NCBI RefSeq assembly: GCF_014201415.1
Contig: NZ_JACHEH010000003.1
Span: 124,001-188,000, forward strand
Direction: 5' to 3'
Length of the DNA: 64,000 bases
Source of the DNA: Chelatococcus composti
GTDB lineage: Bacteria > Pseudomonadota > Alphaproteobacteria > Rhizobiales > Beijerinckiaceae
Below, piece after piece: positions 1-64,000 of the stretch. The notes under the pieces are model-generated. The model had not been told where the DNA came from and searched no databases. It was given only the letters and a program-made list of their open reading frames with translations. Within the stretch, counting starts at the first letter, position 1, and every line of letters begins with the position of its first letter. A program made the translations under genes and the position numbers.

Positions 1-396
1 CGAGGCCACGACCAGAGTGGGTCGCCCAACATGGCGTTCGAGATGGGCGCGTTTCGCCGCGATGTCGCCATGGTCGAGATCGACCAGCAAGACCTGCGTC
101 TGCAGGATGTGCTCGGCGCGGGCATCGCCAGGATTCTCGACCGTGCCTGGCACGACGAAAAGCGCCATGTCCGCGTTCGCCGCCCAGCTCGCCTGGCGCG
201 CAAGCATCTCGGCGAGCCTGTCGTCGGCGGGCAGAAACGGCGTGTGCGGAGGCGCGTCCGTCGCCCCCTTCTCGGCCAGCGCCCGCACCGGCACCAGATG
301 CTCGCAATAGCCGAACACCACGCTTGCGTAGGTCGCGATCATGTCGCGATCCGGAGCGAGCGTCGTGTCGGGGCTGCACATTGGCGCGTCCGTCAT
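1..396 (-). CDS. Phage/plasmid-type replication primase, N-terminal part (runs off window)
   Basis: An open minus-strand frame starts with ATG at 396 and leaves the window at position 1, giving about 132 residues of an unfinished protein. The segment QVLLVDLDHGDIAAKRAHLE followed by GRPTLVVAS resembles the acidic active-site region of RepB-like or prim-pol primases of phages and integrative elements; that assignment is by memory of the family. Its start codon overlaps the stop of the upstream nuclease gene (ATGA at 393-396), so the two are probably translated together. Seeing the rest of the gene would settle whether a primase or helicase domain follows. Confidence 0.5.
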   Translation of the reverse strand, partial: MTDAPMCSPDTTLAPDRDMIATYASVVFGYCEHLVPVRALAEKGATDAPPHTPFLPADDRLAEMLARQASWAANADMALFVVPGTVENPGDARAEHILQTQVLLVDLDHGDIAAKRAHLERHVGRPTLVVAS

Positions 397-1139
397 GCCC
401 AGCACCTCTCCTTCCAGGCACAGAAGCGGCATTCGAAATGCTCGGGATCCTCCGTGTGCCGGGGCAAGAGTTCGCCCGCGTCGCAGGCGCGCAGGATCCG
501 CACCGCCTTGTCGCTGGCGGACTGCGCGCGTTCGGCATCGAACGGGACCAGCTCGTGCCAGATCTCGCAGCTGTCCTTGTTGATCGCGGTGAAGAGCGCC
601 GGCGCATCGGTGAGCCCGAGATAGGCCTGATAGAGCGCGATCTGCGCCGCATAGATCGGCTTGGCCTTGACCACGCCGCGCCTGGCGATGTCGCGCCAGT
701 TCTTCGCATTGGCCGACTTGCACTCCCAGAGCGCCGGAACCGCCATGCCGTCTGGCGCGGCCACGATGACGCCATCCGCATGCCCCTGCAGGCGACCGCC
801 AGCGGCGGAAAACCCGAACTGTTCGCCATGGCGGTTGCGCGTTCTGAGATCGAAGCCGGCCTTGCGCAGCCAGCCGATCGCGAGCTCCTCGAGCACATGA
901 CCAAGCGCGAAGATGCGCAAGGAGCGCCCGGTAAATTCCGCGCCGTCGTCCTTCGGCACCTTGAGATATTCGTATTGCAGCCGTCGCTGGCAGGCATCGC
1001 CCAGCCGGCTGCCCCCGAGATAGTCGCGCGCAGGTCGCTCGGCGTTCTCGGCTGTCAGGGCGGTATCGATGAGAGCGTTCACCACGTCCGCGAAACCGGG
1101 TTTCTTCTCCCGATGGTTGAAGTCCAGAAGCGCCGCCAT
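393..1139 (-). CDS. PD-(D/E)XK nuclease, Cas4/RecB-like, with Fe-S-type cysteines
   Basis: The 248-residue protein has the core of a Cas4/RecB-type nuclease: GHAD near residues 119-122, the WECKS (ExK) motif at 138-142, and a downstream Gln in the QIALYQ helix (166). Four cysteines are placed as in Cas4 and AddB iron-sulfur nucleases: Cys50 before the core and Cys237, Cys240 and Cys246 at the C-terminus. It is probably an exonuclease that processes DNA ends in element replication or recombination. Its start overlaps the stop of the small gene upstream by one base, and its stop overlaps the primase start, so these three genes form one minus-strand operon. No CRISPR array or other cas gene is present, so a CRISPR role is unlikely. 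Confidence 0.75.
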   Translation of the reverse strand: MAALLDFNHREKKPGFADVVNALIDTALTAENAERPARDYLGGSRLGDACQRRLQYEYLKVPKDDGAEFTGRSLRIFALGHVLEELAIGWLRKAGFDLRTRNRHGEQFGFSAAGGRLQGHADGVIVAAPDGMAVPALWECKSANAKNWRDIARRGVVKAKPIYAAQIALYQAYLGLTDAPALFTAINKDSCEIWHELVPFDAERAQSASDKAVRILRACDAGELLPRHTEDPEHFECRFCAWKERCWA

Positions 1140-1345
1140 CAGAAGGGAATCTCCGTGTCGGACTTCGGTGCCGAGGTGGCCATGGCCTCCTGAAATCCGT
1201 CGATGGCGGCTTCGGCGAGCGCCCGGGCCTGCTCGGCCGAGAGTTCGTTGAAACGGGTCGCCCAGCCGATCTCGGCCATCAGCTCGCCCATGAATTTCAT
1301 GGCGGCGTGAAGCGCTTGCCGCTCGCGCGCGTCCGGATCGATCAT
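1139..1345 (-). CDS. Small hypothetical protein (68 aa) of the element
   Basis: A 68-residue acidic helical protein begins at MIDPDARERQ (ATG at 1345). An upstream in-frame ATG at 1456 would add an Arg/His-rich leader that looks noncoding, so the shorter start was preferred. It contains LSAEQARALAEAAIDGFQ and ends in TEIPF. Its stop overlaps the start of the nuclease gene (TGATG), which is the main evidence that it is real. I do not recognise a domain. It is the first gene of the leftward operon and lies back to back with the rightward genes that start at 1579, so 1346-1578 should hold divergent promoters. Confidence 0.55.
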   Translation of the reverse strand: MIDPDARERQALHAAMKFMGELMAEIGWATRFNELSAEQARALAEAAIDGFQEAMATSAPKSDTEIPF

Positions 1346-1578
1346 GAAACGCCTCCCGCGATGCGCGCGAGACGGATGAGAAACGTGGTGATGGAACCGC
1401 GCCGGGCGCGATCGAGAATTGCGATCATGGGGAATGCTCCAGCTGCCTGTCCTCACATACCGGCGCGGCTCTCGGCCTGTCGGATCGGCGGGATGGAACG
1501 TTTCATGAACACAATCTTGTGGCGAGCACGGCGCGCATCTATTTTCGCCTCACGAGCAGCTTGGCCGGAGCGATTCTG

Positions 1579-2778
1579 ATGCCTTCATTCAATCCAAGAA
1601 TTTTCACCAATCCCGATCGCCTGAAGCAAATTTCCCCGGACCGCCTGAAGACCTTCCTCTCCAGGTGGAACGGTTATTTCGTTGGTCGGGGCCTTGATCT
1701 TGCCGCCGCGCCCGTCGACGAACTGCCGCTCGAGGACATCGCCGCCATCCTGATGAACCCCGACGAGAACGTCCCCGACGCGATGGTCGATGCGCTCTAT
1801 TACGTGCATGAGACCGCCAGCCACGAGAGCATGGAGGAATTGCTCGAACAGGCCGAGGCGGCAGGAATCGCGATCGACGCAGAGCACGAACCGACCGCGG
1901 CCGATGTTTCCGTCCAGATCTGGCTCGCAAACCCGATGCTCCTGCAACGCCAGCACGCGGAAACCGTGGCCTTCAAGCGCTCGAACTTCATGTATTTCGC
2001 GGGCTCGCGCTTGGCGAAGGCAAAGAAGGACTTGCCCAAAATTTCGGATGAGGTAGCGAAAACCATCCAGGATCGGATGGACGACTGGTTCGAGAAGAAG
2101 CGCCGGGGGCGAAACAGCCGCATCTTCGTCTTTCCCCGCGACGAAAAGATCTGGATCCTCGTCCGGCACGGCAGCTCCATGCGGCGCGAGGGCAAGCACG
2201 AGGACGAGGGTGAAGGCAGCCACGCCTTCTATCGCCCGCAACAGCACGACGTGCTGATCTACGACAGCGCCACCGACGAGATGGGCGTCAATGCCTCCAC
2301 CAAGGGCGAGCGTGAACTCTACCTCAAGACCTTCGGCGAGCTCTTGTTCGGCAGCGACGCCTATTTCGACCTGGCGGAGCGTTATACGCTCGCACCGCTT
2401 CTCGAACACGGCCCCGAGGCGCTCGTCCACGACGACATCGATGGTATCGCCGGGGTGCGTCTGGTGGAATTCGGCCGCCGGTGGCCGGGCAAGGTCTCGG
2501 AGCTTGAAATCCGCAAGTCCGAGAACCTGTTCAAGGCGTTCGGCGAGAACTGGGAAAGGCGTCTGAACGGTGGGCAGTTCACGCACGCGACCTTCCGCTT
2601 CGCCTTCGAAGGCTCGAAACGCGAGCGTTCCGTGACCATCCGCCCAGCCAACATCGCCCGCTACGAGCGGCAGGAGGACGAACATCTCATCGAGGCCTGG
2701 CTGCGGGCGCGCGGCTTCTGGCGGGTTCCAGGCGAGGCGGACGAGGATGCGGATTTCGAGGTTCTGGAAAGCGCTTGA
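1579..2778 (+). CDS. Hypothetical protein (399 aa), unknown function
   Basis: The ATG at 1579 follows a GGAG at 1566-1569 and gives a 399-residue soluble protein starting MPSFNPRIF. An ATG at 1519 is possible but gives a less convincing N-terminus. There are no signal peptide or membrane segments. Visible features are a charged middle region (EKKRRGRNSRIFVF) and a C-terminal half with TKGERELYLKTFGELLFG. I cannot assign a family. It overlaps the next gene by 32 bases in another frame, so the pair is probably co-translated, and it opens the rightward run of element genes. An anti-restriction, regulatory or replication role is possible, but nothing in the sequence decides between them. Confidence 0.6.
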   Translation: MPSFNPRIFTNPDRLKQISPDRLKTFLSRWNGYFVGRGLDLAAAPVDELPLEDIAAILMNPDENVPDAMVDALYYVHETASHESMEELLEQAEAAGIAIDAEHEPTAADVSVQIWLANPMLLQRQHAETVAFKRSNFMYFAGSRLAKAKKDLPKISDEVAKTIQDRMDDWFEKKRRGRNSRIFVFPRDEKIWILVRHGSSMRREGKHEDEGEGSHAFYRPQQHDVLIYDSATDEMGVNASTKGERELYLKTFGELLFGSDAYFDLAERYTLAPLLEHGPEALVHDDIDGIAGVRLVEFGRRWPGKVSELEIRKSENLFKAFGENWERRLNGGQFTHATFRFAFEGSKRERSVTIRPANIARYERQEDEHLIEAWLRARGFWRVPGEADEDADFEVLESA

Positions 2779-3850
2779 CGATTTTTCGGACGCCGCCGCC
2801 AGCCGATGGGAATGGACGGCGACCATCGGGAACGAATTCGCAAGTGTCGAACATCTGCTGAAACAGGCAGGCCGGGTACGGGAACTGCCCTGTCCTTCGC
2901 CCGGCGGCGCGGGCTGTCCGCGCCGTGTCATTCACCATGCCGACGGCTCGATCCGCGCGGTCTGCGGCGACCGGCCCAGGGCCTGTGCCCATCTCGACCT
3001 CGATGCAGACGACATCGCCATTCTGCGCGTGGATCGCACCGACCTGGCGAAGCGCATCGCCCGGGCGCTTGGAGTTTCACCGCATCAGCCGGGGCGCGGC
3101 ACGACCGGACCGGTCACCCGCATCGGAACCCACGACATCTACGCCGGCCGCGGGTTCCCGGTATTTCTCGCACTCCCCGGCCCTTCGGCCGACGCCGATC
3201 CTCGCCCTTTCGCTGAAGTGCTCGATACCCCCGGTCCACGGCTGCTTCTCACCCCCACGTCCGTATCGCTGCCCGATGCCTTGATCACGGCCCTCGACCG
3301 GGCCGGCGTGACGCGCATGGCGCTCGCGGACATCTTGATCGTGGATGATGGGGTGTTCGCGCCAGCCCGTCCGGCAACCGAGATGTTCGCGCCACTGCGT
3401 GACGCGGTTGGGCGCGACGCGGAGGACTCGGCACAGGGGCTGGCCTGGCCGCTTCCGCCCGATGCGCGCTGGGAAGACATCACCATGCGCTTCATCGCCA
3501 ACGAGGTTCTGAATGTCACCTTCCGGGGCGAGACACGACGTTTCGAGCCCGATCAACTCGGCATGAAGAACGCAAAGAACGGCAAGCCGAAGGCCGTGTG
3601 GACCTATCTCAAGGCGTTCGCGCTGAGTGGCGGCCGGCTTGCGGTGCACAGGGGCAATCCAACGGAAACCTCGAAGCACCAGAAACAGAAGCAGGCCCTG
3701 TCCAAGGCGCTGCGCGACAGCTTCGGGATTGCCGACGAGCCCATCCCGACCGACGAGGGTAACTATGTCACCCGCTTCGTTGTCCGCGCGGATGATCTCG
3801 AACAGGGCCGCCAGGGTCAGCGCCAACGAAATTTCGCCGGGCGCCGCTGA
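2747..3850 (+). CDS. Hypothetical protein (367 aa) with N-terminal Cys cluster
   Basis: This frame begins inside the end of the preceding gene (ATG at 2747, 32-base overlap). Its N-terminal quarter carries five cysteines in the order CPSPGGAGCP, VCGDRP and ACAHLDL (about residues 49-82), a spacing that suggests a metal-binding site. The rest has no motif I know. The last codons include the palindrome CGAAATTTCG at 3827-3836, and a rho-independent terminator follows at 3881, so the two-gene unit appears to end here. The partnership with the 399-residue protein suggests a shared function, which is unknown. Confidence 0.6.
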   Translation: MRISRFWKALDDFSDAAASRWEWTATIGNEFASVEHLLKQAGRVRELPCPSPGGAGCPRRVIHHADGSIRAVCGDRPRACAHLDLDADDIAILRVDRTDLAKRIARALGVSPHQPGRGTTGPVTRIGTHDIYAGRGFPVFLALPGPSADADPRPFAEVLDTPGPRLLLTPTSVSLPDALITALDRAGVTRMALADILIVDDGVFAPARPATEMFAPLRDAVGRDAEDSAQGLAWPLPPDARWEDITMRFIANEVLNVTFRGETRRFEPDQLGMKNAKNGKPKAVWTYLKAFALSGGRLAVHRGNPTETSKHQKQKQALSKALRDSFGIADEPIPTDEGNYVTRFVVRADDLEQGRQGQRQRNFAGRR

Positions 3851-3959
3851 AAAATCTCGAAAAAATCTGGGTTGTGAAACCGCCGGGGAGCAAGGCTCCT
3901 CGGCGATTTTTCTTCGTGCCGAAGCTGCTCCAACCGCCGTCCCAGCGAAATTTCGCCGG
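3827..3959. repeat. Two copies of palindromic box CGAAATTTCGCCGG
   Basis: The 14-base string CGAAATTTCGCCGG occurs at 3827-3840 and again at 3946-3959. Its first ten bases, CGAAATTTCG, are a perfect palindrome. The copies lie 119 bases apart on either side of a terminator, and the second is about 50 bases upstream of the sigma-factor-like gene at 4010. The placement suggests binding sites for a dimeric regulator, or short iterons; no protein can be assigned from sequence alone. Confidence 0.45.
3881..3912 (+). terminator. Rho-independent terminator after the two unknown genes
   Basis: The inverted repeat CGCCGGGGAGC / GCTCCTCGGCG has a two-base loop and one G-T pair, and is followed directly by ATTTTTC. 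It lies 30 bases after the stop at 3850 and separates that unit from the sigma-like gene at 4010. Confidence 0.7.
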
Positions 3960-4009
3960 AGCCGGGTACTCGGGCCGCGTGCCCGTCCACCTGGACGAAG
4001 GCGAAAACC

Positions 4010-4615
4010 ATGGAGCAGCTTCAACAGCTTACCGATCCCACCACCCGCATTTCCCGCAATATCCGCATCCGCGCAGCGCGCCTGGCGCGCTCGGGCGCCG
4101 TGCCGGGGCTCGATGCCGAGGACATCGAGCAGGAACTGCGCCTCGATCTGATCCGGCGCGCACGGAACTTCGATCCGGCGAAATCCTCCTTCGACACCTT
4201 CGCAGATCGCATCGTCGCCAATCGCGTGGCGACGCTTGCGAGCAGCACCATGGCCATGCACGCCGAACGGGCCATGCTCTGCATCGACGCGCCGGTCAGC
4301 GATGACGACGGGGGCCTGACCCTCTCGGACGTGCTGCCCGAGGCCGCCGCACTCGATCCCGTCGACGCGTTTTCGCTCGCCCACGGTCCCGGCCTGCGCG
4401 GCGATGTCGGCAGGCTCTTGGCCGCGCTCTGCCCGGCGACGCGGCAGGTCGCGTTGGCCGTCAGCCAGCTCAGCATCTCGGAGGCAGCACGCGCGCTCGG
4501 CGTTCACCGGAGCACGATCTACGAGCGTCTGGGCAGGATCCGCGAGATCGCCACCGAGATGGGCCTCGACGGGTATTTCGAGGCTGTCCCGACAGTTGCG
4601 GCCCCGCGCCGGTAA
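4010..4615 (+). CDS. Sigma-70-like RNA polymerase sigma factor of the element
   Basis: The 201-residue protein has the layout of a short sigma factor. An N-terminal region-2-like segment contains DAEDIEQELRLDLIRRA and FDPAKSSFDTFADRIVANRV, and a C-terminal region-4 helix-turn-helix contains ISEAARALGVHRSTIYERL (about residues 156-174). Such proteins occur in alphaproteobacterial phages and integrative elements and may direct late or conditional transcription; that role is inferred. It is preceded by the terminator and the second CGAAATTTCG box, so it probably has its own promoter. It may drive the replication genes that follow. Confidence 0.75.
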   Translation: MEQLQQLTDPTTRISRNIRIRAARLARSGAVPGLDAEDIEQELRLDLIRRARNFDPAKSSFDTFADRIVANRVATLASSTMAMHAERAMLCIDAPVSDDDGGLTLSDVLPEAAALDPVDAFSLAHGPGLRGDVGRLLAALCPATRQVALAVSQLSISEAARALGVHRSTIYERLGRIREIATEMGLDGYFEAVPTVAAPRR

Positions 4616-4768
4616 GTGAGGGCAAGCACTCAAGCCAATTCATGCCGGGCCTTCGGGGGAATGAAAGACCCTCAGGGAAACACCCCGACCGCGAGCTCCA
4701 GGGCGGCGTCGGGCCCGGCAGCCGACACCTTACGGACGAGCCCTGGGCAAGACGAAAAGGAGCAGCAG

Positions 4769-5059
4769 ATGTTCAAATCCCCCCTCGAAAAACTCCGGCA
4801 GTCGACCTGGTTGGCGCCACTTCCCGATACCATCGCCATCCCGCCGCTGGCGGATCGCGCCGCGCGCACACGCCCGGTGGACCGCGCAAGCGTCGACGAC
4901 ATCGCCTTTGCCCTCGTCGCGCTCGAGGAAGAGCGCCGCAGCCTTGGCCAGACCATCATGGCGCTGGAGGACATGCTGCGCATGGCGCGGCGTCAGGGTG
5001 CGAAAGGCAGCGACAACGCCGTCGCATCCGCCGTCCGCGATCTGGAGGCGCGCAAATGA
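4769..5059 (+). CDS. Small hypothetical protein (96 aa), helical
   Basis: The ATG at 4769 is preceded by AAAGGAG (4756-4762), which decides this start over the in-frame ATG at 4616. The 96-residue product has a predicted long helix (VALEEERRSLGQTIMALEDMLRMARRQG) and no recognised domain. Its stop overlaps the next start as ATGA at 5056-5059, linking it tightly to the ATPase gene. The 153 bases before it, from 4616, hold no convincing gene. Confidence 0.6.
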   Translation: MFKSPLEKLRQSTWLAPLPDTIAIPPLADRAARTRPVDRASVDDIAFALVALEEERRSLGQTIMALEDMLRMARRQGAKGSDNAVASAVRDLEARK

Positions 5060-5952
5060 GCGCGCCCTTCCAACCCGCCCCGCTGAAGATCATCACCGCC
5101 GACGAACGCCTGCGCGAGACGCGCGGCATCAAGGGGGTGCTGACCGGCATTTCCGGCATCGGCAAGACCAGCCAGCTCTGGACGCTCGATCCCGAGCGCA
5201 CCCTGTTCGTCAATCTCGAGGCCGGCGAACTGGCCGTTCAGGGCTGGCCCGGCGACGAAATCCGGGTCCGCGACTGGGAGCGCGCCCGCGACCTCGCCTG
5301 CTGGATCGGCGGTCCCAACCCGGCGATGCGCGAGGATCAACCTTACAGCCAGCGCGACTACGACCGCGTCTGCGCCGCCTTCGGCGATCCGTCCCTGCTC
5401 GACAAATACGACACGATCTTCGTCGACTCGATCTCCGTCGCCTCGCGCATCTGCATGCAGTGGTGCAAGGGGCAGCCGCAGGCGCAGTCGGATCGCAGCG
5501 GCAAGCTCGACCTGCGGGGCGCCTACGGGCTTTTGGGCCAGGAAATGATCGGCTGGCTCACGCATTTGCAGCACACGCCGCGAAAGAACATCTGGCTCGT
5601 GGGTCTGCTCGACCGGAAGATCGACGATTTCGGCAAGCCGTATTTCGCGATGCAGATCGAGGGCTCGAAGACCGGCCTTGAGTTGCCCGGCATCGTCGAC
5701 GAGGTCATCACCCTCGCGGAAATCCGCCCCCAGGAAGGCGCGCCCTTCCGGGCCTTCGTCTGCACCACGATCAACGATTTCGGCTTTCCGGCGAAGGACC
5801 GCAGCGGCCGGCTCTCGATGATCGAGCAGGCCCATCTCGGCCGCCTGATGGCGAAGATCCGCGCGGGTTCCGGCGCGCAGGCGAGCGCCGATCTCGACTT
5901 CGATCTACCGCAGCAGCCGGCCCAGACCAATCCCATGACGAAAGGAGCCTGA
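5056..5952 (+). CDS. RecA/Sak4-type phage AAA ATPase (nucleotide-binding protein)
   Basis: The 298-residue protein has a Walker A loop GISGIGKTS at residues 31-39 and a Walker B strand YDTIFVDSIS. This is the architecture of phage AAA_24/Sak4 ATPases, which load or act as single-strand annealing recombinases beside a DUF669-like ssDNA-binding protein. That kind of partner appears to follow only three bases later, which supports the call. It is probably a cytoplasmic recombination mediator in element replication. It starts with an ATGA overlap on the previous gene. Confidence 0.75.
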   Translation: MSAPFQPAPLKIITADERLRETRGIKGVLTGISGIGKTSQLWTLDPERTLFVNLEAGELAVQGWPGDEIRVRDWERARDLACWIGGPNPAMREDQPYSQRDYDRVCAAFGDPSLLDKYDTIFVDSISVASRICMQWCKGQPQAQSDRSGKLDLRGAYGLLGQEMIGWLTHLQHTPRKNIWLVGLLDRKIDDFGKPYFAMQIEGSKTGLELPGIVDEVITLAEIRPQEGAPFRAFVCTTINDFGFPAKDRSGRLSMIEQAHLGRLMAKIRAGSGAQASADLDFDLPQQPAQTNPMTKGA

Positions 5953-5955
5953 CCC

Positions 5956-6573
5956 ATGGCGGACAGCATGGATTTCAACGGCGCCGAGACCCAGGACGCC
6001 GCATTCGACCTCATTCCGGCAAACACCCTCGTCAAGGTGACGCTGAGCATTCGCCCCGGCGGCACCGGCCCCGAGGGCTGGCTCTCCCAGAGCCGCACCA
6101 GTTCCGCCCTCTACCTCAACACCGAAGCCGTGGTGCTGGAAGGCCCCCATGCCCGGCGGCGCATCTACACCCGCATCGGATTCAAGGGAAAAAGCGTCAA
6201 CGAGCGCGGCGAGGACACCTATGCCAACCGTGGCCGCGCCCTCATTCGCGGCATTCTGGAATCGGCGCGCGGCATCAAGGCCAGCGACCAATCAGAGGTG
6301 GCACGCACGGCCCGGATGATCCGCAGCCTCGGCGATCTCAACGGGCTCGATTTCGTGGCCAAGGTCGGCGTCGAGAAGGACCGCAACAACCCCGACGATG
6401 CCGGTCGCAACGTGATCAAGGCGGCGATCGGCCCCGAACACGCGCAATATGCCGCCGTGATGGGGGCGGCGCCCTCGGCCGGCAAGGCGGTGTCGGCGCC
6501 GCCGCAAACGCCCCCGGCGCAGTCCACGCATCAGGCGCCTTCTGCCGGCGGCGCACCCTTCTGGGCGCGCTGA
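5956..6573 (+). CDS. Probable ssDNA-binding/DUF669-like partner of the ATPase
   Basis: The 205-residue protein has a compact N-terminal domain with a TSSALYLNTEAVVLEG strand and a VNERGEDTYANRGRALIRGI segment. The low-complexity tail is rich in Pro, Ala, Gln and Ser (about residues 170-200) and ends FWAR. An OB-like body with a disordered tail, next to a Sak4-type ATPase and a helicase, fits phage ssDNA-binding proteins. The family assignment is from context and general resemblance, not a decisive motif. Spacing to both neighbours is 3-11 bases. Confidence 0.55.
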   Translation: MADSMDFNGAETQDAAFDLIPANTLVKVTLSIRPGGTGPEGWLSQSRTSSALYLNTEAVVLEGPHARRRIYTRIGFKGKSVNERGEDTYANRGRALIRGILESARGIKASDQSEVARTARMIRSLGDLNGLDFVAKVGVEKDRNNPDDAGRNVIKAAIGPEHAQYAAVMGAAPSAGKAVSAPPQTPPAQSTHQAPSAGGAPFWAR

Positions 6574-6584
6574 GGGAGGCCGCC

Positions 6585-8267
6585 ATGATCCCTCGCGACT
6601 ATCAGCGGGCCGCGGTCGACGCCGCCCATGACCGCTCGGCCGAGCACGGCAATACCATGCTCGTGCTGCCGACCGGAGCCGGCAAGACCGCCATCGCCGG
6701 CTTCTATGTCGGCGAACAGGCGGAACGGGATCGCGATGCCAAGGTGCTCGTGCTGCAGCACACCGACGAACTCATCGAGCAGAACCGGTCGGCGATCGGA
6801 CAGATCTCGGGCCTCGGCACCTCGGTGGTGAAGGCAGAACAGGATTGCTGGGACGGCCCGGTGATCTTCGGCAGCGTGCAGACGCTCGCCCGGGAACACC
6901 GCCGCGCATCCATGCCGAAACTGAGCCATCTGGTGATCGACGAATGCCACCGCGCGGCCGCCGCGAGCTACCAGGCGATCCTGGCCCATGCGCGCGAGGT
7001 CAGTCCTGGCCTGAAGCTCTTGGGCCTCTCCGCCACGCCCGGCCGCGGCGATGGCCGCAGCCTGCGCAAGACCTTCAGCAATGTCGGCTATCACCTGCGG
7101 ATCGGCACGCTCATCGCGCGTGGCCTGCTGGTCCCGCCCCGGACCTTCACCATCGACCTCGGGATCGAGAATGAACTCTCCGGCATCGACAGCACCGCCG
7201 GCGATTTCGACATGCGCCAGGCGGACAAGGTGCTCAATCGCGCTGTGCTCAACGAGGCCGTGGTCGAGCACTGGATGGACAAGGCCGCCGACCGGCGCAC
7301 GATCTTCTTCTGCGCGACCGTGGACCATGCCTTAGCCGTGGCCGACGCGTTTCGGGCTGCGGGCGTTTCGGCCGAGACGATCGCGGGGGACATGCCGGCG
7401 CGGGCGCGCGCGAAGCTCATCGCCCGCTTCGACCGGGGCGAGGTTCAGGTTCTCACCAACTGCATGGTGCTGACCGAAGGCTTCGACAGCCAGCCCGTGG
7501 GCTGCATCGGCATCCTGCGCCCCATGCTGCACAAGGGCACCTTCATTCAGGCGGTCGGACGTGGCTTGCGCCGGGTGGATCCCGAACGCTTCCCCGGCAT
7601 CGTCAAGACCGACTGCATCGTGCTGGATTTTGCGGGCGCGGCACTTCGCCATGGCACGCTAGAGCAGGAGATCGATCTCGACGAGGACGAGACCCCGCCT
7701 GGCGAGCGCCCGTGGAAGACCTGCCCGTCCTGCGAGGCCGAACTGCCGCTCGGTGCCTCCATCTGCGATCTCTGCGGCTACGTCTTCACCCGCGAGATCG
7801 GCGAGAAACGCCTGCTGACCGCCTTCGAGATGACCGAGATCGATCTTCTGGATCGCTCTCCGTTCTTCTGGGTAGCGCTGCATGGCGACGGCCAAGCGCT
7901 GATGGCCAGCGGCTTCCAGGGCTGGGCTGGCGTATTCCACGACGGTACGCTTTGGCACGCGCTCGGCCGGCCCAAGGGCCAGGCGATCCGCCCCCTTGCG
8001 GTCGGCACGCGGGTGCAGGCGCTGGCGGCGGCTGACGATTTCCTGCGCATGACCGAGACCTCCAGCGCCGCCGCCAAGAGCAAACGCTGGCTTAACGATC
8101 CCGCCACCATGCGCCAGATCGAACTGCTGCAGCGCGCAGGCTTCGATACCAGCGGCATGGATTTCGGGCTTTCGAAATATGCCGCCAACTGCCACCTCAA
8201 CTTCCGCTGGAACCGCGCCGCAATCCGCGCGGCGGTGCTCCGCGACACGGGTCGTGCCGCCGCATGA
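6585..8267 (+). CDS. DEAD/DEAH-type SF2 helicase with C-terminal zinc ribbon
   Basis: The 560-residue protein carries SF2 motifs in order: Q-motif-like PRDYQRAAVDAA, Walker A LPTGAGKT (28-35), Walker B VIDECHR (about 118), motif III LSATPGRGDG, and motifs V-VI in VLTEGFDSQPVG and QAVGRGLRR. A zinc ribbon follows (CPSCEAELPLGASICDLC, about 379-396), then a C-terminal domain of unknown fold. This RAD25/SSL2-like layout is common in phage replication modules, where it unwinds origin or recombination intermediates. Its stop overlaps the next start as ATGA, the first of four such couplings in this run. Confidence 0.85.
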   Translation: MIPRDYQRAAVDAAHDRSAEHGNTMLVLPTGAGKTAIAGFYVGEQAERDRDAKVLVLQHTDELIEQNRSAIGQISGLGTSVVKAEQDCWDGPVIFGSVQTLAREHRRASMPKLSHLVIDECHRAAAASYQAILAHAREVSPGLKLLGLSATPGRGDGRSLRKTFSNVGYHLRIGTLIARGLLVPPRTFTIDLGIENELSGIDSTAGDFDMRQADKVLNRAVLNEAVVEHWMDKAADRRTIFFCATVDHALAVADAFRAAGVSAETIAGDMPARARAKLIARFDRGEVQVLTNCMVLTEGFDSQPVGCIGILRPMLHKGTFIQAVGRGLRRVDPERFPGIVKTDCIVLDFAGAALRHGTLEQEIDLDEDETPPGERPWKTCPSCEAELPLGASICDLCGYVFTREIGEKRLLTAFEMTEIDLLDRSPFFWVALHGDGQALMASGFQGWAGVFHDGTLWHALGRPKGQAIRPLAVGTRVQALAAADDFLRMTETSSAAAKSKRWLNDPATMRQIELLQRAGFDTSGMDFGLSKYAANCHLNFRWNRAAIRAAVLRDTGRAAA

Positions 8268-8463
8268 AACACCCCAATCCCCTGTCGCCCGAACTGATGA
8301 CTCCGGTCGAACGCCGCGCGGAACTCTGTCGACTGCTGGCGGCAGGGTTGGTCAGGCTGCGGATACGGGAGAACGGGCAACTCTCTGCGAAGAAGGGAGA
8401 ATTTCCGCTACACAACTCGCTCGACCGGAGCGGTAGTGCAGGTTCAACCGACCGGAGGACCGC

Positions 8464-8467
<4 letters not shown>
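8264..8467 (+). CDS. Small hypothetical protein (67 aa) between helicase and DUF2924
   Basis: A 67-residue frame has ATGA overlaps at both ends, with the helicase stop and the DUF2924 start, which is strong positional evidence that it is translated. The N-terminal half (SPELMTPVERRAELCRLLAAGLVRLR) looks like a short DNA- or protein-binding helix pair, and the tail is polar. I recall similar short proteins beside DUF2924/recombinase modules in alphaproteobacterial prophages. The function is unknown. Confidence 0.6.
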
Positions 8468-8915
<448 letters not shown>

Positions 8916-8919
<4 letters not shown>

Positions 8920-10226
8920 CGAAGCCTGCTGTCCGCAAGCTGCGGTGCGCGATCTACACCCGCAAGTCGTCCGAGGAAGGGCTGGAGCAGGAGTTCAACA
9001 GCCTTCACGCCCAGCGCGAGGCCTGCGAGGCGTACATCGCCAGCCAGCGCTCCGAGGGCTGGGTGCTGGTCCGCGATCAGTATGACGACGGCGGCGTCTC
9101 CGGCGGCACGCTGGAACGGCCCGGATTGAAGCGGCTGCTGGACGACATCGAGGACGGGCTGGTCGACGTGGTCGTGGTCTACAAGATCGACCGCCTCAGC
9201 CGCTCGCTCGCCGATTTCGCCAAGCTGGTGGAGGTCTTCGACCGCAACGACGTGACCTTCGTGTCCGTCACCCAGTCGTTCAACACCACCACGTCGATGG
9301 GCCGGTTGACGCTGAACATCCTGCTGTCCTTCGCCCAGTTCGAGCGGGAGGTCACGGCCGAGCGGATCCGCGACAAGGTCGCCGCCAGCCGCAAGAAGGG
9401 CATGTGGATGGGTGGCGTGCCGCCTTACGGCTACCGCGTCGAGAATAGGAAGCTGGTGGTCGACGAGGACGCCGCGGCGCACGTCCGCTGGATCTTCGCC
9501 CGCTTCCTCGAGATCGGGTCCTGCACGGTGCTGGCCCGCGAGGTGGCGACGCGCGGCATTCGGACGCCGCGCGGCAACCGGATCGACAAGAAGTATCTTT
9601 ACCGGATGCTGTCGAACCGCGCCTATATCGGCGAGGCTGTCCACAAGGGCGAAAGCTATCCCGGCGAGCACGCGGCGATCATCGACCGCGCGACGTGGGA
9701 TCGCGTCCACACCATCCTGCAGGAGAGCCCCCGCAAGCGCGCCGCCCGCACCCGCGCCGACACGCCCGCGCTGTTGAAGGGGCTGCTGTTCGGTCCCGAT
9801 GGCGCCGCGTTCTCGCCGACCCACACGCGCAAGGGCGGCAAGCTCTACCGTTACTATGTGAGCCAGACGGTGCTGAAGCACGGCGCCGGGTCGTGCCCCA
9901 TCGGTCGCGTGCCTGCGGGGGAGATCGAGGCAGCAGTCATCGACCAGCTGCGCGCCGTGCTCCGCCAGCCCGAGATCATTGTGGGGACGTGGAAGGCGGC
10001 GCGGGCCCACGCCGACGACATCTCCGAGGCCGACGCCCGCGCGGCCCTGCAGCAGCTCGACGCGCTATGGGAGGAACTCTTCCCCGCCGAGCAGGCGCGC
10101 ATTGTGGCGCTGCTGGTCGAGCGCGTGGACATCGGCACGGACGGGCTGAACCTCCGGCTGCGCATCGACGGCCTCGACAACCTTGCGTGCGAGATGATGG
10201 CCGGAAACATGGGAGCGGCTGCATGA
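8916..10226 (+). CDS. Large serine recombinase (site-specific integrase/resolvase)
   Basis: The 436-residue protein starts at ATG 8916, within ATGA. The N-terminal resolvase domain has the catalytic pattern YTRKS at 14-18, with Ser18 as the likely nucleophile, then YDDGGVSGGTLERPGLKRLL, KIDRLSRSLADF and SFNTTTSMGRLTLNILLSFAQFERE split across the domain. A recombinase domain follows (GVPPYGYR and ATRGIRTPRGN), then a ribbon-like region (SPTHTRKGGKLYRYY) without the usual zinc cysteines, which I believe is normal for this alphaproteobacterial subgroup. It probably integrates or excises the element holding 1-20 kb, or inverts a segment. No att pair for it was seen in the window. Confidence 0.9.
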
Positions 10227-10603
10227 CCGGCGAGACTCTCATCCCCGACACGGTGATACTACACGTCCCGTTCCGCATCGTGAAGCGCGGCGGGCGGAAG
10301 GCAATCGCACTCCCCGACGGCGCATCCGCGCCCCGCCGCCCCGACGACGCCCTGGTCAAGGCACTGGCCCGCGCCTTCCGCTGGAAGCGGATGCTCGAGT
10401 CGGGCGAGTTCGCGACCATCGCGGAGCTCGCCGAGCGCGAGGGGATCGCGCCATCCTACATGACGCGCGTTCTGCGGCTGACCTTGCTCGCGCCGGACAT
10501 CGTCGAGGCGATCCTGGAGGGAAGGCAGGGACCGGATGTGACCTTGGCCCGGCTGATGGACGGGTTCCCGAAGGAGTGGGAGGGGCAGCGGGAGTCTTTC
10601 TGA
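10223..10603 (+). CDS. HTH-containing protein downstream of the recombinase
   Basis: The 126-residue protein overlaps the recombinase stop (ATGA at 10223). A helix-turn-helix is visible in TIAELAEREGIAPSYMTRVLRL (about residues 71-92), followed by LAPDIVEAILEGRQ. Small proteins of this kind routinely follow the DUF2924-recombinase pair and may act as regulator or recombination directionality factor; that is inference from position. The reading frame ends the ATGA-coupled run that began at the helicase, and 113 bases separate it from the defence locus. Confidence 0.7.
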   Translation: MTGETLIPDTVILHVPFRIVKRGGRKAIALPDGASAPRRPDDALVKALARAFRWKRMLESGEFATIAELAEREGIAPSYMTRVLRLTLLAPDIVEAILEGRQGPDVTLARLMDGFPKEWEGQRESF

Positions 10604-10716
10604 CATTTTCGGCACTTCCAGTCCAATCCTCGACTTGATCCCGAATTCATCGCGTGATTGTTTGGGCTTGATCCAGTTCTTCTGGACATTGCCAGCGTTG
10701 CAGTCGGGAGGGCATT

Positions 10717-13350
10717 GTGCCGGGGCCTCAGGTTGATGGATTGGTTGAACGCATTCGCCAGGCGCTGCCTCGGCATGGCAATCTCGAAAGCGCGGTTGCT
10801 GCCGTTCGCGCAGAACTCGACCTCCTCTCCCCCGGGCTTGCGGCTCATCTGTCTGCTGAAATCGACGAGGCGACCGCGAATGTTGCCCGAGAGTTCGAAC
10901 AGATCGAGGTTCTCCACAGCCACTCGGTGATCAGGAAGCGACCGCAATGGTACTTTGGTCCGAGACCGACGGACCTGCACTGGCCTGCCGTAAAGTCCTT
11001 CCTTCTCAACGAGAAGAAGTGGCACGAGGACGACGTGCGCGGCATCGATGACGCCTCGAACGAGGTGGTCTCGCTTCTCGAGAACCCGCGGGATCCGGCG
11101 AGGAGCCAGTTCTCCTGCCGCGGACTGGTCGTGGGCCACGTCCAGTCAGGAAAGACGGCCAACATGACGGCCGTGATCGCCAAGGCACTCGACGCCGGCT
11201 ACGACACCGTGATTGTCCTCGCCGGTCTGACGAACAAGCTGCGCCATCAGACCCAGATCAGGTTGTATTCCGACCTGGTGCGGCGCAATCCGCTTAACTG
11301 GCAGGTGCTCACGTCGAACGAAGTGGACAGGGATTTCCGCGCACCGCCTCAGGGTGGTTTCCTCTCCCATTCCGACAAGGCGCAGCTGGCCGTCATCAAG
11401 AAGAACGTTTCGCCCCTCGGAGAATTGCGCAAGGCCATCCGGGAGACATTGCCGGCCGTGTTGCAGCAGCTCCGGGTCCTGGTCATCGACGACGAATGCG
11501 ACCAGGCGAGCGTGAACTCGGCACGGGGCGAGCTCGACATGACGGCCATCAACCATCGCATCCGGGAACTTCTCGGCCTTCTCCCGGCTGTTACCTATGT
11601 TGGCTACACTGCCACGCCCTTTGCGAATGTGCTGATCAACCCCTATCGTGTCGACGGCCAGGAGCTCGACGACCTCTATCCACGGGACTTCATCACGGCA
11701 CTGCCGAAACCGGATAGGTACTTCGGCACCGAGCGTCTGTTCGGGAAGACACCGGTCGACCCGGAGGACGTGCGGCCCGACGAGGAAGGGCTCGACATGA
11801 TCCGCGACGTGCCGGATGAGGACGAGGCGGGACTGCAGCCGCGCAGCAGGAAGGAGCGTGACGCCTTCCAGCCTGCCATGACGCCGAGTCTCGAGGCCGC
11901 CATCCTCTACTTCCTCGCGTGCTGCGCCGCACGGCGCGCCCGCGGACATGGGGACCAGCACATGACGATGCTGGTGCACACATCAGCCTACGTTCGCGCG
12001 CACGAGCGGGTTGCAGCGCTGATCGAGGGCTGGGTCGACGTGCACCGCAAGGATCTTGTCGATCCGGCATCGGACATCGGATCCCGGCTCGGTCGGGTCT
12101 GGGACGAGGAACAGGGACGACTGCCGGACGACCTGACTGATGCGAAGCCGGTCACACTGGAAGATGTCTTCCGGTATCTGCCGGAGGTGCTCGACGGCAT
12201 CGAGTTCCCGGTCGAGAACGGCGCAAGCGACGACAGGATCGATTATTCCGGCGGGCCGAAGACCTACATCGTGGTCGGCGGCTCCATCCTTGCCCGGGGG
12301 CTGACCCTCGAAGGCCTCATGGTCAGTTACTTCCTGCGAACGGCAAACCAGTACGACACGCTCCTCCAGATGGGACGCTGGTTCGGCTATCGGCCCGGCT
12401 ACGAGGATCTTCCACGGATCTGGATGCCGAGCGATCTCAAGCTGCGATTCAGGGCGCTTGCCTCCGTCGAACAGGAAATCAGGGAAGACATCGAGCAGTA
12501 TCGGCTCCGCGACCTCACGCCGATGGACCTGGCGGTCCGGATCAGGGCAATTCCCGGCATGGCGATCACGGCGGCAAACAAGATGCGCGCCGCGAGGCGC
12601 TGTGCTGTCAGCTATTGGGGAACCCATCGCCAGACGTTCCGTTTTGCTCACACCGACGCCGGACTGCTCGAAAGGAACTGGGCTGCAGGCAGCGAACTTG
12701 TCAGCCGTATCGAGGCGCTTGGACTGCGCGATCGGGACGCAGGGGATCGCAAGCTCTGGCGCAACGTGCCGAGGTCGTCGGTCCGCAGATTCCTCGAGGC
12801 CTATTCGGTCGAGTCCTCCCAGGCGGACCTGCTGCCTGCCATGCTGGTGCCGTTCATCGACGGGCCGGATCCGCGCCTTTCATCATGGAACATCGGTATC
12901 GTCGAGTCCGGCCGCGGTCGCGATTCCGATGCTCCTCTCGGTACGATCGGTTCCGTCAGGACGGTCAACCGCGCGAGGTTGAAGGACACGAACGGGATCG
13001 CGGACATCAAGGCACTCATGTCGAGACGCGATGTGGTTTTCGACTGTGCTGACGCTGTCGGAGGCAACGGAAGCTGGGAGGAACTGAAGGCGGCGAGGTT
13101 GGACGCGTTGGGACAGGTTCCGCTGCTCCTGCTTTATCCCATCGCGCGGGACTCGCGCCCCGAGCGCGAGAGCCAGTTGAGAGTTCCGCTCGATGCCGTG
13201 CATGACGTGCTCGGTATCGGGATGGTCTTCCCTGGCTCGGTCACGGAGGGCGGGAACTTCGTCTCGGTGGAGCTGCAGCTGCTGTCGGCCGAGGAAGTTG
13301 CCGAGATCGAGGCAGAGGAGGCCGCGCAGACGGAGGCGGCAGGTGTCTAG
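10717..13350 (+). CDS. Z1-domain SF2 helicase-like ATPase of a MORC-type defence locus
   Basis: GTG at 10717, behind GGGAGG (10706-10711), gives 877 residues. The N-terminal ATPase half shows a Walker A loop GHVQSGKT (140-147), a Walker B LVIDDECDQ (about 254-262), and an SF2 motif-III-like GYTATPFANV (about 294). The Z1 region follows, with GGSILARGLTLEGL (about 521) and the signature QMGRWFGYR (about 550). Z1 proteins were described by Iyer and colleagues as part of restriction-like operons with MutL/MORC ATPases, and the next genes match that set. It probably translocates on or remodels foreign or modified DNA; this has not been shown here. It overlaps the next gene by eight bases. Confidence 0.88.
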   Translation: MPGPQVDGLVERIRQALPRHGNLESAVAAVRAELDLLSPGLAAHLSAEIDEATANVAREFEQIEVLHSHSVIRKRPQWYFGPRPTDLHWPAVKSFLLNEKKWHEDDVRGIDDASNEVVSLLENPRDPARSQFSCRGLVVGHVQSGKTANMTAVIAKALDAGYDTVIVLAGLTNKLRHQTQIRLYSDLVRRNPLNWQVLTSNEVDRDFRAPPQGGFLSHSDKAQLAVIKKNVSPLGELRKAIRETLPAVLQQLRVLVIDDECDQASVNSARGELDMTAINHRIRELLGLLPAVTYVGYTATPFANVLINPYRVDGQELDDLYPRDFITALPKPDRYFGTERLFGKTPVDPEDVRPDEEGLDMIRDVPDEDEAGLQPRSRKERDAFQPAMTPSLEAAILYFLACCAARRARGHGDQHMTMLVHTSAYVRAHERVAALIEGWVDVHRKDLVDPASDIGSRLGRVWDEEQGRLPDDLTDAKPVTLEDVFRYLPEVLDGIEFPVENGASDDRIDYSGGPKTYIVVGGSILARGLTLEGLMVSYFLRTANQYDTLLQMGRWFGYRPGYEDLPRIWMPSDLKLRFRALASVEQEIREDIEQYRLRDLTPMDLAVRIRAIPGMAITAANKMRAARRCAVSYWGTHRQTFRFAHTDAGLLERNWAAGSELVSRIEALGLRDRDAGDRKLWRNVPRSSVRRFLEAYSVESSQADLLPAMLVPFIDGPDPRLSSWNIGIVESGRGRDSDAPLGTIGSVRTVNRARLKDTNGIADIKALMSRRDVVFDCADAVGGNGSWEELKAARLDALGQVPLLLLYPIARDSRPERESQLRVPLDAVHDVLGIGMVFPGSVTEGGNFVSVELQLLSAEEVAEIEAEEAAQTEAAGV

Positions 13351-14356
13351 ACCCGAGCAGGAGAGCCCGCCGCAGGGACGCTGGAATGTCCTTCGGGCAG
13401 AGCACATCGACGGAGATGGTCTCGGCATCCCCTCGTTGCCTCTTGACGCAATGACGAAGACGGGGCCCGTCCGGCTTGCCGTTGGCCCCGGCGGGGAGGC
13501 GCGGCTGCTGGTGCCGCTTGCCGCGGGCGAGAAGATCGATGCTCTCGCGACGGGCAGTGCCTTGAAGATCAGCTTGACAACCCTCACGCATGGGCAACGC
13601 GCGATCCGGTTTCTCGATGTCATCTGCATGTCGCCGGATCTCGAAGCCGTGTTCGGCGAGGTCGTGGATGACATCGTCCGCCGGCTGGCCGACCGGAAGG
13701 ACGGGGTCGCGGCAGTGGCTGGTGCGCTCGATGACTTCCGCGAACTTCTCGTCCCACCAGTGGGGAGAGAGCTGGACAGATCGCGGGTTGTCGGCCTCGT
13801 GGCGGAGCTGGTCGTGTTGAACCGGCTGCTCGACATTTCGCCCTCGGCCTGGCGCTGCTGGCGCGGACCGGCCGGAGATCGGCACGACTTCCGGGCCGGA
13901 GACACCTCGCTCGAGGTCAAGGCATCGCTCGGCGCAGGGGTTCGCGAGGTCACCATAAACGGGATCGATCAGCTGGAACCGCCTGCGGGCGGGTCTCTGT
14001 ACCTTGCGCATCTGGTCCTCGAAGCGGTCGAGGGCGGGCTTCTCACAGTGGCTTCGCTTGGAGACAGGGCGTTGCTGCGGGCCGATGACCCCGCGGGACT
14101 GCGGGCGATGTTCGCGGCGGTCGGATGCACGGACGTACATGACGCCGCATGGAACCGTTTTGCGTTCAGGGCGGAGGCAGAGCGCCTCTATCATGTCGGC
14201 CCGGGTTTTCCCCGGATAGCGCCTTCGAGCTTTGTCGGGGGAGCGATCCCAGCAGGCATCGTCGATGCGACCTACCGAATCGATCTCGGTCATGCCTCTG
14301 ACGCAGAATGCCCGCCGGAGGAATTCGCCTCGCTCCTAAGGGAGCTGTCTGGATGA
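13343..14356 (+). CDS. PD-(D/E)XK motif nuclease-like protein (DUF4420-type) of the defence locus
   Basis: GTG at 13343 gives 337 residues. The C-terminal half has a restriction-endonuclease-fold signature: a helix with GLVAELVVLNRLL (E155), then RHDF (D182), then LEVKAS (E191 and K193). This D...ExK pattern indicates an intact metal-dependent nuclease site. The N-terminal domain (residues 1-110) is of unknown fold and could recognise DNA or partners. The family appears next to Z1 ATPases in known gene arrangements, so it is the likely DNA-cutting subunit. It overlaps both neighbours (8 bases upstream, ATGA downstream), which suggests stoichiometric production. Confidence 0.8.
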   Translation: MSRPEQESPPQGRWNVLRAEHIDGDGLGIPSLPLDAMTKTGPVRLAVGPGGEARLLVPLAAGEKIDALATGSALKISLTTLTHGQRAIRFLDVICMSPDLEAVFGEVVDDIVRRLADRKDGVAAVAGALDDFRELLVPPVGRELDRSRVVGLVAELVVLNRLLDISPSAWRCWRGPAGDRHDFRAGDTSLEVKASLGAGVREVTINGIDQLEPPAGGSLYLAHLVLEAVEGGLLTVASLGDRALLRADDPAGLRAMFAAVGCTDVHDAAWNRFAFRAEAERLYHVGPGFPRIAPSSFVGGAIPAGIVDATYRIDLGHASDAECPPEEFASLLRELSG

Positions 14357-16206
14357 CGTTGCGCCCGCTCGAACTCCATTCCGAGCCCTACGGTTCGACC
14401 GGAAACATCGGCGAGAACTTTCGCCGTCTGCTCGGTGCGCCAACCCTTGATCCGTTGCAGACGGTCATCCGGGAAGCGGTCCAGAATATTGCCGACGCCG
14501 CGCGACCGGGCGTCGGGCCCGAGATCCTGATCAGGCTGCGGACTCTCTCGGACACCCAGCGCGACGGCCTTCGCAGCTTCATCCTTGCCGAGATACCCGA
14601 GGAACCCGGGTCGTCCGCAACGATTTCAGCCTTCCTCGAGGCCGAGAGGGCTGTCGTTCTCGAGATCTGCGACTTCGGCACTGTCGGCCTTGGCGGCCCG
14701 ACACGATCGGACCGGATCCCTGTAGGAACCCGACAGACCAACTTCATCGACTTCCTTCGCAATATCGGCACAGCTCGGGACACCGAACAGGGGGGCGGTA
14801 CCTACGGCTTCGGCAAGGTCGCCCTGTATCGCGCCAGCGCGTGCAGCACGATCATCGTCGATACGCTGCCCGACGGAGCCGGTCCGGAGGGGCGGCGCCT
14901 GATGGCATGTCATGTCGGCCGCTCATTCGAGAAGCCGGAAAACGGGATGAGGAGGCGCTTCACGGGCCGTCACTGGTGGGGCGTCAGGGATCCGGCGGAC
15001 GGGATCGCCGATCCGGCAACGGGTGCTGCCGCCTCGGCTCTTGCCGGTCATATCGGTCTGCCGGCACGCGGCCCCGGCCGATCGGGGACCACGATCATGA
15101 TCCTCGGGTTCCAGACCGACGAGGGCGATCTGACGGCAACCGGAAACCGGATCATCGAGACACTGCTCTGGAACTTCTGGCCGCGGATCATGCGCAACGC
15201 TCCCGCCATGCACCGGTTTGCTTGCAGGGTGATGGTGGAGGATCGGGAAATACCCGTTCCGACGCCTGAAGACTTCGCCCCGTTCGATCTGTTGTGCAAG
15301 GCGATGAGCGCGGCGCGGGCCCGCAAGGGGAACGATGTTCGGCGGATCGAGTCCCAGAGGCCACAGAAGTTCCTCGGCACGCTCGCGATCGAGAAGGGCC
15401 CGCGGTCGCCGAGACGCTACCTGACTGCGGATGAGGACGTCCGGCTTGTCCCGGAGCAGATGCACCACATCGCACTGATGCGGCCTGTCGAGCTCGTCGT
15501 GAAGTATCTCGAGGGCAACCCACACCCCGACGCGCGGCTGGAATGGGCAGGCGTGTTCATCGCCAGCGACGAGGATGAGGTAGAGCAGGCCTTTGCGGAT
15601 GCCGAGCCGCCGGCCCATGACGACTGGGTTCCCGACAACCTGCCGAAAGGCAACGAGAAGCGTTACGTCAACATCGCGCTGAAGCGCCTGAAGGAAATCG
15701 CTTCCGGAATGGGCATGGAGCCGATCTCGCGCAGGCCGGGGGACGGATCCGGCCCACCGCTTGCCCGCCTTGCCGGGCGCCTTGGGGCTGTGCTCGAGAA
15801 CGTCGGGGGCGACGGCGCAGGGCGGCGTCGCAGTTCGGGAGGTTCGGGAGGCGGGCGACCCTCGAGGGCGCGGGCAAGTCGTCCCGTGTTTCAGCGCCTC
15901 GAGGCTGGCGATGCCGGACGGATTGCCGTCTTCCTCACCGAGGTGACGCAGGACGCGCTGCGAAGTGGTGCGAAGCTGATTGCTTCGGCCTCCGTGGCAG
16001 TGGAAGGCACGACGCTTGGATCAGTCGACGACACCGTCGGCAGGCCTGACGTCCTGTCGGTAAGGTGGCTGGACGGAAATGCGGAAGCCGTTGGCGACAC
16101 CATCGACCTTGGCGGCCGGGAAGGACGGTTCGAGATCCGTGTCCGTGTGCCGGAAGATTGCGCGGTGACGGCCGATGCTGACGTCATTCCGGAGGCCGGA
16201 ACATGA
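14353..16206 (+). CDS. GHKL (MORC/MutL/Hsp90-like) ATPase of the defence locus
   Basis: The 617-residue protein has the three GHKL motifs near its N-terminus: an N-box EAVQNIADA (41-49), a G1 box EICDFGTVG (104-112), and a G2 loop GGGTYGFGK (147-155). A transducer-like region follows, then a Gly/Arg/Ser-rich linker (about residues 500-520) and a C-terminal beta-rich domain of about 100 residues. This fits the prokaryotic MORC-like ATPases of Iyer et al. 2008, proposed as ATP-driven clamps in restriction systems. It probably closes on DNA and licenses the nuclease. Both ends are ATGA overlaps. Confidence 0.82.
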   Translation: MTLRPLELHSEPYGSTGNIGENFRRLLGAPTLDPLQTVIREAVQNIADAARPGVGPEILIRLRTLSDTQRDGLRSFILAEIPEEPGSSATISAFLEAERAVVLEICDFGTVGLGGPTRSDRIPVGTRQTNFIDFLRNIGTARDTEQGGGTYGFGKVALYRASACSTIIVDTLPDGAGPEGRRLMACHVGRSFEKPENGMRRRFTGRHWWGVRDPADGIADPATGAAASALAGHIGLPARGPGRSGTTIMILGFQTDEGDLTATGNRIIETLLWNFWPRIMRNAPAMHRFACRVMVEDREIPVPTPEDFAPFDLLCKAMSAARARKGNDVRRIESQRPQKFLGTLAIEKGPRSPRRYLTADEDVRLVPEQMHHIALMRPVELVVKYLEGNPHPDARLEWAGVFIASDEDEVEQAFADAEPPAHDDWVPDNLPKGNEKRYVNIALKRLKEIASGMGMEPISRRPGDGSGPPLARLAGRLGAVLENVGGDGAGRRRSSGGSGGGRPSRARASRPVFQRLEAGDAGRIAVFLTEVTQDALRSGAKLIASASVAVEGTTLGSVDDTVGRPDVLSVRWLDGNAEAVGDTIDLGGREGRFEIRVRVPEDCAVTADADVIPEAGT

Positions 16207-17111
16207 AGCGTCGGGTTGCGTTTCCGTTCCTCACGCTTTCCGATTCGGCCGTGGAAGCCTCCGCATGGGAGATTTCTCTGGACGGTGCCGAATGGTCCGC
16301 CGCGGGCGAGTTCCTTCCTCACTGGGACAGCGCCAGCGACCTCCGAGTTCGAAGGACGCTGCGACTGAATCTCGAACTGGCAGCGTCCGACCTCGGCATC
16401 CCGGCCGATCATCTCGCCGCGGCGGCCTCGGTGAGGATCGGGACGGGTCAGGGCAGGCTACCCCGCCAGGTCCTTTCCCGCACGCGTCGGGAACTTCGTT
16501 CGGGGGACACCTCCTGGGAGTTCGAGCAGACCATCGAGGGCCGCCGGCTTTCGATGGTCCTCGACCTGCAGACGGAGTTCCTTCTGGCGAATGCCCCCGC
16601 AGAGGCCTCGGCGCTGTCGCCCGTCCATCCCGGTGACCGGCTCTGGTCGGAGAATATTCGGGTCAGGCTCGAGGGCGAGGAGCCACGCTTCCCGATCGAG
16701 ACGGTGGACCTCGCGCAGATGCTCGCTGGCGGAATAGCGGGTGCTGCGCCGTGGCACCTGCATTGGTCGCCGGGGGAGTGGACGCGCGATTTCCACGGAG
16801 CGGTTCGTCTTTACCTCAACGCGAAGTCCGCCGAGACCCTTCAGCGGATCGAGGACGAGGACCCGGTCACGATCCAGTTCCTTCTTGGCGATGTCATGTG
16901 TCAGATCTGCGAGCGGTTTCTTGCCGACCCCGAAGCCGAGACGATGATGGATGCGGCGGAGCCAGGGTCGCTCGGTGCTCAGGCCGCAACGTGGCTGCGC
17001 AAGGCGTGGCCAGGCAAGGACGCTTCCTTCATCCGTTCCGTACTCGAAAGCCGTCCGGGCGTCTTCCGCTCAACCATGCTTGCGCTCGCAGAGCCGGGAG
17101 TTCCGGAATGA
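16203..17111 (+). CDS. Unknown defence-locus protein (302 aa)
   Basis: The 302-residue protein has no motif I recognise. The N-terminal half looks beta-rich (FPFLTLSDSAVEASAWEISLDG) and contains FEQTIEGRRLSMVLDLQTEF. The C-terminal half appears helical, with LLGDVMCQICERFLADPEAE. No signal or membrane segment is seen. It is coupled by ATGA overlaps to the GHKL ATPase before it and the 384-residue protein after it, so it is almost certainly a working part of the same machine, perhaps a scaffold or sensor. That role is inferred only from its position. Confidence 0.7.
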   Translation: MKRRVAFPFLTLSDSAVEASAWEISLDGAEWSAAGEFLPHWDSASDLRVRRTLRLNLELAASDLGIPADHLAAAASVRIGTGQGRLPRQVLSRTRRELRSGDTSWEFEQTIEGRRLSMVLDLQTEFLLANAPAEASALSPVHPGDRLWSENIRVRLEGEEPRFPIETVDLAQMLAGGIAGAAPWHLHWSPGEWTRDFHGAVRLYLNAKSAETLQRIEDEDPVTIQFLLGDVMCQICERFLADPEAETMMDAAEPGSLGAQAATWLRKAWPGKDASFIRSVLESRPGVFRSTMLALAEPGVPE

Positions 17112-18262
17112 CGTTTCTGCTTCCAAGACTGCCCGGACCTGCCTGCGACGTCATCGTTCGCAGGTTTCTCGAGCATGGACCATCAGCTTGGGCCGGCTTT
17201 CGCTCCGATGACCTTCCTGATCAGGTACGCTTTGCAGCGACGGGCGGCGCACCCGTCCCTGCAGGATCCCTCGCATCCGTGCGGCAAGAGCTCGTCGCAA
17301 TTGCCCGGAAACATGGGTTTGGACAGCAGGGCGCCCGGCAGTCCCATGCCGGCTTTGATGCCGAGGCCGCCGCCTGGCTTGCTCGATCCGACCTCTTCAC
17401 TACCGGCGAGGCCCTCCGGGATGATGTCTGGGCTTTTGTTGCCGCTGTCATGGCCCCGGACATCACCTACTGGCGCTTCGGCAACTCGACAGAGCGCTAT
17501 GCCGGAGGTGTGCGCAATACCTTCCAAAGGCTCTGGATGCGTGGCCGTGCACTCGACCGGGGGCCTGGGCATCCCGAGCGCTGGGGATTGCTCGATGCGC
17601 TGACCGAAGATGCCCTCGTGCAGATTACCGAGCGACCGAGCATCGGGGGCGATCACGTTCTTGCCCTTGCGGTCGCAGAGGCCTGGCTCCGCGCTGCGCG
17701 CCATCATGGCAAGGGGGCCATGGAGGACATCATGCGTCGCGCGATCCTCCGCATCCGGGTCCGCAACGAGATCAGGTCCCTTGCGGACCTGCCGCCGGGC
17801 GACCTCGCCAGTTTTCTCGACGGAGTCTTCGGCGTGCCCGATCAGTCCGCCACCACTCGAGGCGGAACATTGGGGGTCCTGGACGGCCCCGACGCTGCAC
17901 CTAGCAGGCGATCAGAAGACGACAAGCAGGTTGAGGCACTCGAGGACAAGCGCTCGATGCCAGGTTCGAGCGTGGCGGATGCTGCCCGGAAAGTGAGGCA
18001 GGAAGCCGGGAAGCGCGGTTGGCTTTCACCGAAGTCGCAATCCGCGCTCGAAACCCTTCAGGAAGGCCACGCTCATCTTGACCGGGGCGAACGTAACGCA
18101 CTCGACTATCTCCTCGGCAAACTCTCGGGCGCGGGCGTCTTGGCCGACGAAATCTCTTGCCTGCGAGCTGCCATGGCAGAGGCTTCGGTCCCCGGCGGTT
18201 CGCAAGACGGTGGCCCGGAAAGGCCGCGCAAGAGAAGCTGGGCGATCTGGCGGGCGAGGTAG
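17108..18262 (+). CDS. Unknown defence-locus protein (384 aa), possibly DUF6339-like
   Basis: The 384-residue protein starts with an ATGA overlap at 17108. An N-terminal alpha-helical domain includes DDVWAFVAAVMAPDITYWRF and NTFQRLWMRGRAL (about residues 105-155). A charged linker leads to a C-terminal helical patch ending in RGERNALDYLLGKLSGAG. I recall DUF6339-type proteins in this slot of Z1/GHKL operons, but that is a weak memory. Its last 157 bases overlap the end of the methyltransferase gene on the other strand, so the last 50 or so residues may be an unconserved extension. The function is unknown. Confidence 0.65.
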   Translation: MTFLLPRLPGPACDVIVRRFLEHGPSAWAGFRSDDLPDQVRFAATGGAPVPAGSLASVRQELVAIARKHGFGQQGARQSHAGFDAEAAAWLARSDLFTTGEALRDDVWAFVAAVMAPDITYWRFGNSTERYAGGVRNTFQRLWMRGRALDRGPGHPERWGLLDALTEDALVQITERPSIGGDHVLALAVAEAWLRAARHHGKGAMEDIMRRAILRIRVRNEIRSLADLPPGDLASFLDGVFGVPDQSATTRGGTLGVLDGPDAAPSRRSEDDKQVEALEDKRSMPGSSVADAARKVRQEAGKRGWLSPKSQSALETLQEGHAHLDRGERNALDYLLGKLSGAGVLADEISCLRAAMAEASVPGGSQDGGPERPRKRSWAIWRAR

Positions 18263-19746
18263 GGCGGCACGGCGTTCCCGACCTGCACATACTGCTGCGT
18301 CCGGTTGCCGAGGAACAGGTAGTCATCCGGGAAGGTCTGCAGGCGCGCCGCCTCGCGCACGGTCAGGCTGCGGCACTGCATGGGATCGGGGTGGATGAAG
18401 TAGTGGCCGTCCTTCGAGATGTGGCTCGTGACCGTGGTCGATGGCTCGCCGGCGAGCTGGACCCGGAAGCGGTCGTTGAAGACGCCGCTGTGCCAGTTGC
18501 GGTGGTCGGGACTGAGCAACATCGGAAAATCGGAAGCCTTCGGGCTGTAACCGCGCACCGCACCGAAGACGGCAGCGAACAGATAGCGCCCGAGGTCCGA
18601 GGGCATGTGCCCGCGTGTCTCGTGCTGGGCTATGCCACGCAACGCAGGGCGCTCCAGCCAGGCGAGGAGTTCGTCGTTCGATGTGCCGTAGCCCTCTGGG
18701 AGACGTGCCGACTGGCGGGGTGCCGGCAGCCCGTTCTGCAGGCCCCTTGCAACGGCGGAGAAGACGTCGCGCAGCGGCCCGTCTTCCTTGCCCCGGTGGA
18801 TGCCTGCCAGCAACCGGGCGGCCTCGACGACCTCTCGTTGCCAGCTCGCCGGGTCATCGCGACCGCGGCTCAGGCCGCTGCGCAGTTCCGGCATCATGCC
18901 GATGGCGTCATCGACAGTCCGTGTCACCCCGGAAACCGGTACACTCGTCCCGGTAGCCCTGTCCGCCAGATCTGAACGGATGCCAACGATGATCACCCGG
19001 TGACGCCGCTGCGGCACCCCCCATTCCTCGGCGCGGACGATGAAATCCGAAGGCTGCGCGGCTTCCTGCAGGCTGGCGCTGCCGTCCGCCACCCGGATCG
19101 CCCGCATCTCGTAGTGATGCCGCCGCCCGGTGCCGAGCGAGGCGAGGTCCTCCATCAGCATCTCGAAGACAAGGCGGCTCTCGACCGTCGAGGACAGCAT
19201 GCCCTTGACGTTCTCCATGACGAAGGCGGCGGGGCGCAGGCGGTCGAGCACGCGGATGTACTCGCGGAAGAGGTAATGCCGCTCGTCCTCCTCGGGGACG
19301 TATCCGACCTTCCCCTTTGCCCGCGCGCGCCCGACAAGCGAATAGGCCTGGCAGGGAGGGCCGCCGATCAGGATGGTGTCGTCGAACTCCCGGCGCAGCA
19401 TACCGATGGCATGATCGATGGCGGCGGCAGCCGGTTCCGTCCCGAGTTCGAGGCATTGCGCCTCCGCCGTCGCATGCCGCCAGGCCGCCGCATCCACCGC
19501 GCTCCAGTCGGGCTCGGGGATCAGCCCGGCGTGGAAGTCGATGAAGGCCTGCGGCAACACCCCGTGACGCGCCTGATATGCCCGCAGGAAGGCGCGCAAG
19601 GTCAGCGTGCGATGCGCCGAGGCCTCCTTCTCGACCGAGATGCCGATCCGGAACGGCGCGTGGCCGCCGAAATCGAAGGACGCAAATCCCTCGCCCAGCC
19701 CGCCCGGGCCGGCAAACAGATCGACGATGCCGAAAGTGGCTGGCAA
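18106..19746 (-). CDS. dcm: DNA (cytosine-5) methyltransferase
   Basis: The protein has the C5-methyltransferase motifs in order: motif I DLFAGPGGLGEG, motif IV GGPPCQAYS with the catalytic Cys (about residue 132), motif VI ENVKGM, motif VIII QRRHRVIIVG, a long variable target-recognition region, and motifs IX-X QTFPDDY and VGNAVPPYLARQ. The frame is open far upstream, but Vsr starts divergently at 19814. The TTG at 19746, just before motif I, is the most reasonable start (546 residues); an ATT near 19800 is possible. It should mark host DNA for the defence locus. The C-terminal tail past motif X overlaps the convergent gene by 157 bases. Confidence 0.9.
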   Translation of the reverse strand: MPATFGIVDLFAGPGGLGEGFASFDFGGHAPFRIGISVEKEASAHRTLTLRAFLRAYQARHGVLPQAFIDFHAGLIPEPDWSAVDAAAWRHATAEAQCLELGTEPAAAAIDHAIGMLRREFDDTILIGGPPCQAYSLVGRARAKGKVGYVPEEDERHYLFREYIRVLDRLRPAAFVMENVKGMLSSTVESRLVFEMLMEDLASLGTGRRHHYEMRAIRVADGSASLQEAAQPSDFIVRAEEWGVPQRRHRVIIVGIRSDLADRATGTSVPVSGVTRTVDDAIGMMPELRSGLSRGRDDPASWQREVVEAARLLAGIHRGKEDGPLRDVFSAVARGLQNGLPAPRQSARLPEGYGTSNDELLAWLERPALRGIAQHETRGHMPSDLGRYLFAAVFGAVRGYSPKASDFPMLLSPDHRNWHSGVFNDRFRVQLAGEPSTTVTSHISKDGHYFIHPDPMQCRSLTVREAARLQTFPDDYLFLGNRTQQYVQVGNAVPPYLARQIAQLLLRGLSGPPSCEPPGTEASAMAARRQEISSAKTPAPESLPRR

Positions 19747-19813
19747 ATCAGGGGCCTCTCGAATTCGGGTTTCAGGCTGTATACCAGGTCCGGACGCAGA
19801 GGCCAGGAGGCAA
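19747..19813. promoter_or_regulatory. Divergent control region between methyltransferase and vsr
   Basis: Only 67 bases separate the proposed methyltransferase start from the vsr ATG, and they include a GTATAC palindrome near 19779-19784 and an AGGAGG-like site (19807) for vsr. Overlapping divergent promoters are inferred from layout; no clear -35/-10 pair was found. Confidence 0.35.
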
Positions 19814-20281
19814 ATGGCAGATATCGTCGACAGGCAGACCCGCTCGCGGATGATGTCCGGGATACGGGGCAAGGACACGAAGCCGGAAATGGTGCTGAGG
19901 CGCGCCTTGCACGCGCGCGGCTTCCGGTATCGGCTGCATGGAAAGGGTGTGCCCGGTCGGCCGGATATGATCCTCGCGAAGCACCGGGCCGTCATCTTCG
20001 TGCATGGCTGCTTCTGGCACCGTCACGAAGGCTGCCGCTATGCGACCACGCCCGCGACCCGCCCCGAGTTCTGGGCAGAGAAGTTCGCCGCGAATGTCAG
20101 GCGTGATCGTGCGACATGCGATGCGCTGGTGGCAGATGGGTGGCGCGTGGCAACGATATGGGAATGCGCGTTGCGAAAGCCGAACCAGGTCACGGCGACC
20201 TGCGCTGCGCTGGTCTCATGGCTGGCAACTGGCGCGCCCAGTATCGAGATCGGCGAAGGCGACATTCGCGACACGGAATGA
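19814..20281 (+). CDS. vsr: Very short patch repair endonuclease (Vsr-type)
   Basis: The 155-residue protein has typical Vsr motifs: RSRMMSGIRGKDTKPE at the N-terminus, the active-site run PGRPDMILAKHRAVIFVHG with its Asp, and the zinc-binding HGCFWHRHEGC, completed by Cys residues further on. Vsr nicks 5' of the T in T:G mismatches left by deamination of 5-methylcytosine, so it protects the genome from the neighbouring methyltransferase. ATG at 19814 follows CCAGGAGGC. The gene is divergent from the methyltransferase and is the last recognisable gene of the defence locus. Some Vsr relatives are restriction effectors, so a nuclease role in defence is also possible. Confidence 0.9.
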   Translation: MADIVDRQTRSRMMSGIRGKDTKPEMVLRRALHARGFRYRLHGKGVPGRPDMILAKHRAVIFVHGCFWHRHEGCRYATTPATRPEFWAEKFAANVRRDRATCDALVADGWRVATIWECALRKPNQVTATCAALVSWLATGAPSIEIGEGDIRDTE

Positions 20282-20460
20282 CTGGAGGAGTGCTGAAAGC
20301 AACCCTGCCTGATCCTCCGATCGCATCGCTTCATCGGCGAAGGTTCGATCTCCGTTCCATCTCGACGGGCAGCCCCCGTCGTCGAAGTCAACAGCCTTGC
20401 ATCGACCGAAACGATGATATTTCAACATCTTGCATGAACTGAACCTTTGCACGTCCAGTC

Positions 20461-20616
20461 AACAGGTCCGGAGAATATCGCCCCGTAGAGACCGCTTCCG
20501 GGCCTCCTGAACCGGGGGCCAGTGCTCAGCCCATCGCGCATAACCCTCGAAAACAACGAGAAAATCCGGCCGGAGCCAGATGGGGAGAACGCTTTCGCGG
20601 GGGCAAGTGGCGGAGG
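20461..20616. repeat. Left copy of ~155-bp direct repeat (att-like remnant of tRNA-Ser flank)
   Basis: This noncoding stretch shares AACAGGTCCGGAGAATA (17 identical bases) and, further on, CGCATAACCCTCGAAAACAA and TTTCGCGGGGGCA with 32481-32635, the flank of tRNA-Ser. The offset is constant at 12,019-12,020 bases. It ends GTGGCGGAG, matching the CCA end and first acceptor bases of the tRNA, after which the similarity is lost. It lies in the only gene-free stretch over 300 bases (20282-20715); the remainder holds nothing I can name. Confidence 0.75.
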
Positions 20617-20715
20617 GGATGGGTCTGACGTCGAACCTTCTCCACCCGTAAGCATTTGATCTTTAAGGAACAAATTTCAGGGCCGACGACGCCAACTTCT
20701 TCGACAGCTCTGGCT

Positions 20716-21995
20716 CTAGATCACGAACACCGGGGCGAACCCACCCCCTGGCGTCCTGAAGTTCGTGGTCTGGCCTTGATAGAGGCGCGCTGCGACCAAA
20801 AGCACCTGCCCGTCGTAGGTATACAGTCGCACGTCCATTTTGCGCGCCTGGGGTATTTCGTCGATCTTGATCATGCGCTCGCTGGGGCGGACCAGCGTCT
20901 GGGCAACGTATCCGCCTCCCGCGATCTCCGCCCAGACTCTCGTCAGCTTGTCGCCACGATATACCGCCTTGCCACCATGTCCTCCTGTCGGCTTGAAGAA
21001 CAGGTCCTTGCGGGATTTCCAAAGTGCATCAGCGTTGTCGGGATTGACCAAAACGGTGCGTGGAACGGCAGCAAGCCCGGCCCGAATCCCCGGGTCGACC
21101 CCCCATGCCTCAAGTGTCGCGGAATTCGAAAGAAGCGAAAGGTTGCGCTTGCGCTTGTCGGCAAGGAGCGCGTGGTTGTGCGGATTCGGCGTTACGACAA
21201 CCGCGCCATCACGGTAGGATTCCTGCAATGCCTTGTGCTCGGGCTGATCAAAGGCGAAATCGGTGACCCGGTTGTAAACGAGATCGATCGTCTTTCCGTC
21301 GACGCTGAGCTGACCATCGTCGTAGCTAAGGTGATCGGCGTCGGCGATGACCGCGTCTACCCCTCGTGCCGCCAAAACTTGCCGCGCGAGCACGAACTCG
21401 GGATAAAGGTACTGTTCCGGCGGATTGTCATCGATGATGGCGATGCGTTGCGGCGTGCCCGTTCCCCGCTGCCGAATCCATTCGTTCTGGAACATGCGAA
21501 ACGCCGCGTCCTCGAACGATGGCAGCGCCGGGGGATATCCATTTCGGCGCAGCACGCGCGCTGCGCTCGTGCAAGAAAGGCATTGAGAAACGCGCCGCCG
21601 ACGTTGGTGTTGATTTCGATCAACCGGGGGCCGTCTTCGCCGAGATGAAAGTCGTAGCCCATCAATGCCCCGAGCGGGCCGTGATCCCCCCACGCGATTT
21701 CCGGCGCCCAGGAGAGGACCGCGGTCTTGTATGCCTCGAGTTGGGCGGTGGTCTCCACAGCCACTGCGATCGCGCGCATCTCATTGACGGTGGTGGCCGA
21801 AAGGAACACCGGCACGTGCGAGAACAGGTGGGTCTTGGGGCCGATGAACGTCTCGAAGAACGCCGGCTCACCTGCCTCCTGCTCCAGCGCCTCGCGCAGC
21901 GATGGAAGGTCCAGTGTAACGCAGAAGCAGTTCTTGTTGAGCCGCTCCGTGCGGTCTTGAACCCGCTTCGATGAACTGGAGCCGGGATTGTTCAT
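20716..21995 (-). pseudogene. ATP-grasp protein gene split by one-base frameshift
   Basis: Two minus-strand frames together make a continuous ATP-grasp protein of about 425 residues. The first frame, from ATG 21995, runs through LIEINTNVGGAFLNAFLARA. The second takes over at GYPPALPSFEDAAFRMFQ and holds KPTGGHGGKAVYRGD, KMDVRLYTYDGQVLLVAARL and the FRTPGGGFAPVF end. The switch falls in a run of five C on the coding strand (21530-21534) where six would restore the frame. It resembles glutathione- or glutathionylspermidine-synthetase-like ligases, with unknown substrate. It is coupled by ATGA to the small gene upstream and sits in the copper island. A sequencing error cannot be excluded. Confidence 0.7.
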
Positions 21996-22207
21996 TGAGG
22001 GGAAACCCGACGCTGCGCCATGATCGGGCGCGCTTCAAAGGCCAAGTAATCCATGAATAATCCCACGAACATCGCTCCCAAAGGTGTCGCCATCGGGTTG
22101 ATCCAAATATGCCGCTTCTGTCCGGCAGCCACAACTGTCACCGGGTGGGCCTCGGAAAACTGAGCAGCCGGTCGCACGGGCAGCTCCGGCCTGCAGCGAA
22201 GCTCCAT
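21992..22207 (-). CDS. Small putative membrane protein (71 aa) in copper island
   Basis: A 71-residue frame from ATG 22207 has one hydrophobic segment (NPMATPLGAMFVGLFMDYLAF). Its stop overlaps the ATP-grasp start (ATGA, 21992-21995), and its start lies 20 bases after the cytochrome c stop, which favours a real gene in a three-gene minus-strand operon. The frame stays open upstream of the ATG, so it may instead be the remnant of a longer gene. I do not recognise the family. Confidence 0.4.
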   Translation of the reverse strand: MELRCRPELPVRPAAQFSEAHPVTVVAAGQKRHIWINPMATPLGAMFVGLFMDYLAFEARPIMAQRRVSPQ

Positions 22208-22227
22208 GCCGAAGGTGCCATCAGCGC

Positions 22228-22695
22228 TCAGCGTGCTTGCGACACATTCTCCTGGTAGGTCCGCTCGCGCTCCGGCCAGGTGCTCTTGATATAGGCGAGC
22301 GCAGCCTGGATCTCTGCGTCGCTGAGGACGGCAAAGCCCGGCATGTCGCTCTTATAGCCGCCCCCGACGATGGCGGCCGTGCCCTCCTTGACGATCCGGA
22401 ACAGGATGTCATCGGGATGGTGCCACGTGTGGCCGTCGGCATCGTGTGGTGGCGCAGGGAGACGCCCGGACGGAAGGGGCGTCTTCCAGTCCGGCTGCCC
22501 CTCGAGCTGCGCACCGTGGCAGGACGCACATTGGTCCGCATAGATCTGCCGGCCCTGTTCGATGACTTCTGCAGATGACGCGGCGTTGGATGCGGTCTGG
22601 GCATAGTGCCTACCAGCGAAGACCGCCATGACCAGGCCTCCGACGAGCAACCCGGGCCACAAGATATTACGGAGTTCTTTTCGCATGAGTTGCAT
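22228..22695 (-). CDS. c-type cytochrome, secreted, in copper island
   Basis: ATG at 22695 (or 22686) gives about 155 residues. An N-terminal hydrophobic anchor (ILWPGLLVGGLVMAVFAG) is followed by a single class I cytochrome c domain with the haem site CASCHGA. A downstream Met in YKSDMPGFAVLSDAE is the probable axial ligand. It should be exported and matured in the periplasm and pass electrons near the copper-handling proteins. It is divergent from the copper operon at 22805, sharing a short control region, and is the first gene of the leftward unit with the 71-residue and ATP-grasp genes. Confidence 0.8.
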   Translation of the reverse strand: MQLMRKELRNILWPGLLVGGLVMAVFAGRHYAQTASNAASSAEVIEQGRQIYADQCASCHGAQLEGQPDWKTPLPSGRLPAPPHDADGHTWHHPDDILFRIVKEGTAAIVGGGYKSDMPGFAVLSDAEIQAALAYIKSTWPERERTYQENVSQAR

Positions 22696-22769
22696 GATTG
22701 GTGGCGAGGAATTTCTATTGGCTACATGCCGAGGATGAATTTCTGCCAGAGGCGCGACGCCGGAGGTAA

Positions 22770-22798
22770 TTGACATTCCCGTGACCAGCGCCTATCTT
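22770..22798 (+). promoter_or_regulatory. Strong sigma-70 promoter for the copper operon
   Basis: TTGACA at 22770-22775 and TATCTT at 22793-22798 are separated by exactly 17 bases. The predicted start of transcription falls at or near 22805, the A of an ATG, so the first mRNA may be leaderless. The site lies between the cytochrome c and the secreted-protein gene. Confidence 0.6.
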
Positions 22799-22804
22799 TC
22801 CGGC

Positions 22805-23161
22805 ATGTTCTCGCGCCTCGTCACTATGCTTGCCGTACTCGCGATCGCCGTCATGACGACGGTGACCTCCGCTCATGCGGCGCGCTTGAGCGCAGAGCCG
22901 GATCACTCGGTGCATGTCGGCGAGATGATGCAGGTTGCGGCCGGCAGCGAACATTCCTGTGATGGCGAACAGCACTGCGGATCGATCGACACCGGAAGCT
23001 GTGAGCTGCTTTGCGCCGGTCTTTCGGTCTTCCTGACCTCCCCGAGCGACAGCTCTGGCAGCGATTACGCGCCTGCCAGCCATGACCTGCCCACCGGTGC
23101 AGTGCTTGCCGGTCGGGCACCTGGACTGAACGAACGACCTCCCAAGCACCGTCTCCTCTGA
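22805..23161 (+). CDS. Small secreted Cys/His-containing protein of copper island
   Basis: The protein has a signal peptide (LVTMLAVLAIAVMTTVTSAHA) and a mature part with scattered Cys and His: VHVGEMM, EHSCDGEQHCG, SCELLCAG. ATG 22805 (118 residues) is preferred because the GTG at 22781 lies between the -35 and -10 of the promoter. It is probably a periplasmic copper-binding protein; no exact family is known to me. It is the first gene of the oxidase-CDF run, and a similar small protein sits at the far end of the island (29017). Confidence 0.6.
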   Translation: MFSRLVTMLAVLAIAVMTTVTSAHAARLSAEPDHSVHVGEMMQVAAGSEHSCDGEQHCGSIDTGSCELLCAGLSVFLTSPSDSSGSDYAPASHDLPTGAVLAGRAPGLNERPPKHRLL

Positions 23162-23236
23162 TCGCGCGTCCGGGCCGAGGCCCGCGGCGTCCTGTCGGTT
23201 TTGATGAACGGGACGAGCTGTCCCGAGGAGACGACC

Positions 23237-24745
23237 ATGAATACCCTTTCACGACGCGGCTTTCTTGCCGCTGGCGCAGCCATGCTGGCCTCTGCGCATC
23301 TGCCCCGAATCGCGTCAGCGCAGGGCATCGCCCCGCTGCCCTTGCACGCCGCCAGCCGGGTGCTGGACATCGACGGTCGCGCCGCCACCGTTTGGGGCCT
23401 TGCCGGCCCGGCCGGACAGGGCTTGACGCTCGACCCCGGCGCGCGGTTCCGGGTGGATCTGCGCAACGATCTCGATGTTGAAACGCTGATCCACTGGCAC
23501 GGCCAGATCCCGCCCAACGCACAGGATGGCGTGCCCGACATACCCTTGCCTATGCTCGCACCCGGCGAGACGCGCGCTTATGACTTTGCGCCGCTGCCCG
23601 GCACCTACTGGATGCATGCGCATGTGCCGCTGCACGAGATGCGGCTTCTGGCAGCACCGCTGATCGTGCGCAGCGCCGAGGATGTCGCCGCCGACCGGCA
23701 GGAGGTGGTGCTGTTCCTGCATGATTTCTCGTTCAAGGCACCCGAGGAGGTGATGGCCGAGATCCTTGGCGGCCACGGGACCGCCGGCGGTCATGGAGGC
23801 GGCCACGGCGCGGTCATGGGCGGCATGGCGGCCATGGACCACGGCGCGATGGGGAACATGCCGATGGGTGGCATGGATCACGGCGCCATGGGTGGCATGA
23901 CGGGAATGGGCGCCATGGACGGCATGGCGATGGACCTCAACGATTACGACTGGGACGCCTATCTCGCCAACGACCGCACGCTTTCGGATCCCGAGGTGGT
24001 GCAGGTCGAGCGCGGCGGGCGCATCCGCCTGCGGGTGATCAACGCCGCCGCGGCAACGGTGTTCTGGATCGAGACTGGCGAAGCGCAGGCCCGGCTCGTC
24101 GCGGTCGATGGCCATGCCGTTCAGCCCGTCCCCGGCACGCGGTTCGGCTTGGCCATGGGCCAGCGACTCGATCTCGAGATCGACCTGCCGCAGGAGGGCG
24201 GCGCTTGGCCGATCCTCGCGCTGCGAGAGGGCGCGCGCGAGCGCACCGGCCTGATTCTTGCCACGCAGGGCGCCGAAATCCGGCGCATTGATGGCGTGGC
24301 GGAAAGCGAAGCACCCGCCTTCGACACCGACCTTGCGCAGGAGTCGCGACTGACCGCCGTCGACACCTTGCCGGATCGGCCGGTGGACCGCAGCCACATT
24401 GTGATGCTGGGCGGTTCGATGCAGCCCTATGTGTGGACGATCAACGGTGCCGTCTGGGGCCAGCATCGCGCGCTTGCCGCACGCAGCGGCGAGCGGGTCG
24501 TGCTGTCCTTCCACAACATGTCGATGATGGGCCACCCGATGCATTTGCACGGGCATGTGTTCCAGGTCGTCGGACTGAACGGACGTGCAGTCCGGGGCGC
24601 GCTGCGCGACACGGTATATGTGCCGCCGATGTCGATGGTCGATATCGCGCTCGACGCCGGCGAGGCCGCGCGCTGGATGCTGCATTGCCACCACATGCCG
24701 CATCTTGAGACCGGCATGATGACCGAATTCGCGGTCAGCGCATAG
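23237..24745 (+). CDS. Tat-exported multicopper oxidase (CopA/PcoA/CueO-like)
   Basis: ATG 23237 follows GAGGAGACGACC and gives 502 residues with a Tat signal (SRRGFLAAGAAML). Copper-binding motifs are HWHG (86-89), MHAH (126-129), HPMHLHGH (about 433) and HCHHMPHLETGMM (about 483), which together form the T1 and T2/T3 sites. A long Met/His/Gly-rich insert lies around residues 185-235, as in enzymes that oxidise Cu(I). It probably detoxifies copper in the periplasm by oxidising Cu(I). Its neighbours, a secreted Cys/His protein, a CDF transporter and CopA, all support a copper resistance role. Confidence 0.92.
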   Translation: MNTLSRRGFLAAGAAMLASAHLPRIASAQGIAPLPLHAASRVLDIDGRAATVWGLAGPAGQGLTLDPGARFRVDLRNDLDVETLIHWHGQIPPNAQDGVPDIPLPMLAPGETRAYDFAPLPGTYWMHAHVPLHEMRLLAAPLIVRSAEDVAADRQEVVLFLHDFSFKAPEEVMAEILGGHGTAGGHGGGHGAVMGGMAAMDHGAMGNMPMGGMDHGAMGGMTGMGAMDGMAMDLNDYDWDAYLANDRTLSDPEVVQVERGGRIRLRVINAAAATVFWIETGEAQARLVAVDGHAVQPVPGTRFGLAMGQRLDLEIDLPQEGGAWPILALREGARERTGLILATQGAEIRRIDGVAESEAPAFDTDLAQESRLTAVDTLPDRPVDRSHIVMLGGSMQPYVWTINGAVWGQHRALAARSGERVVLSFHNMSMMGHPMHLHGHVFQVVGLNGRAVRGALRDTVYVPPMSMVDIALDAGEAARWMLHCHHMPHLETGMMTEFAVSA

Positions 24746-24802
24746 GCCAGGCAGAGGACGTCGGATGCCGGCGTTCTCCCTCAGCAACAAGGAGGCGGAC
24801 TC

Positions 24803-25776
24803 ATGTCGATGTCTCACGGCGGCCATGCCGGTCACATGCCCCCGGGCGGCGATCGCAAGGCGCTTGTCATCTCGGGCTGTGGCTCACCGGCCTTTACTTT
24901 GTAGTCGAGCTGGGAATCGGCATCTGGACGGGCTCCGTCGCTGTCATCTCCGATGCCTTCCACACCTTCTCTGCCGTGGGCGGCGTGCTCATCGCACTGG
25001 TCGCGCTTCGCTTGACTGAACGGAAATCCAGCCCGGCACGTACCTTCGGTTATGTCCGGGCTGAGATCCTCGGCGCCCTTTTCAACGGCCTGTTTCTCGT
25101 CGCGATGGCTCTTTTCGTGCTGTGGATGGGCGCGATGCGTCTCATGGAGCCGATCGAACTGGCCACGACACCGATGCTGTTTGCCGCTGCCGGCGGGATC
25201 GCCACCGAGCTTGTCGCGCTCTGGCTGCTGTACGAACGCCAGAAAGGCAACCTGAACATGCGCGGCGCCTACTGGCACATCCTCCAGACCTTCGTCGGAA
25301 GCTTCCTCATCATCATCTCGGCGCTGGTGATCCGATTTACGGGCTTCCTCGCCATTGATCCCCTGCTTGGCATGGCCTTCGGGCTCGTCCTGCTCTGGGC
25401 TTCCTGGGGCATTCTGCGTGAGGCATTGCACATCCTGCTTCAGGGCACGCCGGAAGACCTGGATCTGGAGGCCGCAATCACGGCCATCCGGCAATTGGAG
25501 GGGGTGACGGATGTGCATCACGTCCATGCCTGGAGCCTGACATCCGGGCGCAATGTCTTCTCGAGCCACATCTGCGTTCGCAACTGGAAAGACGGCGAGC
25601 GGGTGCTGCGGCAGGCGAACCATCTCCTGCGCGAGCGATTCAACATCTACTTCTCGACGTTGCAGGTGGAGGAATACTGCCTCGATGGCGAGGAGACTGC
25701 AGCCGACATTGACATCATGCGGTCACATGCCGCGCCAGAACAGACCAACGTTCGAAATTTCCATGGGAATCACTAA
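24803..25776 (+). pseudogene. Cation diffusion facilitator transporter gene with frameshift; unusual metal site
   Basis: ATG 24803 with a GGAGG site begins a His-rich N-terminus (MSMSHGGHAGHMPP), but the frame stops at TAG near 24904. Removing a duplicated TG in GGCTGTGGCTC (24878-24881) joins it to the downstream frame, giving one CDF protein of about 320 residues. That frame has six-helix membrane segments and a cytoplasmic domain with TDVHHVHAWSL. The usual HxxxD metal pairs read HTFSA in helix 2 and HILQT in helix 5, so both Asp are missing. If the frame is rescued, the substrate may not be Zn. It lies between the multicopper oxidase and CopA. Confidence 0.7.
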
Positions 25777-25808
25777 ACGGCGATACTTTTCCAGCTTCCA
25801 GTCACCTC

Positions 25809-25839
25809 TTGACCGTCTAGCGATTGGAAAGCGCAGAAC
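25809..25839 (+). promoter_or_regulatory. Candidate CueR/HmrR-type operator-promoter before copA
   Basis: TTGACC (25809-25814), 19 bases, then CAGAAC (25834-25839) resembles the long-spacer promoters of MerR-family copper regulators. The spacer dyad ACCGTCTAGCGATTGGAAAG fits about 14 of 20 positions of the HmrR/CueR consensus as I recall it. The next gene is the copper ATPase, which fits. No MerR-type regulator is in the window. Confidence 0.45.
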
Positions 25840-25882
25840 GGCGAACGCAAGGCCGAGGGCGAGACGCCGAGGAGGCGTAAAA

Positions 25883-28270
<2,388 letters not shown>

Positions 28271-28348
28271 TGTCGGTGCCAGGCCTTCGATTCGCTGCTC
28301 ACCTCATTGTGCGCCGCACATGGACCGTGACGGGGAGACAATGAATCC

Positions 28349-28852
28349 ATGAAGCGAGGTTTGACGATGAGAAACGATCACCGCATCAGCCGGCGCGCCA
28401 TTCTGGCCGCTGCCGGCGCACTTCCCCTGCTGCTGTCTACAATCGGCCGGGGGCATGCTGAAGCGCTGCCTCTGGTGAGCGTCACAAAGGATCCGTCCTG
28501 CGGCTGCTGCGATAGCTGGGTCGCGCATATCGAGGCCGCAGGCTTCCCGGTGCGGGTGGTGGAAACCACCGACATGGACAGCCTCAAGCAGCGGCTCGGC
28601 GTGCCGGTCGAACTGGCATCGTGCCACACCGCCGAGGTGGGCGGCTATGTGGTCGAGGGCCATGTGCCTGCCGCGGCGATCCGTCGCCTTCTGGCCGAGC
28701 GGCCTGACGCGACAGGGCTAGCCGTTCCTGGAATGCCCGCCGGCTCGCCCGGCATGGATTTTCCAGGCGTCGATCCCGAGCCCTATGAAGCGTTCCTGTT
28801 CGGCCCGACCACCCGGAGCTTCGGGCGATTCCTCGGTCCGCGGGAAATCTGA
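28349..28852 (+). CDS. DUF411 secreted metal-binding protein
   Basis: The 167-residue protein has a Tat-like signal (ISRRAILAAAGALPLLLS) and the DUF411 core: VTKDPSCGCCDSWVAHIEAAGF, with its CxCC site, and then LASCHTAEVGGYVVEGHVPA. Such proteins bind copper or silver in the periplasm and often accompany efflux ATPases. ATG 28349 is used; ATG 28367, with a closer GCGAGG, is an alternative that keeps the Tat motif. It is 78 bases after copA and likely in the same copper operon. Confidence 0.85.
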   Translation: MKRGLTMRNDHRISRRAILAAAGALPLLLSTIGRGHAEALPLVSVTKDPSCGCCDSWVAHIEAAGFPVRVVETTDMDSLKQRLGVPVELASCHTAEVGGYVVEGHVPAAAIRRLLAERPDATGLAVPGMPAGSPGMDFPGVDPEPYEAFLFGPTTRSFGRFLGPREI

Positions 28853-29016
28853 CACGGGGCTGACGACATGACCGCCCGGCTTGCGAATGATCCGAAACAG
28901 CACTTCGCCGAGGCGGCTTGCCTCCGTCAGCGGGGCTGTCTCGCGGCGTCGGGTGGCGCGCGACGTGAACGTGACATCGCACGGACCCGGCGTGCCGCCG
29001 GGAAGGAAGGTGGCGC

Positions 29017-29427
29017 ATGACCGGGCGGGCGCGAGCTGCCTTCGGGGCGAAATGCTGTCGATTGCGCCAGTTTGCGGTCTACATCCTGCTGTTTGCCATC
29101 GGCGCCCTGGTTCTGCAGGTCCCGGTACATGCCGGCCCCGGCGGACACGCCATCCACCAGCAACAGGCCGCCGGCACGGCAAGCCACTGCGCCAATCATC
29201 ACATGGCGGACGACCATGGCGCCGATCAATCGGCAGGCTGCGCGAATGCGGACGGCAGCCCAAATCTTGCGGATTGCTGCCAGACCTGTCTGGCCGCCGC
29301 GGTTCTCGTCGCGCCGCCGACGGTCGGCCCGCCCGTGAGCGGTGAGGTTTTCACGGTTGTGCGCCCCGATCCGCACGACCGATCACCGGAAGGCATCCTG
29401 AAGCCGCCACGTCTCATCGCTGCGTGA
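29017..29427 (+). CDS. Small secreted/membrane Cys-His protein at end of copper island
   Basis: The 136-residue protein has a hydrophobic N-terminal segment (QFAVYILLFAIGALVLQVPVHA) and a mature part with HCANHHMADDH and LADCCQTCLAA, followed by a Pro-rich tail. This resembles the DUF2946-like small proteins found in copper operons, though the family call is uncertain. GGAAGG near 29000 supports the ATG at 29017. It is the last gene of the copper run, and its stop touches the methyltransferase remnant at 29424, marking a junction. Confidence 0.55.
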   Translation: MTGRARAAFGAKCCRLRQFAVYILLFAIGALVLQVPVHAGPGGHAIHQQQAAGTASHCANHHMADDHGADQSAGCANADGSPNLADCCQTCLAAAVLVAPPTVGPPVSGEVFTVVRPDPHDRSPEGILKPPRLIAA

Positions 29428-29765
29428 TGCGCAGGGATCGCCGCGAGAACGAGAGATGTCTCCGGCCGCTCCGGCGCATCGCGCCCCTGCTGTGGCTGCG
29501 CGCGGGCGCCCGTGGCCGGCGCATCGACACGCTGCCCGAACAGGGCTGGGCGGTGGCCGATACCTATGGCCTGCTCACCGATCTCGACCGCGCGGCCGAA
29601 TTCTGTGCCGCGGTCGAGGGGACGCAAGGGTTGAAGATCGCCTATGTCGTCACCGATGACGACCGGCGCTTTCAATCCGTGGCGCGGCGCCTGCCGGCGG
29701 AAGTCGAGCCGATCCGGCTCTACGAGGCCTATCTTTCCAATTTCCGCTTTTCGATGGGGCGCTGA
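29424..29765 (+). pseudogene. 3' remnant of a DNA methyltransferase (type III Mod-like)
   Basis: About 110 codons of the C-terminal end of a Mod-type adenine methyltransferase remain: RRIAPLLWLRAGARGRRID, VADTYGLLTDLDRAAEF, KIAYVVTDDDRRFQSVARRL and LYEAYLSNFRFSMGR. This tail normally precedes a res gene by a few bases, as here (3 bases to 29769). The catalytic domain (DPPY and FxGxG motifs) is absent, since the frame starts at the last copper-island gene. The copper island therefore appears to have replaced the 5' part of mod. The adjoining Res protein would lack its modification partner. Confidence 0.7.
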
Positions 29766-29768
29766 GGC

Positions 29769-32354
29769 ATGAAGTTCACGCTCAAGGATTACCAGGAAGA
29801 CGCTGTCCGCGATGTGCTGGAAAACCTCAAGGACGCGGCGATGTTCTGGCGCGAACGGGGGCGCAAGACCGCCTTTTCGCTGACCGCGACCACCGGCGCC
29901 GGCAAGACCGTGATGGCCGCGGCCGTGTTCGAGGCGCTGTTTCACGGCGACGACAATTTCGATTTCGAGGCCGACCCCGGCGCCGTGGTGATCTGGTTCA
30001 GCGACGACCCCTCGCTGAATGCGCAGTCCCATTTCCGCCTGCGCGAGGCCTCCGACCGGCTGAACCTGTCGGACCTGGTGATCGTCCAGAACACCTTTCA
30101 GCGCGAGAAGCTGGAGCCGGGGAAGGTCTATTTCCTCAACACCCAGAAGCTGAGCAAGACGAGCCTTCTGGTGCGCGGGCATGACCCCGACGATGCCGGG
30201 GTAGAGACCGAAGGCGGCGTGCCCCTGATGCCGGATGCGCGGGCCTTCACGATCTGGGACACGATCCAGAACACCATCGAAGACCCTGATCTGACGCTCT
30301 ACCTCGTTCTTGACGAGGCGCATCGAGGCATGCGCGGCGCGAATGGCGGCGAGAAACCGACCATCGTCAGGCGCCTGATCAACGGCTCGGGCTCGGTGCC
30401 CGGCATCCCCGTGGTGCTGGGGATTTCGGCGACGGTCGAGCGGTTCAACGCGGCCATGGCCGACATGACCGACCGCGCGACCCTTCCCAACGTGGTGGTG
30501 GATTCGGCCAAGGTGCAGGCATCGGGCCTGTTGAAGGATACGATCATCCTCGACGTGCCAAACGAGGTCGGCCAGTTCGACACGGTGCTGGTGCGGCGCG
30601 GAACTGACAAGTTGAAGGAGATCACGGCTGCCTGGGAGGCCTATGCGGCGGAACAGGGCGATGCCGATCCTGTCGTGCCGCTCATGGTTCTCCAGGTGCC
30701 GAATACGCCCGACCCCGACGAGATCGGGCGCGCGCTCGATACGATCTACGAACACTGGTCGGATCTGCCCGACGATGCCGTGGCGCATGTGTTCGGCGAC
30801 CACACCACCCAGACCTTTGGCCGCCATTCCATTCCCTACATCTCGCCGGAACGCGTGCAGGAATCCACCTGGGTGCGGGTGCTGATCGCCAAGGATGCGA
30901 TCAGCACGGGCTGGGATTGCCCACGGGCAGAGGTGATGGTGTCGTTCCGCCCGGCGCGCGACAGGACGCATATTACCCAGCTGCTCGGCCGGATGGTCCG
31001 GACACCCCTTGCGCGGCGCATCGCGGGCAACGAAAGGCTCAATGCCGTCGACTGCATGTTGCCGCTCTTCGACAAGAAGTCGGTGACAGAAGTCGCCAAG
31101 GCGCTCATGTCGGGCGGCGACGGGGGCGAGGAGCTGCCCGGCCGCCGCGTGCTCGTCAATCCCGAAGAGTTGAAACCGAATCCGGCCATCCCCAAGGAAG
31201 TCTGGGACAAGCTGACCTCGCTTCCCTCGCAGGCCTTGCCGAAGAAACACGCCAAGCCGGTCAAGCGCCTCACCGCCCTGGCGCACGAATTGGCAGCGGA
31301 TGGGCTTTTGCCCGGCGCCGGCAAGAAGGCTCACGCCGAGATGCACAAGGTGCTGAATGCCGCTAGGGAGCGCTACAAGGAAGAGATCGCGAAAGCGCGC
31401 AAGGCCGTGCTTACGGTCGAGGGCATCGCCGTTGGTGTCGATCTTGATGCCGGCGAAATGTCCTTCGACGATTTCATCGAGGCCGCTGACTTCGCCGTCA
31501 TTGATGACGCATTCCGTCGGGCAGGACGTGTACTCAGCCCGGATCTTGCGACGACATATTGTGAGGCCCTGGCGAAATCCGAGGGTGATCCGGCCGACTT
31601 GGAAGCGGCACTGATCGAGGCACGTGTCACCATCGCGGCCATCGGAATGGTGCCGGGAGTGAAGACCTATCTCGAAGACGAGGCCGAAAAACTGGCCAAC
31701 GACTGGCTGACCAGATTCCGGGTCGAAATCAGGGGACTTTCCGATGAGCGACAGGAAGTCTATCGCCAGCTTAGGGAAATGAGCGCTCATCCGCTGGACG
31801 TCGATCTGGCCGAACCGAAGTCCTGGATGCAACCCACGACCATTCGAGAGGCCGACGGGACCGAAACACCTCTACCACGATACGAACGCCACCTGATGTG
31901 CGCGACTGACGGGCTGTTTCCGGAAGACTTCAATTCCTGGGAAGCCGACGTGATCAAGGCAGAACTGAAACGACCGGATGTCGTTGGGTGGTACCGCAAC
32001 CCATCTCGTGCCAGTCAGGATTCACTGGGCGTCACATACGAGAACGACGGAGAAATCAAGATCGTTCGGCCAGACTTCATCATTTTTGCGCGTCTGCCGG
32101 ACGGGTCAATTGCGGCGGACATTGTCGATCCTCACGGAACGCAGTTCGGCGATGCCATTCCCAAGCTGAGAGGACTGGCGGCCTACGCGGAAAAGCACGG
32201 TCACGTTTTCCGCCGGATCGACGCGATCGCCAAGGTCGGCGAGCAATATCGCGTTTTGGATATCAAGGAACCCTCTGTCCGCGCCGCGATCGAGTCGGCG
32301 ATATCAATCAAGAACCTTTATGACAGTACCCTTGCCCAAGACTATCACTTGTGA
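29769..32354 (+). CDS. Type III restriction Res-like SF2 helicase/nuclease, orphaned
   Basis: The 861-residue protein begins MKFTLKDYQEDAVRDVL, typical of Res. It has a Walker A loop TTGAGKT (41-47), a DEAH box LDEAHRG (about 182), an SF2 motif III GISATVERF, and motif VI GRMVRTPLARR. Residues beyond about 650 hold PDFIIFARLPDGSIAADIVD, with D and a later E/K region suggesting a nuclease-like C-terminal domain. It is an ATP-dependent translocating restriction subunit that should work with Mod. Because mod is reduced to a stump, it may be inactive or have another role. It ends 272 bases before the tRNA-Ser gene. Confidence 0.82.
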   Translation: MKFTLKDYQEDAVRDVLENLKDAAMFWRERGRKTAFSLTATTGAGKTVMAAAVFEALFHGDDNFDFEADPGAVVIWFSDDPSLNAQSHFRLREASDRLNLSDLVIVQNTFQREKLEPGKVYFLNTQKLSKTSLLVRGHDPDDAGVETEGGVPLMPDARAFTIWDTIQNTIEDPDLTLYLVLDEAHRGMRGANGGEKPTIVRRLINGSGSVPGIPVVLGISATVERFNAAMADMTDRATLPNVVVDSAKVQASGLLKDTIILDVPNEVGQFDTVLVRRGTDKLKEITAAWEAYAAEQGDADPVVPLMVLQVPNTPDPDEIGRALDTIYEHWSDLPDDAVAHVFGDHTTQTFGRHSIPYISPERVQESTWVRVLIAKDAISTGWDCPRAEVMVSFRPARDRTHITQLLGRMVRTPLARRIAGNERLNAVDCMLPLFDKKSVTEVAKALMSGGDGGEELPGRRVLVNPEELKPNPAIPKEVWDKLTSLPSQALPKKHAKPVKRLTALAHELAADGLLPGAGKKAHAEMHKVLNAARERYKEEIAKARKAVLTVEGIAVGVDLDAGEMSFDDFIEAADFAVIDDAFRRAGRVLSPDLATTYCEALAKSEGDPADLEAALIEARVTIAAIGMVPGVKTYLEDEAEKLANDWLTRFRVEIRGLSDERQEVYRQLREMSAHPLDVDLAEPKSWMQPTTIREADGTETPLPRYERHLMCATDGLFPEDFNSWEADVIKAELKRPDVVGWYRNPSRASQDSLGVTYENDGEIKIVRPDFIIFARLPDGSIAADIVDPHGTQFGDAIPKLRGLAAYAEKHGHVFRRIDAIAKVGEQYRVLDIKEPSVRAAIESAISIKNLYDSTLAQDYHL

Positions 32355-32459
32355 ACTGCGAAGATTCGAGGCGGGTTCCGGTCGCCCGTGCGGACGGATT
32401 CCGCAAACGCGTCGCGAAGTTGCCCCAAAAGTTCCTTTTGCAATCAACCAATTACGCCT

Positions 32460-32483
32460 GTTAACCGCAATGACGCGGTTAAC
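32460..32483. repeat. Perfect 9-bp inverted repeat at the right direct-repeat edge
   Basis: GTTAACCGC and GCGGTTAAC flank the six-base spacer AATGAC. The right arm ends in AAC at the first bases of the direct repeat (AACAGGTCCGG). The left copy at 20461 lacks this dyad. It may be a recombinase site or a leftward terminator of the tRNA transcript. Confidence 0.5.
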
Positions 32484-32635
32484 AGGTCCGGAGAATACGG
32501 GGCACAAGAGAACGAATTCGCATGCTCGCGCCCGAAGGCGGTGAACAGCCCCTCCCGCATAACCCTCGAAAACAACGCAAAAATTCGGCCGCAGCCGGAT
32601 CGGGAGAACGATTTCGCGGGGGCAGGTGGCGGAGA
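32481..32635. repeat. Right copy of ~155-bp direct repeat, next to tRNA-Ser 3' end
   Basis: This partner of 20461-20616 runs from AACAGGTCCGG to the GTGGCGGAG at the tRNA 3' end. Identity is highest in the last 80 bases (32556-32635). Together the copies bracket a 12-kb accessory block holding the copper island and the orphan Res gene, and they look like att sites of a tRNA-targeted integration. No integrase gene was found inside the block. Confidence 0.75.
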
Positions 32636-32716
32636 GAGAGGGATTCGAACCCTCGATACGGTTTCCCGTATACACGCGTTCCAGGCGTGCGCCTTCAACC
32701 ACTCGGCCACCTCTCC
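32627..32716 (-). tRNA. tRNA-Ser (anticodon GGA)
   Basis: The minus strand folds as a class II tRNA. The 5' acceptor GGAGAGG pairs with TCTCTCC, the D-arm region is GCCGAGTGGTTGAAGGC, and the anticodon loop CTGGAAC reads UCC with anticodon GGA. A long variable arm (TATACGGGAAACCGTA) and a T arm GAGGGTTCGAATCCCTC follow, with discriminator G at 32630 and an encoded CCA at 32629-32627. Its 3' end is the likely integration target of the block to its left. Confidence 0.95.
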
Positions 32717-32970
32717 GGGCCCGCTGTGTCCGCCGGCGGGCGGGCGGACACGTTCGGTTCGGCCGGGTTATATAGCCCGTCGGGCGGCGAGTGCAAGGCG
32801 TTCCGGCGGCAATTCACCGATCCCTTCGATTTGATTGCACGCAGCGGCGCGCCCGTGGATAGATGGAGGCAGGCGGGCGGTCCCGACCGGCCTGGCCGGT
32901 CTGTCGCCGGCCTCCCGCAAGGCGCGGTGACGCGCCGCGGCGGCCTTGTTCACGTGTTCACGGGTGGAAG

Positions 32971-33291
32971 ATGCGGTTTGTCCTGCGGGTTATCGGCTTT
33001 CTGGTGATCGTCGCCGGCTTCGTGTCATTCGTCATCGACAGCACGCGCGGCATTGCCAACGGGCATTTCGATTTCACGCCGCTCGGGGCGACGCTCTTCG
33101 CGCTGTTGCCGCAGAGCTTCCCGCTCATCGAGCCGGCGGTGGCGCGCCATATCCATCCCTTCCTGTGGGATCCGGTGCTGCTCACGCTTTTCACGGCACC
33201 CACCTGGGTTGTGGCGCTCGTCATCGGCGTCCTCGCCATGTGGATCGGCCGGCGCAAGCCGGAGCCCATCGGCTTTGCGACCGACCGCTGA
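32971..33291 (+). CDS. Small inner-membrane protein (106 aa), unknown
   Basis: ATG 32971, with GTGGAAG before it, gives 106 residues. Two hydrophobic helices (VIGFLVIVAGFVSFVI near the N-terminus and PTWVVALVIGVLAMWIG near the C-terminus) have a polar loop between them. Proteins of this type sit in many alphaproteobacterial genomes and carry no assigned function. It is the first chromosomal gene to the right of the tRNA, 94 bases before msrA on the same strand. Translation from upstream starts would add an Arg-rich leader and is unlikely. Confidence 0.65.
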   Translation: MRFVLRVIGFLVIVAGFVSFVIDSTRGIANGHFDFTPLGATLFALLPQSFPLIEPAVARHIHPFLWDPVLLTLFTAPTWVVALVIGVLAMWIGRRKPEPIGFATDR

Positions 33292-33384
33292 GGCCCGTCA
33301 CGAAAGGTTGAGGGCCTGCGGCCTCGTGACGGTGCCGGCGCATTCCTACATGATGCGGTGCCTGTTTCGCGAGGGAGATGCCGC

Positions 33385-34038
33385 ATGTTCGGTTTCACGA
33401 AGCGCCTGACCATGCCGGCGCCGGGCGAGGCCCTGCCGGGGCGCGCGACGCCGCTGCCGACGGCCGAGCGCCATTTCGTCAGCGGGCGGCCGCTGAAGGG
33501 CCCGTTTCCGCCGGGCACCGAGCAGGTGCTGTTCGGTCTCGGCTGCTTCTGGGGCGCGGAGCGGGCCTTCTGGACGCTGCCGGGCGTGTACGTGACGGCA
33601 GTCGGTTATGCCGGCGGCGAGACGCCGAACCCGACCTATGAGGAGGTGTGCAGCGGCCTGACGGGCCACAACGAGGTGGTGCTCGTCGTCTACGACCCGG
33701 CCGCCATCTCCTTCGAGAGCCTGCTCAAGGTCTTCTGGGAGAGCCACGACCCCACCCAGGGCATGCGCCAGGGCAATGACATCGGCACGCAGTATCGCTC
33801 CGGCATCTATGTGACGAGCGAGGCCCAGAAGGCGGCTGCGCTCGCCTCGCGCGAGGCCTATGGCAAGGCGCTTGCCGCCCGCGGCTACGGCCCCATCACC
33901 ACCGAGATCCTCGACGCGCCGCCCTTCTACTACGCCGAGGATTACCACCAGCAGTATCTCGCCAAGAATCCGGGCGGCTATTGTGGTCTGGGTGGCACCG
34001 GCGTGTCCTGCCCGACGGGGCTTGCTGTCGGCGCATAA
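33385..34038 (+). CDS. msrA: Peptide methionine-(S)-sulfoxide reductase
   Basis: The 217-residue protein carries the MsrA catalytic motif GCFWGAE with Cys54, then [29 protein letters not shown] and EDYHQQYL. Two C-terminal cysteines ([14 protein letters not shown], about 203 and 210) could act as resolving residues. It reduces methionine-S-sulfoxide in proteins using thioredoxin and repairs oxidised proteins. ATG 33385 (MFGFTKRL) is preferred over upstream starts because the family often has this kind of N-terminus. No signal peptide is seen, so it is cytoplasmic. Confidence 0.94.
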
Positions 34039-34152
34039 GACGGAACCGTACGCAGTATTCGTATTTTAACGGATTGTTGAGCCCATGGGCGCCTGCGGTA
34101 AGGTGCTGCCGGCGCGGCGGGCGACGGCCGCGCCGGGCAGCAGCGGGGGGAC

Positions 34153-34902
34153 ATGGTCTCGGATTTCGTTCTTCTTGCGCTCGTCGGCTTCTGCGCCCAG
34201 CTGGTCGACGGAGCGCTCGGCATGGCTTTCGGTCTCATCTCGACATCGGCGCTGCTGGCCCTGGGCCTGCCGCCGGCCCATGCGAGCGCGGCGGCACATA
34301 CCGCGGAGCTGGCGACCACGGCCGTCTCCGGCATGTCGCACCTGGCGCACGGCAATGTCGACCGGCGCCTGCTCGTACGGCTTGCGCTCGCGGGGGCGGC
34401 GGGTGGCAGCCTCGGCGCCTTCGTCCTGTCCAACGTGGATGGCAGCGCCATCCGGCCCTTCGTCGCCGCCTATCTTCTCGTCATGGGCGGGCTCATCCTG
34501 CTGCGCGTCGCGCGCTCGGCGCGGGGCACTGACGTGTCGCCTGCGGGTGCTGCGCCGCTTGGCCTGGTCGGCGGCTTCCTTGACGCCATCGGCGGCGGCG
34601 GATGGGGGCCGATGGTCACCTCGACGCTGATCGGCTCCGGCCATGCGCCGCGCAAGGTCATCGGCTCCGTCAACACCTCGGAGTTCTTCGTCACGGGGGC
34701 CGTTTCGGCGACGTTCTTCGGCCAGCTCGGCGGCGCGCACCTCTGGAGCGTGGCCGGCCTCATCGCCGGCGGCGTGCTGGCGGCGCCGCTGGCAGGCTAT
34801 CTCGTCAAGCGCGTCCGGCCGGAGCCGCTGATGGTCGCGGTCGGGATCATCATCTCGCTGCTGGCGCTGCGGGAACTGGCCGCTGCCTTTTCGATCTTCT
34901 GA
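34153..34902 (+). CDS. TauE/SafE family sulfite exporter/permease
   Basis: The 249-residue protein has about eight hydrophobic segments and TauE/SafE family features: an N-terminal GFCAQLVDGALGMAFGLI and a second-half VGGFLDAIGGGGWGPMVTSTL, the two conserved loops of the inverted repeat. Members export small anions such as sulfite, sulfoacetate or sulfolactate; the substrate here is unknown. ATG 34153 follows a G-rich Shine-Dalgarno (AGCGGGGGG). It is convergent with mepA, with four bases between stops, so it is a monocistronic unit after msrA. Confidence 0.88.
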   Translation: MVSDFVLLALVGFCAQLVDGALGMAFGLISTSALLALGLPPAHASAAAHTAELATTAVSGMSHLAHGNVDRRLLVRLALAGAAGGSLGAFVLSNVDGSAIRPFVAAYLLVMGGLILLRVARSARGTDVSPAGAAPLGLVGGFLDAIGGGGWGPMVTSTLIGSGHAPRKVIGSVNTSEFFVTGAVSATFFGQLGGAHLWSVAGLIAGGVLAAPLAGYLVKRVRPEPLMVAVGIIISLLALRELAAAFSIF

Positions 34903-34905
34903 GCC

Positions 34906-35832
34906 TCATCGCGCCACCAGGACCGTGCGGCAGGCGGCCGGCAGGTCGTCCAGCGTCAGCGGCGGGGCGGGAGGCGTCGGCTTCGGGTTGCGGGCCTCGT
35001 CGGAGAACCACCAGTCGAGCTCCTTGCCGCAGCCGTCGCCCTTCGGCGGCGGCGTCTGCGGGCGACAGTCCTTCTCGCCGCGCGGACAGGCGAGGCGGAT
35101 GTGGAAGTGGTAGTTGTGGCCGTAGGTCGGCCTGACACGGGAGAGCCAGGCCCGGTCCTGCCCCGCCTCCCGGCAGAGGGCCTTCTTGATGGCGGGGTTG
35201 ACGAAGACGCGTTCCACCGCCGGCTCCTTCGCCACGGCGCGGATGAGCGCCGTGTGCGCCTTTGTCCAGACGGCGGGGTCGATGTCGTTCCAGTCGCGGG
35301 CGACGACATTGGTGGCGGGGATCTCCTCCCTCTCGGCGAGGGAGAGGCGGCGCGACGGCATCGGCGTCAGCCACACGTCGGCATCGAGGCCGATCTGGTG
35401 GGAGGCGTGCCCGGTCAGCATCGGCCCGCCGCGCGGCTGCGAGATGTCGCCGACGAGCAGGCCCGGCCAGCCGTTGATCTGCGGCACGCGGGACGCGAAA
35501 TGCTCGAGGAAGGCAATGAGCGCCGGATGGCCCCAGTTGCGGTTGCGCGAGGTGCGCATCACCTGCCAGGTCTCGCCGTCGATGGGCAGCGCCCGAGCCC
35601 CGGCCAGGCAGCCGCGCGAATAGAAGCCGATGGCACGGGCGGGCAACGGGGCTGGGGTCGTCTGCGTGCCGAAGAAGCGCTTGGCGGCGTTCTGCGGCAG
35701 GGACTTCAGGGCGGCTGCGCGGCGCGCCGCCTCCTCGCGGGCATTCTCCTGCGCCCGGGCGGACGCAAGGGGCGCGGCTGCCAGCGCGAGGGCGGAAAGG
35801 AGAAGCAGCAACGGCAGGCGGGCAGGGCGCAT
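34906..35832 (-). CDS. mepA: Penicillin-insensitive murein endopeptidase
   Basis: The 308-residue secreted protein has a signal peptide (LPLLLLLSALALAAAPLASA) and the M74 zinc peptidase motifs: GHASHQIGLDADVWL with its His, His and Asp, and YGHNYHFHIRLACP with the third histidine. It cuts D-Ala-meso-DAP cross-links in peptidoglycan from the periplasm. The last part contains several Cys (CPRGEKDCRP, GCGKELDW) that may form disulfides, as in MepA. It is transcribed toward tauE, with only three bases between the two stops. Confidence 0.92.
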   Translation of the reverse strand: MRPARLPLLLLLSALALAAAPLASARAQENAREEAARRAAALKSLPQNAAKRFFGTQTTPAPLPARAIGFYSRGCLAGARALPIDGETWQVMRTSRNRNWGHPALIAFLEHFASRVPQINGWPGLLVGDISQPRGGPMLTGHASHQIGLDADVWLTPMPSRRLSLAEREEIPATNVVARDWNDIDPAVWTKAHTALIRAVAKEPAVERVFVNPAIKKALCREAGQDRAWLSRVRPTYGHNYHFHIRLACPRGEKDCRPQTPPPKGDGCGKELDWWFSDEARNPKPTPPAPPLTLDDLPAACRTVLVAR

Positions 35833-35944
35833 GGGTCACGTCCCGGTTGCGAATCAGCACGATCCAGTATGACCAGAAAAGCCCGGAATGCGGCGGCCAT
35901 GCGCCGCGGCCCGGGCTGACGCCGACGGAAGGAAGGATGCTGCC

Positions 35945-37039
35945 ATGGCTTGGTCGCCGCAACAGGACGACGCGCTCGCCGCCGTCGCCGCCTGGCTGCG
36001 CCGCAGGGACACCCAGGTCTTCCGCCTGTTCGGCTATGCCGGCACGGGCAAGACGACGCTGGCCCGCCACCTGGCCGAGGGCGTGGACGGGGACGTGATC
36101 TTCGGCGCCTTCACGGGCAAGGCAGCCTCTGTGCTGCGGGCCAAGGGCTGCCCCGGCGCCGCGACCCTGCACAGTCTCATCTACCGCGCACGAGAGAGCG
36201 AGGGCGAAAGCCCGACCTTCGTCCTCAACCGGGAAAGCCCCGCGGCGAAGGCCGCGCTCATCGTCATCGACGAGTGCTCGATGGTGGACGAGGAACTCGG
36301 CCGGGATCTTCTGTCCTTCGGCACGCCGGTGCTGGTGCTGGGGGACCCGGCGCAGCTGCCGCCTGTCAAGGGCGGGGGCTTCTTCACCGACGCAGAGCCC
36401 GACGTGATGCTGACGGAGGTGCACCGGCAGGCGCGCGACAACCCCATCATCCGCATGTCGATGGCCGTGCGCGAGGGCGAGAGTCTGCCGCACGGCACCT
36501 ATGGCGAGAGCCGCATCATCGGCAAGCGCGACATCGATGCCGAGACCGTCATGCGCGCCGACCAGGTACTCGTCGGCCTCAACCGCACGCGCCGGGCCTA
36601 CAACAATCGCATCCGCAACCTCATGGGGTTCCGGGACGCGATGCCGGCGGCTGGCGAGAAACTGGTCTGCCTGCGCAACAACAAGCAGAAGGGCCTGCTC
36701 AACGGCGGCACCTGGCTCGTCAAGGAATTTGCCACCTCGCGTTCGAAAAAGAAGGTGGTGACGATGCGCGTGCAGTCCGAGGAGGACGCGCGCCACGTCG
36801 TCAAGGTCTCGGTGCCGCAGGAGTTCTTCGACGGGCGGGAGGAGGAGCTGACGCCGCAGATGCGGCGCGAGTTCGACGAGTTCACCTACGGCTATGCGCT
36901 CACCGTCCACAAGGCGCAGGGCTCCCAGTGGGAAGAGGTCGTGCTCTTCGACGAATCCTTCGCCTTCCGCGAACATCGCAGCCGCTGGCTCTACACCGGC
37001 ATCACCCGTGCGGCCAAACGCCTGACCCTGGTGATGTGA
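35945..37039 (+). CDS. RecD/TraI-like SF1 helicase (AAA, UvrD_C_2)
   Basis: ATG 35945 gives 364 residues starting MAWSPQQDDALAAVAAWL. Motifs run in order: Walker A FGYAGTGKTT (about 29-38), Walker B LIVIDECSMVD (about 102), a Q-motif-like LGDPAQLPPVKGGG, and C-terminal VHKAQGSQWEEVVLFDES and LYTGITRAAKRL. This is the compact RecD-like or phage Dda-like helicase found on many alphaproteobacterial chromosomes. It is an ATP-dependent 5'-3' DNA helicase by family; its pathway is not known. GGAAGGATGCTGCC precedes the start. It is divergent from mepA. Confidence 0.85.
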   Translation: MAWSPQQDDALAAVAAWLRRRDTQVFRLFGYAGTGKTTLARHLAEGVDGDVIFGAFTGKAASVLRAKGCPGAATLHSLIYRARESEGESPTFVLNRESPAAKAALIVIDECSMVDEELGRDLLSFGTPVLVLGDPAQLPPVKGGGFFTDAEPDVMLTEVHRQARDNPIIRMSMAVREGESLPHGTYGESRIIGKRDIDAETVMRADQVLVGLNRTRRAYNNRIRNLMGFRDAMPAAGEKLVCLRNNKQKGLLNGGTWLVKEFATSRSKKKVVTMRVQSEEDARHVVKVSVPQEFFDGREEELTPQMRREFDEFTYGYALTVHKAQGSQWEEVVLFDESFAFREHRSRWLYTGITRAAKRLTLVM

Positions 37040-37168
37040 GCATTCGCGGCGCCGGTCTCAGCGCCGGCAGGGCGGCGGCATGGACAGGACGGCGCCGGGC
37101 AGGGCAAAAGCAGGATCCGGCGGGCCGCGCACGGCCGCCGACGCAAGCCGAGCAGGGAAGGGGCGAGA

Positions 37169-38293
37169 ATGGACGCGAAGCCGGTCTGGGCCATCGGCCT
37201 GATGACGGGGACCGCCCTCGACGGGCAGATCGACATCGCCGCGGTGCGCACCGATGGCGAGCGCATCGATGCGCTCGGCCCCTGTGAGCTCGCGCCCTAT
37301 CCCGAGGCGGTGCGCGCCCTGCTGCCGCAGGCGGTGGAAGCGGCGCGCGCATGGAACTTCACCGGCCCGGAGCCGGCGATCATGGCCGAGGCGGAGGTGG
37401 CGCTCACCCGCGCGCAGGCCGAGGCGGTGAAGGCCTTCATGGCCCGCCACGGCCTTTCTGCGGCGGAGGTGGCGGCCGTCGGCTTCCATGGCCAGACCGT
37501 GCTGCACCGGGCGCCGCAGCCGGGACGGCTGGGCGACACCCGCCAGCTCGGCGACGGCGCGCTGATGGCGCGCATGCTCGGCGTGCCCGTGGTCTTCGAC
37601 TTCCGCACGGCCGATGTGCGTGCCGGCGGGCAGGGCGCGCCGCTGGCGGCGAGCTATCACGCCGCCCTGCTCAGGCGCGGCGGGCTCGGCCCGGAGGCAG
37701 CCGTGCTCAACCTTGGCGGGGTGGCGAACGTTACCTGGTGGGGCGGCGGTGACGCACTTGTCGCCTTCGACACCGGCCCGGCCAACGGCCCGCTCAACGA
37801 CTGGATGAAGCAGCACGGCGCCGGCGAGATGGACGTGGACGGCGCCGCGGCGCAGCGCGGCCGGGTGGACGAGACGCGGCTCGCGCGGCTTCTCGCGCAT
37901 CCCTATCTTGCTGCACCCTATCCGAAGTCGCTCGACCGCTACGATTTCACGGCCGCGATGGCGGACGGCCTGACGCTGGAGGACGGGGCGGCGACGCTGA
38001 CCGCTTTCACTGCCGCTGCCGTCGGGTGCGGGCTCGATCTGCTGCCGCGGCGACCGGACAGGCTCGTGCTCTGCGGCGGCGGGCGGCGGAACCCGGCTCT
38101 CGTCGCGGCCATCACGGAGCGGGCGCGCGTCGTGACCGTGATGGCGGAAGAGGCAGGATGGCGCGGCGACGCCGTGGAGGCGGAGTGTTTCGCCTTCCTG
38201 GCCGTGCGGCGCCTGCGGGGCCTGCCGATCAGCTTCCCCACGACGACGGGCGTGCCGCAGCCGATGACGGGCGGGCGGGTGGCCGAGCCGTAG
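37169..38293 (+). CDS. anmK: Anhydro-N-acetylmuramic acid kinase
   Basis: The 374-residue protein has the AnmK signatures: [17 protein letters not shown] at the N-terminus, [39 protein letters not shown] and FDTGPAN. It phosphorylates and opens 1,6-anhydro-MurNAc to MurNAc-6-P, a step of peptidoglycan recycling, in the cytosol. The gene lies near mepA, another murein enzyme, though in a separate transcript. ATG 37169 follows GGGGCGAGA. It is convergent with the RND pump gene, whose stop is 26 bases away. Confidence 0.95.
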
Positions 38294-38318
38294 GACGCTT
38301 CCCCGGATCGCCCGTCCG

Positions 38319-41300
38319 CTATTCCGCCGCGACAGGCAGCGGCAGCGTGCCTTGTGCCTCCGCGGCCGGTGGCTTCTCCTCGCTGCTGCCGCGCTCGTCG
38401 AGGCGCTTGCGGAACCACAGGGCATAGAGCGCGGGCAGGAAGAGCAGGGTGAGGAAGGTGGCAACGAACAGCCCGCCCATGATGGTGATGGCCATCGGCC
38501 CCCAGAAGGCGGAGCGCGACAGCGGGATCATGGCGAGGATCGCCGCCAGCGCCGTCAGGATCACTGGCCGCGCCCGGCGCACCGTCGCTTCCACGATGGC
38601 CTCGCGCCGCGTCAGGCCGCTCGCGACGTCGGCCTCGATCTGGTCCACGAGAATGACCGTGTTGCGCATGATCATGCCGGCAAGCGCGATGAGGCCGAGC
38701 AGCGCGACGAAGCCGAAGGGCCGATCGAAGACGTTGAGGGCAAGCGAGGCGCCGATGATGCCAAGTGGCGCCGTCAGGAAGACGAGAATGAGGCGCGAGA
38801 AGCTCTGCAGCTGGATCATGAGGATCGTCAGCATGACGATCACCATGATCGGGAAGAGCGCGAAGATTGAGGCGTTGCCCTTCTGCGATTCCTCGATGGC
38901 GCCGCCGATCTCGATGCGGTAGCCGGGCTCGAGCCTGTCGCGGATCTCCTTCAGGGCCGGCCAGATCTGGTTGGTCACGTCGGGCGCCTGCACGCCGTCG
39001 ACGATGTCTGCCCGGGCGGTGATCGCCATGTCGCGGTTGCGCCGCCACAGGATGGGTTCCTCGTGGCCGTAGTCGATGCGCGCCACCTGGGCGAGCGGCA
39101 CGGCGATGCCGCCGCGGCTGGTGATGGTGAGGTCGGGCAGGCGGGCGAGGTCCAGGCGCTCGCTGGCTACGGCGCGGGCCACCACCTGGACGCGCTCGGT
39201 GCCGTCGCGCACGACCGTCACCGGCACGCCGGAGATGAGCGTCTGCAGCGCCTGGGCGATGTCGGCCACGTTGAGGCCAAGCGCGCGGGCGCGCTCTTGG
39301 TCGACGGAGAGCGAGATCGAGGGCGTCTTCTCGTTCCAGTCGAGGTGCGGATCGATAACGTTGGGGTTGGCACGCATCACGTCGCGCACCTCGTAGGCGA
39401 TGCGGCGCACGGTGTCCGGATCGGGCCCCACGATGCGGAACTGGACTGGGAAGCCGACGGGCGGGCCGAAGTTGAAACGGTCCACACGCACGCGTGCCTG
39501 CGACAGCGCGCCTTCCGCAACGGCCTTCTCGATGCGAGCCTTGATGCGCTCGCGCGCCTCCACGCCCTTGGCCACGATGACGATCTCGGCAAAGGCCTCG
39601 TTCGGCAGCTGCGGGTTGAGGCCGAGCCAGAAGCGCGGCGAGCCCTGGCCGATGTAGGTTGTGTAGGTCGCCACATCGTCGTCGCCCTCGAGCAGCTTTT
39701 CGGCCTCCTTCGCCGTCGCTTCGGTGACGCCGATGGCCGTGCCCTCGGGCAGGCGCATCTGGAAGAAGAGTTCCGGCCGCTCTGAGAGCGGGAAGAACTG
39801 CTGCTGCACGCGCCCGAAGCCGATGATGGAGGCCACGAAGATGAGGACGGTCGCGATGATGGTGAGCCCCCGCCAGCGCACGCAGAAGCGCACGACAGCC
39901 CGGAACCGTTCGTAGAGCGGCGTATGGTAGATGGCGTTGGGGTCGTCGTGGATGCTGTGACCGTGCTTCTGCGCCATCTTGGCTGCGAAGTCCGGCAGCA
40001 GCTTCAGGCCGAGATAGGGCGTGAAGATCACGGCGACAAACCACGACGCCACGAGCGCGATGGCGACGACCCAGAAGATGCCGCCCGCATATTCGCCGAC
40101 CGCCGAGTTGGCGAAGCCGATCGGCAGGAAGCCGGCCGCCGTCACCAGCGTGCCGGTGAGCATGGGGAAGGCGGTCGAGGTCCAGGCGAAGGAGGCTGCC
40201 TTCACGCGGTCCCAGCCCTGCTCCATCTTCACCACCATCATCTCGATGGCGATGATCGCGTCGTCGACGAGCAGGCCGAGGGCGATGATGAGGGCGCCGA
40301 GCGTGATGCGGTGCAGGTCGAGCCCGATTGCGTACATCACGATGAAGACGACGGCGAGCACCAGCGGCACTGACAGCGCGACGACAATGCCCGTCCGCCA
40401 GCCCAGCGAGATGAAGCTGACGAGAAGCACGATGCCGAGCGCTTCGGCGAAGACCTTGATGAACTCACCGACGGCGCCCTGGACCACATGCGGCTGGTCG
40501 GCGATGCGCTCGATGTCGATGCCCTGCGGCAGGGAGGCGGTGAAGCGCGCCATCGCCTCCTCGAGGTCCTCGCCGAGCTTGAGGATGTTGCCGCCCTTGG
40601 CCATGACGACGCCGACGCCGAGAGCCGGCTTGCCGCGCTGGCGCACGAGATAGTCGGACGGGTCTTCGAAGCCGCGCGTCACCTGGGCGATGTCGCCGAG
40701 GCGGAAGGTGCGGCCGTTTGCCTCCACCGGCGTCTCGGCCACGGCGCGGGCACCGTCGAGCGCGCCGGTGACGCGCAGGGGGATGCGCTGGGCGCTGGTC
40801 TCGACCGTGCCGGCCGGCGTCACCGCGTTCTGCTTCTGCAGCGAATCGAAGATCGCCTGCGGCGACAGGCCGAGCGTCGCGAGGCGGGCGTGGCTGAACT
40901 CGACGAAGATCTTCTCGTCCTGCACGCCGTAGAGATTGACCTTGGTGACGTTGGGCACCTTGAGCAGGTGCTGGCGCATCGCCTCGGCGACGCGTTTCAT
41001 CTGCGCGTAGTCGAGTCCGTCGCCGGTGATCATGTAGAGCACCGAATCGACGTCGCCGTACTCGTCGTTGACGTTGGGGCCGATGAGGTCGTCCGGCAGC
41101 TCGCTTCTCAGGTCGCCCAGCTTCTTGCGCAGCTGGTAGAAGAGCTCGGGCACCTCGCGCGCCGGCGTGTTGTCACGGAAGCTCACCTGCATCGCCGTGA
41201 ACGACGGCTTGGTGTAGGTCTGCACCTTGTCGAAGTAGGGCAGCTCCTGCAGCTTCTTCTCGATGCGGTCGGCCACCTGGGCCTGCATCTCGGTGGCGGT

Positions 41301-41471
41301 CGCGCCCGGCCACATGGCGGTGACGACGGCGACCTTGATGGTGAAGGACGGGTCCTCCGCACGGCCGAGGCGCAGGTAGGAGATCGTGCCGCCGACGGCG
41401 AGCACGATGATGAAGAAGAGCACCAGCGCCTGATGGGTCACCGCCCAGTGCGAAAGGTTGAAGCGCTGCAT
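38319..41471 (-). CDS. RND efflux transporter, inner-membrane pump subunit (AcrB/HAE1-like)
   Basis: The 1050-residue protein starts at MQRFNLSHWAVTHQ (ATG 41471). The longer frame upstream is an Arg-rich artefact. Features include an initial membrane helix (ALVLFFIIVLAVGGTISYLRL), RND repeats with ITLGALIIALGLLVDDAIIAIEMM (the conserved Asp-containing helix 4), and a second half with GLIALAGMIMRNTVILVDQIE and PLSRSAFWGPMAITIMGGL. Two large periplasmic loops are present. It exports hydrophobic or amphiphilic compounds by proton antiport. The substrate is unknown. It is 56 bases downstream of the adaptor gene in the same operon. Confidence 0.93.
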   Translation of the reverse strand: MQRFNLSHWAVTHQALVLFFIIVLAVGGTISYLRLGRAEDPSFTIKVAVVTAMWPGATATEMQAQVADRIEKKLQELPYFDKVQTYTKPSFTAMQVSFRDNTPAREVPELFYQLRKKLGDLRSELPDDLIGPNVNDEYGDVDSVLYMITGDGLDYAQMKRVAEAMRQHLLKVPNVTKVNLYGVQDEKIFVEFSHARLATLGLSPQAIFDSLQKQNAVTPAGTVETSAQRIPLRVTGALDGARAVAETPVEANGRTFRLGDIAQVTRGFEDPSDYLVRQRGKPALGVGVVMAKGGNILKLGEDLEEAMARFTASLPQGIDIERIADQPHVVQGAVGEFIKVFAEALGIVLLVSFISLGWRTGIVVALSVPLVLAVVFIVMYAIGLDLHRITLGALIIALGLLVDDAIIAIEMMVVKMEQGWDRVKAASFAWTSTAFPMLTGTLVTAAGFLPIGFANSAVGEYAGGIFWVVAIALVASWFVAVIFTPYLGLKLLPDFAAKMAQKHGHSIHDDPNAIYHTPLYERFRAVVRFCVRWRGLTIIATVLIFVASIIGFGRVQQQFFPLSERPELFFQMRLPEGTAIGVTEATAKEAEKLLEGDDDVATYTTYIGQGSPRFWLGLNPQLPNEAFAEIVIVAKGVEARERIKARIEKAVAEGALSQARVRVDRFNFGPPVGFPVQFRIVGPDPDTVRRIAYEVRDVMRANPNVIDPHLDWNEKTPSISLSVDQERARALGLNVADIAQALQTLISGVPVTVVRDGTERVQVVARAVASERLDLARLPDLTITSRGGIAVPLAQVARIDYGHEEPILWRRNRDMAITARADIVDGVQAPDVTNQIWPALKEIRDRLEPGYRIEIGGAIEESQKGNASIFALFPIMVIVMLTILMIQLQSFSRLILVFLTAPLGIIGASLALNVFDRPFGFVALLGLIALAGMIMRNTVILVDQIEADVASGLTRREAIVEATVRRARPVILTALAAILAMIPLSRSAFWGPMAITIMGGLFVATFLTLLFLPALYALWFRKRLDERGSSEEKPPAAEAQGTLPLPVAAE

Positions 41472-41527
41472 GGTGGCGACCTTTGGCGGAAAGCTCTCCG
41501 GATCGGATCTTCGGCTGTCGGGCAGTT

Positions 41528-42652
41528 TCAGTAGGCGAGGGCCTCGACGACGCGGACCTTCTGCGCCGGGTCGAGTTTCTGCACGCCGAGCGCCACGACC
41601 TCGTCGCCTTCCTCGACGCCGCCCGTGACCAGCACCTCGCGCGCGTCGTAGCGGGCGACGGTCACCGGCTTGAGGGCGACGGAACCCGTCTCGCGGTCCA
41701 CCACCCACAGCGCGGGGCCAGAGCCCTGGTTGAACAGCGCCGACAGCGGCAGGCGGGCAGCCTTCTCGCCGGTGCCGCCCCTGACGGTGAGCGTCGCGCT
41801 CATGCCGAACGCCACCTCGTCGCCGGCGTCGGGCATGCTGAAGCGGGCGAGATAGGTGCGGGTTGTCGGGTCCGCCGCCGGGGAGAGCTCGCGCAGGCGG
41901 GCCGCATAGCGCCGGTCGGGGTCGGACCAGAGGGTTACGGTCGCCTCGCCCTGGCGCACGCGCGCCAGCAGCGTCTCCGGCACGGCGACGATCGCCTCCT
42001 TCTCGCCGAGCCGAGCGACGCGGATGGCGGTCTGGCCTGCGGCGACCACCTGGCCGGGCTCGACCAGGGTGGCGGTGACGACACCGTCCGTGTCGGCGGT
42101 CAGGGTGGCGTAGGAGAGGTTGTTGCGGGTCAGCTCCACCGAACGCTCAGCGCGGGCAAGGCGCGAGCGGGCCTCGGCAGCGGCGGCCTTCTGCCGGTCG
42201 AAGGCGGCTTCGGAGGCCCAGCCGCGGCGGCGAAGCTCGGTGCTGCGCTTTTCCTCGGCCTCGGCCTGGGCGAGCGCCGTGCGGGCCGCGTGGAGCTCGG
42301 CCTCGGCCTGTTCGGCCTGCAGGCGCAGGTCCGTCGCGTCGAGTTCGGCGAGCGGCGTGCCCGGCGTGACCTTGTCGCCCACCTGCACCAGCCGGCGGGC
42401 GACCTTGCCGCCGACCCGGAAGCCGATGTCGCTCTCGACCCGCGGCCTGATGGTCGCGACGAATGTCCGCTCGGGAACGATGTCCTCGAAATGCACCTTG
42501 GTGACGAGCACTGGCCGGTCCGGCTTCGCCTCCTGCTCTGCCGCGCTGTCTGTGCAGCCCGCCAGGCCAAGGGCAAGGCAGGCGGCTGCGGCGACGAGCG
42601 CCAACGGGCGGAAGGGGCGGACGGCGGCCGGCTCCAACGAGGGCTGCTGCAT
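41528..42652 (-). CDS. RND efflux periplasmic adaptor (membrane fusion) lipoprotein
   Basis: ATG 42652 gives 374 residues with a lipoprotein signal: LALVAAAACLALGLAGC with Cys about residue 31. The HlyD-type order follows: a barrel-sandwich entry GFRVGGKVARRLVQVGDKVTPGTPLAELD split by a long coiled coil (QAEAELHAARTALAQAEAEE), then LSYATLTADTDGVV and a C-terminal domain. It bridges the inner-membrane RND pump to an outer-membrane channel that is not encoded here. It precedes the pump gene, and no regulator is adjacent. An upstream ATG at 42730 would put a Pro-rich leader before the lipobox and is rejected. Confidence 0.92.
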   Translation of the reverse strand: MQQPSLEPAAVRPFRPLALVAAAACLALGLAGCTDSAAEQEAKPDRPVLVTKVHFEDIVPERTFVATIRPRVESDIGFRVGGKVARRLVQVGDKVTPGTPLAELDATDLRLQAEQAEAELHAARTALAQAEAEEKRSTELRRRGWASEAAFDRQKAAAAEARSRLARAERSVELTRNNLSYATLTADTDGVVTATLVEPGQVVAAGQTAIRVARLGEKEAIVAVPETLLARVRQGEATVTLWSDPDRRYAARLRELSPAADPTTRTYLARFSMPDAGDEVAFGMSATLTVRGGTGEKAARLPLSALFNQGSGPALWVVDRETGSVALKPVTVARYDAREVLVTGGVEEGDEVVALGVQKLDPAQKVRVVEALAY

Positions 42653-42773
42653 CGGTCCTGGGCTCCATGGGGTGCCGGCCGGGGGCGGAACCCGTGGATC
42701 GGGGGGCACCGAGAGCGGACCACGTGCCACGCCCCCGGACTGGCAGAGGCCACGGTAGATGATGACTGATGAA

Positions 42774-42833
42774 TGTCAATTTCCGTCACTGTGCACGACA
42801 CAGACCGTCCGATCGCGAAGTGCGCTAGCGCAC
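42774..42833. promoter_or_regulatory. Control region of the RND operon with 14-bp palindrome
   Basis: GTGCGCTAGCGCAC at 42820-42833 is a perfect palindrome. On the minus strand a TTGACA at 42779-42774 could be the -35 of the pump promoter, though the -10 is poor. A dimeric regulator encoded elsewhere may bind here. Confidence 0.4.
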
Positions 42834-42965
42834 ATCATGAGTCCCGCGGCGCCGGGGAGCGGCGGTGGACGCTCTGCTTTCGGGCAATGACGCGCCCCGG
42901 CGAGCTGTGGCATACCTCGGCGCGCACAACGGGCTGGGTGCCGCCGCCTATCACGAGGACGAACG

Positions 42966-44108
42966 ATGAATTCAGTGCTGGCAGGATTGCCGACGACGGT
43001 CTTCGAGGTGATGTCGCGCTTGGCGCGCGAGGCCGGGGCAATCAATCTCGGGCAGGGCTTCCCTGACGATCCGGGACCGGAGGACGTGCGCGCCAGGGCC
43101 GCCGATGCCGTGGTCAACGGCTGGAACCAGTATCCGCCGATGCTCGGCCTGCCCGAGCTGCGCAAGGCGGTCGCCGAGCACTATGCGCTGCATCAGGGGC
43201 TCGACCTCGATGCCGAAAGCGAGGTGATGATCACCTCCGGCGCGACGGAGGCCATCGCGGGTGCGCTCTTCGCCCTCATCGAGCCGGGTGACGAGGTCGT
43301 CCTCTTCCAGCCCATGTATGACGCCTATCTGCCGCTGGTGCGCCGGGCGGGCGGCGTGCCGCGCTTCGTGACGCTGACGCCGCCGCACTGGCGACTGACC
43401 GAGGAGGCGCTCGCTGCCGCCTTCTCGCCGCGCACCAAGGTCGTCCTCTTCAACAACCCGCTCAATCCCTCCGTCGTCTATGGCCGCGAGGATCTCGCGC
43501 TGCTTGCCAGCTTCTGCGAGCGTTTCGGTGCCATCGCCATCTGCGATGAGGTGTGGGAGCACATCGTCTTCGACGGGCGCCGGCACGTGCCGCTGATGAG
43601 CCTGCCCGGCATGCGCGAGCGGTGCGTCAAGATAGGCTCGGCCGGCAAGATCTTCTCGCTCACGGGCTGGAAGGTGGGCTTCGTCTCGGCGGCGCCGGAC
43701 ATCCTCAGGGTGCTCGCCAAGGCGCACCAGTTCCTTACCTTCACGACACCGCCCAACCTGCAGAGCGCAGTCGCCTACGGCCTCGGCAAGGAGATGGCGT
43801 ATTTCGAGGGCATGCGGCGTGACTTCGCCCGCAGCCGCGACCGTTTCACCCAGGGGCTGCGGAGCCTCGGCCTCAGCGTGCTGCCGAGCGAGGGCACCTA
43901 TTTCGTCAACATCGACATCGCTCCCCTGGGGGAGGAGGACGACGTCGCCTTCTGCAAGCGGCTTGTCGCCGAGCGGGGCGTTGCCGCCATCCCCGTCAGC
44001 GCCTTCTATCACGAGAACCCGGTGCGCAACGTGGTGCGCTTCTGCTTCGCCAAGAAGGACGCGACGCTCGACGGTGCGCTCGAGCGGCTCGCCGGTCTCG
44101 GCCGTTGA
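42966..44108 (+). CDS. PLP-dependent class I/II aminotransferase
   Basis: The 380-residue protein is a fold-type I aminotransferase: INLGQGFPDDPGPEDVRA at the N-terminus, NQYPPMLGLPELRKAV, FNNPLNPSV, AICDEVWEHIVFDG with the PLP-binding Asp, and SAGKIFSLTGWKVGF with the Schiff-base Lys. It resembles the YbdL/kynurenine aminotransferase group that acts on methionine, glutamine or kynurenine; the exact amino acid cannot be read from sequence. ATG 42966 has GAGGACGA upstream. It is followed after 85 bases by a polyamine-binding protein on the same strand. Confidence 0.88.
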   Translation: MNSVLAGLPTTVFEVMSRLAREAGAINLGQGFPDDPGPEDVRARAADAVVNGWNQYPPMLGLPELRKAVAEHYALHQGLDLDAESEVMITSGATEAIAGALFALIEPGDEVVLFQPMYDAYLPLVRRAGGVPRFVTLTPPHWRLTEEALAAAFSPRTKVVLFNNPLNPSVVYGREDLALLASFCERFGAIAICDEVWEHIVFDGRRHVPLMSLPGMRERCVKIGSAGKIFSLTGWKVGFVSAAPDILRVLAKAHQFLTFTTPPNLQSAVAYGLGKEMAYFEGMRRDFARSRDRFTQGLRSLGLSVLPSEGTYFVNIDIAPLGEEDDVAFCKRLVAERGVAAIPVSAFYHENPVRNVVRFCFAKKDATLDGALERLAGLGR

Positions 44109-44193
44109 GAAAATGCCTGTGACCGCTTAGCCTTCGTGCGGGCGCTCCGGGTGGGGCGCCCGCTTCCCATCCCGTCTTGGAGACTGCCCGGAA

Positions 44194-45288
44194 ATGGTCC
44201 GCGCTCTCGTTGCCTCACTCGTTGCCGCACCTCTTCTCGCGCTTGCCGGACCGGCGACCGCGCAGGAGAAGATGGTCCACGTCTACAACTGGTCGGATTA
44301 CGTCGATCCGAAGATGCTGGAGGACTTCACCAAGGAGACCGGCATCAAGGTCGTCTACGACACCTATGACAACAACGAGATCGTCGAAACCAAGCTGCTC
44401 GCCGGCAAGTCTGGCTACGACATCGTCGTGCCGTCCGGGCCCTTCCTGCAGCGGCTGATCAACGCCGGCATCTTCCAGAAGCTCGACAAGTCGAAGATTC
44501 CCAACTTGCAGTACGTCTGGCCCGAGGTGGCCGAGCGGCTCCAGGTCTTCGACCCCGGCAACGAGCACGCCGTCAATTACATGTGGGGCACCACCGGCAT
44601 CGGCATCAATGTCGACAAGGTGAAGGAGCGGCTGGGCGACATTCCCCTGAACACCTGGGACATCGTGCTGAAGCCCGAGCTCTCGGCCAAGCTCAAGGAC
44701 TGTGGCATCCACATGCTCGACGCGCCGGAGGACATCATGCCCGGCGTGCTGAGCTACCTCGGCCTCAACCCCGATTCCAAGGATGCCAAGGACTTCCAGA
44801 AGGCTGCCGACCTGCTCGTGAAGGTGCGCGGCAATATCCAGAAGTTCCACTCCTCCGAGTACATCAATGCGCTTGCCAACGGCGACATCTGCGTGGCCGT
44901 GGGCTATTCGGGCGACATCCTGCAGGCCAAGGCCCGCGCCGAGGAGGCGAAGAACGGCGTCAACATCGCCTACATCATCCCCAAGGAAGGGGCGCTGATG
45001 TGGTTCGACTCAATGGCCATCCCCGCCGACGCCCCGCATCCCGAGGAGGCGCACGCCTTCATCAACTTCATGATGAAGCCCGAGGTCGCGGCCGCCAACA
45101 GCAACTTCGTCGCCTACGCCAACGGCAACAGTGCCGCGACGGAGCTTCTTGACGAAGAAATCCGCAACGATCCCGGCATCTACCCCGACGAGGCGACGAT
45201 GAAGCGCCTCTTCACCAACACAGCCTATGACGAACGCGCCCAGCGCACACTGACGCGGCTGTGGACGCGGGTGAAGACGGGCCGGTGA
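44194..45288 (+). CDS. potF: Polyamine (spermidine/putrescine) ABC transporter periplasmic binding protein, orphan
   Basis: The 364-residue protein has a signal peptide (VASLVAAPLLALAGPATA) and the PotD/PotF pattern: VHVYNWSDYVDPKMLEDFTK, then YDIVVPSGPFLQRLINAGIF, NYMWGTTGIGINVDKV, and a C-terminal ligand face. It binds putrescine or spermidine in the periplasm by family. No permease or ATPase is nearby, so it must use components encoded elsewhere or act in sensing. A perfect terminator follows at 45312. It shares a strand with the aminotransferase before it. Confidence 0.88.
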   Translation: MVRALVASLVAAPLLALAGPATAQEKMVHVYNWSDYVDPKMLEDFTKETGIKVVYDTYDNNEIVETKLLAGKSGYDIVVPSGPFLQRLINAGIFQKLDKSKIPNLQYVWPEVAERLQVFDPGNEHAVNYMWGTTGIGINVDKVKERLGDIPLNTWDIVLKPELSAKLKDCGIHMLDAPEDIMPGVLSYLGLNPDSKDAKDFQKAADLLVKVRGNIQKFHSSEYINALANGDICVAVGYSGDILQAKARAEEAKNGVNIAYIIPKEGALMWFDSMAIPADAPHPEEAHAFINFMMKPEVAAANSNFVAYANGNSAATELLDEEIRNDPGIYPDEATMKRLFTNTAYDERAQRTLTRLWTRVKTGR

Positions 45289-45311
45289 GGGTTTCCCTTG
45301 CGAAGGCTTGG

Positions 45312-45341
45312 GGGCGGCATGCCGGGCATGCCGCCCTTTTT
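45312..45341 (+). terminator. Rho-independent terminator after the polyamine-binding gene
   Basis: An 11-base perfect stem GGGCGGCATGC / GCATGCCGCCC with loop CGG is followed by TTTTT. It begins 24 bases after the stop codon and ends the rightward unit. Confidence 0.9.
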
Positions 45342-45427
45342 CGTTGCCTTCTGCCGGCGGAGATTGCCAGAGGCACCGCGGGCGGTGTCTCATGGTCCAT
45401 CGCCACGACCGGCGAGGAAGGCCGACT

Positions 45428-45983
45428 ATGCGCGGCGTTTACTGGGCGTGGCGTGAGGCACGGGGCAGGAACACCTGCAGCTCATCGACCGTCCGGACGC
45501 GCTGGTCGCCGAGGGTGTCGTGGCGGACAGGCTGGAGAGTGGCATCTTCCGCACGCACTATCGCGTGACCTGCGACCGTGCGTGACGCTTCCGCCATGTC
45601 GAGCTGCAGCTGGAGCAGGGCCCGGGCCGGTGGGAGCTGCACCTGGGGCGCGAGCCGGACGGGCACACGTCGACGGTGTCGAGCGGCTCGACCTGCGCTG
45701 ATGTACGGACATCGACCGGATGGGCTCGCCCGTCACCAACACGCTGCCCATCCGCAACCTGGGGCTCACGCCCGAGGAGGAGCGGGAGATCCGCATGGCC
45801 TGCATCCGCATCCCGCACCTTGCAGTGTCGCCGCAGGCGCAGACCTATGCGCGGCTTGATGCTGGCGAACCGCCGCGGCGCTTCCGCTATCGCAACGTGG
45901 CGAGCGGTTTCACGGCCGACCTCATGGTCGACGACGAGGGGCTCGTCGTCGACCATCCCGGCCTCTGGCGCCGGCGCGGATGA
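45428..45983 (+). pseudogene. Decayed putative glycolipid-binding protein (DUF1089-like)
   Basis: Segments of a glycolipid-binding-type protein are scattered over frames. LQLIDRPDALVAEGVVADRL leads into FRTHYRVTCDRA, then a TGA and a frame change. Then comes HVELQLEQGPGRWELHL. Finally SPVTNTLPIRNLGLTPEEE, ARLDAGEPPRRFRYRN and LVVDHPGLWRRRG form an open C-terminal piece from 45720. The family order and spacing are kept, but at least one stop and two frame shifts break it. Parts matching other frames are noise. It is probably not expressed as a whole, unless the sequence holds errors. Confidence 0.6.
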
Positions 45984-46001
45984 CGGCCGGCGCCGGCCGG
46001 C

Positions 46002-47624
<1,623 letters not shown>

Positions 47625-47781
47625 CGAGGTTCCTCATCTGGCGAGGGCGCGGCCGTGGACCCGGCGGCCCGAGCGTGCTTCTAATGGCTCTTAAGCATCA
47701 TTCCAAGGCGTGGAAAATGCGCATGCGTCCCCCCGCCGCACCGGGAGGATCGTCGGGAAGACAGGAACGATCAGGGAACCG

Positions 47782-48780
47782 ATGTTCGCCTATCCGCTTC
47801 TCGTCGCCGACATCGGCGGCACCAATGCACGTTTCGCCGTGGTGATGGAGCCGGGCGGCCCACTCAGGCCCCTCGCTCACCTCCAGACCGGGGCCTATGC
47901 GAGTTTCGTCGCGGCCGCGGAGGCCGCCCTCGGGCGTGCGGGAGACCTCTTTCCCCGCTCCGCCATCCTGTGCGCCGCCGGCCCCTGCGAGGGGCGGCGC
48001 ATCAAGCTCACCAATGCGTCCTGGGTCATCGACGGGCCCGAGATCGCCGATGCCCTTTCGCTCCAGCAGGGACTGCTGCTCAACGACTTCGAGGCCCAGG
48101 CGCTTGCCCTGCCGGCTCTGCCCGGGCACGGGCTGCGCGAGCTGACGGAGGGCCTCGCGCCACGGGGGCCGACGCGCGTGGTGCTCGGGCCGGGCACCGG
48201 GCTCGGCGTCGCCGGTCTCACGGAGGCGGCCGGTCGCTTCATTCCCCTGCCCAGCGAGGGCGGGCACGTGGACTTCGGGCCAGTGGACGAGGTCGAGGTC
48301 GCGATCTGGGCGGCGCTGGAACGGGTGGAAGGGCGCCATACGGCCGAATCGGTTCTCTCCGGCCCCGGCCTTGCCCGCCTCCACCGGGCGCGACTCGCGG
48401 TACTGGGCGGCGCCCACACGACGGACGGGGCGCCGCAGATCGTCGAGCGGGCGCTCGCCGGCCAGGACACGGCGTGCCGGGAGACGGTGCTGCACTTCCT
48501 GCGGCTCGTCGCGCGCTTTGCCGGCGACATGGCGCTCACACTCGGCGCAGCCGGCGGCGTCTATCTTGCCGGAGGAATCCTGCCGCGGCTCGCGCCGCTG
48601 ATTGATGCTCAGGCCTTCGTCGCCGCGTTCACGGCCAAGGCGCCTGTCGATGCCTTCGTCCAGGCCATTCCCGTCCGGCTCGTCACGACGCCGGACGGCG
48701 TGCTCTACGGGCTCGCCGCTATCGGCCACGACCCCGGGCGCTATGCGGTGGACTGGGACAGGCGACTGTGGCGGGCGTGA
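47782..48780 (+). CDS. glk: Glucokinase (ADP/ATP-type bacterial Glk)
   Basis: ATG 47782 gives 332 residues beginning MFAYPLLVADIGGTNARFAVV, the ASKHA phosphate-binding loop. Other Glk motifs are LNDFEAQALALPAL, GPGTGLGVAGL and PLPSEGGHVDFGP, so it belongs to the E. coli-like Glk family rather than to ROK kinases. It phosphorylates glucose to glucose-6-phosphate in the cytosol. The preceding ATGs in frame would give a spurious Arg-rich leader. It is convergent with ptsN, whose stop is six bases away, and divergent from fumarase. Confidence 0.93.
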   Translation: MFAYPLLVADIGGTNARFAVVMEPGGPLRPLAHLQTGAYASFVAAAEAALGRAGDLFPRSAILCAAGPCEGRRIKLTNASWVIDGPEIADALSLQQGLLLNDFEAQALALPALPGHGLRELTEGLAPRGPTRVVLGPGTGLGVAGLTEAAGRFIPLPSEGGHVDFGPVDEVEVAIWAALERVEGRHTAESVLSGPGLARLHRARLAVLGGAHTTDGAPQIVERALAGQDTACRETVLHFLRLVARFAGDMALTLGAAGGVYLAGGILPRLAPLIDAQAFVAAFTAKAPVDAFVQAIPVRLVTTPDGVLYGLAAIGHDPGRYAVDWDRRLWRA

Positions 48781-48786
48781 GAAGCA

Positions 48787-49260
48787 CTAGTCGCCTGGCT
48801 GCTGCGTCGCAGCTTGTGCCTGGGTGAGGATGGCGAAGAGCGCAGCCGGGTCGCGCGTGGCGCGGATGCGCTCCAGCACGTCCGGCTCGCGCAGGATGCG
48901 CGCGACGCGCGCGAGCGCCTTGAGATGGTCCGCGCCTGCCGATTCGGGCGCAAGCAGGAGGAAGATGAGGTCGACCGGCTGGCCGTCGAGGGCCTCGAAG
49001 TCGATCGGCCGTTCGAGCCGCGCGAAGAGGCCGAACAGCCGGTCGATCTTGGCGGGCTTGCCATGGGGAATGGCGATGCCGTCGCCGATGCCGGTGGAGC
49101 CGAGACGCTCCCGCTGGAGCAGCGTCTCGAAGATGTCCCGCTCGTCGAGGCCGGTCAGCCGGGCCGCATGCGCGGACAGCTCCTGAAGGGCCTGTTTCTT
49201 GCCGTTGACTTTGAGCGCCGGCAGAACGGCCTCAGGCGAAAGCAAATCGGTCAGAGCCAT
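48787..49260 (-). CDS. ptsN: PTS EIIA-Ntr nitrogen regulatory protein
   Basis: The 157-residue protein is an EIIA fructose/mannitol-type domain: LLSPEAVLPALKVNGKKQAL at the N-terminus and GIGDGIAIPHGK containing the phosphorylatable His (about residue 66). In the Ntr phosphotransferase chain it is phosphorylated from PtsP and NPr and regulates potassium transport, nitrogen and carbon balance. It lies 59 bases after hpf in the conserved rpoN-hpf-ptsN order. It converges on glucokinase. Confidence 0.95.
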   Translation of the reverse strand: MALTDLLSPEAVLPALKVNGKKQALQELSAHAARLTGLDERDIFETLLQRERLGSTGIGDGIAIPHGKPAKIDRLFGLFARLERPIDFEALDGQPVDLIFLLLAPESAGADHLKALARVARILREPDVLERIRATRDPAALFAILTQAQAATQQPGD

Positions 49261-49319
49261 ATCTCAACACACAGGTGCGTGGCCGTTGGGCCGGACCAGG
49301 TCCGGCCCGCAGACGCACG

Positions 49320-49913
49320 TCAGGCCTTGTCAGCGGTGCCGTCAGCCGGGGGATCGACCCAGCCGATGGTCCCATCGTGGCGCCGGTATACGACGTTCAG
49401 GCGTCCACTGCCAGCGTGTCGAAACACGACGACCGGTGCACCCGTCAGATCGAGCTCGATCACAGCATCGCTGACGGACATGACATGCAGCGGTTTCGTG
49501 GTCTCGGCCACGATCACCGGGTGGAAGTCGGAAGCGCCCTCGTCCTCCTCGTCGCCCGGGGGCTCGAGGACATAGGCGGACATGTCCTGCGGGGCACCGT
49601 TGGCGGCTCCGTTGGCGGCCTGCCGGTCCTTGAGACGCCGCTTGTAGCGCCGCAGGCGCTTTTCGATACGCTCGGCCGTCTGGTCGAAGCTCTGGTAGGC
49701 GTCGTGAGCCGTGCCCGAGGCCTCCAGCGTGATGCCCGAGGCCAGATGAAGCACGCATTCGGTCCTGAAACCCGTCCCCTCCTTGGCAACCGTCACGTGA
49801 CCGGCGTGTCCCCCGTCGAAATATTTCGAGACGACACTGGCCACGCGGGCTTCGACCTGGCTGCGCAATGCCTCGCCGATGTCGATATTTTTGCCGGAAA
49901 CCCGCAGCGTCAT
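49320..49913 (-). CDS. hpf: Ribosome hibernation promoting factor (long form)
   Basis: ATG 49913 gives 197 residues. The N-terminal ribosome-binding domain has TLRVSGKNIDIGEALRSQVEARV and KRLRRYKRRLKDR. A C-terminal domain with DFHPVIVAETTKPLHVMSVSDA and FRHAGSGRLNVVYRRHDG is typical of long HPF, which dimerises ribosomes into 100S particles in stationary phase. A longer frame starting at 49949 adds 12 residues and is less likely. It is the middle gene of the rpoN-hpf-ptsN block and, like its neighbours, points leftward. Confidence 0.93.
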   Translation of the reverse strand: MTLRVSGKNIDIGEALRSQVEARVASVVSKYFDGGHAGHVTVAKEGTGFRTECVLHLASGITLEASGTAHDAYQSFDQTAERIEKRLRRYKRRLKDRQAANGAANGAPQDMSAYVLEPPGDEEDEGASDFHPVIVAETTKPLHVMSVSDAVIELDLTGAPVVVFRHAGSGRLNVVYRRHDGTIGWVDPPADGTADKA

Positions 49914-50037
49914 TGTTCTCTCCCTTTCTGGCGACCTTGACGGTGCCACCTCGAGGGGCCCTTCAGCAGGTTGTCACAGTATGTCGTAGAAAGAGCGTTG
50001 ACCCAAGTCAACGCGAGCAGCCGCGGCGTCGCTCTCA

Positions 50038-51579
50038 TCAAGCGCTCTGGCTTTGCAGGCGCTTCTGCCGGCGGCGCTCGACGGACGAGGGAATGCGCAG
50101 GGATTCCCGATACTTGGCGACGGTGCGACGGGCGATGTCGATGCCCGCGCTCTGCAGCTTCTGCACGATGGCGTCGTCGGACAGCACATTGTCCGGCGAC
50201 TCGGCGTCGATCATCTGCTTGATGCGGTGCCTCACTGCCTCGGCCGCGTGCGCCTCGCCCCCCGGTGTGCCGGAGATGGCTGCGGAGAAGAAGTATTTCA
50301 TCTCGAACACGCCGCGGCGCGTGCCGATGGATTTGTTCGATGTCACGCGCGAGACGGTCGATTCGTGCATGCCGATTGCGTCCGCCACGGTCTTAAGATT
50401 CAACGGCCGCAGATGCTCGATGCCGTGGGCGAAGAAACCGTCCTGCTGGCGCACAATCTCGGCGGTGACCTTGAGGATGGTGCGAGCGCGCTGCTCCAGG
50501 CTGCGGGTCAGCCAGTTAGCGGTCTGCAGGCAGTCGGCGATGAAGGTCTTCTCGGCCTCGCTGCGGGCGTTGCGCGAGACGCGGGCGTGATAGGTCTGGT
50601 TGACCAGCACCTTCGGCAGCGCCGCCTCGTTGAGCTCGATCAGCCAGCTGCCGTCGGCTGCCTCGCGCACGAAGACGTCGGGCACCAGCGTCTGCGCCAC
50701 GCCGCCGCCGAAGGCGCGGCCCGGCTTGGGATCGAGCCGGCGCAGCTCGGCCAGCATGTCCGCCAGGTCTTCGTCGTCGACGCCGCACAGCCGCTTGAGT
50801 GCGGCCAAGTCACGCCGTGCGACGAGGGGCAGGTTCGCGACGAGCGCCTGCATGGCGGGGTCGAACCGGTCCTGCTCCTTGAGCTGGATGGCGAGGCATT
50901 CGGCGAGGTTGCGCGCCGCAATGCCCGAAGGCTCGAAGGTCTGGACGAGCGCCAGCACCTTTTCCACGCGCTCGTTCGTGGTGCCGAGCCGCGCGGCGAT
51001 GGCCGCCGTATCCTCTGCCAGATAGCCGTTCTCGTCGACGGCGTCGATGAGATGGCGGCCGATGAGCCGCTCAGTGGGATCGCTGGTCGCGACGAGCAGC
51101 TGGGCTTCGAGATGGTCGTGCAGCGACACGTCAGCCGCCAGCGTGGCCTCGAGATCGGGGCCCTCGTCGTCGTCGAAGGAGCCGTGCCCGCCGCTCCACA
51201 AGGACGACGAGACGGGCAGCATGTCCTCGGCCGGGCGGAGCTCGCGGGTCTTGGCCGCGCTCTCGTCCTGGAAGACGTTGTCGAGGCTGGTGCCGAGTCC
51301 CGCCTCGAGCGTGTCGCGCGAGACAGCGAGCTCGTCGTTGAACCACTGGCGCTCGTCGTCAGCGCCGTCCGGCTCGGATATTGGCTCGGAGGTCTCCGCG
51401 GGGTGCTCGCCGTCGGGGTCGTCCGCCCGCTCGAGCAGCGGGTTGCGCTCAAGCTCCGCCTCCACGTAGGCGACGAGCTCGTTGTGCGAGAACTGGAGCA
51501 GCTTGATGGCCTGCAGCAGCTGCGGCGTCATCACCAGGCTCTGGCCCTGGCGCAGCTCCAGTCGGTGCATCAAAGCCAT
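50038..51579 (-). CDS. rpoN: RNA polymerase sigma-54 factor
   Basis: ATG 51579 (alternatively 51570) gives 513 residues. Region I (LELRQGQSLVMTPQLLQAIKLLQ) is Gln/Leu-rich, as in all sigma-54 proteins. The core-binding and DNA-binding domains follow, ending in the RpoN box RRTVAKYRESLRIP. It binds -24/-12 promoters and needs enhancer-binding activators, usually for nitrogen, motility or stress genes. It lies between lptB and hpf, the standard alphaproteobacterial order. The gene is leftward and 111 bases after lptB. Confidence 0.96.
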   Translation of the reverse strand: MALMHRLELRQGQSLVMTPQLLQAIKLLQFSHNELVAYVEAELERNPLLERADDPDGEHPAETSEPISEPDGADDERQWFNDELAVSRDTLEAGLGTSLDNVFQDESAAKTRELRPAEDMLPVSSSLWSGGHGSFDDDEGPDLEATLAADVSLHDHLEAQLLVATSDPTERLIGRHLIDAVDENGYLAEDTAAIAARLGTTNERVEKVLALVQTFEPSGIAARNLAECLAIQLKEQDRFDPAMQALVANLPLVARRDLAALKRLCGVDDEDLADMLAELRRLDPKPGRAFGGGVAQTLVPDVFVREAADGSWLIELNEAALPKVLVNQTYHARVSRNARSEAEKTFIADCLQTANWLTRSLEQRARTILKVTAEIVRQQDGFFAHGIEHLRPLNLKTVADAIGMHESTVSRVTSNKSIGTRRGVFEMKYFFSAAISGTPGGEAHAAEAVRHRIKQMIDAESPDNVLSDDAIVQKLQSAGIDIARRTVAKYRESLRIPSSVERRRQKRLQSQSA

Positions 51580-51689
51580 GTTGCCGCCGGTTCCAACCCC
51601 CGCGCGCCTTCGGCACGCTTCTTGCTTGGAATACGGTTTTAGCGATTGTCGCACCCTGCGTCAAAGGGACGGTGCACTCTGCACGGTCC

Positions 51690-52580
<891 letters not shown>

Positions 52581-52614
52581 GTGGTTCCGTCCTCGGTCGA
52601 CGAGCTGTGCGGCC

Positions 52615-53217
52615 TCAGCGGGGGCGCGTGGGCTTCTGCGGCTCGTTGCCGCCCGGTACGAACACGCCTTGCACGCGCCCGCCCGGCTTCGCCTCACACC
52701 GTGCGATGCTGGTGTTGAGGTCATAGACGATGCGGTCGCACTGTTGCACGTTCTGGCCCTGGCTGAGCGCCACCTTGCCGGTGAGGAAGACGCGGTTCGC
52801 CTGCCGGTCGAAGGTGGCGAGGTCGCCGGTCGCGGTCTGGTCCTTGGAGACAATTGTCACCGGTCCGGCGCATTCGAGCTTTGTGATGTTGTTTTCTGCC
52901 GGCGTCCCGCCCGCTGCTGCCTGCTGCTGGCCGGAGCCGGACTGGTTGGCGCCGCCTCTGGTGGCGCTCTGGTCGTAATGGACGATCAGGCGCGAGCAGC
53001 GCATGGTCGTGTCGCCCTGCACGGCCACGACGTTGCCCGAGAAGATGGCGCGCTGCTCCTTGTCGAAGATCTCCAGACGGTCGGCGTCGATCTTGATTGG
53101 ATCCTTGCTGTTGCCGAGGCCGGAAAAGGGCGAGGCGTTCTCCTGCTGCTGGGCGAGGGCCGGTGCCGCCACCAGCGCAAAGGCGAGGAGGGCGTAGGGC
53201 TGGAGCCTGATGGTCAT
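52615..53217 (-). CDS. lptA: LPS transport periplasmic protein LptA
   Basis: The 200-residue protein has a signal peptide (LQPYALLAFALVAAPALAQQ) and an LptA/OstA beta-jellyroll body: PIKIDADRLEIFDKEQRAIFSGNVVA, MRCSRLIVHYD, FDRQANRVFLTGKVALSQG and NVQQCDRIVYDLNTSIARCE, each shorter here than the full run. Two Cys may form a disulfide. It bridges LPS from LptC to LptD across the periplasm. It overlaps the end of lptC by four bases and leads into lptB. Confidence 0.9.
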   Translation of the reverse strand: MTIRLQPYALLAFALVAAPALAQQQENASPFSGLGNSKDPIKIDADRLEIFDKEQRAIFSGNVVAVQGDTTMRCSRLIVHYDQSATRGGANQSGSGQQQAAAGGTPAENNITKLECAGPVTIVSKDQTATGDLATFDRQANRVFLTGKVALSQGQNVQQCDRIVYDLNTSIARCEAKPGGRVQGVFVPGGNEPQKPTRPR

Positions 53218-53939
53218 GGACGGTCTTCTCGCGTGGGGCCGGGCTCGGTACTGCCGGTTGCCGGCGGGGCGGTTGCGTCGGGTTGGCGGTCGGCCTTGGT
53301 CTCGATAACAGCCTGTACCCGCCCGGTGAAGGTGATGTGCTGGCCGTTGTCGGTCACGTCAAGCGCGTCGGCGGTGATGGTTGCGCCGGTGAAGGCGACC
53401 TCCACCGGCTGCTTCGAGGTGACCGTGCCGGCCTTGAAGTCCACGAAGGCCGACTTGAGGCGCGCGTCGTAGCCGCGTTCGGTGGTGACGCGCACGTTGC
53501 CGTTGAGCTGGAGCTGTTCCTTCTGGGAGTCGTAGAGGCCGCTGTCGGCGCTGAGGTGCGCCTGCCCCTGATCCTTGAGGGTGACGTGGCCGTCGATGTC
53601 AGACAGTTCGATGAGGTTGGGCTTGCGCGTGTCCTGCGTGGCGGCTGCGGCGGTCAGCTCATAGGGCTGGGTGCCTTCGCGGAAGCCACGCAGCTTGGGC
53701 GCGCTCATGGTGATCTTGGTGCCGGACAGGCTGACGGGGCCCAGCGTCAGGCCCCCGATGGTACCGAGCGATGCAAGCATGCTGACGCCGACGAGGGTGG
53801 CGATGGCGAGGAGGGAACCGATCGGGATCGCGCGCCTGAGAAAGCGCACCCGCCGCGAGTGGCGCAGGGCGGCGGCATAGGCGTCAGCGCCGCGTGAAAC
53901 GCGGCGTCCAGCCTGGTTTGACGACACCCCCACGGACAT
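53214..53939 (-). CDS. lptC: LPS export inner-membrane protein LptC
   Basis: The 241-residue protein has one N-terminal membrane anchor (LRRAIPIGSLLAIATLVGVSMLA) and a periplasmic beta-rich domain with GTKITMSAPKLRGFREG and NLIELSDIDGHVTLKDQGQA. A Pro/Thr-rich tail follows. It receives LPS from LptBFG and passes it to LptA. This is the first gene of the leftward lptC-lptA-lptB-rpoN run, so its promoter is expected in 53940-54109, where no clear motif was found. Confidence 0.88.
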   Translation of the reverse strand: MSVGVSSNQAGRRVSRGADAYAAALRHSRRVRFLRRAIPIGSLLAIATLVGVSMLASLGTIGGLTLGPVSLSGTKITMSAPKLRGFREGTQPYELTAAAATQDTRKPNLIELSDIDGHVTLKDQGQAHLSADSGLYDSQKEQLQLNGNVRVTTERGYDARLKSAFVDFKAGTVTSKQPVEVAFTGATITADALDVTDNGQHITFTGRVQAVIETKADRQPDATAPPATGSTEPGPTREDRP

Positions 53940-54109
53940 CTGGCGTTCTCACCTACGTGGCGCGGCTGGGCAATTCATTGCGTCCCGACAATGCGCGCGA
54001 TCAACGGCAATATCAAAAGCAAGATACCTCGGCATGCACGTCAATGCACGCCGAGGCAAGCCTCATGTAGTGACGACGGCGCACCGGGTCAAAGCATGCG
54101 CCGTTTCCC

Positions 54110-54724
54110 TCACGAATGGGCGAAGATGTCCACGTCCGGCCAGCCGGCGAGATCGAGCCGCGCCCGTGTCGGCAGGAAGGCAAAGCACTGGCGCGCAAGT
54201 TCCATGCGGCCCTCGCGGGCGAGCAGTGCCTCAAGCTTTTCCTTCAGCGCGTGCAGGTGCAGCACGTCCGAGGCCGCGTAGGCGAGCTGCGCATCGGTCA
54301 GCGTCGCGGCGCCCCAGTCGGACGACTGCTGCTGCTTGGAGATCTCGACGCCGAGCAGCTCCTTCAGCACGTCTTTCAGGCCGTGCCGGTCGGTGTAGGT
54401 GCGAGTGAGGCGCGAGGCGATCTTGGTGCAGAACACCGGTGCCGGCATGACGCCCAGGTAGTACTCGATGACCGCGAGGTCGAAGCGGGCGTAGTGGAAG
54501 ATCTTCAGCACCTTCTCGTCCGCGAGGAGACGCTTCAGGTTATCCGGCGGCGGCCCGTCGGGGCGGATCTGGACGAGGTCCGCCGTGCCGTCGCCGCGCG
54601 AGAGCTGCACGAGGCACAGCCGGTCGCGCTGGGGCACGAGGCCAAGGGTTTCGGTGTCGACGGCCACGGCGTCGCCGAATTCGGCGTCGGCCGGCAGATC
54701 GCCGATATGCAGGCGGATCGTCAT
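54110..54724 (-). CDS. rnd: Ribonuclease D-like 3'-5' exonuclease
   Basis: The 204-residue protein is the compact DEDD exonuclease of alphaproteobacteria: VAVDTETLGLVPQRDRLCLVQ with the first Asp/Glu pair, IFHYARFDLAVIEYYLG, and a C-terminal LTDAQLAYAASDVLHLHAL with the last Asp. It lacks the HRDC domains of E. coli RNase D, so it may have a narrower RNA-trimming role. It sits upstream of the lpt block, as in many Rhizobiales, and 79 bases after the hydrolase lipoprotein gene on the same strand. Confidence 0.92.
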   Translation of the reverse strand: MTIRLHIGDLPADAEFGDAVAVDTETLGLVPQRDRLCLVQLSRGDGTADLVQIRPDGPPPDNLKRLLADEKVLKIFHYARFDLAVIEYYLGVMPAPVFCTKIASRLTRTYTDRHGLKDVLKELLGVEISKQQQSSDWGAATLTDAQLAYAASDVLHLHALKEKLEALLAREGRMELARQCFAFLPTRARLDLAGWPDVDIFAHS

Positions 54725-54803
54725 GTCTCAGCGTCCTTTTTCCGCCCTCCGGCTACCATCGCGCCCGCGAGGGAGCAAGGGGGCTGCGCGGACGTGCCGA
54801 CGC

Positions 54804-56117
54804 TCAGGGGGGCGGCGGCTCGGATGCAGGTGCCCGGCGCGTGCCCGCGGCCTCCGGTACCAGCAGGGTGCCCGTCGCCTCGGCTGTGTCGGCGAGGGCG
54901 CCGCCGAGACGCTCCATATGGTCGTCGAGGTTGTTGCGCGAGGTTTCGTCGAGGACCGAGACGGGTGCACTGATGACGAGGCCGGCGGCTGTGCCGACCG
55001 TGCTCGCCGCCCCGGCCGTGAGCTGGATGATGCGGTCACCGATGCCCACGCGCTGGTCTGTCATGGTCTGGCCGGCGACGAGGCGCTGGCCGATGATCTG
55101 CACGACCTCCGGGCTGCTGGCGAACTTCGCGTGGTTGAGCCGGTCGCCCGTCTGCAGCTTGGTGAGGTCGATGACGGTGATGCCGCTGCGCGGCAGGTCC
55201 GTGTGGTAGGGCTCGGCGTCCGGGTTGATGGCGCCGAGGCGGGCCGAGCTGCCCCAGATGCGGCGCGAGACCGCGAGGGCCCGGTCGTCCTGCGAGACGA
55301 ACAGCGTGACATTGGGGCGCGGCGGCCGGATGGCGGCAAGCTGCGTGCGGAAGACGTCGACGTCCACGTCCGGTGCGGCGAGGATGACGTTGCGGATTTT
55401 CGGCGCGATGTGCCCCTTGCGGATGGCCATCTGGCGCAGGGCCTCCAGTGTCACCCAGTTGCCCATGGAATGGGCGAGCACGGAGATCTCGCCGACGGCG
55501 GGATCACGCGCGAGGGCGGCGAGCAGCCCTTCGAGGGCATCGCGCGAATAAGTGCTGCTCTCGCGGTCGTAGCCGTAGGCGAGGATGCTGGCGCGTGATG
55601 GCCAGGTGAAGAGTACCGGCACGACGGGCGAGCCCGAATCATGGACAATCTGGGCGAAGCGGAAGACCGCGTCCTCGAAGCGGTTGTTGAAGCCGTGGAT
55701 GAACACAAGCACGCGCCGCTTCGGCGTGCGCGCCACCGCCTTGTGCAACCAGTCGAGTGCCTGCTGGCGGTCGAGCCGCTCGGCTTTCAGCGTCACGAAG
55801 TCGGTTGCCGGGTTGCCCGGCACGCGGCGCGGCCACTGCACTTCGCCAATCGTGCGGACGTTGTCGGGCGGAATGGATACGGTGATCTGCGCGAAGGCCG
55901 GTTCGCGGCCGCGCTCGCCGGTGAACATCTCGACCGGGCTGTCGCCCGGGCTGCGGGTCGTGGCGACGATCATCTCGACCGTCGAGGTGCCCGGTGCCTG
56001 CTCGCTGACCGGCAGCAGCACGCCCTTGGGCGGGCCCGCGCAGGCGGCGAGGGCAACGCAGAGGACGATGCCCGCCAGTGCCTTGAGCCAGCACGATCGC
56101 AAACCGACACGAACCAT
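54804..56117 (-). CDS. Alpha/beta hydrolase lipoprotein (DUF900)
   Basis: ATG 56117 gives 437 residues with a lipoprotein signal (LAGIVLCVALAACAGPP, Cys about 25) and a DUF900 alpha/beta-hydrolase domain: VLVFIHGFNNRFEDAVFRFAQ, VLFTWPSRASILAYGYDRES, and a nucleophile elbow ISVLAHSMGNW. A C-terminal extension follows, with LTKLQTGDRLNHAKFASSPEV and a Pro/Glu tail. It is likely envelope-bound and acts on esters or lipids. The substrate is unknown. It is leftward, directly followed by RNase D. A start at 56264 would add an Arg-rich leader and is rejected. Confidence 0.88.
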   Translation of the reverse strand: MVRVGLRSCWLKALAGIVLCVALAACAGPPKGVLLPVSEQAPGTSTVEMIVATTRSPGDSPVEMFTGERGREPAFAQITVSIPPDNVRTIGEVQWPRRVPGNPATDFVTLKAERLDRQQALDWLHKAVARTPKRRVLVFIHGFNNRFEDAVFRFAQIVHDSGSPVVPVLFTWPSRASILAYGYDRESSTYSRDALEGLLAALARDPAVGEISVLAHSMGNWVTLEALRQMAIRKGHIAPKIRNVILAAPDVDVDVFRTQLAAIRPPRPNVTLFVSQDDRALAVSRRIWGSSARLGAINPDAEPYHTDLPRSGITVIDLTKLQTGDRLNHAKFASSPEVVQIIGQRLVAGQTMTDQRVGIGDRIIQLTAGAASTVGTAAGLVISAPVSVLDETSRNNLDDHMERLGGALADTAEATGTLLVPEAAGTRRAPASEPPPP

Positions 56118-56223
56118 CGCCAGAACGCTCCCCGACCGTACGCCTGGCCGACGGCCGGCGCCGCAGCTTTGCCCGGCGCGTGGAGGAAAGGCAAGGGACA
56201 TGAAGGGTGCGGCGGCGCGCAGC

Positions 56224-56508
56224 TCAGGCCTGCGACGCAGCAGCCGCCGCGCTGATGTCCGCATCCGTCACCTCGGCGGCCGCCTTGGCCACCTTGAGGG
56301 CCCGCGTCCGCCGGCCGGGCTCCATGACGAGGATGACGGTCTCGAGGCCGGGGCAGCCCGGATCGGCGCAGACGATCTCGTTCACGGCGACGGTCGCCTC
56401 ATCCGGCAGGAGGAGCAGGGAGCGGACCCGCTCCTTCAGCGTGGCGAGCGCGGCCTTCGTTCCGTCGTCGCCGGCCTTCCTGCCGAAGAGGCCGAAGCGC
56501 AGGGCCAT
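56224..56508 (-). CDS. Small conserved protein (94 aa) with CxxxxC pair, zinc operon end
   Basis: The 94-residue cytosolic protein has a Cys pair in NEIVCADPGCPGLETVILVM, flanked by a helical N-terminus (LATLKERVRSLLLL) and a C-terminal KVAKAAAEVTDAD. It lies six bases after the WD40 gene on the same strand and is the last gene of the leftward run that starts at the Zur box. The CADPGCPG site could bind zinc. I recall such proteins beside COG0523 genes but cannot name a function. Confidence 0.65.
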   Translation of the reverse strand: MALRFGLFGRKAGDDGTKAALATLKERVRSLLLLPDEATVAVNEIVCADPGCPGLETVILVMEPGRRTRALKVAKAAAEVTDADISAAAAASQA

Positions 56509-56514
56509 GGCTGC

Positions 56515-57525
56515 TCAGGGCAGGGTGAGGATGCCGGCGGCGCCGCCCTCTGTGCCGAAGGCGAGGCGCTTGCCCTTGGCGTCCCATGCGAGGGCCGTCA
56601 CCGAGGCCTCGTTGCGCGCCTCGAGGCTTGCCCGGCGCACCAGAAGCTCCGAGGCGTCTGTGAGGCGGATGAGAAGGATGCAGCCGTCATCGTAGCCGGC
56701 GGCGACCACGAGCGCGCCGGGGTGGAAGGCAACGCGCGAGACCTTGGCGTGGCGGACGCCGCACTCCCGCGGTGCGCGGCCCATGGGGCCCTCCTTGTCG
56801 AAGGGCCACACGATGACCGCGTCGGCGCCGGAAGTGGCGAGCCAGTTGCCGTCGTGTGACCAGGAGAAGGAGCGTGTCTTGGCCGGGTAGCCCGTCATGC
56901 GCATGTCGCGCCGGTCGGCGAGGCGCCAGCCGTGCAGGGCGTTCTCCTGCATGGCAGTGACGACGAAACGCCCGTCCGGGGACCAGGTGACGCCGAGGTG
57001 GGAGCCCTTCCACTCCAGCCGTTCCGGCTCCGCGTCGGTGTTGGGAAACCACAGGCTCACGCCGTTGTAGTGGGCGATGGCGAGTCGGTAGCCCTTCGGC
57101 GCAAGCGCCAGGCCCTGGGCGGTCGAGGGCGCCTCGAACTGGCGCAGCCGGCCCTTGGCGTCGCGCGCCGTCACACGCTTGCCCGCGCTCCAGGCGAGGG
57201 TTCCGTCGCTTCCAGCGACGATGGCGTCGATCCAGCGGCCCTTCTCGTCCGCGACTTCCTCGATCCCGCCGTCGGCAGTGACGGCGACGATGCGGCCATC
57301 GTCGCCGCCGGTTACCAGGCGCTTGCCGTCGCTGGCGGCGACGAGCGCGGTCCCGTCCGGATGGGCCGCGACGCGCTTCTGCTCCTCGCCGGTGACAAGA
57401 AGCGTCTCGCCATCGCCCAGCGCGAAGGCCGCGGTGCCGCCGAGCCAGCCGAGGGCGGTGACGTGCGCGCCGGCATCGATATCGGCGACGTGGTCGGTGA
57501 GGGAGGAAATCGTCGGAGCGGCCAT
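56515..57525 (-). CDS. WD40-repeat beta-propeller protein, zinc-associated
   Basis: The 336-residue protein is a series of WD40-like blades, seen in ALGWLGGTAAFALGDGETLLV, THGDDGRIVAVTADGGIEEV-like repeats, LGVTWSPDGRFVVTAMQENAL, RSFSWSHDGNWLATSGADAVIVW and VAFHPGALVVAAGYDDG, each ending in a Trp or Asp turn. No signal peptide is present, so it is cytosolic. It follows the COG0523 GTPase and precedes the 94-residue protein. It may scaffold or regulate zinc delivery; the azt operon of Paracoccus also carries a propeller protein (AztD), but that one is periplasmic. Confidence 0.8.
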   Translation of the reverse strand: MAAPTISSLTDHVADIDAGAHVTALGWLGGTAAFALGDGETLLVTGEEQKRVAAHPDGTALVAASDGKRLVTGGDDGRIVAVTADGGIEEVADEKGRWIDAIVAGSDGTLAWSAGKRVTARDAKGRLRQFEAPSTAQGLALAPKGYRLAIAHYNGVSLWFPNTDAEPERLEWKGSHLGVTWSPDGRFVVTAMQENALHGWRLADRRDMRMTGYPAKTRSFSWSHDGNWLATSGADAVIVWPFDKEGPMGRAPRECGVRHAKVSRVAFHPGALVVAAGYDDGCILLIRLTDASELLVRRASLEARNEASVTALAWDAKGKRLAFGTEGGAAGILTLP

Positions 57526-57642
57526 GGCGTCCTATGGTCCAAACACAGCTCTGAAAGCGCGAAAACGCCCTCCCCGCAAGGGGAGAGGTGCGGAACAAGC
57601 GCCCGGTGGGCCTTCCGGAACGTGTCCGAAAGGCCTACCGCG

Positions 57643-58683
57643 TTACGCCGCGCAGGCGAGGAAGCCCTGGCGGATCGCTTCCCGGTCGAGATTACGTCCG
57701 ATGAAGACGATCTTCGAGCGGCGCTCCTCGCCGGGCTTCCACTCGCGCTGCAGGTCGCCGTCGAGGATCATGTGCACGCCCTGGAAGACGAAGCGTCGCG
57801 GCTCGTTGCGGAAGGCGAGGATGCCCTTGGAGCGCAGGATGTTCGGCCCCTCGCGCTGCACGAGGTCGTTGACCCAGGGCAGGAACTTGTCCGGGTCGAC
57901 ATCGCCGTCGATGGTCAATGCCACGGACTGCATGTCCTCGTCGTGATAGTGCTTCAGGCCGCCGTGGTGGTGATGGTCGTGGTCGCAGTCCGGCCCACAG
58001 GCGTGGTCGTGATCGTGGTGGTGATGGTGGTGGCCGTCGTCCTCGAGGAAGGCTGGCTCCAGCTCCAGGATACGCTCGAGGTCGAAGGCGTTGCGGCCGA
58101 GCACCTGCGAGATGTCGACGGCGGCGCGCTCGGTCTTGTGGAGCGCCGCGTAGGGGTTGATGGCGCGGATGCGCGCTTCCACCTCGGCGAGCTCCTCGGG
58201 CGAGACGAGGTCGATCTTGTTGAGGATGATGACGTCGGCGAAGGCGATCTGGTTCTTCGCTTCCGGCGCGTCCTTGAGCCGGTCGGTCAGCCACTTCGCA
58301 TCAGCCACGGTGACGACCGCGTCGAGCTTCGTCTTCTCGGCGACGTCCTGGTCCATGAAGAAGGTCTGGGCCACAGGCGCCGGGTCGGCGAGGCCGGTGG
58401 TCTCGACGATGATGGCGTCGAACTTGCCCTTGCGCTTCATCAGACCGTCGAGGATGCGGATGAGATCCCCGCGCACGGTGCAGCAGATGCAGCCGTTGTT
58501 CATCTCGAACACTTCCTCGTCCGCGCCGACGACGAGGTCGTTGTCGATGCCGACCTCGCCGAATTCGTTGACGATGACGGCGAAGCGCTGGCCGTGCGGT
58601 TCCGTGAGAATGCGGTTGAGCAGCGTCGTCTTGCCGGCGCCGAGATAGCCGGTGAGGACGGTGACGGGAATCTTGTCGGCCAT
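57643..58683 (-). CDS. COG0523/CobW-family GTPase, zinc metallochaperone-like
   Basis: The 346-residue protein has [12 protein letters not shown] (Walker A), the metal-binding CxCC motif in [21 protein letters not shown], and NKIDLV for guanine specificity. A His/Asp-rich loop (about residues 215-245, with [12 protein letters not shown] and DHDHHHHGG) follows, then the CobW_C domain with [10 protein letters not shown]. Such GTPases move zinc into client proteins under zinc limitation. It sits downstream of the zinc-binding protein gene in a Zur-boxed operon, which supports that role over cobalamin synthesis. A perfect hairpin lies just upstream at 58711. Confidence 0.9.
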
Positions 58684-58710
58684 GGATGGGCTCCAACGGA
58701 CACCCGACGC

Positions 58711-58734
58711 GGCCGGATTCGGGGGAATCCGGCC
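58711..58734. other. Perfect 10-bp hairpin upstream of the COG0523 gene
   Basis: GGCCGGATTC, loop GGGG, and GAATCCGGCC form a perfect stem 28 bases upstream of the GTPase start. No T-run follows on the minus strand, so it is not a classic terminator. It may stabilise the mRNA between the binding protein and the GTPase genes. Confidence 0.5.
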
Positions 58735-58826
58735 ACGCGGGCGTGATCAGACCTTGCGAAAGGCGGCGCCGCGGATGCGGGGCTTTCCGCCCCCTCCTAG
58801 CACCACCGCCGGACCGCCGTCGACCG

Positions 58827-59768
58827 TCAACGGGCGAGGGCGGCGCTCAGTGCCTTTATATTGTGCTCCATCATGGCGATGTAAGTCCCCGCCGGGCCGT
58901 TTTCGTCCGACAGGGCGTCCGAATAGAGGCGCCCGCCGATCGTCGCGCCGGTCTCCCTTGCGATACGCTCGAGGAGGCGCGGATCGGTGACGTTTTCGAG
59001 GAAGACGGCAGGGATCTTGTCCCGCTTGATCTGGCGGATGATGCGACCGACGTCGCGCGCCGACGCCTCCGCATCGGTCGAAACGCCCTGGGGGGCGACG
59101 AAGGTGAGGCCATAGGCCCTGGCAAAATAGCCGAAGGCGTCGTGCGAGGTGATGACCTTGCGTCGGGCGGGCGGGATGGCTGCCACGGCCGCCTTTACCT
59201 CGGCTTCGAGCGCATCGAGCTTCGCAAGGTAGGCCTCGGCATTGGTCGCATACACCTCCCTGCCGGCCGGGTCGACGGTCGTCAGTCCGTCGCGGATTGC
59301 CGCGACATAGAGCTTGGCGTTGGCCACGTCCTGCCAGGCGTGCGGGTCGAGCCCGCCGTGGGCGTGGTGGTTGTGGTCATCGTCGTGATGGCCGTGGTCG
59401 TCGTCCATCTCGAGCGGCTTCACCTTGGCAGCGGCCTCGACGACCGTCGCGCTCGTGCCGGAAGCCTCGACCAGCCGGTCGATCCAGCCCTCGAACCTGA
59501 GGCCGTTGACGAAGATGACCTTGGCTTCGGCGAGGCTGCGCGCGTCGGCGGGAGAGGGCGAATAGACATGCGTGTCGCCGTTGCGTCCGACGAGCACGGT
59601 GAGGTCGATGCGGTCGCCGCCGACCTGGCGCACGAAATCGCCCAGGATGGAAAACGTGGCAACCACCTTCACCTTCGCCGCCTCCTGCTGGGCGCTTGCG
59701 GCAGGGATGAGGGGCAGGGCGAGGAGGGTGGAAAAAAGTACTGATATAACGTTGCGTCTTGTGCGCAT
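58827..59768 (-). CDS. znuA: Zinc ABC transporter periplasmic binding protein (ZnuA/AztC-like)
   Basis: The 313-residue protein has a signal peptide (VISVLFSTLLALPLIPAASA) and the cluster A-I metal receptor layout. VKVVATFSILGDFVRQVGGD is followed by NGLRFEGWIDRLVEASG, a His/Asp loop (DDDHGHHDDDHNHHAHGG) and GLDPHAWQD. Downstream come SHDAFGYFARAYGLTFVAPQ and the C-terminal VFLENVTDPRLLERIA. The His-rich loop marks a zinc receptor. Order ATPase-permease-receptor is like aztABC of Paracoccus rather than classical znuABC, so AztC is a fair alternative name. It lies 38 bases after the permease gene. Confidence 0.9.
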   Translation of the reverse strand: MRTRRNVISVLFSTLLALPLIPAASAQQEAAKVKVVATFSILGDFVRQVGGDRIDLTVLVGRNGDTHVYSPSPADARSLAEAKVIFVNGLRFEGWIDRLVEASGTSATVVEAAAKVKPLEMDDDHGHHDDDHNHHAHGGLDPHAWQDVANAKLYVAAIRDGLTTVDPAGREVYATNAEAYLAKLDALEAEVKAAVAAIPPARRKVITSHDAFGYFARAYGLTFVAPQGVSTDAEASARDVGRIIRQIKRDKIPAVFLENVTDPRLLERIARETGATIGGRLYSDALSDENGPAGTYIAMMEHNIKALSAALAR

Positions 59769-59806
59769 GGCTTAACTCCAGAGCCGGTCGCGGGGCGACG
59801 GAGAGG

Positions 59807-60676
59807 TCAGGCTTCGAGATGTCGTGCGGGCACGAGGCGCCAGAGGAGCCCGTCAACCGGGCCGACGAACAGCGAGATGACATAGGCGCCGCCGGCGACG
59901 AGGATGATGGACGGGCCGGCCGGCAGGCCGGTGTGGTAGGAAAGGACGAGCCCGGCGGCGCCGGACAGCATCCCGACCAGCGTCGAGAGGCCGATCATCA
60001 CCGTGATGTCGCCGCTCCAGAAGCGGGCGGTTGCTGCGGGCAGCATCATCATGCCGACGGCGAGCAGGGTGCCGAGCGCGTGGAAGCCGCCGACGAGGTT
60101 GATGACGACGAGGGCGAGGAAGGCCAGATGGGCGACGGCACCTGCGCGGCTCACCGAGCGCAGGAAGCCGGGATCGACGCATTCGAGCACCAGCGGCCGG
60201 TAGAGCACCGCGAGCGCGACGAGCGTAACGGTGGCGATGCCGGCGACCAGCAGCAGCGTCGCGTCGTCGAGCGCCAGCACTGTGCCGAACAGGACGTGCA
60301 GCAGGTCGACGTTGGAGCCGCGCAGCGAGACCAGCGTGACGCCGAGGGCGAGCGAGATGAGGTAGAAGGCCGCCAGCGCCGCATCTTCCTTCAGCGCCGT
60401 TGTGCGGGCGACGAGCCCGGCTGCGAGCGCCACGGCGAAGCCCGCGGCGAGCCCTCCGATGGTCATCGCCGGCAGCGACAGGCCATAGAGGAGGAAGCCG
60501 ACGGCGGCACCGGGCAGGATGGCGTGGGCCATGGCGTCGCCTGTCAGGCTCATGCGCCGCAGCATCAGAAAGACGCCGACGGGGCCGCCCGACAGCGCGA
60601 GGGCTGCGGCGCCGACGAGGGCCCGGCGCATGAAATCGAACTCGACGAATGGCGCGATGAGAAGGTCGTAGAGCAT
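59807..60676 (-). CDS. znuB: Zinc ABC transporter permease (ZnuB/AztB-like)
   Basis: The 289-residue membrane protein has about nine hydrophobic helices and ABC-3 family features: MLRRMSLTGDAMAHAILPGA at the first cytoplasmic loop, LLHVLFGTVLAL, and GGFHALGTLLAVGMMMLPAATA. It forms the channel for zinc across the inner membrane, paired with the ATPase encoded nine bases upstream and the receptor downstream. No periplasmic domain is seen. It is part of the leftward zinc operon. Confidence 0.9.
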   Translation of the reverse strand: MLYDLLIAPFVEFDFMRRALVGAAALALSGGPVGVFLMLRRMSLTGDAMAHAILPGAAVGFLLYGLSLPAMTIGGLAAGFAVALAAGLVARTTALKEDAALAAFYLISLALGVTLVSLRGSNVDLLHVLFGTVLALDDATLLLVAGIATVTLVALAVLYRPLVLECVDPGFLRSVSRAGAVAHLAFLALVVINLVGGFHALGTLLAVGMMMLPAATARFWSGDITVMIGLSTLVGMLSGAAGLVLSYHTGLPAGPSIILVAGGAYVISLFVGPVDGLLWRLVPARHLEA

Positions 60677-60685
60677 CGCCGACGC

Positions 60686-61459
60686 TCAGGCCGCGTCGCG
60701 CGCACAGACCGGCGCATTTGCATCGAAGGCCTCGACGAGGTGACGGGCCTTCATGAGGTTCTCGGCCGTCAGCACCTCCTCCGTCCTGCCCCAGGCCACC
60801 GGCTCGCGGGCGAGGAGCAGTGTGCGCGGGAAGGCCTGGCGCACCATCTCCATGTCGTGCAGCACGGCGACGACCGTGCGCCCCTCGTCATGCCAGCGGC
60901 GCACGAGGCCGAGCAGATCGGCCGTGGTGCGCGCGTCGATAGCGGTGAACGGCTCGTCAAGCAGGATGATGTCCGCATCCTGCAGCAGCAGCCGGGCAAA
61001 GAGGGCCCGCTGCATCTGCCCGCCGGAGAGCGTGCCGATGGGGCGCTTCTCGAAGCCGGTGAGCCCGACGGCGGCGAGCGCCTCCCCGATCCGCGCCCGG
61101 TCCCGGCGGCCGATGCAGCCGAACAGTCCCGCCCGGCTCCACAGGCCGACGCAGACGAGGTCGTAGACAGTGATGGGGAAGCTGCGGTCGATGTCGGCCG
61201 CCTGCGGCAGGTAGGCGATGCGCGGCTTCACCCCGCGCGGCGTGCCGAGCGACAGGCGGATATGGCCGGCCAGGGGCGGGAGCGCCCCGGCGATGCCCTT
61301 GAGCAGCGTCGACTTGCCGGCCCCGTTGGGGCCGACGACCGCGGTGAGGCTGCCTGCCGCCAGCGCGCCGTCGAGGTGGTGGACGGCCGGATGCCGGTCG
61401 TAGCCGAGCGTCAGGTTCTCGAAGCGGATGGCGTCGGGCGTGCGGACGGCGTCGGTCAT
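60686..61459 (-). CDS. znuC: Zinc ABC transporter ATP-binding protein (ZnuC/AztA-like)
   Basis: ATG 61459 gives 257 residues; a longer frame to 61513 has no supporting start. ABC motifs are VVGPNGAGKSTLL (Walker A), GTLSGGQMQRALFARLL (signature), DIILLDEPFTAID (Walker B) and VLHDMEMV (switch His). It powers zinc import. It begins four bases after the stop of the small His-rich protein gene at 61464 and 170 bases downstream of the Zur box. It is the second gene of the operon. Confidence 0.92.
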   Translation of the reverse strand: MTDAVRTPDAIRFENLTLGYDRHPAVHHLDGALAAGSLTAVVGPNGAGKSTLLKGIAGALPPLAGHIRLSLGTPRGVKPRIAYLPQAADIDRSFPITVYDLVCVGLWSRAGLFGCIGRRDRARIGEALAAVGLTGFEKRPIGTLSGGQMQRALFARLLLQDADIILLDEPFTAIDARTTADLLGLVRRWHDEGRTVVAVLHDMEMVRQAFPRTLLLAREPVAWGRTEEVLTAENLMKARHLVEAFDANAPVCARDAA

Positions 61460-61463
61460 CGGG

Positions 61464-61616
61464 TCAATCCAGCACGGCCAGGACGGCGATCCACAGCAGC
61501 ACAAGCACCGCACCCGAGGCGGTGAGGCGCGTCAGCGCCGACATGCGCAGCAGCGACAGGGTCGGCTCAGCCGCTTCGGCATGGTGATGGTGGCTGTGCG
61601 CGTGCGAATGGGTCAT
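61464..61616 (-). CDS. Small His-rich membrane protein (50 aa), first gene of zinc operon
   Basis: ATG 61616 to TGA 61464 encodes 50 residues: a His-rich head (MTHSHAHSHHHHAEAAEPTL) then a hydrophobic helix (ASGAVLVLLWIAVLAVLD). It sits just downstream of the Zur box, and its stop lies four bases before the ATPase start, so it is in the right place and strand for a real gene. The His head could hold zinc at the membrane and help load the transporter; this is inference. It is too short for usual annotation cutoffs. Confidence 0.65.
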   Translation of the reverse strand: MTHSHAHSHHHHAEAAEPTLSLLRMSALTRLTASGAVLVLLWIAVLAVLD

Positions 61617-61629
61617 GACCAGTCAATTA

Positions 61630-61648
61630 AATGTTCTACTATAACATT
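61630..61648 (-). promoter_or_regulatory. Zur-binding box upstream of the zinc operon
   Basis: AATGTTCTACTATAACATT is a near-perfect inverted repeat (AATGTT...AACATT) that closely fits the proteobacterial Zur consensus as I know it (AATGTTATANTATAACATT). It lies 13 bases upstream of the small His-rich gene. Zur with zinc should repress the whole leftward operon. No zur gene is in the window. Confidence 0.85.
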
Positions 61649-61712
61649 GCAAGCGCCATGCACCGCGCGGGCACGCCGCTGGGGAAAGGGCCAAGGCGCG
61701 GCCGGCTGCCGT

Positions 61713-63296
61713 TCAGAACGGATGGTACTGGTAGAGCCAGGTTTCGGTCAGCACCTGCTCTCCGAGCTTGAGGAAGCAGCGCATCTCGACAGGCTCCGTG
61801 CCGTCGACGGTGAGGTCAAACTGCACGCGCCAGTGGCCGGGCACGTCGTTGGGCAGGGCTTCCGTCAGGATGTAGGAGAAGCTGCCGCGCGAGGCCCACA
61901 GCACCGGCTCCGGCTGCTCGCCGAAGGGGATGGTGGCGAGTGGCGGGCCGAGGAACTCGAGCATGAACTTGCGCACGCCTGCGGGGCGCGGCTGTCCCGG
62001 CTGGCCGCCGTTGCCGAGGCGCGTGGCGACGCAGCGGCCGAGGGAGGTCGGGAAGGGCTCGTCTGCCAGCCAGTGCAGTCGGTAGGAGAGGTCCTTCCGC
62101 ATCCCCGCCCTGGCGGGCTCGCGGGGCACCCACATGGCGACGATGTTGTCGTGGATCTCGTCGTCGGTCGGAATTTCGATGAGCTCGACGGCGCCCTTGC
62201 CCCAGTCGCCCTTCGGCTCCACCCACAGGCTCGGCCGCCTGTCGTAGAAGACGCCGTCCAGGTAGTGGTCGAAGACACGGTCGCGCTGGAGGAGGCCGAA
62301 GCCGCGCGGGTTCTCGTCCTGGAAGGCGGAGGCGATGGTGTGCCGCGGGTTGTTGAGGGGCCGCCAGATGCGTTCGCCGGTGCCGGTCCACATGGCGAGG
62401 CCGTCCGAATCGTGGATTTCGGGCCGCCAGTCCACGGCCGTCGGCTTAACTGTCTCCGAGAACCAGTACATCGACGTCAGCGGTGCGAGCCCGAAGCGGG
62501 CGACGTCCTTCCGCAGGAAGACCGTGCTGTCGATGTCCATCAGCACGCCCTCGCCGCGCTGCATGACGAAGCGGTAGGCGCCGCAGATGCTCGGCCCATC
62601 GAGCAGGCAGAAGACCGTGACCGTGTCGCTGCCGTCTGCCGGCGTGTCGAAGTAGACGTGGGTGAACGCCGGGAATTCCTCGGCCTTGCCGGCGACGGCC
62701 ACGTCGATCGCGATGCCGCGCGCCGACAGGCCGTACTGGTAGAGGGCGCCGATGGCGCGGAAATAGGACGCGCCGAGGAAGGCCACCCAGTCGTTGCTGC
62801 GCCAGTCGCGCTTGGGGTCGGGGTTGAAGCGGCTCTCCTGGAAGCGGAAGCCCGCGAAGCCCGAGCCCGCCGGCAGCTCGTGCGCCGGGCTGTCCGGCGG
62901 CATGTCGAAGTACCGCTCGTCGTAGATGATCTCGCGGGCCTTGCCGTCGGCGACGACGTGCATGCGTACCGGAGTCTGGAAATAGCGGCCGAGGTGGAAG
63001 AAGGTGACCGGGAACTGGCCGGGCCCGTCGGCGAAGAGCGCATACTCCGGCTTGAAGCGGATCTTGCCGTGGGCGTCGTAGTCGATGCGGTCGAGGATGG
63101 CGGCCGGCGGCGAGGGCGGCGCCTTGTAGGGGCTCTTCGCCATCGCCTCGGCCCGCGCCACGAGCCCCTCGAAGGAGAACGGCGCCTCCTTGCCGAACTT
63201 GAGTCCCTGGGCGGCGAGGACAGCAGGGGCGAATCCCGTTGCCGCCAGACCGGCGGTCGCCGCAGCGGATGCAAGAAGCGTACGTCTGTCGATCAT
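61713..63296 (-). CDS. mdoG: Periplasmic glucan biosynthesis protein (OpgG/OpgD family)
   Basis: ATG 63296 gives 527 residues with a Tat-like signal (DRRTLLASAAATAGLAATG); a start at 63344 is possible. The MdoG/OpgG domain shows FSFEGLVARAEAMAKSPYKA, GSGFAGFRFQESRFNPDP, WVAFLGASYFRAIGAL, RPSLWVEPKGDWGKGAVELIE and YRLHW. It acts in the periplasm on the linear backbone of osmoregulated periplasmic glucans. The Tat signal favours the OpgD subtype. It lies alone, divergent from the TRAP receptor gene, and ends 97 bases before the zinc operon begins, on the same strand. Confidence 0.9.
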   Translation of the reverse strand: MIDRRTLLASAAATAGLAATGFAPAVLAAQGLKFGKEAPFSFEGLVARAEAMAKSPYKAPPSPPAAILDRIDYDAHGKIRFKPEYALFADGPGQFPVTFFHLGRYFQTPVRMHVVADGKAREIIYDERYFDMPPDSPAHELPAGSGFAGFRFQESRFNPDPKRDWRSNDWVAFLGASYFRAIGALYQYGLSARGIAIDVAVAGKAEEFPAFTHVYFDTPADGSDTVTVFCLLDGPSICGAYRFVMQRGEGVLMDIDSTVFLRKDVARFGLAPLTSMYWFSETVKPTAVDWRPEIHDSDGLAMWTGTGERIWRPLNNPRHTIASAFQDENPRGFGLLQRDRVFDHYLDGVFYDRRPSLWVEPKGDWGKGAVELIEIPTDDEIHDNIVAMWVPREPARAGMRKDLSYRLHWLADEPFPTSLGRCVATRLGNGGQPGQPRPAGVRKFMLEFLGPPLATIPFGEQPEPVLWASRGSFSYILTEALPNDVPGHWRVQFDLTVDGTEPVEMRCFLKLGEQVLTETWLYQYHPF

Positions 63297-63552
63297 GCGT
63301 CGGGCGCTCGTTGGTGGCTCGTCGTCGGTGGGTTCATAGGCCATGTGGGGCTGCGCGGCCATGTTGTCATCCCCGCGCGTGGCTGCGGCCCAGGGGTTAT
63401 CGCCGGGAAGATGGCGTGGGAATGGCGAAAAGCCTGTGCCTTCCACGCTGGAGGCTTGAGCTTACCGCCGCCGCCATGGATAACTCTTGTCGGCAGCAAT
63501 GACGCGGCCTCGCAATGTCGCGTCTGCTCAACGCATTCCGGGAGGAGGGACT

Positions 63553-64000
63553 ATGCGTCGCTTCATGAAGACGATGACTGCGGGGGCCGCGGCCCTGACG
63601 GCCGTGCTGATGGCTTCGAGCCTGCCGGCCCGGTCGGCCGAGTTCATCAACGTGCTGACGGGCGGAACCTCGGGCGTCTACTACCCGCTGGGTGTCGCCC
63701 TGTCGAAGATCTACGCGGAGAAGATTCCGGACACGCGGCCGTCCGTGCAGGCGACGAAGGCGTCGGTCGAGAATCTCAACCTGCTCCAGCAGGGCAAGGG
63801 TGAGATCGCCTTCGCGCTCGGTGACAGCGTCAAGCTGGCCTGGGACGGTGACACGGAAGCCGGCTTCAAGGGCAAGCTCGACAAGCTGCGTGGCATCACC
63901 GCCATCTATCCCAACTACATCCAGATCGTCGCGTCGAAGGAATCGGGGATCAAGACCCTGGCGGATCTCAAGGGCAAGCGCCTGTCGGTCGGCGCGCCGA
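63553..64000 (+). CDS. TAXI-family TRAP transporter substrate-binding protein (partial)
   Basis: ATG 63553, behind GGAGGAGGGAC, opens a frame that runs off the window after about 149 residues. It has a signal peptide (TAGAAALTAVLMASSLPARS), then NVLTGGTSGVYYPLGVALSK, typical of TAXI receptors (TGGTSGVYYPLG), and LAWDGDTEAGFKGKLDKLRG followed by LADLKGKRLSVGAP. It binds a carboxylate or amino acid in the periplasm for a TRAP permease, which is expected beyond the window. Intergenic 63297-63552 holds its promoter and that of the glucan gene. Confidence 0.9.
   Translation, partial: MRRFMKTMTAGAAALTAVLMASSLPARSAEFINVLTGGTSGVYYPLGVALSKIYAEKIPDTRPSVQATKASVENLNLLQQGKGEIAFALGDSVKLAWDGDTEAGFKGKLDKLRGITAIYPNYIQIVASKESGIKTLADLKGKRLSVGAP

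Follow-up and report, generated by a model that had tools for sequence, protein, structure and literature searches.

A copper cassette joined to the tail of a type III mod gene in Chelatococcus composti: a probable scar of a decayed mobile element at tRNA-Ser

In a stretch of 64,000 nucleotides from Chelatococcus composti (contig NZ_JACHEH010000003.1, positions 124,001 to 188,000; hereafter referred to as the window), a run of copper genes passes directly into the end of a type III mod gene, which is followed by res. How were these two sets of genes joined, and what is left of the restriction system? The initial annotation of this DNA proposed that a copper island had replaced the 5' part of mod, leaving a restriction-type helicase without its protective methylase.

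The last gene of the copper cluster (29017-29427, + strand), DUF2946-like with a Pfam match under its cut-off, ends with a TGA at 29425-29427 that shares bases with the start of the next frame, in a TGATG overlap. This second frame (29424-29765, + strand; hereafter referred to as the stump), with possible starts at GTG 29424 or ATG 29427, stays open through the join and reaches its stop at 29765. Alignment with intact mod-res pairs, a check suggested by the initial annotation, placed the start of Mod homology at stump residue 16 (position 29469), the 15 preceding codons being non-Mod. Residues 16-113 (29469-29762) align with the extreme C-terminus (98 residues) of a type III Mod, at positions 616-713 of the 713-amino-acid Mod of locus L003, with an identity of at most 81%. 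The PADLOC MTase_III profile (PDLC03645) matched the stump over profile positions 613-708 of 709 (E=1e-40), and the stump could be aligned to 38 of the 47 loci from relatives described below; searches against Pfam, NCBIfam and PHROGs gave no match. Because the DUF2946-like gene looks complete (the alignment with its G083 relative, at 36% identity, extends as far as residue 135 of 136) and Mod homology starts at about 29469, the join lies between 29428 and about 29469. The initial annotation had thus correctly described a copper gene stopping at 29427, a C-terminal Mod stump starting in those same bases and an intact res after it, the latter consisting of one uninterrupted frame of 861 codons.

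The annotation had left room for a complete mod at another site of the genome, which measures 3.7 Mb and is 99.99% complete. In a tblastn-style search of this genome with the full Mod as the query and E values of up to 1, the stump was the sole match, and no further part of Mod was found. Two other N6/N4 methylases with PF01555 are encoded by this genome, one apparently CcrM-like and the other apparently ParB-fused; both were rejected as the missing mod, as they are of other kinds than this Mod. Relatives were sampled as 47 loci chosen by similarity to Res, 32 of which were suitable for scoring mod, as they included the beginning of res together with 2.2 kb or more of upstream sequence. A mod frame of at least 700 amino acids was present in 31 of these 32, the exception being L031, with a split mod. 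The loci left out of this count had too short a contig (L004, L008, L013, L035, L038, L039 and L048) or lacked the 5' part of res (L029, L032, L037, L040, L042, L043, L044 and L046; L042 has merely 354 bases upstream). The intact relatives encode a Mod belonging to the type III family by both fold and sequence. It matched PDLC03645 at 4.7e-270, belongs to the beta class and contains the DPPY and FxGxG motifs, as in type III systems, and has as its three top PDB matches 7dsu (Z 22.3), 6k0w (Z 20.9) and 4zcf_B (Z 20.2), all Mod proteins, EcoP15I and Mbo45V among them. By comparison with EcoP15I and Mbo45V, only the last 98 residues are left in C. composti, and the methylase and target-recognition domains that Mod provides in a functional type III restriction-modification system are missing. 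The combination of an intact res with the tail of mod alone was seen only in this genome among the 47 loci, and no second genome with the same copper-stump arrangement was found. This Res was absent from three other genomes of the genus, which gave two weak helicase matches, and was present at E≤1e-100 in two of 397 family genomes, including that of C. composti itself.

The junction lies within a 12.0-kb segment (20608-32634; hereafter referred to as segment B) with attachment-like ends on both sides, stopping at the 3' end of a tRNA-Ser(GGA) gene (32627-32716, - strand), the putative integration target, which has its 3' end facing the elements and res. The left end (20608-20642, + strand) comprises the core TGGCGGAG, the complement of the tRNA-Ser acceptor end, followed by a conserved left-end motif. 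The right end (32461-32633, + strand) runs into the 3' end of the tRNA gene, with the core at 32627-32634. This 173-nt stretch between res and the tRNA gene is repeated at 20439-20614 (+ strand), where the second copy, the right end of a neighboring element (element A), directly abuts the left end of segment B, and it is also found after res in many relatives. In an alignment of 16 copies, conservation extends to the core TGGCGGA(G) and then ends. The core is followed by a tRNA-Ser called by ARAGORN in six of the 16 loci (L002, L005, L019, L032, L038 and L045; anticodons gct, cga and tga), and, in L006, L008, L012, L040 and at window position 20608, by a second conserved motif ending in a sequence like CCAACCTTCTC, which we take to be the left end of a following element. 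The only noncoding RNA found at the repeated right-end sequence was the tRNA. A profile built from these 16 sequences, two from the window, identified the right end in 18 of 48 loci (the 47 relatives plus L084), 14 of which had contributed to the profile, the other four being independent. A Pfam scan of the longer ORFs of segment B recognized no integrase or recombinase.

Element A retains a large serine recombinase (8436-10226, + strand), considered to be its integrase. Its cargo between the integrase and the right end (10717-19995) includes Z1/MzaC, a DUF4420/MzaD-like protein and a C5 DNA methylase, the latter on the opposite strand, giving an Mza-like defence operon. The matches to the MzaC (6.2e-84) and MzaD (3e-7) models, together with the C5 methylase, make it similar to the Mza defence system, but MzaC and MzaD are the only genes of this system identified in element A. 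The outer left end was located at contig position 103216, 20.8 kb to the left of the window, by a left-end motif with one mismatch; this motif was derived partly from the window's own copy. Just to the left of this end, at or before contig position 103124, the sequence corresponds to the left flank in sister species G002 and G003; between this flank and the same tRNA-Ser, these species have different inserts, of 3.9 and 17.4 kb. The whole island thus extends over 53.4 kb and consists of element A (contig position 103216 to window position 20615) and segment B (20608-32634). Metal-related genes, P-type ATPase-like and, by eye, ACR3-like, occupy the left end of element A (103862-109677 of the contig), and the copper-ATPase search gave a weak DNA match at contig positions 103638-103719. 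Element A also contains a phage head module (contig positions 110153-118571; L089), beside an endolysin-like peptidase, with small and large terminases, a portal, a protease, a major head protein, an adaptor and a head closure protein. No tail gene was recognized beside it among the scanned frames, a composition reminiscent of capsid-forming satellites. The portal (L089:10987-12285) is 100% identical over 220 residues to a sequence from Gemmobacter nectariphilus (G399, L006; C37:3345-4004), pointing to a recent transfer of the head module.

We examined the distribution of these ends and of the integrase among relatives. A serine integrase, a stretch of about 2 kb, mod and res follow each other in this order in eight of the 47 loci (L002, L005, L006, L007, L009, L012, L019 and L045), and their integrases are homologous to the element A recombinase. 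The right end follows res in seven of these eight loci, the contig of L007 stopping too early. Two of three viral contigs encoding Res (L122 and L124) contained the integrase, mod and res, and the third (L123) contained a frameshifted mod and the right end. The recurrence of this gene order and of the right end suggests that mod-res is cargo of a tRNA-Ser-targeting element. For an independent test, viral contigs were picked by the integrase alone, 80 being listed among at least 600 matches. The right end was detected in 12 of the 80 listed contigs, 5.8-9.5 kb downstream of the integrase (E values of 1e-23 to 1e-51), with no matches on reversed sequences. Among the 24 listed contigs with at least 5.8 kb past the integrase, 12 had the right end and the other 12 did not. 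Two of the 12 right-end contigs run into a called tRNA-Ser (tga and gga). None of the 12 contained this mod or res, and all 12 intervals gave a PADLOC match to a restriction or other defence protein, based on one protein per slot chosen after the frame starts had been seen: type I restriction or methylase subunits, C5 methylases, a type IIG-like enzyme, a different type III Mod and an Hhe/PDC-S37 protein. In the host family, the right end was found in six of 397 genomes, including that of C. composti; of the four others that were scanned, L117, L118 and L119 have C5 methylase or type I proteins adjoining it, and L116 has integrase pieces and only weak defence matches. Additional PADLOC scans gave no match for L117:6288-8855 and only weak matches for L116:1499-2749. 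The 12 viral slots, the family right ends and the Mza-like cargo of element A indicate that the stretch separating the integrase from the right end serves as a slot in which one defence system can take the place of another.

Some members of this sample have themselves decayed. The 5' part of res has been lost and the right end kept in L032, L037, L040 and L043, with an IS-like transposase, read from the sequence, beside the break in L037. This decay is of the same kind as that in segment B, and the loss of the 5' side of a mod-res pair is not peculiar to C. composti. Other rearrangements were also seen. In L029 (4186-8469; Rhodanobacter), two other genes lie between Mod residues 1-174 and a Res that starts at residue 36, the central part of the pair having been exchanged. 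In L040 (4843-7392), a Mod-like stretch (133-463, 43% identity) is fused internally to Res, from residue 399 onward, within one frame of 849 amino acids.

The copper genes have a different affiliation. A cytochrome c gene (22228-22776, - strand) is followed on the + strand by genes for a multicopper oxidase (23201-24745), a cation diffusion facilitator (24976-25776; real start perhaps further out), a copper-type P-type ATPase with YHS and HMBD domains (25553-28270; real start perhaps further in), a DUF411 metal-binding protein (28349-28852) and the DUF2946-like protein. The copper genes at 22262-28949 have an identity of 88% with plasmid pTAV1 of Paracoccus versutus, over 64% of the sequence used as the query, and G083 has the same succession of genes between the multicopper oxidase and DUF2946-like genes, both included. 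These genes therefore appear to be plasmid-type and recently mobile. No plasmid match was obtained for the DUF2946-like gene next to the junction, and the whole cassette is therefore not contained in one record. The initial annotation was right that the 5' part of mod is gone and that copper genes stand in its place. Its copper island, on the other hand, is not a free island: these genes lie in the 12.0-kb segment with attachment-like ends at tRNA-Ser, with mod-res as the original right-end cargo of the element.

We consider it highly probable that the join represents an internal scar in a decayed tRNA-Ser mobile element, the left part of which was replaced by the copper cassette. A family of elements with large serine integrases would insert into the 3' ends of tRNA-Ser genes through a shared core, the space separating the integrase from the right end being used for cargo with a role in restriction or another form of defence. 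A member of this family carrying type III mod-res would have resided at tRNA-Ser(GGA), and the plasmid-type cassette would have replaced everything from about 100 bp inside its left end through Mod codon 616, including the integrase. The remnant would be segment B, which keeps both attachment-like ends, the C-terminal domain of Mod and Res, in tandem with element A, in which an integrase is retained. Two routes to this state can be envisaged. Either the cassette took the place of the left part of an element with integrase, mod and res, or two neighboring elements, the left one bearing copper genes and the right one mod-res, were fused by a single deletion that eliminated the integrase, most of mod, and one right and one left end. 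These routes fit the data equally well. The element A integrase can probably still act on the right end, and segment B might be excised with or by element A. The 12 of 24 sufficiently long viral contigs without the right end count against this explanation.

Segment B resembles the CIMEs described in PMC5704250 for decayed ICEs and IMEs. It lacks a recognizable recombinase among its Pfam-scanned ORFs, keeps both attachment-like ends, as judged by sequence only, and lies in tandem with an integrase-bearing element at a tRNA 3' end; integrase-bearing elements with the same right end are represented by the seven loci with integrase, mod, res and right end. It differs from the CIMEs of that account in that its relatives are prophage-like elements with a serine integrase. 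In the accretion model presented there (PMC5704250), the newcomer lands beside the target gene, whereas here it is the integrase-less segment B that adjoins the tRNA gene; either segment B therefore decayed after its arrival or element A entered at the left end of segment B.

Res (29769-32354, + strand) is a complete SF2 helicase of 861 amino acids with a putative C-terminal nuclease-like domain. It has the SF2 helicase motifs of a functional type III Res (Pfam ResIII match of 1.2e-12; TGAGKT and DEAH invariant) and shares Walker A, DEAH and, putatively, the C-terminal nuclease-like domain with type III Res proteins, but its match to PADLOC REase_III is weak (4.5e-9), and it is unlike a textbook PD-(D/E)XK enzyme in that the lysine is missing at the usual place, with RPDF and DxxDPHG conserved. 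The C-terminal domain, compared as part of the whole Res, is of mixed helix-strand structure in the predicted model. EcoP15I Res was the longest structural match (413 residues, Z 16.7), with Mfd scoring equally well (304 residues, Z 16.9), but was absent from the best 50 Foldseek matches, and searches of solved structures with Res and with a Res profile gave no real match. Res retains 303 of 309 near-invariant columns, and its median dN/dS (0.120) is the same as that of L002 and within the range of the relatives. Values of 0.081-0.107 were obtained against the four closest relatives and of 0.047-0.066 among those four, with dS near saturation; this ratio of about twofold is a weak hint of relaxation. 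The stump retains 38 of 39 near-invariant columns, with a median dN/dS of 0.194, on the high side of the relatives (0.085-0.237; L035, 0.384). Res thus displays no clear decay at the sequence level, and the event may therefore be recent or, which is unlikely, Res and the retained Mod tail may still act. As described for EcoP15I (PMC4490356), Mod recognizes DNA via its target-recognition domain and grips Res via its methylase and C-terminal domains, the latter (539-644) making extensive contacts with Res, which is brought to its site by Mod. The initial annotation was correct about the absence of a protective methylase but not about the implied danger to the host: because Mod recruits Res, a Res deprived of the target-recognition and methylase domains would find no site and is expected to be inert, with neither methylation nor restriction.

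The principal alternative is that the Mod tail and Res still cooperate, as a methylase-free helicase-nuclease expressed from the copper operon. The stump would correspond by position to the C-terminal domain contacting Res in EcoP15I (PMC4490356), its frame is open across the join and overlaps the stop codon of the copper gene, and both proteins are conserved to the extent given above. We nevertheless regard this reading as unlikely, in view of the hint of relaxation on Res, the high ratio for the stump and the lack of a second genome with the same arrangement. Furthermore, a domain like that of EcoP15I could not be aligned in the stump, the Mod model having a pLDDT of <50 over residues 583-634 and structural matches ending at about residue 594. 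We give the same low credence to a broader version, in which the family lands at tRNA-Ser 3' ends of any anticodon with a plug-in defence slot, and segment B is an integrase-less passenger with a type III system turned into a copper-operon unit, the Res-binding tail of Mod and Res persisting as a methylase-free machine.

A plain chromosomal insertion of the copper cassette into mod, with coincidental end repeats, would be in keeping with the plasmid-type, recently mobile nature of the copper genes. It is very unlikely, given that the right end is duplicated (20439-20614 and 32461-32633), abuts tRNA-Ser and recurs both among the relatives' loci (18 of 48) and among the listed contigs chosen by integrase (12 of 80), and that the other side of mod is missing rather than displaced. 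The uniqueness of the arrangement in the data seen might also suggest a chimeric assembly uniting two unrelated contigs at the stump, but the junction lies inside a 545-kb contig with a frame open across it, and both sides belong to one att-bounded segment between conserved chromosomal flanks, making such an error extremely unlikely. The initial annotation had itself raised the possibility of a small full-length protein. The 113-residue frame does have start codons of its own, but its homologous part forms the C-terminus of frames of at least 700 amino acids in 31 of the 32 suitable relatives, and no stand-alone homologue of about 100 amino acids was found in the 38 matched loci, barring cuts by contig ends or frameshifts; this explanation can hardly be right.

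A truncated mod is, in itself, ordinary decay, and the parts assembled here are known: type III restriction, copper cassettes and att-bounded CIME segments in tandem at tRNA genes. In the literature within reach, with most subscription journals outside it, we found no account of elements combining a tRNA-Ser site, a serine integrase and a slot for restriction genes. In the account of Paracoccus prophages in PMC6536676, integration sites are given as unidentified for the largest serine-recombinase cluster (11/15). Those prophages resemble the family described here in being alphaproteobacterial and carrying many methyltransferase and some metal-resistance genes, and differ in that tRNA-Ser is the putative site for the present family; the two families are compared by description only. 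The decayed element of C. composti provides a natural example of Res left without its Mod. It also makes readable, from sequence, an element family with an integrase, an attachment core and a slot for restriction cargo, and thereby a candidate integration site for the serine-recombinase prophages of this bacterial group, and restriction systems may be found simply by searching between this integrase and this right end.
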